Assembly (NCBI RefSeq): GCF_964340395.1
Contig: NC_135567.1
Coordinates: 1,660,109-1,724,108, forward strand
DNA: 64,000 nucleotides
Direction: 5' to 3'
Source of the DNA: Glandiceps talaboti
Taxonomy: Eukaryota > Hemichordata > Enteropneusta > Spengelidae
The notes under the pieces were generated by a model. The model had not been told where the DNA came from and did not search any database. It saw nothing but the letters and a program-made list of their open reading frames with translations. Every line of letters starts with the position of its first letter. Position 1 is the stretch's first letter. This document shows, one piece after another, positions 1-64,000 of the stretch. A program made the position numbers and the translations under genes.

Positions 1-320
1 ATATGTTACAATGTGTCATATTATATGTTACAATGTGTCATATTACATGTTACAATGTGTCACATTACATGTTACAATGTGTCACATTACATGTTACAAT
101 GTGTCATATTATGTTACAATGTGTCATATTACATGTTACAATGTGTCACATTATATGTTACAATGTGTCATATTACATGTTACAATGTGTCACATTACAT
201 GTTACAATGTGTCATATTATGTTACAATGTGTCATATTACATGTTACAATGTGTCACATTATATGTTACAATGTGTCATATTATATGTTACAATGTGTCA
301 TATTACATGTTACAATGTAA
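1..320. repeat. 22-bp tandem array, cut by the window start
   Basis: About 14 copies of a unit built around ATGTTACAATGTGTCA, mostly 22 bp with some 20-bp variants. The array begins before the window. Mixed 20- and 22-bp units shift the frame, which is why several overlapping pseudo-ORFs appear here. I see no gene. Confidence 0.95.
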
Positions 321-570
321 TCATAGCCACAGGAATTGGTTTGGATTTCACATTCACCTCAGTGCATTTGATAGAGGTTAGCATTAACAAATAGTGAATT
401 GTTTTACGCTATTGATGTTATATGGTGGGGGAGGGGAGGCTGAGGTGTGTGTGTGGGGGTAATCCCTCAATGTATTACAGTGTGCTTGGAAAGGGAGGGG
501 AACTGGGTCGAGAATGAGTTACTGATAATTCCAATATTTACACCAAATGTTTGTATCTAGACCCAGGTTG
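321..570. other. short non-repetitive spacer
   Basis: This spacer separates two arrays. It contains a G-rich purine stretch near 424-460 but no recognisable gene or signal. Confidence 0.5.
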
Positions 571-1288
571 AATGCTAGCAATTATCCCAAAGGGTATTAA
601 GTTTGAATGTTAGCAATTATCCCAAAGGGTACTAAGTTTGAATGTTAGCAATTATCCCAAAGGGTATTAAGTTTGAATGCTAGCAATTATCCCAAAGGGT
701 ATTAAGTTTGAATGCTAGCAATTATCCCAAAGGGTACTAAGTTTGAATGTTAGCAATTATCCCAAAGGGTATTAAGTTTGAATGCTAGCAATTATCCCAA
801 AGGGTATTAAGTTTGAATGTTAGCAATTATCCCAAAGGGTATTAAGTTTGAATGCTAGCAATTATCCCAAAGGGTATTAAGTTTGAATGTTAGCAATTAT
901 CCCAAAGGGTATTAAGTTTGAATGCTAGCAATTATCCCAAAGGGTACTAAGTTTGAATGTTAGCAATTATCCCAAAGGGTATTAAGTTTGAATGCTAGCA
1001 ATTATCCCAAAGGGTATTAAGTTTGAATGTTAGCAATTATCCCAAAGGGTACCAAGTTTGAATGTTAGCAATTATCCCAAAGGGTACTAAGTTTGAATGT
1101 TAGCAATTATCCCAAAGGGTATTAAGTTTGAATGTTAGCAATTATCCCAAAGGGTATTAAGTTTGAATGCTAGCAATTATCCCAAAGGGTACCAAGTTTG
1201 AATGCTAGCAATTATCCCAAAGGGTACTAAGTTTGAATGTTAGCAATTATCCCAAAGGGTACCAAGTTTGAATGTTAGCAAGTATTTG
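571..1288. repeat. 35-bp tandem array
   Basis: About 20 copies of a 35-bp unit containing AATTATCCCAAAGGGTA followed by TTAAGTTTGAATG. Variation is confined to a few sites (ATTAAG/ACTAAG/ACCAAG and GCTAGC/GTTAGC). The length is not a multiple of three and the unit carries stops, so there is no coding potential. Confidence 0.95.
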
Positions 1289-1306
1289 GCTAAAAGGGGC
1301 TTTATC

Positions 1307-1740
1307 ATTTGAGATTTGTTTACATCTGGTAATGGTATAAACAACATTTGTTTACATCTGGTAATGGTATAAACAAGATTTTGTTTACATCTGGGAAGTG
1401 TAAGATTTGTTTACACATGGTAACAGTACATACAATATTTGTTTACATCTAACAACAGTATATAATGGCAATATTTGTTTACATCTGGTAATATAGATTA
1501 TGACTAATATCTCATTGTAGTCTATAACAGAGAAGACAACATTTGTTTACATCTGTAATAGTATGGACAACATTTATTTACATCTGGTAATGGTATAAAC
1601 AACATTCATTTGCATCTGTAACAATACGGACATTTGTTTACATCTGGTAATGGTATAAACAACATTTGTTTATATCTGTAACAGTATGGACAACAATATT
1701 TGATTACACCAGACAAGATGACCTACAAGATTGTTTATAT
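1307..1740. repeat. degenerate repeat with the motif TTTGTTTACATCTGGTAA
   Basis: About a dozen irregularly spaced copies of TTTGTTTACATCTG, often followed by GTAATGGTATAAACAA, spaced roughly 27-45 bp apart. This is an old, decayed minisatellite next to the younger 35-bp array. No gene is visible. Confidence 0.8.
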
Positions 1741-3116
1741 CTGGGGTTATTATTATAGCTATGCATCTAATACAAAATAGAATGACTGTGTACATGCATA
1801 ATGGCTCTTTGTGTAGCTGTACTGTACTGTGCACTAATACTGTAAATGTACTATGTACTATAAAGTAGACATCTATGCCTGCAGTCTACTAACAGTCTGT
1901 TTCAATTTGATAGTTGGCAGAAATTCACCACCAGACACTCACTGTGATCAAAGTTTTCAAGTGCAAAATGTGAGTTATGTGGTCATTGCAACAGCCACAC
2001 TATGTACATTGTACAGCTAGCTAAGCACAACAGTAACGTAGGGAGTTTCAACCAGCTAACTCAGTAATAAACAGAAATATGGCTGCCTAGAATATACCAT
2101 TCAATGTCGTAGGCGGCAAATCAAAAACCCCGAAAAAATGCACGGTCGAGTTCTCGAAAATCGCTGGTAATATTTTCATATTTTATAGTTGACCTGTACT
2201 TATAATGTATAAATGAGGCAATGAAATAACGTTCTTGTAAATATGATGCGAGACACTGAATCGATAGTGCACACACACCCTTAAGAGTTCATAAAATGGA
2301 ATCGTCCGATAAACAATTATTATTGTCATTGAAAAAACCAGGAAGAGCCTGGTTTGTGAAATAACAGTTAACTTTAATCTACTGTGTGAAATATACCGAT
2401 CTAAAATTAATAAAACTTCCACCAAGGCGAGTGTGGTTATCTGTTAGTATTTTGGTATCGAATCAGTCAAGTTTCACCTATTACAAATAGATAAATCGAA
2501 CGTTGAAACGAGTCAATGTTGGCATTGCAGATAATGGCTACGGATAGTATTCGCTGGCGAGGGTAAGAGTCACGATAAATGAAAATCAACGCTATCTTCA
2601 GTGTTCAATTAGTGAATTATATCGGACGGAATTCACATCACTTTGGTTCATTCAAATGAACGTTCCCTATATACATTTGTGTCAGAAACCAGCGTTCGTC
2701 GGGTGAGAAATCTGAGGTACGTTTTACGTTAGTGTTTTCGTCAAAACAACAAGGCAATCGAAGGCCCTTGATAGTACGGGGACTGTTATGCGAACAGAGC
2801 TAGAGACCACCGTGTGACGTTCGGTAACAAAACTGAGTAACACACAGACATTTCTAGTAAATGTAACCACGATCTTTAAGATTCGTCGACTGTGTTGTAA
2901 ACTCATATAACTGGCAGTGTTCACATCACAATCAATCACAACACAGAGACTGGCGTTCATTTTCAACGGAACAACCGATCGCCGACGACTACCTACAACC
3001 GAGTACATAACAAGGGCAAATAATCGTATAATTGGACAATCGTTCCCACATTCACAATTAATATACCTACAGTATTACACAGACTGATAAAAAACATCGT
3101 CCAGATCAGGACCTAC

Positions 3117-3210
3117 CTCTTTCAAATTTCGGATGTTCGTGATACGAATAGATTTTCACGGCGATAGTTGCAGTAGCGTATGTGTACGTTTTCCTAGGGA
3201 TGTTTAGCAT
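3117..3210 (-). CDS. tentative first coding exon of an unrecognised gene
   Basis: On the minus strand an ATG at 3210-3208 opens a 31-codon frame that reads to AGAG at 3120-3117, followed directly by GTAGGT at 3116-3111, an acceptable 5' splice site. The predicted peptide begins MLNIPRKTYTYATATIAV and matches no family I know. It lies just downstream (in minus-strand sense) of the promoter-like patch at 3230-3420. No further exon can be traced because the frame meets a stop soon after the donor and the next exons would fall outside the window or in unrecognised DNA. This may be chance. Confidence 0.15.
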
Positions 3211-3229
3211 ACAGATTTACAGGTCAATC

Positions 3230-3420
3230 GCAATATCATGACATCATTGCTATTTACCACTGGATTGACCAATCAAAATCCCGTTTTCATTTTGAACACT
3301 ACGCGCGAAGACACAAGTCACGTGATTAAACGCCCCCGCTTCCGGAATTCAATTTCCGGTTGCTGTCAACGACAACAAAGGTTTCGTAATCTGGCGACGC
3401 GCCAGAGCCAACAGTACACT
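3230..3420. promoter_or_regulatory. promoter-like patch (CCAAT, E-box, two ETS-type sites)
   Basis: Within 190 bp there are ATGACATCA (CRE-like, 3238), GACCAATCAAAA (CCAAT box, near 3267), CACGTG (near 3318), CTTCCGG (near 3339) and TTTCCGG (near 3354), with several CpGs. Clusters of CCAAT and ETS sites are typical of TATA-less housekeeping promoters, often bidirectional. No transcript start can be read from sequence, so the role is inferred from motif clustering alone. Confidence 0.35.
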
Positions 3421-3667
3421 CTAACCATACGTTGTGAGGGTGTACAGAATTCAAGTGTATCTTTGTAGGTATAGGTATAAGTACATACGGAATACATTTT
3501 TTGAGGAACCAGTGTCAGCATGATTTGCGCCAGGCGCTGAATTTGGCCCGACTTACCCGTCTGGCAAGCTAGCAAGTAATAGGCTACGTGCATTTTATAT
3601 TAGCAGGCAGTAGTACTAGTAGTAACTCACTGTGGTGGACAGTACGTATACTGTAACCTCACACACA

Positions 3668-4011
3668 GGACACCCAGGCTTAGTTAGTTATGTTTACGAA
3701 AAAACAAAATAAATAAACCAGCAAACAATAAATAATAAATAAATACTGACAAGCATCAACATAAGAGTACTTACAAAATATTATTAACAAGTGAACAAGA
3801 ATTACTAAATTATATATTTTTTCCTAAAAATGTGAAATGGTCACAATTGTACATACCCCACTGTGAGAATTCACATATAGGAAAACATATAGTAATTCTT
3901 GTAAGTGATAATGATTAATTTTGTAATTACTCTCTTGTTGGTGATTGTCAATATTTATTTATTTATTGTTTGTTTGTTTGTTTTTGCAAATGTAACTAAG
4001 CCTGAGTGTCC
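3668..4011. mobile_element. foldback element, long imperfect inverted repeat (MITE-like)
   Basis: The segment is nearly self-complementary end to end. The left end reads GGACACCCAGGCTTAGTTA and the reverse complement of the right end reads GGACACTCAGGCTTAGTTA. The arms of about 165-170 bp then stay alignable through AATAAATAAATA and CAAGAATTACTA to a centre near 3840. Arm identity by eye is roughly 75-80%. There is no ORF. The structure fits a non-autonomous foldback or MITE-type DNA transposon. I could not see a convincing target-site duplication, so the superfamily is open. Confidence 0.7.
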
Positions 4012-4016
4012 CATGC

Positions 4017-5126
4017 ACAGACAGGTAGAAATTTTGTACCTTGCATACTAGACCATAGCCTAGACAAGGAATCTGTACCTCACATAATAGACCATAGCAC
4101 AGACAAGGAATCTGTACCTCACATAATAGACCATAGCCCAGACAAGGAATCTGTACCTCACATAATAGACCATAGCCCAGACAATGAATCTGTACCTCAC
4201 ATAATAGACCATAGCACAGACAAGGAGTCTGTACCTCACATACTAGACCATAGCACAGACAAGGAATCTGTACCTCACATAATAGACCATAGCACAGACA
4301 AGGAATCTGTACCTCACATAATAGACCATAGCACAGACAAGGAATCTGTACCTCACATAATAGACCATAGCACAGACAAGGAATCTGTACCTCACATAAT
4401 AGACCATAGCACAGACAAGGAATCTGTACCTCACATACTAGACCATAGCACAGACAAGGAATCTGTACCTCACATACTAGACCATAGCACAGACAAGGAA
4501 TCTGTACCTCACATACTAGACCATAGCACAGACAAGGAATCTGTACCTCACATACTAGACCATAGCACAGACAAGGAATCTGTACCTCACATACTAGACC
4601 ATAGCCCAGACAAGGAATCTGTACCTCACATAATAGACCATAGCACAGACAAGGAATCTGTACCTCACATACTAGACCATAGCACAGACAAGGAATCTGT
4701 ACCTCACATAATAGACCATAGCCTAGACAAGGAATCTGTACCTCACATAATAGACCATAGCCCAGACAAGGAATCTGTACCTCACATAATAGACCATAGC
4801 ACAGACAAGGAATCTGTACCTCACATAATAGACCATAGCACAGACAAGGAATCTGTACCTCACATACTAGACCATAGCCCAGACAAGGAATCTGTACCTC
4901 ACATAATAGACCATAGCACAGACAAGGAATCTGTACCTCACATAATAGACCATAGCCCAGACAATGAATCTGTACCTCACATAATAGACCATAGCACAGA
5001 CAAGGAATCTGTACCTCACATAATAGACCATAGCACAGACAAGGAATCTGTACCTCACATACTAGACCATAGCCCAGACAAGGAATCTGTACCTCACATA
5101 ATAGACCATAGCACAGACAAGGAATT
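4017..5126. repeat. 39-bp tandem array
   Basis: About 28 copies of a 39-bp unit with GACAAGGAATCTGTACCTCA and ATAGACCATAGC as its halves. Because 39 is a multiple of three, the plus strand stays open for 387 codons as a 13-residue repeat (core DKESVPHI), but the frame has no ATG start (it opens with GTG in the foldback end) and shows no domain. I regard the frame as a by-product of the period. The array runs without a spacer into the 55-bp array. Confidence 0.95.
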
Positions 5127-8100
5127 GTATTTCAATAGTATACAGGCCTGTAAATACAATTATAGATAGTTATGCATTTCAATAGTATACAGGCCTGTAA
5201 ATACATATATACAATTATAGATAGTTATGAATTTCAATAGTATACAGGCCTGTAAATACATATATACTATTATAGATAGTAATGTATTTCAATAGTATAA
5301 AGGCCTGTAAATACATATATACAATTATAGATAGTTATGAATTTCAATAGTATACAGGCCTGTAAATACATATATACAATTATAGATAGTAATGCATTTC
5401 AATAGTATACAGGCCTGTAAATACATATATACAATTATAGATAGTTATGAATTTCAATAGTATACAGGCCTGTAAATACATATATACTATTATAGATAGT
5501 AATGCATTTCAATAGTATACAGGCCTGTAAATACATATATACAATCATAGATAATTATGAATTTCAATAGTATACAGGCCTGTAAATATATATATACAAT
5601 TATAGATAGTTATGTATTTCAATAGTATACAGGCCTGTAAATACATATATACAATTATAGATAGTAATGTATTTCAATAGTATACAGGCTTGTAAATACA
5701 TATATACAATTATAGATAGTAATGTATTTCAATAGTATACAGGCCTGTAAATACATATATACAATTATAGATAGTAATGTATTTCAATAGTATACAGGCC
5801 TGTAAATACATATATACAATTATAGATAGTAATGTATTTCAATAGTATACAGGCTTGTAAATACATGTATACTATTATAGATAGTTATGTATTTCAATAG
5901 TATACAGGCCTGTAAATACATATATACAATTATACATAGTTATGTATTTCAATAGTATACAGGCCTGTAAATACATATATACTATTATACATAGTTATGC
6001 ATTTCAATAGTATACAGGCCTGTAAATACATATATACAATTATAGATAGTTATGCATTTCAATAGTATACAGGCCTGTAAATACATATATACAATCATAG
6101 ATAGTTATGTATTTCAATAGTATACAGGCCTGTAAATACATATATACAATTATAGATAGTTATGCATTTCAATAGTATACAGGCCTGTAAATACATATAT
6201 ACAATTATAGATAGTTATGTATTTCAATAGTATACAGACCTGTAAATACATATATACAATCATAGATAGTTATGTATTTCAATAGTATACAGGCCTGTAA
6301 ATACAGATATACAATTATAGATAGTTATGTATTTCAATAGTATACAGGCCTGTAAATACATATATACAATTATAGATAGTTATGTATTTCAATAGTATAC
6401 AGGCCTGTAAATACAGATATACAATTATAGATAGTAATGCATTTCAATAGTATACAGGCCTGTAAATACATATATACAATTATAGATAGTTATGTATTTC
6501 AATAGTATACAGGCCTGTAAATACAGATATACAATTATAGATAGTTATGTATTTCAATAGTATACAGGCCTGTAAATACATATATACAATTATAGATAGT
6601 TATGTATTTCAATAGTATACAGGCCTGTAAATACATATATACTATTATAGATAGTTATGTATTTCAATAGTATACAGGCCTGTAAATACATATATACAAT
6701 CATAGATAGTTATGTATTTCAATAGTATACAGGCCTGTAAATACATATATACAATTATACATAGTTATGCATTTCAGTAGTATACAGGCCTGTAAATACA
6801 TATATACAATTATAGATAGTTATGTATTTCAATAGTAAACAGGCTTGTAAATACATATATACAATTATAGATAGTTATGTATTTCAATAGTATACAGGCC
6901 TGTAAATACATATATACAATTATAGATAGTTATGTATTTCAATAGTATACAGGCCTGTAAATACATATATACAATCATAGATAGTTATGTATTTCAATAG
7001 TATACAGGCCTGTAAATACATATATACTATTATAGATAGTTATGTATTTCAATAGTATACAGGCCTGTAAATACATATATACTATTATAGATAGTTATGT
7101 ATTTCAATAGTATACAGGCCTGTAAATACATATATACAATTATAGATAGTTATGTATTTCAATAGTATACAGGCCTGTAAATACATATATACAATTATAG
7201 ATAGTTATGTATTTCAATAGTATACAGACCTGTAAATACATATAATTTTTTATATACAATTATAGATAGTTATGTATTTCAATAGTATACAGGCCTGTAA
7301 ATACATATATACAATTATAGATAGTTATGTATTTCAATAGTATACAGGCCTGTAAATACATATATACTATTATAGATAGTTATGCATTTCAATAGTATAC
7401 AGGCCTGTAAATACATATATACAATCATAGATAGTTATGTATTTCAATAGTATACAGGCCTGTAAATACATATATACAATTATAGATAGTTATGTATTTC
7501 AATAGTATACAGGCCTGTAAATACAGATATACAATTATAGATAGTTATGTATTTCAATAGTATACAGGCCTGTAAATACAGATATACAATTATAGATAGT
7601 TATGTATTTCAATAGTATACAGGCCTGTAAATACAGATATACAATTATAGATAGTTATGTATTTCAATAGTATACAGGCCTGTAAATACAGATATACAAT
7701 TATAGATAGTTATGCATTTCAATAGTATACAGGCCTGTAAATACATATATACAATTATAGATAGTTATGCATTTCAATAGTATACAGGCCTGTAAATACA
7801 TATATACTATTATAGATGGTTATGTATTTCAATAGTATACAGGCCTGTAAATACATATATACAATCATAGATAGTTATGTATTTCAATAGTATACAGGCC
7901 TGTAAATACATATATACAATTATACATAGTTATGCATTTCAATAGTATACAGGCCTGTAAATACAGATATACAATTATAGATAGTTATGTATTTCAATAG
8001 TATACAGGCCTGTAAATACATATATACTATTATAGATAGTTATGTATTTCAATAGTATACAGGCCTGTAAATACAGATATACTATTATAGATAGTTATGT

Positions 8101-11100
8101 ATTTCAATAGTATACAGGCCTGTAAATACATATATACAATCATAGATAGTTATGTATTTCAATAGTATACAGGCCTGTAAATACATATATACTATTATAG
8201 ATAGTTATGTATTTCAATAGTATACAGGCCTGTAAATACAGATATACAATTATAGATAGTTATGTATTTCAATAGTATACAGGCCTGTAAATACATATAT
8301 ACTATTATAGATAGTTATGTATTTCAATAGTATACAGGCCTGTAAATACAGATATACAATTATAGATAGTTATGCATTTCAATAGTATACAGGCCTGTAA
8401 ATACATATATACTATTATAGATAGTTATGCATTTCAATAGTATACAGGCCTGTAAATACATATATACAATCATAGATAGTTATGTATTTCAATAGTATAC
8501 AGGCCTGTAAATACATATATACAATTATAGATAGTTATGTATTTCAATAGTATACAGGCCTGTAAATACATATATACAATTATAGATAGTTATGTATTTC
8601 AATAGTATACAGGCCTGTAAATACATATATACAATTATAGATAGTTATGTATTTCAATAGTATACAGGCCTGTAAATACATATATACTATTATAGATAGT
8701 TATGTATTTCAATAGTATACAGGCCTGTAAATACATATATACAATTATAGATAGTTATGTATTTCAATAGTATACAGGCCTGTAAATACATATATACAAT
8801 TATAGATAGTTATGTATTTCAATAGTATACAGGCCTGTAAATACATATATACAATTATAGATAGTTATGTATTTCAATAGTATACAGGCCTGTAAATACA
8901 TATATACAATTATAGATAGTTATGTATTTCAATAGTATACAGGCCTGTAAATACATGTATACTATTATAGCTGGTTATGTATTTCAATAGTATACAGGCC
9001 TGTAAATACATATATACAATTATAGATAGTTATGTATTTCAATAGTATACAGGCCTGTAAATACATATATACAATTATAGATAGTTATGTATTTCAATAG
9101 TATACAGGCCTGTAAATACATATATACTATTATAGATAGTTATGCATTTCAATAGTATACAGACCTGTAAATACATATAATTTTTTATATACAATTATAG
9201 ATAGTTATGTATTTCAATAGTATACAGGCCTGTAAATACATATATACAATTATACATAGTTATGCATTTCAATAGTATACAGGCCTGTAAATACATATAT
9301 ACAATTATAGATAGTTATGCATTTCAATAGTATACAGGCCTGTAAATACATATATACAATTATAGATAGTTATGTATTTCAATAGTATACAGACCTGTAA
9401 ATACATGTATACAATCATAGATAGTTATGTATTTCAATAGTATACAGGCCTGTAAATACAGATATACTATTATAGATAGTTATGTATTTCAATAGTATAC
9501 AGGCCTGTAAATACAGATATACAATTATAGATAGTTATGCATTTCAATAGTATACAGGCCTGTAAATACATATATACTATTATAGATAGTTATGCATTTC
9601 AATAGTATACAGGCCTGTAAATACATATATACAATTATAGATAGTTATGTATTTCAATAGTATACAGGCCTGTAAATACATATATACAATTATAGATAGT
9701 TATGTATTTCAATAGTATACAGGCCTGTAAATACATATATACTATTATAGATAGTTATGTATTTCAATAGTATACAGGTCTGTAAATACAGATATACAAT
9801 TATAGATAGTTATGCATTTCAATAGTATACAGGCCTGTTAATACATATATACTATTATAGATAGTTATGCATTTCAATAGTATACAGGCCTGTAAATACA
9901 GATATACAATTATAGATAGTTATGTATTTCAATAGTATACAGGCCTGTAAAGACATGTATACTATTATAGATAGTTATGCATTTCAATAGTATACAGGCC
10001 TGTAAATACATATATACAATTATAGATAGTTATGTATTTCAATAGTATACAGGCCTGTAAATACATATATACAATTATAGATAGTTATGCATTTCAATAG
10101 TATACAGGCCTGTAAATACATATATACTATTATAGATAGTTATGTATTTCAATAGTATACAGGCCTGTAAATACATATATACAATTATACATAGTTATGC
10201 ATTTCAATAGTATACAGGCCTGTAAATACATATATACAATTATAGATAGTTATGCATTTCAATAGTATACAGGCCTGTAAATACATGTATACAATTATAG
10301 ATAGTTATGTATTTCAATAGTATACAGGCCTGTAAATACATGTATACAATTATAGATAGTTATGTATTTCAATAGTAAACAGGCTTGTAAATACATATAT
10401 ACAATTATAGATAGTTATGCATTTCAATAGTATACAGGCCTGTAAATACATATAATTTTTTATACACAATTATAGATAGTAATGTATTTCAATAGTATAC
10501 AGGCCTGTAAATACATATATACAATTATAGATAGTTATGCATTTCAATAGTATACAGACCTGTAAATACATATATACAATTATAGATAGTTATGTATTTC
10601 AATAGTATACAGGCCTGTAAATACATATATACTATTATAGATAGTTATGTATTTCAATAGTATACAGGCCTGTAAATACATATATACAATTATAGATAGT
10701 TATGTATTTCAATAGTATACAGGCCTGTAAATACATATATACTATTATAGATAGTTATGTATTTCAATAGTATACAGGCCTGTAAATACAGATATACAAT
10801 TATAGATAGTTATGTATTTCAATAGTATACAGGCTTGTAAATACATGTATACTATTATAGATAGTTATGTATTTCAATAGTATACAGACCTGTAAATACA
10901 TATATACAATCATAGATAGTTATGTATTTCAATAGTATACAGGCCTGTAAATACATATATACAATTATACATAGTTATGCATTTCAGTAGTATACAGGCC
11001 TGTAAATACAGATATACTATTATAGATAGTTATGTATTTCAATAGTATACAGGCCTGTAAATACAGATATACAATTATAGATAGTTATGCATTTCAATAG

Positions 11101-11527
11101 TATACAGGCCTGTAAATACATATATACAATTATAGATAGTTATGCATTTCAATAGTATACAGGCTTGTAAATACATATATACAATCATAGATAATTATGA
11201 ATTTCAATAGTATACAGGCCTGTAAATACATATATACAATTATAGATAGTAATGTATTTCAATAGTATACAGGCCTGTAAATACATATATACTATTATAG
11301 ATAGTTATGTATTTCAATAGTATAAAGGCCTGTAAATACAGATATACAATTATAGATAGTTATGTATTTCAATAGTATACAGGCCTGTAAATACATATAT
11401 ACTATTATAGATAGTTATGTATTTCAATAGTATACAGGCCTGTAAATACATATATACAATTATAGATAGTTATGTATTTCAATAGTATACAGGCCTGTAA
11501 ATACATATATACAATTATACATAGTTA
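5127..11527. repeat. 55-bp tandem array, about 116 copies
   Basis: Some 6.4 kb of a 55-bp AT-rich unit with the constant core TTTCAATAGTATACAGGCC and TGTAAATACATATATAC. Variable sites recur in many units: ATGTATTT/ATGCATTT, TACAATT/TACTATT and CATATATAC/CAGATATAC. Each unit contains the perfect 12-bp palindrome TACAGGCCTGTA. Rare units carry a short T-rich insertion (near 7243, 9180 and 10455), the three copies marking segmental duplication within the array. Stops occur in all frames. Confidence 0.97.
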
Positions 11528-11644
11528 CATGATCATTGGGGGAAAACAAAAAGTCACTGCCCCCCCCCCCCCCCCATCTGTAAAACCAAAAACAGGCTGA
11601 CCCCCTTATCAATTAATTATAAAACATGATGACTCCCCCCCAAC

Positions 11645-11740
<96 letters not shown>

Positions 11741-11840
11741 GACACATATTCACATGACAGGTATTTGTGATTGTGACTCAGTGTGGCCTGCTTGACTGTC
11801 TTGCATCTACTTTATAAGATCCCGAGTTAGCACTATCATA
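11528..11840. repeat. simple-sequence block: poly-C and (AT)n
   Basis: A run of about 16 C lies near 11562-11576 and a second C-rich run near 11635. A pure (AT)n microsatellite of about 85 bp follows at 11650-11735. The remaining bases up to 11840 show nothing recognisable. Confidence 0.9.
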
Positions 11841-12775
11841 ATTATAATTATTGACTACACAGGGTAAATATATTCCAAAAGGAGTTTAATAGCATCTTGT
11901 CAGTGAAAGGTATGGGAAAGCTTGAGCAGGGAATATGTATATCTCTTATGGGGGGTCCTAGGGGGTCTCTCCCTAGAAGCCCTTTTTTACTCTGAAAAGT
12001 AATTTTTGAGATTATTCAGGCCCTTTCAGACAATAATTTCCAAGCTTTACAAGACAGCACCAACATGTAAAAAGCAACTACATAGAGTTGAAATACTTTT
12101 GAAATTTACTTTGATAGCATCTTGACAGTAAGAGGGGAAGAGCATGAGACTGGGATATGTCCACCTCATGTGGGGGGTCCAAGGGGGTCTCCCTCTAGTA
12201 GCCATGGAGGATTTTTACTCTTAAAGCCGATATTTAGGCTACTCAGACCCTTTCAAGCAATAAATCAATCCATGCTTTACAAAACAGCACCATCAAGTAT
12301 CAGAAACTATTCTTTATAACTTACACTAAGGGTTGAAATATGTTCTTAAAAAGTTTAAATGGCATCATTATATACATGTAGGTCAGCACATCTAATGGTA
12401 GTATCATTGGTAGGGGAGATTTGGAGTTTAAGGCAATTTTAGACTACCTTGGCAAACATTTCACATCTTTAAAAGACAATATCATCTCAAATTGGAATTG
12501 GGTGAAAATATTTAAGAAAAGTTTAATACCATTATGACAGTAAAAAGGTTGGTGCATCTGATTGTTGGTTGAATGCATGAGTGACCGCTGGGGGTAAGGG
12601 AGTCCTTGGGGGTTCCCCCTGGCAGATCTGCAGTTTTTTGCTTCTATAAAGACAATGTTTAGGTTATTCATAGCATTTGTTTGAGGTAATATTTCCAAGC
12701 TTTGAATAGATAACGTAAATGTAAGTTTTAAATGAGTTTCCCATGTCACATAAAAATGGCCCCATAACATTGGTA
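11841..12775. repeat. four decayed copies of a roughly 230-bp repeat
   Basis: The same order of motifs returns near 11870, 12110, 12340 and 12510: a TTTAATAGCATCTTG(A/T)CAGT-like start, a GGGGGTCC...GGGGGTCTC-type G-rich middle, a TTTTTACTC stretch, AGGCCCTTTCAGACAATAAT and an end near CAAGCTTTACAAGACAGCAC. Copies are diverged and the third is short. This is an older tandem or clustered dispersed repeat. No ORF is shared between copies. Confidence 0.65.
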
Positions 12776-12804
12776 TAGTGGCATTATATTAATATTGCAT
12801 TTAT

Positions 12805-15800
12805 AGTAAAGTCACTGGTATGTTAGAGAACTTTAGGTGTATAGAGATATACATATACAACAGAGTCACTGGTATGTTAGAGAACTTTAGGTGTATAGAG
12901 ATATACATAAACAACAGAGTCACTGGTATGTTAGAGAACTTTAGGTGTATAGAGATATACATATACAACAAAGTCACTGGTATGTTAGAGAACTTTAGGT
13001 GTACATAGATATACATATACAACAGAGTCACTGGTATGTTAGAGAACTTTAGGTGTACATAGATATACATATATAACAGAGTCACTGGTATGTTAGAGAA
13101 CTTTAGGTGTATAGAGATATACATATACAACAGAGTCACTGGTATGTTAGAGAACTTTAGGTGTATAGAGATATACATATATAACAGAGTCACTGGTATG
13201 TTAGAGAACTTTAGGTGTATAGAGATATACATATATAACAGAGTCACTGGTATGTTAGAGAACTTTAGGTGTATAGAGATATACATATACAACAGAGTCA
13301 CTGGTATGTTAGAGAACTTTAGGTGTATAGAGATATACATATATAACAGAGTCACTGGTATGTTAGAGAACTTTAGGTGTATAGAGATATACATATACAA
13401 CAAAGTCACTGGTATGTTAGAGAACTTTAGGTGTACATAGATATACATATACAACAGAGTCACTGGTATGTTAGAGAACTTTAGGTGTATAGAGATATAC
13501 ATATACAACAGAGTCACTGGTATGTTAGAGAACTTTAGGTGTATAGAGATATACATATACAACAGAGTCACTGGTATGTTAGAGAACTTTAGGTGTATAG
13601 AGATATAGATATACAACAAAGTCACTGGTATGTTAGAGAACTTTAGGTGTATAGAGATATACATATACAACAGAGTCACTGGTATGTTAGAGAACTTTAG
13701 GTGTATAGAGATATACATATACAACAGAGTCACTGGTATGTTAGAGAACTTTAGGTGTATAGAGATATAGATATACAACAAAGTCACTGGTATGTTAGAG
13801 AACTTTAGGTGTATAGAGATATACATATATAACAGAGTCACTGGTATGTTAGAGAACTTTAGGTGTATAGAGATATACATATACAACAGAGTCACTGGTA
13901 TGTTAGAGAACTTTAGGTGTACATAGATATACATATACAACAGAGTCACTGGTATGTTAGAGAACTTTAGGTGTATAGAGATATATATATACAACAGAGT
14001 CACTGGTATGTTAGAGAACTTTAGGTGTATAGAGATATACATATACAACAGAGTCACTGGTATGTTAGAGAACTTTAGGTGTATAGAGATATATATATAC
14101 AACAGAGTCACTGGTATGTTAGAGAACTTAAAGTGTATAGAGATATACATATACAACAGAGTCACTGGTATGTTAGAGAACTTTAGGTGTATAGAGATAT
14201 ATATATACAACAGAGTCACTAGTATGTTAGAGAACTTTAGGTGTATAGAGATATACATATATAACAGAGTCACTGGTATGTTAGAGAACTTTAGGTGTAT
14301 AGAGATATAGATATATAACAGAGTCACTGGTATGTTAGAGAACTTTAGGTGTACATAGATATACATATACAACAGAGTCACTGGTATGTTAGAGAACTTT
14401 AGGTGTATAGAGATATATATATACAACAGAGTAACTGGTATGTTAGAGAACTTTAAGTGTATAGAGATATACATATACAACAGAGTCACTGGTATGTTAG
14501 AGAACATTAGGTGTATAGAGATATACATATACAACAGAGTCACTGGTATGTTAGAGAACTTTAGGTGTATAGAGATATATATATACAACAGAGTCACTGG
14601 TATGTTAGAGAACTTTAGGTGTATAGAGATATACATATACAACAGAGTCACTGGTACGTTAGAGAACTTTAGGTGTATAGAGATATACATATATAACAGA
14701 GTCACTGGTATGTTAGAGAACTTTAGGTGTACATAGATATACATATACAACAAAGTCACTGGTATGTTAGAGAACTTTAGGTGTATAGAGATATACATAT
14801 ACAACAAAGTCACTGGTATGTTAGAGAACTTTAGGTGTATAGAGATATACATATACAACAAAGTCACTGGTATGTTAGAGAACTTTAGGTGTATAGAGAT
14901 ATATATATACAACAGAGTCACTGGTATGTTAGAGAACTTTAGGTGTACATAGATATACATATACAACAGAGTCACTGGTATGTTAGAGAACTTTAGGTGT
15001 ATAGAGATATAGATATATAACAGAGTCACTGGTATGTTAGAGAACTTTAGGTGTATAGAGATATAGATATACAACAAAGTCACTGGTATGTTAGAGAACT
15101 TTAGGTGTATAGAGATATACATATATAACAGAGTCACTGGTATGTTAGAGAACTTTAGGTGTATAGAGATATAGATATATAACAGAGTCACTGGTATGTT
15201 AGAGAACTTTAGGTGTATAGAGATATAGATATACAACAAAGTCACTGGTATGTTAGAGAACTTTAGGTGTATAGAGATATACATATATAACAGAGTCACT
15301 GGTATGTTAGAGAACTTTAGGTGTATAGAGATATAGATATATAACAGAGTCACTGGTATGTTAGAGAACTTTAGGTGTATAGAGATATAGATATATAACA
15401 GAGTCACTGGTATGTTAGAGAACTTTAGGTGTATAGAGATATAGATATACAACAAAGTCACTGGTATGTTAGAGAACTTTAGGTGTATAGAGATATACAT
15501 ATATAACAGAGTCACTGGTATGTTAGAGAACTTTAGCTGTATAGAGATATAGATATATAACAGAGTCACTGGTATGTTAGAGAACTTTAGGTGTATAGAG
15601 ATATAGATATACAACAAAGTCACTGGTATGTTAGAGAACTTTAGGTGTATAGAGATATACATATATAACAGAGTCACTGGTATGTTAGAGAACTTTAGGT
15701 GTATAGAGATATAGATATATAACAGAGTCACTGGTATGTTAGAGAACTTTAGGTGTATAGAGATATACATATATAACAGAGTCACTGGTATGTTAGAGAA

Positions 15801-15995
15801 CTTTAGGTGTATAGAGATATACATATACAACAAAGTCACTGGTATGTTAGAGAACTTTAGGTGTACATAGATATACATATACAACAGAGTCACTGGTATG
15901 TTAGAGAACTTTAGGTGTATAGAGATATACATATACAACAAAGTCACTGGTATGTTAGAGAACTTTAGGTGTATAGAGATATACATATACAACAG
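12805..15995. repeat. 54-bp tandem array, about 59 copies
   Basis: The unit carries AGTCACTGGTATGTTAGAGA and ACTTTAGGTGTATAGAGATA. A few alternating sites (GTATAGAG/GTACATAG, ATACAACAG/ATATAACAG) recur, showing block-wise homogenisation. As 54 is a multiple of three, the minus strand reads open for over 1,000 codons as an 18-residue hydrophobic repeat. There is no non-repeat domain and the frame follows the array edges, so I do not call a gene. Confidence 0.97.
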
Positions 15996-16068
15996 ATAAA
16001 GACAGCCATTGTCACATATCAGATACAATGTACAAAGGAAACAGAGGTAAATAAAAATGATTTTTTCA

Positions 16069-16375
16069 GTCGGTGGCCGAGAGATTAAACCACTTGCCTC
16101 TAACTACTGTGGAGTTCGGTGGCCGAGAGGTTAAACCACTTGCCTCTTACAACTGCGGTCAGGGTTCGAACCCATTCAGGGTTTGATTAAAATTTACAAC
16201 TCTGTAAGTAAGAAAAGTGTCATTCAGTTTGACTTTACTGAACAACGCAGGTTTTCCCTGGGTACTCCGGTTTCCTCCTGCACTAAAACTGAATCTTCCT
16301 CCTGTTATTGGCCAATGACTATTGGATGCTTTACTAAATAAATATAATTAAATAAAAATAAATAAAAATAAACAA
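16069..16375 (+). mobile_element. tRNA-derived SINE with duplicated head
   Basis: A tRNA-like head carries a pol III A box TGGCCGAGAGG (16120-16130) and a perfect B box GGTTCGAACCC (16163-16173), resembling tRNA-Ser/Leu. It is followed by a tRNA-unrelated body with TACTCCGGTTTCCTCCTGCA (near 16263-16282), similar to the conserved central domain of V-SINE-type elements, and an A/T-rich tail of AAATAAATA-like units. The first 45 bp or so of the head occur twice in tandem (from about 16069 and from about 16113). It lies just beyond the MESD 3' end, in antisense orientation to it. Family assignment is tentative. Confidence 0.75.
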
Positions 16376-16415
16376 ATTCCAAATGACACATAATTTTCAC
16401 AAATTGTACTTTTCA

Positions 16416-16421
16416 TTTATT
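16416..16421 (-). terminator. candidate MESD polyadenylation signal
   Basis: On the minus strand AATAAA lies in the context TTAAATAAATGAAAAG, 112 nt past the MESD stop codon. It is the first canonical signal downstream. A 3' UTR of about 130-150 nt would follow and would stop short of the SINE. Inferred from sequence only. Confidence 0.55.
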
Positions 16422-16532
16422 TAACACAGCCAAAGTTACATCACTCATCTGGTTTCCATGGTAACTAGTGCATTGCATATAAAAATAAGAAAACATATTA
16501 CATGTTATAAATAACTGATAAAGTCAATATTT

Positions 16533-16731
16533 TCACAACTCAGATTTCTTGGTTTTCTTCTTAGTGTCTTTTACTTTGCCTTTCCTAGCGATCTGTGCAG
16601 CACCAGGAAAGTTTTGGTTTTCAAAGGAGACTTCCTCACATCGTTCCTGCTGAATGAGGAAATCTTTAATCTCCCAGGCTTTACTTCCATCATTTAGTAC
16701 AATCAGTATTCTATCATCACCTATCACATAT
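16533..16731 (-). CDS. mesd: MESD coding exon 3 (C-terminus with KSEL)
   Basis: The acceptor is TTTTTTTTATTGATTTCAG ending at 16732, with a normal pyrimidine tract. The exon completes the split Arg and reads YVIGDDRILIVLNDGSKAWE and onward to a Lys-rich tail, KSEL and TGA at 16535-16533. The WEIKDFL block is conserved across MESD/boca proteins. The terminal KSEL is a plausible KDEL-receptor ligand, as vertebrate MESD ends in a related tetrapeptide. The 3' UTR follows at 16532 to about 16400. Confidence 0.94.
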
Positions 16732-19700
16732 CTGAAATCAATAAAAAAAAGTTACACTTAGAATGCCTTGCACTGAACATCATTGAATGTCATGTAGTGA
16801 ATGCCCTTGAATGCCTTTTAGTAAATGCTCTTAGAATACCTGGTAGTGAATGTCGTGTAGTAAATGCTCTTAGAATGCCTTTTAGTAAATGCTCACAGAA
16901 TGCCTGATAGTGAATGTTGTGTAGTAAATGCTCTTAGAATGCCTTTTAGTAAATGCTCACAGAATGCCTGATAGTGAATGTCGTGTAGTAAATGCTCTTA
17001 GAATGCCTTTTAGTAAATGCTCACAGAATGCCTGATAGTGAATGTTGTGTAGTAAATGCTCTTAGAATGCCTTTTAGTAAATGCTCACAGAATGCCTGAT
17101 AGTGAATGTCGTGTAGTAAATGCTCTTAGAATGCCTTTTAGTAAATGCTCACAGAATGCCTGATAGTGAATGTTGTGTAGTAAATGCTCTTAGAATGCCT
17201 TTTAGTAAATGCTCTTAGAATACCTGGTAGTGAATGTCGTGTAGTAAATGCTCTTAGAATGCCTTTTAGTAAATGCTCTTAGAATGCCTGATAGTGAATG
17301 TTGTGTAGTAAATGCTCTTAGAATGCCTTTTAGTAAATGCTCACAGAATGCCTGATAGTGAATGTCATGTAGTGAATGCCCTTGAATGCCTTTAGTAAAT
17401 GCTCTCAGTATTCATTGATATTGTTAATTTGTACACTAAAAGTAGCAAACTTTAACCTGAGCTGACACACTCAAATCGTGCATGGTAATGTTGTACATGC
17501 AAGTATGTAATAACAGATTCACATACGTATGTACGTATGCCAGATTCACATACGTACGTACGTATGCCAGATTCTAACAGACTCTACTCCTATTCCGCCT
17601 AAGACAACATGAGACAAGTGTGTCGTTTGTCTGAGTTGCGGTCCAATAACTTGATTATGTAGAATTTACTTGAATTTTACTTTCAGAAGAAAATCATGTT
17701 GCGTTTTTTTTTTTTTTTAATGAAATCAATTGCTTATATTTTCCCGTAATAAGGATGATATGGTGTGGTGTGACCAGTCGTCAGTATGATTTCCTGACAT
17801 CATGTACATAGCCGGATATTAGAACTTAAGGTGTCCGTCAAACAAGTGAAACATGAAAAGTGCTGATCTATACAAACAAAAACAACAAAATTGTAAGTTT
17901 TCCTGCATACTTATTAAAGACTTTCCCCATTTTTATCATAAATATTATTTAGGTTTGTCGGCAATTTTATTATCAAAATGTGCTCATACGTACGTATCAC
18001 TGGGTTTACTTGAACTCTGACATAATTTTGATAACTTGGTCCATCCTTGCCCATCTTGGTAAGAACAGTAAAAGTATATAATATTTTTTTTAACATTTAT
18101 AAATAAAGATTGATAATAAGAAAACAAATTGTTCATCGTTCGTGAATGTTTTCATTTAAATGCATGAATGTCTGACAAGTTCATACTATTATATCAGTAT
18201 GATTAACTGGAGGAATCATCTAATACTGTAAATAGTAACTGTAATTACACCTTTTCCTCACACGTCTACTTCTAATCATGGTAAAAACCACGGCAAAAAA
18301 AACTTAAACAATATAAATGCAAATCCTCTGTATTCAGCAAATGATATGACGTCAAATAAACAAGGAGATGGGGTGGGGGTACATATGGGGATAGGGGTAG
18401 GGGTACATATGGGGATAGGGGTAGGGGTACATATGGGGGTGGGGGTACATATGGGGATAGGGGTAGGGGTACATATGGGGGTGGGGGTACATATGGGGAT
18501 AGGGGTAGGGGTACATATGGGGGTGGGGGTACATATGGGGATAGGGGTGGGGGTACATATGGGGGTGGGGGTACATATGGGGTTGGGGTACATATGGGTA
18601 TAAATACACGACACCTTGTTGATTACTACAAACCATGCTCAGGACGTCAAAAGTTAGACATTACGTACTCACTCTCTATGACTTCAAAAAGAAGAATCCT
18701 ATAACATTCCAAGTGCCAGTTATTTTGACAGTGAAGTCAGAAAATTAACGTTTTACATTTTGAACATTTGAAGATTGCTCTCACTCAGGTTGCCAGAACT
18801 GTTTTCCTACATTCATTTTGTGTCTCAAAAATGTCCTCCAATCAAACTCACCTTACTCACAGCTATCATTGGGTCTAGTGTGATGTCTCGTTTGAAAATG
18901 CACCCGTGAATTTTTATCTAAATTGGATATAAAGTCTACCAAAAAGTCATCTACCAGGGATATCCCCAAACTGGTGTTTGTGTAATTTTAGAGAAGTTTA
19001 TTTACAGACAAAACAGTGAGTCACCCTAGACCTTGTATTCAGATTGTAGCAATGTCAGTGGGCACTTTCACATCCAAGGTGATAGTACAGCATTGTAATG
19101 GTCATCAAAAAAACCCTCCTGCTTCAAAGGGGCGAGATGAAATATTCCCAGTGTGCAAATATGTGACTTTTGAAATATTCCAACTACTGGCAGTGTGCCA
19201 AGATGTGACATTTGAAATATTCCAACTACTGGCAGTGTGCCAAGATGTGACATTTGAAATATTCCAACTACTGGCAGTGTGCCAAGATGTCACATTTCAA
19301 AAAATCCCGCTACTGGCAGTGTGCCAAGATGTGACATTCGAAATATTCCAACTACTGGCAGTGTGCCAAGATGTGACATTTCAAATATTCCCGCAACCGG
19401 CGGTGTGCCAAGATGTGACATTCGAAATATTCCAACTACTGGCAGTGTACCAAGATGTGACATTTCAAATATTCCCGCTACTGGCAGTGTGCCAAGATGT
19501 GAAATTTATAATATCCCCACTACTGGCAGTGTACCAAGATGTGACATTTCAAATTTTCCCGCTACTGGCAGTGTGCCAAGATGTGACATTTGAAATATTC
19601 CCAGTGTCCCAAGATGTGACATTTGAAATATTCCATCTACTGGCAGTGTGCCAAGATGTGACATTTGGAATATCCCCACTGCTGGCAGTGTACCAAGATG

Positions 19701-22700
19701 TGACATTTCAAATATTCCTGCTACTGGCAGTGTGCCAAGATGTGACATTTGAAATATCCCCACTACTGGCAGTGTACCAAGATGTGACATTTCAAATTTT
19801 CCCGCTACTGGCAGTGTGCCAAGATGTGACATTTGAAATATCCCCACTACTGGCAGTGTACCAAGATGTGACATTTGAAATATTCCAACTACTGGCAGTG
19901 TGCCAAGATGTGACATTTGAAATATCCCCACTACTGGCAGTGTGCCAAGATGTGACATTTGAAATATTCCAACTACTGGCAGTGTGCCAAGATGTGACAT
20001 TTGAAATATTCCCACTACTGGCAGTGTACCAAGATGTGACATTTGAAATAATCCCACTCCTGGCAGTGTGCCAAGATGTGACATTTGAAATATTCCCACT
20101 ACTGGCAGTGTGCCAAGATGTGACATTTGAAATATTCCAACTACTGGCAGTGTACCAAGATGTGACATTTGAAATATTCCCACTCCTGGCAGTGTGCCAA
20201 GATGTGACATTTGAAATATTCCCACTACTGGCAGTGTGCCAAGATGTGACATTTGAAATAATCCCACTCCTGGCAGTGTGCCAAGATGTGACATTTGAAA
20301 TATCCCCACTACTGGCAGTGTGCCAAGTCATGACATTTGAAATATTCCCACTACTGGCAGTGTACCAAGATGTGACATTTGAAATAATCCCACTCCTGGC
20401 AGTGTGCCAAGATGTGACATTTGAAATATTCCAACTACTGGCAGTGTGCCAAGATGTGACATTTGAAATATTCCCACTACTGGCAGTGTGCCAAGATGTG
20501 ACATTTGAAATATTCCCACTGCCCAAACCATCAAATATAATGATACACTTTATAGAATTCATCAAAAAACAAAAGTTTCAAATAATTTGGCCACTAGGTG
20601 CAATGAGGTAAGGGCCACTAGGTGCAATGAGGTAAGGGCCACTAGGAGCAATGAGGTGAGGGCCACTAGGAGTAATGAGGTGAGGGCCACTAGGTGCAAT
20701 GAGGTAAGGGCTACTAGGTGCAATGAGGTAAGGGCCACTAGGTGCAATGAGGTAAGGGCCACTAGGTGCAATGAGGTAAGGGCCACTAGGTGCAATGAGG
20801 TAAGGGCCACTAGGAGTAATGAGGTAAGGGCCACTAGGTTCAATGAGGTAAGGGCCACTAGGAGTAATGAGGTAAGGGCCACTAGGTGCAATGAGGTAAG
20901 GGCCACTAGGTGTAATGAGGTAAGGGCCACTAGGTGCAATGAGGTAAGGGCCACTAGGTGCAATGAGGTAAGGGCCACTAGGAGTAATGAGGTAAGGGCC
21001 ACTAGGAGCAATGAGGTAAGGGCCACTAGGAGTAATGAGGTGAGGGCCACTAGGTGCAATGAGGTAAGGGCCACTAGGTGTAATGAGGTAAGGGCCACTA
21101 GGTGCAATGAGGTAAGGGCCACTAGGTGTAATGAGGTAAGGGCCACTAGGTGCAATGAGGTAAGGGCCACTAGGAGCAATGAGGTGAGGACCACTAGGAG
21201 CAATGAGGTGAGGGCCACTAGGTGCAATGAGGTAAGGGCCACAAGGTGCAATGAGGTAAGGGCCACTAGGTGCAATGAGGTAAGGGCCACAAGGTGCAAT
21301 GAGGTAAGGGCCACTAGGTGCAATGAGGTAAGGGCCACTAGGTGCAATGAGGTGAGGGCCACTAGGAGTAATGAGGTAAGGGCCACTAGGAGTAATGAGG
21401 TGAGGGCCACTAGGTGCAATGAGGTCAGGGCCACTAGGTGCAATGAGGTAAGGGCTACTAGGAGTAATGAGGTAAGGGCCACTAGGAGTAATGAGGTGAG
21501 GGCCACTAGGAGTAATGAGGTGAGGGCCACTAGGTGCAATGAGGTGAGGGCTACTAGGTGCAATGAGGTGAGGGCTACTAGGAGCAATGAGGTGAGGGCC
21601 ACTAGGTGCAATTGGGTAAGGGCTACTAGGTGCAATGAGGTGAGGGCCACTAGGAGTAATGAGGTGAGGGCCACTAGGAGTAATGAGGTAAGGTCTACTA
21701 GGTGCAATGAGGTGAGGGCTACTAGGAGTAATGAGGTGAGGGCCACTAGGAGTAATGAGGTAAGGGCTACTAGGTGCAATGAGGTAAGGGCTGCTAGGAG
21801 TAATGAGGTAAGGGCCACTAGGAGTAATGAGGTAAGGGCCACTAGGAGTAATGAGGTGAGGGCCACTAGGAGTAATGAGGTGAGGGCCACCAGGAGTAAT
21901 GAGGTAAGGGCTACTAGGAGTAATGAGGTGAGGGCCACTAGGAGTAATGAGGTAAGGGCTACTAGGTGCAATGAGGTAAGGGCTACTAGGAGTAATGAGG
22001 TAAGGGCTACTAGTAGTAATGAGGTGAGGGCCACTAGGAGTAATGAGGTAAGGGCTACTAGGTGCAAAGAGGTAAGGGCTACTAGGAGTAATGAGGTAAG
22101 GGCCACTAGGAGTAATGAGGTAAGGGCCACTAGGAGTAATGAGGTGAGGGCCACTAGGTGCAATGAGGTAAGGGCCACTAGGTGCAATGAGGTGAAGGCC
22201 ACTAGGAGTAATGAGGTAAGGGCTACTAGGAGTAATGAGGTGAGGGCCACTAGGAGTAATGAGGTAAGGGCCACTAGGTGCAATGAGGTGAGGGCCACTA
22301 GGTGCAATGAGGTAAGGGCCACTAGGTGCAATGAGGTAAGGGCCACTAGGTGCAATGAGGTGAAGGCTACTAGGAGTAATGAGGTAAGGGCCACTTGGAG
22401 TAATGAGGTGAGGGCCACTAGGAGTAATGAGGGTAGGGCCACTAGGAGTAATGAGGTGAGGGCCACTAGGTGCAATGAGGTGAGGGCTACTAGGTGCAAT
22501 GAGGTGAGGGCCACTAGGAGTAATGAGGTAAGGGCCACTAGGTGCAATGAGGTGAGGGCCACTAGGTGCAATGAGGTAAGGGCCACTAGGTGCAATGAGG
22601 TGAGGGCCACTAGGAGTAATGAGGTAAGGGCCACTAGGTGCAATGAGGTAAGGGCCACTAGGAGTAATGAGGTAAGGGCTACTAGGTGCAATGAGGTAAG

Positions 22701-25700
22701 GGCTACTAGGTGCAATGAGGTAAGGGCCACTAGGAGTAATGAGGTAAGGGCCACTACGTGCAATGAGGTAAGGGCCACTAGGAGGAATGAGGTGAGGGCC
22801 ACTAGGAGTAATGAGGTAAGGGCCACTAGGTGCAATGAGGTAAGGGCCACTAGGAGTAATGAGGTGAGGGCCACTAGGTGCAATGAGGTAAGGGCTACTA
22901 GGAGTAATGAGGTAAGGGCCACTAGGTGCAATGAGGTAAGGGCTACTAGGAGTAATGAGGTAAGGGCCACTAGGAGTAATGAGGTAAGGGCCACTAGGTG
23001 CAATGAGGTAAGGGCTACTAGGAGCAATGAGGTGAGGGCCACTAGGTGCAATGAGGTAAGGGCTACTAGGTGCAATGAGGTAAGGGCTACTAGGTGCTAT
23101 GAGGTAAGGGCTACTAGGAGTAATGAGGTAAGGGCCACTAGGAGTAATGAGGTGAGGGCCACTAGGAGTAATGAGGTAAGGGCCACTAGGTGCAATGAGG
23201 TAAGGGCCACTAGGAGTAATGAGGTGAGGGCCACTAGGTGCAATGAGGTAAGGGCCACTAGGTGCAATGAGGTTAGGGCCACTAGGTGCAATGAGGTAAG
23301 GGCTACTAGGTGCAATGAGGTAAGGGCTACTAGGTGCAATGAGGTAAGGGCTACTAGGAGCAATGAGGTGAGGGCCACTAGGTGCAATGAGGTTAGGGCC
23401 ACTAGGTGCAATGAGGTAAGGGCTACTAGGTGCAATGAGGTAAGGGCTACTAGGTGCAATGAGGTAAGGGCTACTAGGAGTAATGAGGTAAGGGCCACTA
23501 GGAGTAATGAGGTGAGGGCCACTAGGAGTAATGAGGTAAGGGCCACTAGGAGTAATGAGGTAAGGGCCACTAGGAGTAATGAGGTAAGGGCCACTAGGTG
23601 CAATGAGGTAAGGGCCACTAGGTGCAATGAGGTGAGGGCCACAAATGTTGAATGTCAGAGCTTACTTCGAAAAATTTCTCATTTTACAATTACTCAAGGC
23701 TATGCTATTTGCAGTCTGTCCAAAATAGTTGTTATTTTATTTTCACAGATGTGACTTTCAGAAACTAACCCAGCTGCCTTGGAAGAATTTTCAATGACTG
23801 CTTCATGTGAGTATGTCTGAGGTTGCCATTTGAATGGTTTGTGATTGTCACATGATTGGCTGTGATTGTCATAGAATTGGCTATGATTGTCACGTGATTG
23901 TCATGTGATTGGCATGTGGTGGCTATGATTGTCGTGTGATTGGCTGTAATTGCCATTTGATTGGCGGTGATTGTCATGTCACGGTGACTATGATTGTCAT
24001 GTGATTGGTTGTGATTGGCTATGACTGTCTTGTGATTGGCTGTTATTGCCACGTGGTGGCTATGATTGCCATGTGATTTGCTGGGATTGCCATGTGCTGG
24101 CTATGATCGCCATGTGATTGGCTGTGATTGTCATGTGATTTGCTGTGATTGCCATGTGCTGGCTATGATTGCCATGTGATTGGATATGATCGTCATGTGA
24201 TTGGCTGTGATTGTCATGTGATTTGCTGTGATTGCCATGTGCTGGCTAAGATCGCCATGTGATTGGCTGTGATTGTCATGTGATTTGCTGTGATTGCCAT
24301 GTGCTGGCTATGATTGCCATGTGATTGGATATGATCGTCATGTGATTGGCTGTGATTGTCATGTGATTTGCTGTGATTGCCATGTGCTGGCTAAGATCGC
24401 CATGTGATTGGCTGTGATTGTCATGTGATTGGCTGTGATTGCCATGTGCTGGCTATGATCGCCATGTGATTTGTTGTGATTGCTATGTGATTGGCTGTGA
24501 TTGTCATGTGATTTGCTGTGATTGCCATGCGGTGGCTGTGATTGCCATGTGATTGGCTGTGATTGCCATGTGCTGGCTATCATTGTCATGTGATTGTCTA
24601 TGGTTGTCATGTGATTGGCTATGGTTGTCATGTGATTGATTCACAGTGGGTAACTGGAATATGGGTCTTGCTGATCATATCCTTCCACCTCGAGAATATA
24701 ACCCAATATCATGGCAAAAATATATATATACATGTATGTAAATGACATGCAAATGAGAGTGTGCATGAAATCACATGATCACAGTGTGACTTTGGGCAAA
24801 TTTGCTGTGAGCCAAATCACAGTGTGGATACTGAGAGCTTTATTTACACTCATGCTTGCAGACAGAGCTCAAGATCTGTAATTTCTTACCATGTCATTTC
24901 ATAGTGTCTATTAAATAGTATAGATTGTCATAATGTAGTAATTTCTTACCGTGTCAATTCATAGTGTCTATTAAATAGCATAGATTGTCATAATGTAGTA
25001 ATTTCTTACCGTGTCAATTCATAGTGTGCATTAAATAGAATAGATTGTCATAATGTAGTAATTTCTTACCGTGTCAATTCATAGTGTGCATTAAATAGAA
25101 TAGATTGTCATAATGTAGTAATTTCTTACCGTGTCATTTCATAGTGTCTATTAAATAGTATAGATTGTCATAATGTAGTAATTTCTTACCGTGTCAATTC
25201 ATAGTGTCTATTAAATAGAATAGATTGTCATAATGTAGTAATTTCTTACCGTGTCATTTCATAGTGTCTATTAAATAGCATAGATTGTCATAATATAGTA
25301 ATTTCTTACCGTGTCATTTCATAGTGTCTATTAAATAGCATAGATTGTCATAATGTAGTAATTTCTTACCGTGTCATTTCATAGTGTCTATTAAATAGCA
25401 TAGATTGTCATAATGTAGTAATTTCTTACCGTGTCATTTCATAGTGTCTATTAAATAGTATAGATTATCATAATGTAGTAATTTCTTACCGTGTCATTTC
25501 ATAGTGTCTATTAAATAGCATAGATTGTCATAATGTAGTAATTTCTTACCGTGTCAATTCATAGTGTCTATTAAATAGCACAGATTGTCATAATGTAGTA
25601 ATTTCTTACCGTGTCATTTCATAGTGTCTATTAAATAGCATAGATTGTCATAATGTAGTAATTTCTTACCGTGTCATTTCATAGTGTCTATTAAATACCA

Positions 25701-28700
25701 TAGATTGTCATAATATAGTAATTTCTTACCGTGTCATTTCATAGTGTCTATTAAAAAGTATAGATTGTCATAATGTAGTAATTTCTTACCGTGTCATTTC
25801 ATAGTGTCTATTAAATAGCATAGATTGTCATAATGTAGTAATTTCTTACCGTGTCATTTCATAGTGTCTATTAAATAGCATAGATTGTCATAATGTAGTA
25901 ATTTCTTACCGTGTCATTTCATAGTGTCTATTAAATAGCATAGATTGTCATAATGTAGTAATTTCTTACCGTGTCATTTCATAGTGTCTATTAAATAGTA
26001 TAGATTGTCATAATGTAGTAATTTCTTACCGTGTCATTTCATAGTGTCTATTAAATAGCATAGATTGTCATAATGTAGTAATTTCTTACCGTGTCAATTC
26101 ATAGTGTCTATTAAATAGAATAGATTGTCATAATGTAGTAATTTCTTACCGTGTCATTTCATAGTGTCTATTAAATAGCATAGATTGTCATAATGTAGTA
26201 ATTTCTTACCGTGTCATTTCATAGTGTCTATTAAATAGTATAGATTGTCATAATGTAGTAATTTCTTACCGTGTCATTTCATAGTGTCTATTAAATAGCA
26301 TAGATTGTCATAATGTAGTAATTTATTACCGTGTCAATTCATAGTGTGCATTAAATACCATAGATTGTCATAATGTAGTAATTTCTTACCGTGTCATTTC
26401 ATAGTGTCTATTAAATAGTATAGATTGTCATAATGTAGTAATTTCTTACCGTGTCATTTCATAGTGTCTATTAAATAGTATAGATTGTCATAATGTAGTA
26501 ATTTCTTACCGTGTCAATTCATAGTGTCTATTAAATAGCATAGATTGTCATAATGTAGTAATTTCTTACCGTGTCATTTCATAGTGTCTATTAAATAGCA
26601 TAGATTGTCATAATGTAGTAATTTCTTACCGTGTCATTTCATAGTGTCTATTAAATAGCATAGATTATCATAATGTAGTAATTTCTTACCGTGTCATTTC
26701 ATAGTGTCTATTAAATAGCATAGATTGTCATAATGTAGTAATTTCTTACCGTGTCATTTCATAGTGTCTATTAAATAGTATAGATTGTCATAATGTAGTA
26801 ATTTCTTACCGTGTCATTTCATAGTGTCTATTAAATAGTATAGATTGTCATAATGTAGTAATTTCTTACCGTGTCAATTCATAGTGTCTATTAAATAGAA
26901 TAGATTGTCATAATGTAGTAATTTCTTACCGTGTCATTTCATAGTGTCTATTAAATAGCATAGATTGTCATAATATAGTAATTTCTTACCGTGTCATTTC
27001 ATAGTGTCTATTAAATAGCATAGATTGTCATAATGTAGTAATTTCTTACCGTGTCATTTCATAGTGTCTATTAAATAGCATAGATTGTCATAATGTAGTA
27101 ATTTCTTACCGTGTCATTTCATAGTGTCTATTAAATAGTATAGATTATCATAATGTAGTAATTTCTTACCGTGTCATTTCATAGTGTCTATTAAATAGCA
27201 TAGATTGTCATAATGTAGTAATTTCTTACCGTGTCAATTCATAGTGTCTATTAAATAGCACAGATTGTCATAATGTAGTAATTTCTTACCGTGTCATTTC
27301 ATAGTGTCTATTAAATAGCATAGATTGTCATAATGTAGTAATTTCTTACCGTGTCATTTCATAGTGTCTATTAAATACCATAGATTGTCATAATATAGTA
27401 ATTTCTTACCGTGTCATTTCATAGTGTCTATTAAAAAGTATAGATTGTCATAATGTAGTAATTTCTTACCGTGTCATTTCATAGTGTCTATTAAATAGCA
27501 TAGATTGTCATAATGTAGTAATTTCTTACCGTGTCATTTCATAGTGTCTATTAAATAGCATAGATTGTCATAATGTAGTAATTTCTTACCGTGTCATTTC
27601 ATAGTGTCTATTAAATAGCATAGATTGTCATAATGTAGTAATTTCTTACCGTGTCATTTCATAGTGTCTATTAAATAGTATAGATTGTCATAATGTAGTA
27701 ATTTCTTACCATGTCATTTCATAGTGTCTATTAAATAGCATAGATTGTCATAATGTAGTAATTTCTTACCGTGTCAATTCATAGTGTCTATTAAATAGAA
27801 TAGATTGTCATAATGTAGTAATTTCTTACCGTGTCATTTCATAGTGTCTATTAAATAGCATAGATTGTCATAATGTAGTAATTTCTTACCGTGTCAATTC
27901 ATAGTGTCTATTAAATAGCATAGATTGTCATAATGTAGTAATTTCTTACCGTGTCAATTCATAGTGTCTATTAAATAGCATAGATTGTCATAATGTAGTA
28001 ATTTCTTACCGTGTCATTTCATAGTGTCTATTAAATAGCATAGATTGTCATAATGTAGTAATTTCTTACCGTGTCATTTCATAGTGTCTATTAAATAGTA
28101 TAGATTGTCATAATGTAGTAATTTCTTACCGTGTCATTTCATAGTGTCTATTAAATAGCATAGATTGTCATAATGTAGTAATTTATTACCGTGTCAATTC
28201 ATAGTGTGCATTAAATACCATAGATTGTCATAATGTAGTAATTTCTTACCGTGTCATTTCATAGTGTCTATTAAATAGTATAGATTGTCATAATGTAGTA
28301 ATTTCTTACCGTGTCATTTCATAGTGTCTATTAAATAGTATAGATTGTCATAATGTAGTAATTTCTTACCGTGTCAATTCATAGTGTCTATTAAATAGCA
28401 TAGATTGTCATAATGTAGTAATTTCTTACCGTGTCATTTCATAGTGTCTATTAAATAGCATAGATTGTCATAATGTAGTAATTTCTTACCGTGTCATTTC
28501 ATAGTGTCTATTAAATAGCATAGATTATCATAATGTAGTAATTTCTTACCGTGTCATTTCATAGTGTCTATTAAATAGTATAGATTGTCATAATGTAGTA
28601 ATTTCTTACCGTGTCATTTCATAGTGTCTATTAAATAGTATAGATTGTCATAATGTAATAATTTCTTACCGTGTCATTTCATAGTGTCTATTAAATAGTA

Positions 28701-31700
28701 TAGATTGTCATAATGTAGTAATTTCTTACCGTGTCATTTCATAGTGTCTATTAAATAGCATAGATTGTCATAATGTAGTAATTTCTTACTGTGTCATTTC
28801 ATAGTGTCTATTAAATACCATAGATTGTCATAATGTAGTAATTTCTTACCGTGTCAATTCATAGTGTCTATTAAATAGAATAGATTGTCATAATGTAGTA
28901 ATTTCTTACTGTGTCAATTCATAGTGTCTATTAAATAGCATAGATTGTCATAATGTAGTAATTTCTTACCGTGTCATTTCATAGTGTGCATTAAATACCA
29001 TAGATTGTCATAATGTAGTAATTTCTTACCGTGTCAATTCATAGTGTCTATTAAATAGCATAGATTATCATAATGTAGTAATTTCTTACCGTGTCATTTC
29101 ATAGTGTCTATTAAATAGCATAGATTGTCATAATGTAGTAATTTCTTACCGTGTCAATTCATAGTGTCTATTAAATAGTATAGATTGTCATAATGTAGTA
29201 ATTTCTTACCGTGTCAATTCATAGTGTGCATTAAATACCATAGATTGTCATAATGTAGTAATTTCTTACCGTGTCATTTCATAGTGTCTATTAAATAGCA
29301 TAGATTGTCATAATGTAGTAATTTCTTACCGTGTCAATTCATAGTGTCTATTAAATAGCATAGATTGTCATAATGTAGTAATTTCTTACCGTGTCAATTC
29401 ATAGTGTGCATTAAATACCATAGATTGTCATAATGTAGTAATTTCTTACCGTGTCATTTCATAGTGTCTATTAAATAGTATAGATTGTCATAATGTAGTA
29501 ATTTCTTACTGTGTCATTTCATAGTGTCTATTAAATAGTATAGATTGTCATAATGTAGTAATTTCTTACCGTGTCATTTCATAGTGTGCATTAAATACCA
29601 TAGATTGTCATAATGTAGTAATTTCTTACCGTGTCATTTCATAGTGTCTATTAAATAGTATAGATTGTCATAATGTAGTAATTTCTTACCGTGTCATTTC
29701 ATAGTGTCTATTAAATAGTATAGATTGTCATAATGTAGTAATTTCTTACCGTGTCAATTCATAGTGTCTATTAAATAGAATAGATTGTCATAATGTAGTA
29801 ATTTCTTACCGTGTCATTTCATAGTGTCTATTAAATAGCATAGATTGTCATAATGTAGTAATTTCTTACCGTGTCAATTCATAGTGTCTATTAAATAGCA
29901 TAGATTGTCATAATGTAGTAATTTCTTACCGTGTCATTTCATAGTGTCTATTAAATAGCATAGATTGTCATAATGTAGTAATTTCTTACCGTGTCATTTC
30001 ATAGTGTCTATTAAATAGTATAGATTGTCATAATGTAGTAATTTCTTACCGTGTCATTTCATAGTGTCTATTAAATAGCATAGATTGTCATAATGTAGTA
30101 ATTTATTACCGTGTCAATTCATAGTGTGCATTAAATACCATAGATTGTCATAATGTAGTAATTTCTTACCGTGTCATTTCATAGTGTCTATTAAATAGTA
30201 TAGATTGTCATAATGTAGTAATTTCTTACCGTGTCATTTCATAGTGTCTATTAAATAGTATAGATTGTCATAATGTAGTAATTTCTTACCGTGTCAATTC
30301 ATAGTGTCTATTAAATAGCATAGATTGTCATAATGTAGTAATTTCTTACCGTGTCATTTCATAGTGTCTATTAAATAGCATAGATTGTCATAATGTAGTA
30401 ATTTCTTACCGTGTCATTTCATAGTGTCTATTAAATACCATAGATTGTCATAATGTAGTAATTTCTTACCGTGTCATTTCATAGTGTCTATTAAATAGTA
30501 TAGATTGTCATAATGTAGTAATTTCTTACCGTGTCATTTCATAGTGTCTATTAAATAGTATAGATTGTCATAATGTAGTAATTTCTTACCGTGTCATTTC
30601 ATAGTGTCTATTAAATAGTATAGATTGTCATAATGTAGTAATTTCTTACCGTGTCATTTCATAGTGTCTATTAAATAGCATAGATTGTCATAATGTAGTA
30701 ATTTCTTACCGTGTCATTTCATAGTGTCTATTAAATACCATAGATTGTCATAATGTAGTAATTTCTTACCGTGTCATTTCATAGTGTCTATTAAATAGCA
30801 TAGATTGTCATAATGTAGTAATTTCTTACTGTGTCAATTCATAGTGTCTATTAAATAGCATAGATTGTCATAATGTAGTAATTTCTTACCGTGTCATTTC
30901 ATAGTGTGCATTAAATACCATAGATTGTCATAATGTAGTAATTTCTTACCGTGTCAATTCATAGTGTCTATTAAATAGCATAGATTATCATAATGTAGTA
31001 ATTTCTTACCGTGTCATTTCATAGTGTCTATTAAATAGCATAGATTGTCATAATGTAGTAATTTCTTACCGTGTCAATTCATAGTGTCTATTAAATAGTA
31101 TAGATTGTCATAATGTAGTAATTTCTTACCGTGTCAATTCATAGTGTGCATTAAATACCATAGATTGTCATAATGTAGTAATTTCTTACCGTGTCATTTC
31201 ATAGTGTCTATTAAATAGCATAGATTGTCATAATGTAGTAATTTCTTACCGTGTCAATTCATAGTGTCTATTAAATAGCATAGATTGTCATAATGTAGTA
31301 ATTTCTTACCGTGTCAATTCATAGTGTGCATTAAATACCATAGATTGTCATAATGTAGTAATTTCTTACCGTGTCATTTCATAGTGTCTATTAAATAGTA
31401 TAGATTGTCATAATGTAGTAATTTCTTACTGTGTCATTTCATAGTGTCTATTAAATAGTATAGATTGTCATAATGTAGTAATTTCTTACCGTGTCATTTC
31501 ATAGTGTGCATTAAATACCATAGATTGTCATAATGTAGTAATTTCTTACCGTGTCATTTCATAGTGTCTATTAAATAGTATAGATTATCATAATGTAGTA
31601 ATTTCTTACCGTGTCATTTCATAGTGTCTATTAAATAGTATAGATTGTCATAATGTAGTAATTTCTTACCGTGTCATTTCATAGTGTCTATTAAATAGCA

Positions 31701-34700
31701 TAGATTTTCATAATGTAGTAATTTCTTACCGTGTCATTTCATAGTGTCTATTAAATAGAATAGATTGTCATAATGTAGTAATTTCTTACCGTGTCATTTC
31801 ATAGTGTCTATTAAATAGTATAGATTATCATAATGTAGTAATTTCTTACCGTGTCATTTCATAGTGTCTATTAAATAGCATAGATTGTCATAATGTAGTA
31901 ATTTCTTACCGTGTCATTTCATAGTGTCTATTAAATAGTATAGATTGTCATAATGTAGTAATTTCTTACCGTGTCATTTCATAGTGTCTATTAAATAGCA
32001 TAGATTGTCATAATGTAGTAATTTCTTACCGTGTCATTTCATAGTGTCTATTAAATAGCATAGATTGTCATAATGTAGTAATTTCTTACCGTGTCATTTC
32101 ATAGTGTCTATTAAATAGTATAGATTGTCATAATGTAGTAATTTCTTACTGTGTCATTTCATAGTGTCTATTAAATAGTATAGATTGTCATAATGTAGTA
32201 ATTTCTTACCGTGTCATTTCATAGTGTGCATTAAATACCATAGATTGTCATAATGTAGTAATTTCTTACCGTGTCATTTCATAGTGTCTATTAAATAGTA
32301 TAGATTGTCATAATGTAGTAATTTCTTACCGTGTCATTTCATAGTGTCTATTAAATAGCATAGATTGTCATAATGTAGTAATTTCTTACCGTGTCAATTC
32401 ATAGTGTCTATTAAATAGAATAGATTGTCATAATGTAGTAATTTCTTACCGTGTCATTTCATAGTGTCTATTAAATAGCATAGATTGTCATAATGTAGTA
32501 ATTTCTTACCGTGTCAATTCATAGTGTCTATTAAATAGCATAGATTGTCATAATGTAGTAATTTCTTACCGTGTCATTTCATAGTGTCTATTAAATAGCA
32601 TAGATTGTCATAATGTAGTAATTTCTTACCGTGTCATTTCATAGTGTCTATTAAATAGTATAGATTGTCATAATGTAGTAATTTCTTACCGTGTCATTTC
32701 ATAGTGTCTATTAAATAGCATAGATTGTCATAATGTAGTAATTTATTACCGTGTCAATTCATAGTGTGCATTAAATACCATAGATTGTCATAATGTAGTA
32801 ATTTCTTACCGTGTCATTTCATAGTGTCTATTAAATAGTATAGATTGTCATAATGTAGTAATTTCTTACCGTGTCATTTCATAGTGTCTATTAAATAGTA
32901 TAGATTGTCATAATGTAGTAATTTCTTACCGTGTCAATTCATAGTGTCTATTAAATAGCATAGATTGTCATAATGTAGTAATTTCTTACCGTGTCATTTC
33001 ATAGTGTCTATTAAATAGCATAGATTGTCATAATGTAGTAATTTCTTACCGTGTCATTTCATAGTGTCTATTAAATACCATAGATTGTCATAATGTAGTA
33101 ATTTCTTACCGTGTCATTTCATAGTGTCTATTAAATAGTATAGATTGTCATAATGTAGTAATTTCTTACCGTGTCATTTCATAGTGTCTATTAAATAGTA
33201 TAGATTGTCATAATGTAGTAATTTCTTACCGTGTCATTTCATAGTGTCTATTAAATAGTATAGATTGTCATAATGTAGTAATTTCTTACCGTGTCATTTC
33301 ATAGTGTCTATTAAATAGCATAGATTGTCATAATGTAGTAATTTCTTACCGTGTCATTTCATAGTGTCTATTAAATACCATAGATTGTCATAATGTAGTA
33401 ATTTCTTACCGTGTCATTTCATAGTGTCTATTAAATAGCATAGATTGTCATAATGTAGTAATTTCTTACTGTGTCAATTCATAGTGTCTATTAAATAGCA
33501 TAGATTGTCATAATGTAGTAATTTCTTACCGTGTCATTTCATAGTGTGCATTAAATACCATAGATTGTCATAATGTAGTAATTTCTTACCGTGTCAATTC
33601 ATAGTGTCTATTAAATAGCATAGATTATCATAATGTAGTAATTTCTTACCGTGTCATTTCATAGTGTCTATTAAATAGCATAGATTGTCATAATGTAGTA
33701 ATTTCTTACCGTGTCAATTCATAGTGTCTATTAAATAGTATAGATTGTCATAATGTAGTAATTTCTTACCGTGTCAATTCATAGTGTGCATTAAATACCA
33801 TAGATTGTCATAATGTAGTAATTTCTTACCGTGTCATTTCATAGTGTCTATTAAATAGCATAGATTGTCATAATGTAGTAATTTCTTACCGTGTCAATTC
33901 ATAGTGTCTATTAAATAGCATAGATTGTCATAATGTAGTAATTTCTTACCGTGTCAATTCATAGTGTGCATTAAATACCATAGATTGTCATAATGTAGTA
34001 ATTTCTTACCGTGTCATTTCATAGTGTCTATTAAATAGTATAGATTGTCATAATGTAGTAATTTCTTACTGTGTCATTTCATAGTGTCTATTAAATAGTA
34101 TAGATTGTCATAATGTAGTAATTTCTTACCGTGTCATTTCATAGTGTGCATTAAATACCATAGATTGTCATAATGTAGTAATTTCTTACCGTGTCATTTC
34201 ATAGTGTCTATTAAATAGTATAGATTATCATAATGTAGTAATTTCTTACCGTGTCATTTCATAGTGTCTATTAAATAGTATAGATTGTCATAATGTAGTA
34301 ATTTCTTACCGTGTCATTTCATAGTGTCTATTAAATAGCATAGATTTTCATAATGTAGTAATTTCTTACCGTGTCATTTCATAGTGTCTATTAAATAGAA
34401 TAGATTGTCATAATGTAGTAATTTCTTACCGTGTCATTTCATAGTGTCTATTAAATAGTATAGATTATCATAATGTAGTAATTTCTTACCGTGTCATTTC
34501 ATAGTGTCTATTAAATAGCATAGATTGTCATAATGTAGTAATTTCTTACCGTGTCATTTCATAGTGTCTATTAAATAGTATAGATTGTCATAATGTAGTA
34601 ATTTCTTACCGTGTCATTTCATAGTGTCTATTAAATAGCATAGATTGTCATAATGTAGTAATTTCTTACCGTGTCATTTCATAGTGTCTATTAAATAGCA

Positions 34701-37700
34701 TAGATTGTCATAATGTAGTAATTTCTTACCGTGTCATTTCATAGTGTCTATTAAATAGTATAGATTGTCATAATGTAGTAATTTCTTACCGTGTCATTTC
34801 ATAGTGTCTATTAAATAGTATAGATTGTCATAATGTAGTAATTTCTTACCGTGTCATTTCATAGTGTCTATTAAATAGTATAGATTGTCATAATGTAGTA
34901 ATTTCTTACCGTGTCATTTCATAGTGTCTATTAAATAGTATAGATTGTCATAATGTAGTAATTTCTTACCGTGTCATTTCATAGTGTCTATTAAATAGCA
35001 TAGATTGTCATAATGTAGTAATTTCTTACCGTGTCATTTCATAGTGTCTATTAAATAGAATAGATTGTCAAAATGTAGTAATTTCTTACCATGTCATTTC
35101 ATAGTGTCTATTAAATAGCATAGATTGTCATAATGTAGTAATTTCTTACCGTGTCATTTCATAGTGTCTATTAAATAGAATAGATTGTCATAATGTAGTA
35201 ATTTCTTACCGTGTCATTTCATAGTGTCTATTAAATAGTATAGATTGTCATAATGTAGTAATTTCTTACCGTGTCATTTCATAGTGTCTATTAAATAGAA
35301 TAGATTGTCATAATGTAGTAATTTCTTACCGTGTCATTTCATAGTGTCTATTAAATAGCATAGATTGTCATAATGTAGTAATTTCTTACCGTGTCAATTC
35401 ATAGTGTCTATTAAATAGCATAGATTGTCATAATGTAGTAATTTCTTACCGTGTCATTTCATAGTGTCTATTAAATAGCATAGATTGTCATAATGTAGTA
35501 ATTTCTTACCATGTCATTTCATAGTGTCTATTAAATAGCATAGATTGTCATAATGTAGTAATTTCTTACCGTGTCATTTCATAGTGTCTATTAAATAGTA
35601 TAGATTGTCATAATGTAGTAATTTCTTACCATGTCATTTCATAGTGTCTATTAAATAGCATAGATTGTCATAATGTAGTAATTTCTTACCGTGTCATTTC
35701 ATAGTGTCTATTAAATAGCATAGATTGTCATAATGTAGTAATTTCTTACCGTGTCAATTCATAGTGTCTATTAAAAAGTATAGATTGTCATAATGTAGTA
35801 ATTTCTTACCGTGTCATTTCATAGTGTGCATTAAACAGCATAGATTGCCATAATGTAGTAATTTCTTCAGTTTCTGCCCTTGTAGGATTACCAGATACTG
35901 TAACAAACACCATCAGAGTTCTGCCTTTCTTTGTAGTTTTAATCAAACTCTCTGGATCCTTAGCATCTAATTTACTCAAGTCAAGCGGCTCTTTTGGTCT
36001 CAAGTGTTCCGGTAAATCATCAGGGTCCTGCTCGTCTTCATTTTCCTAGTTATGGGGTAATAATAATGTAATAATAGTGATGGGGTAATAATAATGTAAT
36101 AATAGTGATGGGGTAATAATGTAATAATAGTGATGGGGTAATAATAATGTAATAATAGTGATGGGATAATAATAATGTAATAATGGTGATGGGGTAATAA
36201 CGATGTAATAATAGTGATGGGATAATAATAATGTAATAATAGTGATGGGATAATAATAATGTAATAATAGTGATGGGGTAATAATAATGTAATAATAGTT
36301 ATAGGGTAATAATAATGTAATAATAGTGATAGGGTAATAATAATGTAATAATAGTGATGGGGTAATAATAATGTAATAATAGTGATGGGGTAATAATAAT
36401 GTAATAATAGTGATGGGGTTAATATAATAATGTAATAATAGTTAAAGGGTAATAATAATGTAATAATAGTGATAGGGTAATAATGTTATAATAGTAATAT
36501 AATAATGTAATAATAGTTAAAGGGTAATAATAATGTAATAATAGTGATAGGGTAATAATGTTATAATAGTAATAGGGTAATAATAATGTAATAATAGTTA
36601 TAGAGTAATAATAATGTAATAATAGTGATAGGGTAATAATAATGTAATAATAGTTATAGGGTAATAATAATGTAATAATAGTTATAGAGTAATAATAATG
36701 TAATAATAGTGATGGGATAATAAATGTAATAATAGTTATAGGGTAATAATAATGTAATAATAGTGATAGAGTAATAATAATGTAATAATAGTTAAAGGGT
36801 AATAATAATGTAATAATAGTGATAGGGTAATAATGTTATAATTGTAATAGGGTAATAATAATGTAATAATAGTTATAGAGTAATAATAATGTAATAATAG
36901 TGATAGGGTAATAATAATGTAATAATAGTTATAGGGTAATAATAATGTAATAATAGTTATAGAGTAATAATAATGTAATAATAGTGATGGGATAATAAAT
37001 GTAATAATAGTGATTGGGTAATAATAATGTAATAATAGTTATAGGGTAATAATAATGTAATAATAGTTATAGGGTAATAAATGTAATAATAATGATGGGA
37101 TAATAATAATGTAATAATAATGATGGGATAATAATAATGTAATAATAATGATGGGATAATAATAATGTAATAATAATGATGGGATAATAATAATGTAATA
37201 ATAATGATGGGGTTAATATAATAATGTAATAATAGTTAAAGGGTAATAATAATGTAATAATAGTGATAGGGTAACAATAATGTAATAATAGTGATAGGGT
37301 AATAATAATGTAATAATAGTTATAGAGTAATAATAATGTAATAATAGTGATAGGGTAATAATAATGTAATAATAGTGATAGGGTAATAATAATGTAATAA
37401 TAGTTATAGGGTAATAAATGTAATAATAATGATGGGATAATAATAATGTAATAATAATGATGGGATAATAATAATGTAATAATAGTGATGGGATAATAAT
37501 AATGTAATAATAGTTATAGGGTAATAATAATGTAATAATAGTGATGGGATAATAATAATGTAATAATTGTACTGTATACATATTGTATATAGAACTGTAC
37601 TGAGTGTACATGTATATTGTACTGTATACATTGTATATAGAACTGTACTGGGTGTACATGTATATTGTACTGTATACATTGTATATAGAACTGTACTGAG

Positions 37701-40700
37701 TGTACATGTATATTGTACTGTATACATTGTATATAGAACTGTACTGGGTGTACATGTATATTGTACTGTATATATTGTATATAGAACTGTACTGGGTGTA
37801 CATGTATATTGTACTGTATATATTGTATATAGAACTGTACTGAGTGTACATGTATATTGTACTGTATACATTGTATATAGAACTGTACTGGGTGTATATG
37901 TATATTGTACTGTATACATTGTATATAGAACTGTACTGGGTGTACATGTATATTGTACTGTATACATTGTATATAGAACTGTACTGGGTGTACATGTATA
38001 TTGTACTGTATATATTGTATATAGACCTGTACTGAGTGTACATGTATATTGTACTGTATATATTGTATATAGAACTGTACTGGGTGTACATGTATATTGT
38101 ACTGTATACATTGTATATAGAACTGTACTGGGTGTACATGTATATTGTACTGTATACATATTGTATATAGAACTGTACTGGGTGTACATGAATATTGTAC
38201 TGTATACACATTGTATATAGAACTGTACTGGGTGTACATGTATATTGTACTGTATATATTGTATATAGAACTGTACTGGGTGTATATGTATATTGTACTG
38301 TATACATTGTATATAGAACTGTACTGGGTGTACATGTATATTGTACTGTATACATTGTATATAGAACTGTACTGGGTGTATATGTATATTGTACTGTATA
38401 CATTGTATATAGAACTGTACTGGGTGTACATGTATATTGTACTGTATACATTGTATATACAACTGTACTGGGTGTACATGTATATTGTACTGTATACATT
38501 GTATATACAACTGTACTGGGTGTACATGTATATTGTACTGTATACATTGTATATACAACTGTACTGGGTGTACATGTATATTGTACTGTATACATTGTAT
38601 ATAGAACTGTACTGGGTGTACATGTATATTGTACTGTATACATTGTATATAGAACTGTACTGGGTGTACATGTATATTGTACTGTATACATTGTATATAG
38701 AACTGTACTGGGTGTACATGTATATTGTACTGTATATATTGTATATAGAACTATACTGGGTGTACATGTATATTGTACTGTATACATATTGTATATAGAA
38801 CTGTACTGGGTGTACATGTATATTGTACTGTATACATTGTATATAGAACTGTACTGGGTGTACATGTATATTGTACTGTATACATTGTATATAGAACTGT
38901 ACTGGGTGTATATGTATATTGTACTGTATATATTGTATATAGAACTGTACTGGGTGTATTTTATTATGTATATTGTACTGTATACATTGTATATAGAACT
39001 GTACTGGGTGTACATGTATATTGTACTGTATACATATTGCATATAGAACTGTACTGGGTGTACATGTATATTGTACTGTATACATTGTATATAGAACTGT
39101 ACTGGGTGTATATGTATATTGTACTGTATACATTGTATATAGAACTGTACTGGGTGTATATGTATATTGTACTGTATACATTGTATATACAACTGTACTG
39201 GGTGTACATGTATATTGTACTGTATACATTGTATATAGAACTGTACTGGGTGTACATGTATATTGTACTGTATACATTGTATATAGAACTGTACTGGGTG
39301 TACATGTATATTGTACTGTATATATTGTATATAGAACTGTACTGGGTGTACATGTATATTGTACTGTATACATTTTATATAGAACTGTACTGGGTGTACA
39401 TGTATATTGTACTGTATACATTGTATATAGAACTGTACTGGGTGTACATGTATATTGTACTGTATATATTGTATATAGAACTGTACTGGGTGTACATGTA
39501 TATTGTACTGTATACATATTGTATATAGAACTGTACTGGGTGTATATGTATATTGTACTGTATATATTGTATATAGAACTGTACTGGGTGTATATGTATA
39601 TTGTACTGTATACATTGTATATAGAACTGTACTGGGTGTACATGTATATTGTACTGTATACATTGTATATAGAACTGTACTGGGTGTACATGTATATTGT
39701 ACTGTATACATTGTATATAGAACTGTACTGGGTGTACATGTATATTGTACTGTATACATTGTATATAGAACTGTACTGGGTGTACATGTATATTTTACTG
39801 TATACATTGTATATAGAACTGTACTGGGTGTACATGTATATTGTACTGTATACATTGTATATAGAACTGTACTGGGTGTATATGTATATTGAACTGTATA
39901 CATTGTATATACAACTGTACTGGGTGTACATGTATATTGTACTGTATACATATTGTATATAGAACTGTACTGGGTGTACATGTATATTTTACTGTATACA
40001 TTGTATATAGAACTGTACTGGGTGTACATGTATATTGTACTGTATACATTGTATATAGAACTGTACTGGGTGTATATGTATATTGTACTGTATACATTGT
40101 ATATAGAACTGTACTGGGTGTACATGTATATTGTACTGTATACATTGTATATAGAACTGTACTGGGTGTATATGTATATTGTACTGTATACATTGTATAT
40201 AGAACTGTACTGGGTGTACATGTATATTTTACTGTATACATTGTATATAGAACTGTACTGGGTGTACATGTATATTGTACTCTATACATTGTATATAGAA
40301 CTGCACTGGGTGTATATGTATATTGTACTGTATACATTGTATATACAACTGTACTGGGTGTACATGTATATTGTACTGTATACATATTGTATATAGAACT
40401 GTACTGGGTGTATATGTATATTGTAGTGTATACAACTGTACTGGGTGTACATGTATATTGTACTGTATACATATTGCAAATAGAACTGTACTGGGTGTAC
40501 ATGTATATTGTACTGTATACATTGTATATAGAACTATACTGGGTGTACATGTATATTGTACTGTATATATTGTATATAGAACTGTACTGGGTGTATATGT
40601 ATATTGTACTGTATATATTGTATATAGAACTGTACTGGGTGTACATGTATATTGTACTGTATACATTGTATATAGAACTGTACTGGGTGTACATGTATAT

Positions 40701-43700
40701 TGTACTGTATACATTGTATATACAACTGTACTGGGTGTACATGTATATTGTACTGTATACATATTGTATATAGAACTGTACTGAGTGTACATGTATATTG
40801 TACTGTATACATTGTATATAGAACTGTACTGGGTGTACATGTATATTGTACTGTATATATTGTATATAGAACTGTACTGGGTGTATATGTATATTGTACT
40901 GTATATATATTGCATATAGAACTGTACTGGGTGTACATGTATATTGTACTGTATATATTGTAAGAACTGTACTGGGTGTACATGTATATTGTACTGTATA
41001 CATTGTATATAGAACTGTACTGGGTGTATATGTATATTGTACTGTATACATATTGTATATAGAACTGTACTGGGTGTACATGTATATTGTACTGTATATA
41101 TTGTATATAGAACTGTACTGGGTGTATATGTATATTGTACTGTATACATTGTATATACAACTGTACTGGGTGTACATGTGTATTGTACTGTATACATATT
41201 GTATATAGAACTGTACTGGGTGTACATGTATATTGTACTGTATACATATTGTATATAGAACTCTACTGGGTGTACATGTATATTGTACTGTATATATTGT
41301 ATATAGAACTCTACTGGGTGTACATGTATATTTTACTGTATACATTGTATATAGAACTGTACTGGGTGTACATGTATATTTTACTGTATACATTGTATAT
41401 AGAACTGTACTGAGTGTATATGTATATTGTACTGTATACATTGTATATAGAACTGTACTGGGTGTATATGTATATTGTACTGTATACATTGTATATAGAA
41501 CTGTACTGGGTGTACATGTATATTGTACTGTATACATATTGTATATAGAACTGTACTGGGTGTACATGTATATTGTACTGTATACATTGTATATAGAACT
41601 GTACTGGGTGTATATGTATATTGAACTGTATACATTGTATATACAACTGTACTGGGTGTACATGTACATTGTACTGTATACATATTGTATATAGAACTGT
41701 ACTGGGTGTACATGTACATTTTACTGTATACATATTGTATATAGAACTGTACTGGGTGTACATGTATATTGTACTGTATACATATTGTATATAGAACTGT
41801 ACTGGGTGTACATGTATATTTTACTGTATACATTGTATATAGAACTGTACTGGGTGTACATGTATATTGTACTGTATACATTGTATATAGAACTGTACTG
41901 GGTGTATATGTATATTGTACTGTATACATTGTATATAGAACTGTACTGGGTGTACATGTATATTGTACTGTATACATTGTATATAGAACTGTACTGGGTG
42001 TATATGTATATTGTACTGTATACATTGTATATAGAACTGTACTGGGTGTACATGTATATTTTACTGTATACATTGTATATAGAACTGTACTGGGTGTACA
42101 TGTATATTGTACTCTATACATTGTATATAGAACTGCACTGGGTGTATATGTATATTGTACTGTATACATTGTATATGGAACTGTACTGGGTGTACATGTA
42201 TATTGTACTGTATACATATTGTATATAGAACTGTACTGGGTGTATATGTATATTGTAGTGTATACAACTGTACTGGGTGTACATGTATATTGTACTGTAT
42301 ACATATTGCAAATAGAACTGTACTGGGTGTACATGTATATTGTACTGTATACATTGTATATAGAACTGTACTGGGTGTACATGTATATTGTACTGTATAC
42401 ATTGTATATAGAACTGTACTGGGTGTACATGTATATTGTACTGTATATATTGTATATAGAACTGTACTGGGTGTATATGTATATTGTACTGTATACATTG
42501 TATTACAATGTATATAGAACTGTACTGGGTGTACATGTATATTGTACTGTATACATATTGCATATAGAACTGTACTGAGTGTACATGTATATTGTACTGT
42601 ATATATTGTAAGAACTGTACTGGGTGTACATGTATATTGTACTGTATACATTGTATATAGAACTGTACTGGGTGTATATGTATATTGTACTGTATACATA
42701 TTGTATATAGAACTGTACTGGGTGTACATGTATATTGTACTGTATACATATTGTATATAGAACTGTACTGGGTGTACATGTATATTGTACTGTATACATA
42801 TTGTATATAGAACTGTACTGGGTGTATATGTATATTGTACTGTATACATTGTATATAGAACTGTACTGGGTGTACATGTATATTGTACTGTATACATTGT
42901 ATATAGAACTGTACTGGGTGTACATGTATATTGTACTGTATATATTGTATATAGAACTGTACTGGGTGTACATGTATATTGTACTGTATACATATTGTAT
43001 ATAGAACTGTACTGGGTGTACATGTATATTGTACTGTATACATTGTATATAGAACTGTACTGGGTGTACATGTATATTGTACTGTATACATATTGTATAT
43101 AGAACTGTACTGGGTGTACATGTATATTATACTGTATATATTGTATATAGAACTGTACTGGGTGTATATGTATATTGTACTGTATACATTGTATATAGAA
43201 CTGTACTGGGTGTACATGTATATTGTACTGTATACATTGTATATAGAACTGTACTGGGTGTACATGTATATTGTACTGTATATATTGTATATAGAACTGT
43301 ACTGGGTGTACATGTATATTGTACTGTATACATTGTATATAGAACTGTACTGGGTGTACAAGTATATTGTACTGTATACATATTGTATATAGAACTGTAC
43401 TGGGTGTATATGTATATTGTACTGTATACATTGTATATAGAACTCTACTGGGTGTACATGTATATTGTACTGTATACATTGTATATAGAACTGTACTGGG
43501 TGTACATGTATATTGTACTGTATATATTGTATATAGAACTGTACTGGGTGTACATGTATATTGTACTGTATACATATTGTATATAGAACTGTACTGGGTG
43601 TACATGTATATTGTACTGTATATATTGTATATAGAACTGTACTGGGTGTACATGTATATTATACTCTATATATTGTATATAGAACTGTACTGGGTGTATA

Positions 43701-46700
43701 TGTATATTGTACTGTATACATTGTATATAGAACTGTACTGGGTGTACATGTATATTGTACTGTATACATTGTATATAGAACTGTACTGGGTGTATATGTA
43801 TATTGTACTGTATACATATTGTATATAGAACTGTACTGGGTGTACATGTATATTGTACTGTATATATTGTATATAGAACTGTACTGGGTGTACATGTATA
43901 TTATACTCTATATATTGTATATAGAACTGTACTGGGTGTATATGTATATTGTACTGTATACATTGTATATAGAACTGTACTGGGTGTACATGTATATTAT
44001 ACTCTATATATTGTATATAGAACTGTACTGGGTGTATATGTATATTGTACTGTATACATTGTATATAGAACTGTACTGGGTGTACATGTATATTGTACTG
44101 TATATATTGTATATAGAACTGTACTGGGTGTACATGTATATTGTACTGTATACATTGTATATAGAACTGTACTGGGTGTACATGTATATTGTACTGTATA
44201 CATTGTATATAGAACTGTACTGGGTGTACATGTATATTGTACTGTATATATTGTATATAGAACTGTACTGGGTGTACATGTATATTGTACTGTATACATT
44301 GTATATACAACTGTACTGAGTGTACATGTATATTGTACTGTATACATTGTATATAGAACTGTACTGGGTGTACATGTATATTGTACTGTATATATTGTAT
44401 ATAGAACTGTACTGGGTGTACATGTATATTGTACTGTATACATTGTATATAGAACTGTACTGGGTGTACATGTATATTATACTGTATATATTGTATATAG
44501 AACTGTACTGGGTGTATATGTATATTGTACTGTATACATTGTATATAGAACTGTACTGGGTGTACATGTATATTGTACTGTATACATTGTATATAGAACT
44601 GTACTGGGTGTACATGTATATTGTACTGTATATATTGTATATAGAACTGTACTGGGTGTACATGTATATTGTACTGTATACATTGTATATAGAACTGTAC
44701 TGGGTGTACATGTATATTGTACTGTATACATTGTATATGGAACTGTACTGGGTGTACATGTATATTGTACTGTATACATATTGTATATAGAACTGTACTG
44801 GGTGTACATGTATATTATACTGTATATATTGTATATAGAACTGTACTGGGTGTACATGCATATTGTACTGTATATATTGTATATAGAACTGTACTGGGTG
44901 TATATGTATATTGTACTGTATACATTGTATATAGAACTGTACTGGGTGTACATGTATATTGTACTGTATACATTGTATATAGAACTGTACTGGGTGTACA
45001 TGTATATTGTACTGTATATATTGTATATAGAACTGTACTGGGTGTACATGTATATTGTACTGTATACATTGTATATAGAACTGTACTGGGTGTACATGTA
45101 TATTGTACTGTATACATATTGTATATAGAACTGTACTGGGTGTATATGTATATTGTACTGTATATATTGTATATAGAACTGTACTGGGTGTATATGTATA
45201 TTGTACTGTATACATATTGTATATAGAACTGTACTGGGTGTATATGTATATTGTACTGTATACATTGTATATAGAACTGTACTGGGTGTATATGTATATT
45301 GTACTGTATACATATTGTATATAGAACTGTACTGGGTGTACATGTATATTGTACTGTATATATTGTATATAGAACTGTACTGGGTGTACATGTATATTGT
45401 ACTGTATATATTGTATATAGAACTGAACTGGGTGTATATGTATATTGTACTGTATACATTGTATATAGAACTGTACTGGGTGTATATGTATATTGTACTG
45501 TATACATATTGTATATAGAAGTTAACTGTACTGGGTTTACATGTATATTGTACTGTATACATTGTATATAGAACTGTACTGGGTGTACATGTATATTGTA
45601 CTGTATATATTGTATATAGAACTGTACTGGGTGTACATGTATATTGTACTGTATATATTGTATATAGAACTGTACTGGGTGTACATGTATATTGTACTGT
45701 ATACATTGTATATAGAACTGTACTGGGTGTACATGTATATTGTACTCTATACATTGTATATAGAACTGTACTGGGTGTACATGTATATTGTACTGTATAC
45801 ATTGTATATAGAACTGTACTGGGTGTACATGTATATTGTACTGTATACATTGTATATAGAACTGTATTGAGTGTACATGTATATTGTACTGTATATATTG
45901 TATATAGAACTGTACTGGGTGTACATGTATATTGTACTGTATACATTGTATATAGAACTGTACTGAGTGTACATGTATATTGTACTGTATACATTGTATA
46001 TAGATCTGTACTGGGTGTACAATGTATATTGTACTGTATACATTGTATATAGAACTGTACTGGGTGTACATGTATATTGTACTGTATACATTGTATATAG
46101 AACTGAACTGGGTGTACATGTATATTGTACTGTATACATTGTATATAGAACTGTACTGGGTTTACATGTATATTGTACTGTATACATATTGCATATAGAA
46201 CTGTACTGGGTGTACATGTATATTGTACTGTATACATTGTATATAGAACTGTACTGAGTGTACATGTATATTGTACTGTATACATATTGTATATAGAACT
46301 GTACTGGGTGTACATGTATATTGTACTGTATATATTGTATATAGAACTGTACTGGGTGTACATGTATATTGTACTGTATATATTGCATATAGAACTGTAC
46401 TAGGTGTACATGTATATTGTAGTGTATACATTGTATATAGAACTGTACTGGGTGTATATGTATATTGTACTGTATATATTGTATATAGAACTGTACTGGG
46501 TGTACATGTATATTGTACTGTATACATTGTATATAGAACTGTACTGAGTGTACATGTATATTGTACTGTATACATTGTATATAGAACTGTACTGGGTGTA
46601 CATGTATATTGTACTGTATACATTGTATATAGAACAGTACTGGGTGTACATGTATATTGTACTGTATACATTGTATATAGAACTGAACTGGGTGTACATG

Positions 46701-49700
46701 TATATTGTACTGTATACATTGTATATAGATCTGTACTGGGTGTACATGTATATTGTACTGTATATATTGTATATAGAACTGAACTGGGTGTACATGTATA
46801 TTGTACTGTATACATTGTATATAGAACTGTACTGGGTGTACATGTATATTGTACTGTATACATTGTATATAGAACTGTACTGGGTTTACATGTATATTGT
46901 ACTGTATACATATTGCATATAGAACTGTACTGGGTGTACATGTATATTGTACTGTATACATTGTATATAGAACTGTACTGAGTGTACATGTATATTGTAC
47001 TGTATACATGTTGTATATAGAACTGTACTGGGTGTACATGTATATTGTACTGTATACATTGTATTATATAGAACTGTACTGGGTGTACATGTATATTGTA
47101 CTGTATACATATTGCATATAGAATTGTACTGAGTGTACATGTATATTGTACTGTATACATTGTATATAGAACTGTACTGGGTGTACATGTATATTGTACT
47201 GTATACATTGTATATAGAACTGTACTGGGTGTACATGTATATTGTACTGTATACATTGTATATAGAACTGTACTGAGTGTACATGTATATTGTACTGTAT
47301 ACATGTTGTATATAGAACTGTACTGGGTGTACATGTATATTGTACTGTATACATTGTATTATATAGAACTGTACTGGGTGTACATGTATATTGTACTGTA
47401 TACATATTGTATATAGAACTGTACTGGGTGTATATGTATATTGTACTGTATACATTGTATATAGAACTGTACTGGGTGTACATGTATATTGTACTGTATA
47501 CATTGTATATAGAACTGTACTGGGTGTACATGTATATTGTACTGTATACATTGTATATAGAATTGTATTGGGTGTACATGTATATTGTACTGTATACATT
47601 GTATATAGAACTGTACTGGGTGTACATGTATATTGTACTGTATACATTGTATATACAACTGTACTGGGTGTACATGTATATTGTACTGTATACATATTGT
47701 ATATAGAACTGTACTGGGTGTATATGTATATTGTAGTGTATAGAACTGTACTGAGTGTACATGTATATTGTACTGTATACATATTGTATATAGAACTGTA
47801 CTGGGTGTACATGTATATTGTACTGTATATATTGTATATAGAACTGTACTGGGTGTATATGTATATTGTACTGTATACATTGTATATAGAACTGTACTGG
47901 GTGTACATGTATATTGTACTGTATACATTGTATATACAACTGTACTGGGTGTACATGTATATTGTACTGTATATATTGTATATAGAACTGTACTGGGTGT
48001 ACATGTATATTGTACTGTATATATTGTATATAGAACTGTACTGGGTGTATATGTATATTGTACTGTATACATATTGTATATAGAACTGTACTGGGTGTAC
48101 ATGTATATTGTACTGTATATATTGTATATAGAACTGTACTGGGTGTATATGTATATTGTACTGTATACATTGTATATAGAACTGTACTGGGTGTACATGT
48201 ATATTGTACTGTATACATTGTATATACAACTGTACTGGGTGTACATGTATATTGTACTGTATATATTGTATATAGAACTGTACTGGGTGTACATGTATAT
48301 TGTACTGTATACATTGTATATACAACTGTACTGGGTGTACATGTATATTGTACTGTATATATTGTATATAGAACTGTACTGGGTGTATATGTATATTGTA
48401 CTGTATACATTGTATATAGAACTGTACTGGGTGTACATGTATATTGTACTGTATACATTGTATATAGAACTGTACTGGGTGTACATGTATATTGTACTGT
48501 ATATATTGTATATAGAACTGTACTGGGTGTATATGTATATTGTACTGTATATATTGTATATAGAACTGTACTGGGTGTACATGTATATTGTACTGTATAT
48601 ATTGTATATAGAACTGTACTGGGTGTATATGTATATTGTACTGTATACATTGTATATAGAACTGTACTGAGTGTACATGTATATTGTACTGTATACATAT
48701 TGTATATACAACTGTACTGGGTGTACATGTATATTGTACTGTATATATTGTATATAGAACTGTACTGGGTGTACATGTATATTGTACTGTATATATTGTA
48801 TATAGAACTCTACTGGGTGTACATGTATATTGTACTGTATACATTGTATATGGAACTGTACTGGGTGTACATGTATATTGTACTGTATATATTGTATATA
48901 GAACTCTACTGGGTGTACATGTATATTGTACTGTATACATTGTATATGGAACTGTACTGGGTGTACATGTATATTGTACTGTATATATTGTATATAGAAC
49001 TGTACTGGGTGTACATGTATATTGTACTGTATATATTGTATATAGAACTGTACTGGGTGTATATGTATATTGTACTGTATATATTGTATATAGAACTGTA
49101 CTGGGTGTACATGTATATTGTACTGTATACATTGTATATAGAACTGTACTGGGTGTACATGTATATTTTACTGTATACATTGTATATAGAACTGTACTGG
49201 GTGTACATGTATATTGTACTGTATACATTGTATATAGAACTGTACTGGGTGTACATGTATATTGTACTGTATATATTGCATATAGAACTGTACTGGGTGT
49301 ACATGTATATTGTACTGTATACATTGTATATAGAACTGTACTGGGTGTACATGTATATTGTACTGTATACATATTGTATATAGAACTGTACTGGGTGTAC
49401 ATGTATATTGTACTGTATACATTGTATTATATAGAACTGTACTGGGTGTACATGTATATTGTACTGTATACATTGTATATACAACTGTACTGGGTGTACA
49501 TGTATATTGTACTGTATACATATTGTATATAGAACTGTACTGGGTGTATATGTATATTGTAGTGTATACAACTGTACTGGGTGTACATGTATATTGTACT
49601 GTATACATTGTATATAGAACTGTACTGGGTGTACATGTATATTGTACTGTATATATTGTATATAGAACTGTACTGGGTGTATATGTATATTGTACTGTAT

Positions 49701-52700
49701 ACATTGTATATAGAACTGTACTGGGTGTACATGTATATTGTACTGTATACATATTGCATATAGAACTGTACTGGGTGTATATGTATATTGTAGTGTATAC
49801 AACTGTACTGGGTGTACATGTATATTGTACTGTATACATATTGCATATAGAACTGTACTGAGTGTACATGTATATTGTACTGTATACATTGTATATAGAA
49901 CTGTACTGGGTGTACATGTATATTGTACTGTATACATTGTATATAGAACTGTACTGAGTGTACATGTATATTGTACTGTATACATTGTATATAGAACTGT
50001 ACTGGGTGTATATGTATATTGTACTGTATACATTGTATATAGAACTGTACTGAGTGTACATGTATATTGTACTGTATATATTGTATATAGAACTGTACTG
50101 GGTGTACATGTATATTGTACTGTATACATTGTATATAGAACTGTACTGGGTGTATATGTATATTGTACTGTATACATTGTATATAGAACTGTACTGAGTG
50201 TACATGTATATTGTACTGTATACATATTGCATATAGAACTGTACTGGGTGTATATGTATATTGTACTGTATACATTGTATATAGAACTGTACTGGGTGTA
50301 TATGTATATTGTACTGTATACATTGTATATAGAACTGTACTGAGTGTACATGTATATTGTACTGTATATATTGTATATAGAACTGTACTGGGTGTATATG
50401 TATATTGTACTGTATATATTGTATATAGAACTGTACTGGGTGTATATGTATATTGTACTGTATACATTGTATATAGAACTTACTGGGTGTATATGTATAT
50501 TGTACTGTATACATTGTATATAGAACTGTACTGGGTGTATATGTATATTGTACTGTATACATTGTATATACAACTGTACTGGGTGTACATGTATATTGTA
50601 CTGTATATATTGTATATAGAACTGTACTGGGTGTACATGTATATTGTACTGTATACATATTGTATATAGAACTGTACTGGGTGTATATGTATATTGTACT
50701 GTATATATTGTATATAGAACTGTACTGGGTGTATATGTATATTGTACTGTATACATTGTATATAGAACTGTACTGGGTGTACATGTATATTGTACTGTAC
50801 ATATTGTATATAGAACTGTACTGGGTGTATATGTATATTGTACTGTATACATTGTATATAGAACTGTACTGGGTGTACATGTATATTTTACTGTATACAT
50901 TGTATATAGAACTGTACTGGGTGTACATGTATATTGTACTGTATACATTGTATATAGAACTGTACTGGGTGTATATGTATATTGTACTGTATACATTGTA
51001 TATACAACTGTACTGGGTGTACATGTATATTGTACTGTATACATATTGTATATAGAACTGTACTGGGTGTATATGTATATTGTAGTGTATACAACTGTAC
51101 TGGGTGTACATGTATATTTTACTGTATACATTGTATATAGAACTGTACTGGGTGTATATGTATATTGTACTGTATACATATTGCAAATAGAACTGTACTG
51201 GGTGTACATGTATATTGTACTGTATACATTGTATATAGAACTGTACTGGGTGTACATGTATATTGTACTGTATACATTGTATATACAACTGTACTGGGTG
51301 TATATGTATATTGTACTGTATACATATTGCAAATACAACTGTACTGGGTGTACATGTATATTGTACTGTATACATTGTATATAGAACTGTACTGGGTGTA
51401 CATGTATATTGTACTGTATATATTGTATATAGAACTGTACTGGGTGTATATGTATATTGTACTGTATACATTGTATATACAACTGTACTGGGTGTACATG
51501 TATATTGTACTGTATACATATTGTATATAGAACTGTACTGGGTGTATATGTATATTGTACTGTATACATTGTATATAGAACTGTACTGGGTGTACATGTA
51601 TATTGTACTGTATACATATTGCATATAGAACTGTACTGAGTGTACATGTATATTGTACTGTATATATTGTATATAGAACTGTACTGGGTGTACATGTATA
51701 TTGTACTGTATACATTGTATATAGAACTGTACTGGGTGTATATGTATATTGTACTGTATACATTGTATATAGAACTGTACTGGGTGTATATGTATATTGT
51801 ACTGTATACATTGTATATACAACTGTACTGGGTGTACATGTATATTGTACTGTATACATTGTATATAGAACTGTACTGGGTGTACATGTATATTGTACTG
51901 TATATATTGTATATACAACTGTACTGGGTGTACATGTATATTGTACTGTATAGAACTGTACTGGGTGTACATGTATATTGTACTGTATATATTGTATATA
52001 GAACTGTACTGGGTGTACATGTATATTGTACTGTATACATATTGTATATAGAACTGTACTGGGTGTATATGTATATTGTACTGTATATATTGTATATAGA
52101 ACTGTACTGGGTGTACATGTATATTGTACTGTATATATTGTATATAGAACTGTACTGGGTGTATATGTATATTGTACTGTATATATTGTATATAGAACTG
52201 TACTGGGTGTATATGTATATTGTACTGTATATATTGTATATACAACTGTACTGGGTGTACATGTATATTGTACTGTATATATTGTATATACAACTGTACT
52301 GGGTGTACATGTATATTGTACTGTATATATTGTATATAGAACTGTACTGGGTGTATATGTATATTGTACTGTATATATTGTATATAGAACTGTACTGGGT
52401 GTATATGTATATTGTACTGTATATATTGTATATAGAACTGTACTGGGTGTACATGTATATTGTACTGTATATATTGTATATACAACTGTACTGGGTGTAC
52501 ATGTATATTGTACTGTATAGAACTGTACTGGGTGTACATGTATATTGTACTGTATATATTGTATATAGAACTGTACTGGGTGTATATGTATATTGTACTG
52601 TATATATTGTATATAGAACTGTACTGGGTGTACATGTATATTGTACTGTATATATTGTATATAGAACTGTACTGGGTGTATATGTATATTGTACTGTATA

Positions 52701-53183
52701 TATTGTATATAGAACTGTACTGGGTGTATATGTATATTGTACTGTATACATATTGCATATAGAACTGTACTGTCACCTTGCAGTTTCACGATATAAGTTT
52801 TTGACCAATACAGCTTCATCTACAAATTCCCAGATGCATCCCTATTTTATTTTCAGCCCAATCTGCTCAGTATTTTTGGAACTATATATTTTTGACAAAA
52901 AGACACATTTTTAGACCTAATTTGCATATCACTGATGGGATCATCATGTTATGAACACTTCTTAATATAAACACTCTGAAGAACGTGCAGACCACATTTT
53001 CAGATTGATCTGCTGAATAGTTTTTGAGTTAAGTTGTTTGACCAAAAAATCACATTTTTTTACCTAAATCACACATTGGTGGTAAGATCATTTTGATTTG
53101 AACAATTTCCCAAGTAGACACCAAAGGTAATAGACCCACTAAATATCAAAAATTAGTTTGGTGGTTTTTGACTTCACAAGTTG

Positions 53184-53259
<76 letters not shown>

Positions 53260-54929
53260 ACACACCACACACACCCACACACACACACCACACCATACCT
53301 ATAGCACTATTGAACCTTATCAATTCACTCTGAGTTCAGTTGTGCTAAAAACTAATTCATTGGTAATCATTAGACTTTTGTAGTTTAATTTATTTTAGAG
53401 ATAAATTTTAAATTTTGTAGTGCACTCAATAAATACCCAAGATAAATCCTAACTTTCAACCTGTCATCAAAATTTATATTATAACCTACCTGTAGTTTAT
53501 GCAATGTATGTATTACCATGATGATATTAATCAAACTAAGTCTCTGTGGTTGTCATGCAATGTATGTATTACCATGACGATATTAATCAAACCAAGTCTC
53601 TGTGGTTGTCATGCAATGTATGTATTACCATGACGATATTAATCAAACCAAGTCTCTGTGGTTGTCATGCAATGTATGTATTACCATGACGATATTAATC
53701 AAACCAAGTCTCTGTGGTTGTCATGCAATGTATGTATTACCATGACGATATTAATCAAACCAAGTCTCTCTGGTTTTCATGCAATGTATGTATTACCATG
53801 ACAATATTAATCAAACTAAGTCTCTGGTTGTCATGCAATGTATGTATTACCATGACGATATTAATCAAACTAAGTCTCTGTGGTTGTCATGCAATGTATG
53901 TATTACCATGACGATATTAATCAAACTAAGTCTCTGTGGTTGTCATGTAATGTATGTATTACCATGACGATATTAATCAAACTAAGTCTCTGTGGTTGTC
54001 ATGTAATGTATGTATTACCATGACAATATTAATCAAACTAAGTCTCTGTGGTTGTCGATATTAATCAAACTAAGTCTCTGTGGTTGTCATGCAATGTATG
54101 TATTACCATGACGATATTAATCAAACTAAGTCTCTGGTTGTCATGCAATGTATGTATTACCATGACAATATTAATCAAACTAAGTCTCTGTTGTCGTCAT
54201 GCAATGTATGTATTACCATGACGATATTAATCAAACTAAGTCTCTGGTTGTCATGTAATGTATGTATTACCATGACGATATTGATTTCTTTGAAATGTAT
54301 ACATATGTACATACGTTCATTCTTTTGTATTTGATGAATTCAATGATTCAAATCAATAATATATGCATAGTTGAATTTATTTTTGTTTGTTGATGTAGTT
54401 TTATTCTTACATTTACTAAACAAATAAATACAGTGGACTTCAGTAGATCAGTATAATATAGGAGACCATATTGGTAGAACCCCCTGGAGGTAACAAATCA
54501 AAGCTGTACCAACCAACCAATCAACTTTCCCCACATCATTATATTACAGTACAATGGTACGTGTACACGTAGTAGAACTGTTGTACCGCAATGGTAACAC
54601 ACAGTCTGTCATTTCTATAGTTTCCTCTCAGCTCAATCTATTCATTCTTAATCTGGTAAAACCATGTACACCAGTGAATCACAACTAATCTACGGATAAT
54701 CGCCTATCAATCTTTATATTGCATTATGTAACGTACATCTAGAAACACTTTCCCCCGAGTCCCCGGATAAGCTTACCTCCCATTGGTCGAAGAGTCGTTG
54801 AATATCTGCCTCGCTGTAATCGCGTACGTCTTTCTTTTTCCAATTATCTGCCGCCTGACAGTGTAGACAGGTCCATACAGATACGATCAAACAGAACACA
54901 AGAAATCGATGCTGTTCGTTGGGTGCCAT
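16533..54929 (-). CDS. mesd: MESD, LRP-receptor chaperone (three exons: 54929-54777, 36045-35810, 16731-16533)
   Basis: MESD is the ER chaperone that folds the beta-propeller/EGF modules of LDL-receptor-family proteins such as LRP5/6 (boca in flies). The joined exons give 195 residues. A hydrophobic signal peptide covers about residues 1-26. The acidic DxxDLPEHLRP linker and DLSKLDAKDPESL follow, then the conserved core TLMVFVTVSGNPTRAETEEI...TLWQSMLFNA and DDRILIVLNDGSKAWEIKDFL. A lysine-rich tail ends in KSEL, a KDEL-type retrieval signal. Intron phases are 0 and 2, and all four splice sites are GT/AG. Human MESD is about 234 residues, so this copy has a shorter tail but is otherwise complete. 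Its neighbour TLNRD1 is also its neighbour in vertebrates. The odd feature is size: 38.4 kb, nearly all intronic satellite. Confidence 0.96.
16755..17410. repeat. 64-bp tandem array in MESD intron 2
   Basis: About 10 copies of a 64-bp unit made of two related halves, TTAGAATGCCTTTTAGTAAATGC and AGTGAATGTCGTGTAGTAA in alternation. The array starts within about 25 bp of the exon 3 acceptor but leaves its pyrimidine tract intact. Confidence 0.92.
17411..18359. other. single-copy part of MESD intron 2
   Basis: This mostly non-repetitive stretch contains two short repeats of ACATACGTACGTACGTATG near 17520-17570 and a T17 run near 17707. A 60-codon minus-strand frame at 17914-18096 contains VLTKMGKDGPSYQNYVRVQV, which looks protein-like but matches no family I know and lacks a clear exon structure. 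I do not call a gene. Confidence 0.5.
18360..18600. repeat. G-rich minisatellite with quadruplex potential
   Basis: Plus-strand units of GGGGATAGGGGTAGGGGTA and GGGGGTGGGGGTACATAT alternate about 10 times. Runs of four to five G separated by 1-8 bases meet the usual G-quadruplex pattern many times over. The G-rich strand is the template strand for MESD, so the pre-mRNA would be C-rich here. Confidence 0.93.
18601..19138. other. single-copy part of MESD intron 2
   Basis: About 540 bp with no repeat, no ORF of note and no element I recognise. Confidence 0.5.
19139..20523. repeat. 42-bp tandem array in MESD intron 2
   Basis: About 33 copies of a 42-bp unit with GTGCCAAGATGTGACATTTG and AAATATTCCCACTACTGGCA. 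A multiple-of-three period keeps the plus strand open as a 14-residue repeat for more than 500 codons. It also gives long minus-strand frames. One unit is truncated near 19600. I see no gene. Confidence 0.96.
20585..23640. repeat. 24-bp tandem array, about 127 copies, in MESD intron 2
   Basis: The unit contains GCCACTAGG(T/A)G(C/T)AATGAGG and TAAGG. Main variants are GTGCAAT/GAGTAAT, GGTAAGG/GGTGAGG and GGCCACT/GGCTACT. Both strands stay open for 800 to 1,000 codons because 24 is a multiple of three and no unit carries stops in those frames. Each plus-strand unit has a splice-donor-like GAGGTAAGG; each minus-strand unit has an acceptor-like CATTGCACCTAG. Confidence 0.97.
23641..23819. other. 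short single-copy spacer in MESD intron 2
   Basis: This AT-rich spacer separates the 24-bp array from the next one. Nothing is recognised in it. Confidence 0.5.
23820..24640. repeat. degenerate 21-22-bp array with a 145-bp higher-order period
   Basis: Interlocked units of GCTGTGATTGTCATGTGATT and GGCTATGATTGCCATGTG cover about 820 bp. Markers such as TGGATATGATCGTCATG recur at 24181 and 24326, and GCTAAGATCGCC at about 24244 and 24389, giving a higher-order period of 145 bp. Confidence 0.88.
24641..24878. other. single-copy spacer at the distal end of the 60-bp array
   Basis: This is non-repetitive sequence with an octamer-like ATGCAAAT near 24748. It marks the far boundary of the exon-derived satellite; the array starts abruptly at GTAATTTCTTACC (24879). 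Confidence 0.5.
24879..35809 (-). repeat. 60-bp satellite derived from the MESD exon 2 / 5' splice site junction
   Basis: About 182 head-to-tail units of exactly 60 bp. On the minus strand a unit reads AAGAAATTACTACATTATGA, CAATCTATGCTATTTAATAG and ACACTATGAAATGACACGGT. The first 58 nt equal the end of exon 2 (35867-35810) with four typical differences, and the last bases are that exon's GT donor, so each unit reproduces an exon tail plus donor. In the exon's frame the Trp codon TGG has become TGA and the junction creates TAA, so units are non-coding. Units with GTGCA (plus strand; for example at 25021, 26341 and 28201) keep the exon's Ala codon. I saw no unit that had lost the donor GT. Confidence 0.97.
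35810..36045 (-). CDS. mesd: MESD coding exon 2 (chaperone core)
   Basis: This 236-nt exon encodes residues 52-130. The acceptor is AACTAG at 36051-36046 and the first codons read ENEDEQDPDDLPEHLRPKEP. The last full codons read FNAHYEMT, and an Arg codon is split as CG|A (phase 2). The donor GTAAGA lies at 35809-35804. The exon is an island: the 28-bp array touches its acceptor and the 60-bp array begins at its donor. The last 58 nt (35867-35810) match the 60-bp satellite unit with four differences, so this exon end is the evident source of that satellite. Confidence 0.95.
36052..37567. repeat. 28-bp AT-rich tandem array beside MESD exon 2
   Basis: Units of GGGGTAATAATAATGTAATA plus ATAGTGAT, about 28 bp with frequent small length variants (24-31 bp), span about 1.5 kb. 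The array starts within about 6 bp of the exon 2 acceptor and joins the 48-bp array directly at its other end. Confidence 0.92.
37568..52768. repeat. 48/50-bp tandem array, 15.2 kb, about 310 copies
   Basis: The basic unit is 48 bp with GTACTGTATACATTGTATAT and AGAACTGTACTGGGTGTACA. A second form has CATATTG for CATTG and is 50 bp. Because 48 is a multiple of three while the 50-bp form shifts the frame, dozens of long overlapping frames appear on both strands. None has a non-repeat domain. Marker variants recur 1,832 bp apart (for example TACTCTATACATT at 40279 and 42111), showing block duplication. Confidence 0.97.
52769..53186. repeat. decayed repeat of about 150 bp in MESD intron 1
   Basis: Two to three diverged copies share the order TTTTTGA(C)CAAAAA...CACATTTTT-ACCTAA...GATCAT...GAACA and GATCTGCTGAATAGTTTTTG-like stretches (near 52799, 52890 and 53038). 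No ORF is conserved. An old tandem repeat or clustered dispersed element is likely. Confidence 0.5.
53187..53300. repeat. (CA)n microsatellite
   Basis: About 70 bp of pure ACACAC is followed by interrupted CACACC/CACACAC to about 53300. The short spacer to 53498 is unremarkable. Confidence 0.97.
53499..54292. repeat. 56-bp tandem array in MESD intron 1
   Basis: About 14 copies of a unit with CATGCAATGTATGTATTACC and ATGACGATATTAATCAAAC and AAGTCTCTGTGGTTGT. Several units lack TG or more (near 53822 and 54131), and one is truncated at about 54057. Confidence 0.95.
54293..54776. other. single-copy start of MESD intron 1
   Basis: The 484 bp directly after the exon 1 donor are non-repetitive, unlike the rest of the intron. 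No conserved element is recognised. Confidence 0.5.
54777..54929 (-). CDS. mesd: MESD coding exon 1 (signal peptide and N-terminus)
   Basis: This exon encodes residues 1-51. I chose the ATG at 54929-54927 because it has an excellent start context (AACATGG) and leads straight into a signal peptide (MAPNEQHRFLVFCLIVSVW...). An in-frame ATG six codons upstream (54947) also has A at -3 and cannot be excluded. The exon ends ...RLFDQWE with GAG at 54779-54777, followed by donor GTAAGC at 54776-54771; the intron is phase 0. KKKDVRDYSEADIQRLFDQW is the diagnostic MESD N-terminal block. Confidence 0.93.
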
Positions 54930-55941
54930 GTTGTTGAATGCGTGCATGATGAACCCGGAAGTACCAGGTCGACTAATCATACAAAAATCACGTGTTTCAT
55001 TCAAACTAAGAGGTCAAAATGGGGTCAAAACGCCCACGTAGAACAATGTTTATGCCAAACAGAATTAAGCACTGTCGACGTTTTTGAGTCGTTTGTTATC
55101 GTAGCATATATGAGAATAGCAAAGTACCACTTCAAAACTCTTTGACTATATTTACAGTTTTGTTATAAGAGGGCGCTTTCGTGTTCAAAGCAGAGTACAA
55201 ATATATTTCAATGCTCCGTTAAACTGGTGATGATTGGGTCGCGTTTACACAGTTTAGCAGTGTCAACCAATTACAAACAGTTTTATAAGTTGACCGTAGA
55301 ATGGTCACCTCGTCTTAATACCGTTCAAAATGTGATGACTTTGTAGTTTGTAAATATTAAGTAACAATTATTACATTATTTATAAGTACACTGTTACACA
55401 AGAAAGTACATTTCATATTTGTCATGCATAGCAAATATAGTTTCCCCATCGCATGCCTTCAGTCGAGAACCTTTTGTGCGTGTAATATGTAAATATCTGT
55501 AATAGTGACCACACCCACTGGCTGTATGCGATTCTCGGAGAGATATGCACACAGCTGACATAACTGAAATGAAATAGTGTCTGATAGACTTTATGTGACA
55601 AATATGTGATGTTGACGTCATCACTCGATTGTCTGGAACAGTGAAATTGGAGTTAATTCAACGGTGAGGTCACGACATGTGCTAGTACACTGTGTAAGGT
55701 CATGTGAATATCGTTTGCACTGCGGTCAAAGTTTACAGTGAGCTAACGTTATAACTGGAGTATCAGTCGTATGTTGTCATTTATGTTTCGTGTTTTTCTA
55801 CGTCTTGGCAATCACACCCAACTGATATTTTCGCCGGATTTTACCAACACATGGGACAATGTGGACGGTCGGTTTATTGCCGTACCATGGATGTAGCAAT
55901 TCGGGTTGGTCGATGATTGCATTTGTTGCTGGGGGCACAGA
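54930..55941. promoter_or_regulatory. shared upstream region of MESD and TLNRD1 (candidate bidirectional promoter)
   Basis: About 1.0 kb separates the two divergent start codons. Near MESD there is an ETS site CCGGAAGT (54955-54962), an E-box CACGTG (54989-54994) and CCACGTA (55034-55040), one base off the UPR element on the opposite strand. Towards TLNRD1 there is CCAAT (55267-55271), a perfect CRE palindrome TGACGTCA (55613-55620) and two AGGTCA half-sites (55667 and 55697). There is no clear TATA box. The region is free of tandem repeats, in contrast to everything around it. Motif roles are inferred. Confidence 0.55.
55887..55916 (+). promoter_or_regulatory. upstream ORFs in the TLNRD1 leader
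   Basis: ATG at 55887 opens nine codons to TGA at 55914-55916. A second ATG at 55891 is followed at once by TAG, a start-stop element. Both precede the main ATG by 26-50 nt and could reduce its translation if they are in the transcript. This depends on the unmapped transcript start. Confidence 0.35.
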
Positions 55942-56946
55942 ATGGTTGAAATTGGCATGGCCGCCAGCGAGGCAGTTATCTCTCTAGCAGTACTGGGCGA
56001 GGAATGTGCAGCTAGGATGCAAGCTGTGGCCGATTTGTTGTTATTAACGAGCGATGTAAGACCCGTTAACACAGAAAGTCTGTCGGTGTTTGGAGAGTCC
56101 TATGCTAAATGTCGAGATACCATCATCGCTCGAACCAAAGGTTTATCTGTTCTGACAAGAGATATCCTGCAACAAATACGGACATCTCTGTACAGAGAAT
56201 GTGGAGATACTTTGAAAGAAATATGCGGTATGGTTGTTAGCTTAACAGAGTGTTCGGCACATGCCGCATATTTAGCAGCGACCAGTGAACCTGGAGCAAT
56301 TAAGTCGATTCCTGGCATTATTGATAAATACAAGGTATCGAGAGCGAAATTTGATATAGAACACTGTTGTAATCAGATACAACACACGCCCATAATTGAA
56401 TTGTCACCGCTTCGTGTTGTAAACATATCGGGAGAAATCTCCAAAAACCTTCATGTGTTAACAATGGCGTGTGTTCTCGCCAGCGATGCTAGTGAAGACT
56501 CGTTTGATAAAGAACAATTCCGACTGTGTGTAAAGAGTATGACAGCATGTGCCACAGCCTTGCTGTCAGCCATTAAACGCTATAAACATACACTTGATGA
56601 AAAAAATAGAACCCGTTGTGTTGTATTTAGTAAGCCACTAGTGTTGGCATGTCAAGCACTTGTAGAATACGCCACAGAGAGTGAACACCTTGGTACGGCT
56701 GCACAGCTGTCGGATGCTGGGAAAAAAGTACAAACAGCTATACTAGGGGGATGTATGAGTGTTGTAAGCCCATGTGTACAGTTATGTTTATGTATACATT
56801 CACTTTCACATAATGTAAGCAGTGCTGAGTTACAAAGGAAAACAATCTCATGTAGTTCAGCCATTACTGACGGTGCTAATCTCTTGTCACAAGCACTCAG
56901 ACAAAAATCGTCACCGAGGACATCATATGTAGACGCTTCCCCATAA
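55942..56946 (+). CDS. tlnrd1: TLNRD1 (MESDC1), talin rod domain-containing protein 1
   Basis: This single-exon ORF of 334 residues encodes an all-helical cytoskeletal protein related to talin rod domains R7-R8, known from vertebrates to dimerise and bundle actin. Diagnostic blocks are MQAVADLLLLTSDVRP (26-41), CRDTIIARTKGLSVLTRDI (57-75), VVSLTECSAHAAYLAA (98-113), KAVQTAILGG-like KKVQTAILGGCMSVV (261-275) and LLSQALRQKSSPRT (314-327). The start ATG at 55942 has A at -3 and G at +4; an in-frame TAG lies upstream at 55894, and a second ATG at 55957 would remove five residues. A 9-codon upstream ORF (55887-55916) and an ATG-TAG minimal uORF (55891-55896) precede it. Human TLNRD1 is 362 residues and also intronless; the extra length there is mainly N-terminal. 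Divergent pairing with MESD matches vertebrates. Confidence 0.96.
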   Translation: MVEIGMAASEAVISLAVLGEECAARMQAVADLLLLTSDVRPVNTESLSVFGESYAKCRDTIIARTKGLSVLTRDILQQIRTSLYRECGDTLKEICGMVVSLTECSAHAAYLAATSEPGAIKSIPGIIDKYKVSRAKFDIEHCCNQIQHTPIIELSPLRVVNISGEISKNLHVLTMACVLASDASEDSFDKEQFRLCVKSMTACATALLSAIKRYKHTLDEKNRTRCVVFSKPLVLACQALVEYATESEHLGTAAQLSDAGKKVQTAILGGCMSVVSPCVQLCLCIHSLSHNVSSAELQRKTISCSSAITDGANLLSQALRQKSSPRTSYVDASP

Positions 56947-57219
56947 CTACACACTACGTTTTAATAACATTCTAGAATTTCAATAACAGTGAAACAGACT
57001 TTTCAATAGCTGCCATGGAAACAACTTAAATAGTGAGTGGCAGTGTAAACGTTACCATGGTTATTTACTGTTTACAACTCAACCACTTCTTCATATTGTA
57101 AGTCTAGTCACATACGAAACAAAACATGTCCAGTACTTGTAGCCTAACTCAGAGTAACTAGTCAAATAATTACATTGTGAAATTTATGATTGAAGCTGCC
57201 CTTTTATTTAGTTATTTGC
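56947..57219 (+). other. tlnrd1: TLNRD1 3' flank, probable 3' UTR
   Basis: The sequence just past the stop is non-repetitive and AT-rich. I found no AATAAA or ATTAAA before about 57600, so the 3' end is probably further on or uses a variant signal. No other feature is seen. Confidence 0.4.
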
Positions 57220-57450
57220 AACAATGTTGCTGTTTACAATTACTTGCAACAATGTTTCTGTATTCAGTTTTTTGCAACAATGTTTGTTTGCATATACTTG
57301 CAACTGTTTCTGTATTCACATTTTTGCAACAGTGTTCCTGTATTCAATTTTTTGCAACAATGTTTCTGTTTGCAATTTTCCTTGCAACAATGTTTCTGTA
57401 TTGTTTGCAACAATGTTTCTGTTTGCAATTACTTGTTATTATGTTTCTCT
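57220..57450. repeat. degenerate array around TTGCAACAATGTTTCTGT
   Basis: About eight copies spaced 24-30 bp, with interspersed ATTCAGTTTTT-like text. The three short plus-strand frames here are repeat by-products. Confidence 0.8.
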
Positions 57451-57950
57451 CTGCAATTTCCTCATTAGTGTTTCTCTTAAATGTATTTATTAGTTACAGT
57501 GTTCCACAGAATGTATCTATCTCTTACAACATGCTAACAAACCTGACAAAACACATCTTAAATATATGATAATATGTTAGGGGTGAGATCAGTAGTCCAA
57601 TGTAGGATAAAACACTAAGACCTCAGACCCCACCCCCACCCATACCCCACCCCCACCCATACCCCACCCCCCACCCATACCCACCCCCACCCATACCCCA
57701 CCCCAGTGTAAAAGAATTGTTTTGTCCTACATTGAGCCATTGATCTTGGCCGATAGAGGTTAATAGAAAAGTTGAAGGATAAGATTTGATAGATGTTAGT
57801 AGAGTTGAACGACGGAAGAGTTCTCTATCAAACTCTGACTGACTTAGAAGTCTACCATTGGTTGGTTACATTATTGAATGCATCAGTATTATTATATGGA
57901 GTCCATAGACTAGTTTGATGTGCACCAGTGTTACTTGTATGCATTTTTAG
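57451..57950. other. mixed spacer with a C-rich tract
   Basis: Single-copy DNA surrounds a C-rich tract at about 57626-57705 (CCCCACCCCCACCCATA units). The tract has G-quadruplex potential on the minus strand and i-motif potential on the plus strand. No gene is seen. Confidence 0.7.
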
Positions 57951-59690
57951 TCTGTCATTGCATTGTTAGCCGGTTGGTGCATTGTTAGTCTGTCCGTGCA
58001 TTGTTAGCTAGTCATGCATTGTTAGTCTGTCCGTGCATTTGGTCGGTGCATTGTTAGTCTGTCAGTGCATTGTTAGTCTGTCTGTGCATTGTTAGTCTGT
58101 CAGTGCATTGTTACCCTGTCAGTGCATTGTTAGTCAGTGCATTGTTAGTCTGTCAGTGCATTGTTAGTCTGTCAGTGCATTGTTACCCTGTCAGTGCATT
58201 GTTAGTCAATGCATTGTTAGCCTGTCAGTGCATTGTTAGTCAGTGCATTGTTAGCCTGTCAGTGCATTGTTACCCTGTCAGTGCATTGTTAGTCAGTGCA
58301 TTGTTAGTCAGTGCATTGTTAGTCTGTCAGTGCATTGTTACCCTGTCAGTGCATTGTTAGTCAGTGCATTGTTAGTCTGTCAGTGCATTGTTACCCTGTC
58401 AGTGCATTGTTAGTCAGTGCATTGTTAGTCTGTCAGTGCATTGTTACCCTGTCTGTGCATTGTTAGTCAGTGCATTGTTAGCCTGTCAGTGCATTGTTAG
58501 TCAGTGCATTGTTAGTCTGTCTGTGCATTGTTAGTCTGTCAGTGCATTGTTACCCTGTCAGTGCATTGTTACCCTGTCAGTGCATTGTTAGTCTGTCTGT
58601 GCATTGTTAGCCAGTTGGTGCATTGTTAGTCTGTCTGTGCATTGTTACCCTGTCTGTGCATTGTTAGTCTGTCTGTGCATTGTTAGCCAGTTGGTGCATT
58701 GTTAGTCTGTCAGTGCATTGTTACCCTGTCAGTGCATTGTTACCCTGTCAGTGCATTGTTAGTCTGTCTGTGCATTGTTAGTCTGTCAGTGCATTGTTAG
58801 CCTGTCTGTGCATTGTTAGCCTGTCTGTGCATTGTTAGTCAGTGCATTGTTAGCCTGTTGGTGCATTGTTAGTCTGTCAGTGCATTGTTAGTCTGTCAGT
58901 GCATTGTTAGTCTGTCAGTGCATTGTTAGTCTGTCTGTGCATTGTTAGTCTGTCAGTGCATTGTTAGTCTGTCAGTGCATTGTTAGTCAATGCATTGTTA
59001 GCCTGTCTGTGCATTGTTACCCTGTCAGTGCATTGTTAGCCAGTTGGTGCATTGTTAGTCAATGCATTGTTAGTCTGTCAGTGCATTGTTACCCTGTCTG
59101 TGCATTGTTAGCCAGTTGGTGCATTGTTAGTCAATGCATTGTTAGTCTGTCTGTGCATTGTTAGCCAGTTGGTGCATTGTTAGTCAATGCATTGTTAGTC
59201 TGTCAGTGCATTGTTAGTCAATGCATTGTTAGTCAATGCATTGTTAGCCTGTCTGTGCATTGTTACCCTGTCTGTGCATTGTTAGCCAGTTGGTGCATTG
59301 TTAGTCAATGCATTGTTAGTCTGTCTGTGCATTGTTAGCCAGTTGGTGCATTGTTAGTCAATGCATTGTTAGTCTGTCTGTGCATTGTTAGTCTGTCGGT
59401 GCATTGTTAGTCAATGCATTGTTAGTCTGTCTGTGCATTGTTAGTCTGTCTGTGCATTGTTAGTCAGTGCATTGTTAGTCAATGCATTGTTAGCCTGTCT
59501 GTGCATTGTTAGTCGGTGCATTGTTAGTCTGTCTGTGCATTGTTAGTCAGTGCATTGTTAGTCAGTGCATTGTTAGTCAGTGCATTGTTAGCCTGTCTGT
59601 GCATTGTTAGTCTGTCGGTGCATTGTTAGCCAGTTGGTGCATTGTTAGCCTGTTGGTGCATTTTTAGTCTGTCGGTGCATTGGGATGGCA
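57951..59690. repeat. 15/19-bp tandem array around TGCATTGTTAGTC
   Basis: About 100 units alternate between 19 bp (TGCATTGTTAGTCTGTCAG) and 15 bp (TGCATTGTTAGTCAG), with GTTACCC and GCCAGTTGG variants. The mixture of lengths keeps no long frame. Confidence 0.94.
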
Positions 59691-59929
59691 TAAAGCTTAC
59701 ATGGCCATTGTTCTACTACTCTCTGTAAGACACTTTCTCCATAAAATCTAAAATTGTAGCAACTGAGCTAGAAAGGTTTATATTGGTAGATACATCGTGG
59801 GTCAACCGAGTTTGAGTACTAGAAAGATTTATATTGGTAACCACATGTACTAAATGCAATGAAATCCAGTCAGTGGATGTGTAAGAAAATGAGCACTTCA
59901 TTTGGTGGTTTGTGTATTGACTGCTCACT
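59691..59929. other. short spacer between two arrays
   Basis: This spacer contains a short direct repeat, AGAAAGGTTTATATTGGTA / AGAAAGATTTATATTGGTA (about 59770 and 59820), and nothing else recognised. Confidence 0.5.
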
Positions 59930-61168
59930 TGTGTTTATTACTGTTATCAACTTCAGATGTTTAGTGGTCTGTGTTGATTACTGCTATCAACGTCAGATGT
60001 TTGGTGGTCTGTGTTCATTACTGTTATCAGTCAGATGTTTAGTGGTCTGTGTTGATTACTGCTGTCAACTTCAGATGTTTAGTGGTCTGTGTTGATTACT
60101 GCTGTCAACTTCAGATGTTTAGTGGTCTGTGTTGATTACTGCTGTCAACTTCAGATGTTTAGTGGTCTGTGTTGATTACTGCTGTCAACTTCAGATGTTT
60201 AGTGGTCTGTGTTGATTACTGCTGTCAACTTCAGATGTTTGGTGGTCTGTGTTGATTACTGCTGTCAACTGCAGATGTTTGGTGGTCTGTGTTGATTACT
60301 GCTGTCAACTTCAGATGTTTGGTGGTCTGTGTTGATTACTGCTGTCAACTTCAGATGTTTGGTGGGCTGTGTTGATTACTGTTATCAACGTCAGATGTTT
60401 GGTGGTCTGTGTTGATTACTGTTATCAACGTCAGATGTTTAGTGGTCTGTGTTGATTACTGTTATCAACGTCAGATGTTTGGTGGGCTGTGTTGATTACT
60501 GTTATCAACGTCAGATGTTTGGTGGGCTGTGTTGATTACTGTTATCAACGTCAGATGTTTGGTGGGCTGTGTTGATTACTGTTATCAACATCAGATGTTT
60601 GGTGGGCTGTGTTGATTACTGCTGTCAACTTCAGATGTTTGGTGGTCTGTGTTGATTACTGCTGTCAACTTCAGATGTTTAGTGGTCTGTGTTGATTACT
60701 GCTGTCAACTTCAGATGTTTGGTGGTCTGTGTTGATTACTGCTGTCAACTGCAGATGTTTGGTGGTCTGTGTTGATTACTGCTGTCAACTTCAGATGTTT
60801 GGTGGTCTGTGTTGATTACTGCTGTCAACTTCAGATGTTTGGTGGGCTGTGTTGATTACTGTTATCAACGTCAGATGTTTGGTGGTCTGTGTTGATTACT
60901 GTTATCAACGTCAGATGTTTAGTGGTCTGTGTTGATTACTGTTATCAACGTCAGATGTTTGGTGGGCTGTGTTGATTACTGTTATCAACGTCAGATGTTT
61001 GGTGGGCTGTGTTGATTACTGTTATCAACGTCAGATGTTTGGTGGGCTGTGTTGATTACTGTTATCAACATCAGATGTTTGGTGGGCTGTGTTGATTACT
61101 GCTGTCAACTTCAGATGTTTGGTGGTCTGTGTTGATTACTGCTGTCAACTTCAGATGTTTGGTGGTCT
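59930..61168. repeat. 40-bp tandem array with a 480-bp higher-order duplication
   Basis: About 31 copies of a 40-bp unit with TTCAGATGTTTGGTGGTCTG and TGTTGATTACTGCTGTCAAC; a second form has TTATCAACG. Rows from 60241 and from 60721 share the same order of variants, including the single GCAGATG unit, so 480 bp (12 units) was duplicated. Confidence 0.95.
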
Positions 61169-61514
61169 TTGTATTGACTAAAATATAATTTCCATGATAT
61201 AATAACTGATTGAAATTTGAAATTGTTTACAGAAGCCCACTGCACTTGACGTGCTCAGCAACATCCTGCAAAGCATTATGGTCAATCTCAGCCCACTACG
61301 CTCAGCCTCTGATAATGGCATGGTGATTAACCTAATCTCATTGTCATGACAACTGCAAGTGTATTAAAAGCAGAAATAACCCTGTTTTTTTATAGGAACT
61401 CAAGCTGAATTTATTTTGTTGGGTAACATTTGCTGAATAGGCCTTTGCAGACTGCAAACTGGAAATTGAGAAAACAGCGCCCTCGCTCAAATTGGGGGTA
61501 TCATTACCTCATAG
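61169..61514. other. single-copy stretch with a weak exon-like frame
   Basis: After an AG at 61231-61232, a 39-codon plus-strand frame runs to TGA at 61347-61349 (it begins KPTALDVLSNILQSIMVNL). It looks protein-like and follows TTGTTTACAG, an acceptable acceptor, but I recognise no family and no partner exon. I leave it as unassigned DNA. Confidence 0.3.
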
Positions 61515-61607
61515 TACAAAATTTGCTACATTCGTCATTATCTCACCAAATCTACCTGTCAGAAACTGGTTCAAGCAATTCTCTCTTCCAAATTTGACTA
61601 CGGAAAT
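61515..61607 (+). pseudogene. CR1/L2-like LINE reverse transcriptase remnant, 5' part
   Basis: Reading from 61515, 31 codons are open: YKICYIRHYLTKSTCQKLVQ and on to SKFDYGN at 61607. This is the pattern of the RT C-terminal region of CR1/L2-clade LINEs (IRxYL...LVxAxxxSxxDYxN). The frame continues after the inserted transposon as NALFYCLPN. It is a fragment preceded by a stop codon, so not functional. Confidence 0.65.
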
Positions 61608-62944
61608 CAGGGTTCGCACGGTCCTGGAAAACCCTGGAAAACCCTGGAATTTCAAACCCTCCCTGGAAAGCCCTGGAAAACCCTGGAAAAATGCGCCCTA
61701 CCCCTGGAAAACCCTGGAAAATGATCATGTTCAATCGATCGATTAATATTGACGATCGTCATGTCTGTGCTCGAGCCACCCATTCATATGATTCTGAATC
61801 TTGTAAATGTGAAATCGCAAAAATATTTTCAAAGTCTTTCGCCACGGTGATGACTCAAAATTCACGCCGATTGAACCCAGACAGTCAAGCGATCGTTCCA
61901 CGAGACACTTTGCCCCACAGACCGTTCCTATGATTAGTTGAATGGGTGCCGCAGTGTTTCTTTCGATCTTGCGTATATTGCTACTCCGTTCATCTCCCAG
62001 TCGTCATTTCAGGGACATGATATTGTAACAGTCCCGGCCGGGGGTAACATGTACAGTAGGTCTGTTAACAAGATTATCGTAACACTATAGCGAGTATGAA
62101 AGCATCATCAACCTCGATTAGAAATTGTTACAAGTTCGGCGCACGAGTCGACATACTATTACTACAAGCTCAGGCACTAGGCATGGCAATACTAGGGCCA
62201 TGGAAGTATAAACCATGCTAGGGCTTAGGGAAGTGCAGTTGAATTTCCGGGTTGTGACTTTTATGTCATCGATAAATGGGTATTTGTGTTACATGTTCTA
62301 AAAGAATAAACTACTGTTTTATGTTGTCGGTACAGTAACATTCGTCAATGGTCAAGTTGAGTTGAGAAATCGCGATGTTCCGCAACTCGTGGCATCCGTA
62401 CATAAACATCGAGACGCAAGCGATGAATGTATTCAGTTATTCATAGCTCGAAATTTCGTTACGTAAATGACGTTTTTATTTAAAATTTTGAAGAAAAAAA
62501 TTATTTTAGGTGACTTATAAATCTAGTAACATCAAACCATACAATAACGAGGACAAACTTTAGTTTTTGATTTATTTTTCTGGATATGTCTGAATTAGAC
62601 TGACGAATGCTGCGACTCAATCTTACACGATCAATGGACCAGCTTGACGAAACGGCTACTTTGGGGGTAGGACAGAGGTTTCTCCGTTAATCTTAGCATG
62701 TAAATGTGGTTTTGAAACCAATATCTTGCATAGTGTGGATTGTCTTTAGAATGTTTTGTGACATATGGGAACTGTTGTTGATTTTTCTCGTCCACATCAG
62801 ACAATTAGATGTCATTCAAAAAATATACTTTAGTGTCAACACCCCTGGAAAATGGCCAAAATCAATATGAATACCCCTGGAAAACTGACGAAAAACCCCT
62901 GGAAAGTCCTGGAATTTTGTTTTGCTTTAAGTGTACGAACCCTG
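61608..62944. mobile_element. non-autonomous hAT-like DNA transposon inserted in a LINE
   Basis: The element has terminal inverted repeats CAGGGTTCGCAC (61608) and, as reverse complement of the right end, CAGGGTTCGTAC (ending 62944); 11 of 12 bases match. It is flanked by GGAAAT on both sides (61602-61607 and 62945-62950). Subterminal CCCTGGAAAA motifs occur many times at the left end (61620-61715) and again at the right (62842-62915). No transposase frame is visible in 1.34 kb. CAGGG termini and subterminal repeats suggest hAT, but a 6-bp duplication differs from the usual 8 bp, so the superfamily is uncertain. Confidence 0.7.
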
Positions 62945-63069
62945 GGAAATGCATTGTTTTATTGCCTACCTAATGCACATATGAAACCACTACAACACGC
63001 ACGAAACACTGCAGCAAGGATCATCATGTTAATCATAGAGCACTGCTGCTTTTTTCAATGTCTGAATTA
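62945..63069 (+). pseudogene. CR1/L2-like LINE reverse transcriptase remnant, 3' part
   Basis: The sequence continues the interrupted frame: (GN)ALFYCLPNAHMKPLQHA then RNTAARIIMLI, matching the conserved N-A-L-x-Y-x-L-P...LQ...N-x-A-A-R-x-I motif of CR1/L2/Jockey-type RTs. It degenerates within about 15 codons and stops by 63069. Confidence 0.65.
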
Positions 63070-63070
63070 A

Positions 63071-63640
63071 CAATATGAAAAAACATCCCTGATTTACACT
63101 TCTACAGAATACCAAGGGACAAAGCATACACATCCTTGAAATCAGGTGATAACCAACAGTCATGTGACTTGTCTAAAATTCTATTCAAAGATGGTCATGA
63201 TACTATTTTAAAATAAATGGTATTTACGAATATTCCAGGACTTGTGAGCTAATATTCAAAATATGTATTATGTTTAGGAGTAGACACTGGTAACGGCTAT
63301 TTTGTGTTTTTGAAATATTGGTAAATACTTAATGACATCATTATTTTGTATGATGACATCATCGATGACCATCCTTGAATAGAATATTAGCTGACATACG
63401 GTGGGAGCCACTCAAAGAATTGAAAACTGTCAGTGAACCTGTACGAGAGTGACGTGGCAACTGATAAATGTCAAATTAAATTGACTATTCTGTGACAAGT
63501 TGAATGTTGTCACTCATACTTTCCATGGCTGAACGAAGAAAAATATTGTCATCATAATATAACTGTCTTTTTATCAATTAGTAGCCAATTAGTTAGGGTT
63601 ACCTGCGTTGTACCGTGTCATTCTTGTACTCAACAAACAA
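63071..63640. other. single-copy 3' end region
   Basis: This is AT-rich, non-repetitive DNA with no frame above about 50 codons and no recognised element. It may include further LINE debris. Confidence 0.4.
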
Positions 63641-64000
63641 TATTCCTAGAACTAGGATATTCCTTCAAAGCTAGAACTAGGATATTCCTTCAAAGCTAGA
63701 ACTGGGATATTCCTTCAAAGCTAGAACTGGGATATTCCTTCAAAGCTAGAACTGGGATATTCCTTCAAAGCTAGAACTAGGATATTCCTTCAAAGCTAGA
63801 ACTAGGATATTCCTTCAAAGCTAGAACTGGGATATTCCTTCAAAGCTAGAACTGGGATATTCCTTCAAAGCTAGAACTGGGATATTCCTTCAAAGCTAGA
63901 ACTGGGATATTCCTTCAAAGCTAGAACTGGGATATTCCTTCAAAGCTAGAACTGGGATATTCCTTCAAAGCTAGAACTGGGATATTCCTTCAAAGCTAGA
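63641..64000. repeat. 25-bp tandem array, cut by the window end
   Basis: About 14 copies of GGGATATTCCTTCAAAGCTA plus GAACT, with ACTAGG/ACTGGG as the main variant. The array continues beyond the window. Confidence 0.96.

Follow-up and report, generated by a model that had tools for sequence, protein, structure and literature searches.

A tandem array in MESD intron 2 of the acorn worm Glandiceps talaboti whose unit matches the end of exon 2 and its splice donor

Intron 2 of the MESD gene of Glandiceps talaboti starts with a tandem array, in which 182 units of exactly 60 bp are followed by a 10-bp remnant. The window analyzed here is the whole stretch of DNA, 64,000 nucleotides in length, and does not contain any N. 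The joined coding sequence of the three MESD exons comprises 201 amino acids without an internal stop. Its translation is identical to the database protein P0010 (Glandiceps talaboti), in which exon 2's own end is joined to exon 3. The gene and the array are arranged as follows:

54777..54947, minus strand, coding part of MESD exon 1 (ATG to donor GAG/GTAAGC), based on the joined CDS translation
35810..36045, minus strand, MESD exon 2 (236 nt, phase 0 in, phase 2 out)
16533..16731, minus strand, MESD exon 3 (ttgatttcag/ATATGTG to KSEL and stop)
24878..35867, minus strand, whole array (10,990 bp = 183 x 60 + 10)
35808..35867, minus strand, segment read as the source (final 58 nt of exon 2 and the donor GT; 56/60 vs. 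the unit consensus)
24888..35807, minus strand, 182 copies of 60 bp within the intron, all free of indels and falling into 27 distinct full-length types

A single register is kept along the entire array, and deviations from the consensus are limited to at most 4 of the 60 positions in any unit. The earlier note had described the unit as the terminal 58 nt of exon 2 followed by GT, with four substitutions, and had estimated about 182 copies. Both descriptions agree with the results: aligned with exon 2 plus GT, the unit consensus matched at 56 of 60 positions, and 182 intronic units were counted, a copy number that comes from the assembly alone. Positions 20, 32, 39, and 40 distinguish the exon copy from the consensus, and the two are identical outside unit positions 20–40. 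For comparison, 100 shuffles of the consensus (one strand) gave on average 31.6 and at most 36 matches, and apart from the array and exon 2, the window offered at best 32/60 on either strand. The Trp codon of the exon is TGA in 182/182 units (A at position 20), and every unit contains an in-frame stop. At position 32, none of the 182 units has the exon's G (A in 179, T in 3). The bases of the exon Ala codon (GC at 39/40) are kept in 19/182 units, as expected from the former statement that some units retain this codon. The GC content of the array is 27.5% (exon 2, 39.4%; GC3, 39.6%; window, 33.0%), and neither GGG nor CCC occurs in the consensus unit.

The direction of copying was deduced from the comparison with other MESD proteins. 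At the position of the Trp codon, all 129 aligned sequences (this gene's own included) have Trp. Within the exon 2 tail, Asn is likewise found in 129/129 and Ala in 110/129 of them, and the matching place reads FNAHYELTR/FNAHYEMTR in two other hemichordates, Ptychodera flava and Saccoglossus kowalevskii. Because Trp is present in all 129 proteins and a stop in all 182 copies, exon 2 is, judged from sequence conservation, the source of the array, as previously proposed. Among 15 repeat unit consensuses aligned to the MESD coding exons in all rotations, the 60-mer alone stood out (54/60). The remaining 14, considered as further exon-derived candidates, reached identities of 0.45–0.64 on one strand or the other and were rejected.

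The edges and the internal structure of the array point to the mode of its birth and growth:

35858..35867, minus strand, exon copy of a 10-bp direct repeat, AAGAAATTAC
24878..24887, minus strand, 10-bp remnant at the array end, AAGAAATTAC, interpreted as the direct repeat's original copy on the intron side
29720..34789, minus strand, block duplication (perfect 2,430-bp recurrence of 34789-32360 at 32149-29720, 44 units apart)

At the array junction, 10 bases match (AAGAAATTAC), with mismatches immediately outside on either side. Across twelve stretches of the window that lack arrays, direct-repeat runs of at least 10 bp were found in 13 of 630,907 position-and-spacing pairs (spacings 20–100) and at none of 10,517 positions at a spacing of 60. 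The array was likely born by a replication or repair slip between the two 10-bp direct repeats, which lie on either side of the exon/intron border at a spacing of 60 bp. The previously suggested tandem duplication by microhomology is thus retained as a homology-mediated birth, but the assumed 3-bp overlap is replaced by the 10 bp found. We infer the ancestral single-copy state from the array's own edges; in this state, the array-free intron 2 would be expected to start with GTAAGAAATTAC. In principle, the 10-bp remnant could also be the product of a later edge event. The first extra copy would have escaped the coding constraint, and a founder unit with the Trp-to-stop and the position 32 change would have given rise to all later units. 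The stop-bearing form extends up to the first intronic unit but spares the exon; the simplest reason would be that overwriting by the array would put the stop into the exon, and such an exon would be lost. Perfect runs of 2,430, 787, and 931 bp occur at 44-, 32-, and 28-unit spacing, respectively, and this recurrence of blocks makes later growth by block duplication or unequal exchange likely. Two other drivers of slippage were discarded. In a fold test of the first two intronic units on each strand, the single-stranded DNA did not fold better than shuffles (z 0.20 and 0.95), which speaks against hairpins; a quadruplex- or GC-driven process was rejected on the lack of GGG/CCC in the consensus unit.

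The array multiplies the splice donor along with the exon end. GT is present in 182/182 units, and in 165 of these the donor 9-mer is identical to the real one, so that this 9-mer, with a predicted U1 duplex of −8.2 kcal/mol, accounts for 165 of the 208 GT sites in the array. Judged from the reading frame, use of an array donor would lead into an in-frame stop. Most likely, the gene survives because the 5′-most donor, defined together with the 236-nt exon, is used, and in all likelihood the 182 donors further downstream are simply carried along. The use of the first donor is suggested by the database protein model. As 165 exact duplicates of the donor accompany the real one, the locus would provide a natural test of how the spliceosome chooses among identical 5′ splice sites.

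A function of the array, with the 165 exact donors serving as a bank of U1 sites or as poison donors that reduce or tune MESD output through unproductive splicing, or as a shield of the long intron against premature polyadenylation, appears improbable. It would fit the enrichment of exon-like donors (165/208 GT sites vs. 1/376 as strong as the exon donor or stronger in the remaining intron 2), the stop reached by the exon 2 reading frame in each unit, and the AATAAA motifs on the MESD strand (four in the array and one 34 bp past its end, at 24844). However, the donor columns are not more conserved than the others (3/9 vs. 11/51 vary, Fisher p = 0.42), so that selection on unit donors was rejected; the uniformity of the units is explained by recent block duplication. 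A further role, that of a nascent microexon, is very unlikely. Here, the final 18 nt of a unit would be preceded by an acceptor-like TTTAATAG created by the linked GC-to-AG change, and in-frame HYEMTR repeats might enter the protein through splicing. Although 163/182 units have AG immediately 5′ of the 18-nt stretch ending at the donor, and 158 of these 163 stretches are stop-free in the exon frame, the linked change can be explained as one event amplified along the array, the pyrimidine tract appears weak by eye, and P0010 does not contain such an insert.

The two remaining alternatives concern the order of events and the assembly. If the array had come first and the exon 2 tail had been formed or overwritten from it, the identity of exon and consensus outside positions 20–40 would be expected from partial conversion. 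This order is exceedingly improbable and was rejected on MESD protein conservation: the exon tail encodes residues conserved in 129 MESD proteins, those of the two other hemichordates included, all 182 copies carry a stop, and for the exon tail as a whole the idea is already contradicted. Repeat arrays are where assemblies fail, and the array might be collapsed, expanded, or chimeric. We regard an artefact as scarcely probable, since the window is free of N, both array edges are clean, the unit variants form a nested block structure, and the database record behind P0010 is a 21.4-Mb contig, but the copy number may still be off. The reading of the MESD array as a case of exon stuttering, born by 10-bp slippage, spread from a founder unit, grown in blocks, and carrying passive downstream donors, is very probably correct.

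Exon stuttering designates the repetition of a coding-exon edge with its splice site through the adjacent intron and is reported for 236 introns of 115 chicken genes, where one expansion comprises 1–44 imperfect copies, with a median of 4 (Hron et al., 2026, PMC12954441). The paper places stuttering mostly on the GC-rich dot chromosomes, names high GC content and recombination there as likely drivers, proposes links to GC content and quadruplexes, and shows length polymorphism. Extensive intraspecies intron length variation is one of the three features named for stuttering, whereas the GC-rich context is an associated feature outside the authors' strict criterion (PMC12954441). Applying the published chicken screen criteria (matches of at least 20 bp, 42.1-bit threshold; PMC12954441) to MESD, we obtained 182 matches, all from exon 2 to intron 2 on the plus strand (67.9–91.7 bits). 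No match came from exons 1 and 3, and no match of at least 20 bp was found in 20 shuffles. Exon bases 179–236, the latter being the last base, were covered by 165 of the 182 matches; of the others, 8 end at 235, 5 at 234, and 4 cover 182–236.

The MESD array is thus of the kind already published as exon stuttering. The avian cases and the MESD array share the direct tandem repetition of a lateral coding-exon part and splice site into the adjacent intron, the source at the exon border, the coding exon left intact despite the array (201 amino acids encoded here), and introns consisting mostly of simple repeat (tandem-repeat cover at MESD, union of TRF rows: intron 1, 94.1%; intron 2, 89.6%). What is new at MESD is the animal lineage, the number of copies, and an AT-rich sequence free of GGG. 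The hemichordate array has 182 indel-free copies compared with 1–44 imperfect ones in chicken, i.e., four times the highest number reported for one chicken expansion. In contrast to the mostly GC-rich bird cases, the GC-rich context is absent from the array with its 27.5% GC. This weakens the GC/quadruplex explanation for birds, and a stuttering anatomy in a hemichordate at this GC content and with fourfold copies would mean that GC richness and quadruplexes are not required in general. The case is also unusually clean: the units do not vary in length, the 10-bp birth repeat is still visible, the copies point to one founder, and the block duplications can be read. More speculative, and rather doubtful, is the extension that stuttering is a general instability of animal genomes without need for GC-rich DNA or quadruplexes, arising genome-wide in AT-rich introns of this acorn worm from short direct repeats straddling exon borders, and that the 165-donor bank tunes MESD via unproductive splicing.

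The idea that no satellite of this type had been described does not hold in view of exon stuttering (PMC12954441) and of a minisatellite with multiple splice donors in human IFI6 (6-16, G1P3), known since 1995 (Turri et al., 1995); according to a citing paper, two downstream repeat units of the latter serve as donors, resulting in three mRNA species. The term satellite itself is loose: a tandem array is present, but it is one local minisatellite array within the window. As in IFI6, the MESD repeat sits at the end of an exon, and its units hold a donor like the exon's own; the MESD unit differs in containing 58 nt of coding sequence and an in-frame stop in each unit. The IFI6 unit is reportedly short, about 12 bp. 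Intron gain through tandem genomic duplication is the subject of a further report (PMC4974935). In this case, too, splice signals are multiplied when a stretch of coding sequence is duplicated in tandem. The AGGT model of such gains is said to need AGGT at both ends and to create a new intron, whereas the MESD duplication lies at an existing donor and a new intron is not inferred. Intronic satellite DNA and giant introns, reportedly treated by Fingerhut and Yamashita in 2022, are also introns built from tandem repeats; those repeats are said not to come from the flanking exon, in contrast to MESD. In the open-access literature, judged by titles and abstract starts, no further exon-tail arrays were found besides the bird paper and the IFI6 minisatellite. 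Open-access searches returned nothing useful on tandem repeats of Glandiceps or other hemichordates and no extra detail on the IFI6 donors.

Two further arrays lie on the other side of exon 2:

36046..37567, minus strand, 28-bp array extending to the exon 2 acceptor
37566..52772, minus strand, 48-bp array in intron 1 that joins the 28-bp array without a gap

The sole AG in the stretch of the 28-bp array is the exon 2 acceptor. Selection against AG is not claimed, because 3 G in 1,522 nt predict about one AG anyway. Rfam matches at gathering score were absent from the window, and a Pfam scan of ten ORFs outside the arrays yielded one match above the cut-off, in a talin ORF.

The MESD gene lies on the minus strand of the window, and its exons, together with the tandem array that reaches exon 2 from the upstream side, are located as follows.

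54947-54777, minus strand: MESD exon 1, coding part
36045-35810, minus strand: MESD exon 2
16731-16533, minus strand: MESD exon 3, coding part
36046-37567, minus strand: 28-bp array, reaching the acceptor of exon 2

The three-exon gene is complete in the window, and the joined coding sequence yields 201 amino acids without internal stops. This product matches, from end to end and without a difference, P0010, the database protein record of MESD from Glandiceps talaboti (an enteropneust hemichordate of the family Spengelidae), which is named LDLR chaperone boca-like and encoded on a 21.4-Mb contig. Exon 2 is matched by solved MESD structures (best E 1.8e-29). A 349-aa ORF (55897-56946, plus strand, in-frame ATG at 55942) matches talin rod domain-containing protein 1 (PDB 6xz4, E 1.2e-87). 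It is arranged head to head with MESD. The pairing suggests conserved synteny, because in humans TLNRD1/MESDC1 and MESD/MESDC2 likewise lie next to each other.

Tandem Repeats Finder (TRF) identified a single 60-bp array at 24878-35867, which, cut in register, divides into 183 units, each exactly 60 bp long, and a 10-bp remainder. The count in the assembly, 182 intronic units and the exon copy, agrees with the earlier note's estimate of about 182 copies; the intronic units fall into 27 types. Their consensus is identical at 56 of 60 positions to the last 58 nt of exon 2 followed by the donor GT, as had been proposed. The four substitutions are located at position 20 (Trp codon to TGA), position 32 (a synonymous Leu change), and positions 39/40 (Ala to Arg codon). 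The best match of the consensus in the window outside the array and exon 2 reached 32/60 on either strand, and 100 shuffled consensuses, compared on one strand, gave a mean of 31.6 and a maximum of 36.

The exon had been regarded as the source of the repeats, which is borne out by an alignment of 129 MESD proteins (nine from one search and the best 120 of 160 from another, the window's own included). The Trp and the Asn of the exon tail are present in 129/129 proteins, the Ala in 110/129, and the last Arg in all 128 with a residue at this site. In the hemichordates Ptychodera flava and Saccoglossus kowalevskii, the tail reads MWQSMLFNAHYELTR and MWQSQLFNAHYEMTR, respectively. Because the residues are kept across these proteins, including the two other hemichordates, the tail of exon 2 is, on sequence comparison, the old sequence and the array its offspring.

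The period-60 match sets in abruptly at 35867 and breaks off just as abruptly at 24878, and the surplus beyond whole units is the 10-bp sequence AAGAAATTAC. In a plain tandem duplication, such a surplus would correspond to the direct repeat that had flanked the original segment; the ancestral intron therefore likely began with GTAAGAAATTACAGATC, and a 10-bp stretch was common to it and to exon sequence lying 60 bp upstream. Within twelve array-free stretches of the window, runs of at least this length are rare (13 among 630,907 pairs of position and spacing for spacings of 20-100, and none at 10,517 positions for spacing 60). The microhomology-mediated duplication suggested previously is thus supported, with an overlap at the junction of 10 bp and not 3.

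TGA replaces the Trp codon in 182/182 units, as noted before, and every intronic unit has an in-frame stop. Since the TGA is universal and the exon's G at position 32 occurs in 0/182 units, all units most simply descend from a single founder, by then already diverged from the exon. The exon state GC at positions 39/40, recognized earlier as a retained Ala codon, persists in 19/182 units. Nested block repeats are evident in the order of the unit types: 40 consecutive types recur at a spacing of 44 units, corresponding to a perfect DNA run of 2,430 bp, and further perfect runs of 931 and 787 bp occur at spacings of 28 and 32 units, respectively. Growth by block duplication or unequal exchange is therefore likely. 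Hairpins (z 0.20 and 0.95 relative to shuffles, for the first two intronic units folded as single strands) and G-runs, of which the consensus unit has none, were rejected as drivers.

The exon donor ACG/GTAAGA is unchanged in 165/182 units; the variants are ACA/GTAAGA (8 units), ATG/GTAAGA (5), and ACG/GTAATA (4). Donor strength was estimated from the predicted duplex with the 5' end of U1: −8.2 kcal/mol for the real donor and each of its 165 copies, and −8.0 for the five ATG forms. In intron 2 outside the array, only one of 376 GT sites scores at least as well as the real donor (−10.4, at 18851). A transcript spliced at an array donor would read from the exon 2 frame into TAA directly after the exon end. 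The first donor is the one used in the protein model P0010, and we infer that it wins by exon definition. Variable columns are no rarer in the donor (3/9) than elsewhere (11/51, p = 0.42), so that extra conservation of the donor across the 182 units was not detected, which speaks for the array donors as probable passengers and against selection for a bank of donors.

In 163/182 units (24888-35807, minus strand), a linked GC-to-AG change leaves an AG that resembles an acceptor, 18 nt ahead of the donor; 158 of the 18-mers that follow it contain no stop in the frame of the exon, and their translation would give repeats of HYEMTR or close variants of it. On the MESD strand, AATAAA occurs four times inside the array (32747, 30107, 28187, and 26327) and once at 24844, 34 bp beyond its distal end.

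The earlier note knew of no such satellite, a view that does not hold. Exon stuttering, described on chicken dot chromosomes (Hron et al. 2026, PMC12954441), is associated by its authors with GC-rich genes; among potential causes, they mention replication stress, quadruplexes, or meiotic conversion. The published screen, applied to MESD, returned 182 hits, all from exon 2 to intron 2 and all over threshold, and none from exons 1 and 3 or from 20 shuffles. The array agrees with exon stuttering in the features tested except the association with GC richness: its GC content is 27.5%, and the GC3 of the MESD gene is 39.6%. The human IFI6 minisatellite, which is reported to contain several splice donors, is a second, older relative. 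On these grounds, the MESD array is of a kind already known, here in another phylum and with opposite base composition.

Tandem arrays, taken as the union of the main TRF rows, occupy approximately 79% of the window, which is strikingly dense for gene-bearing DNA; in the larger arrays, the unit measures 19-64 bp. The union covers 94.1% of MESD intron 1 and 89.6% of intron 2. Because arrays are so dense, it is less surprising than first thought that one should happen to start across the border of an exon. The single-copy island between the flanking arrays measures 179 bp (36046-35868) within 27.9 kb of arrays. The 28-bp array is fused at 37566-37567 to the 15.2-kb, 48-bp array of intron 1, with no single-copy DNA between them. 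Its 1,522 nt (36046-37567) contain three G and one AG on the coding strand; as this AG is the exon 2 acceptor itself, none in the array competes with it. Another array, of 24 bp (20589-23642, 127 copies), carries GGTAAG in its consensus on the plus strand, which is antisense to MESD.
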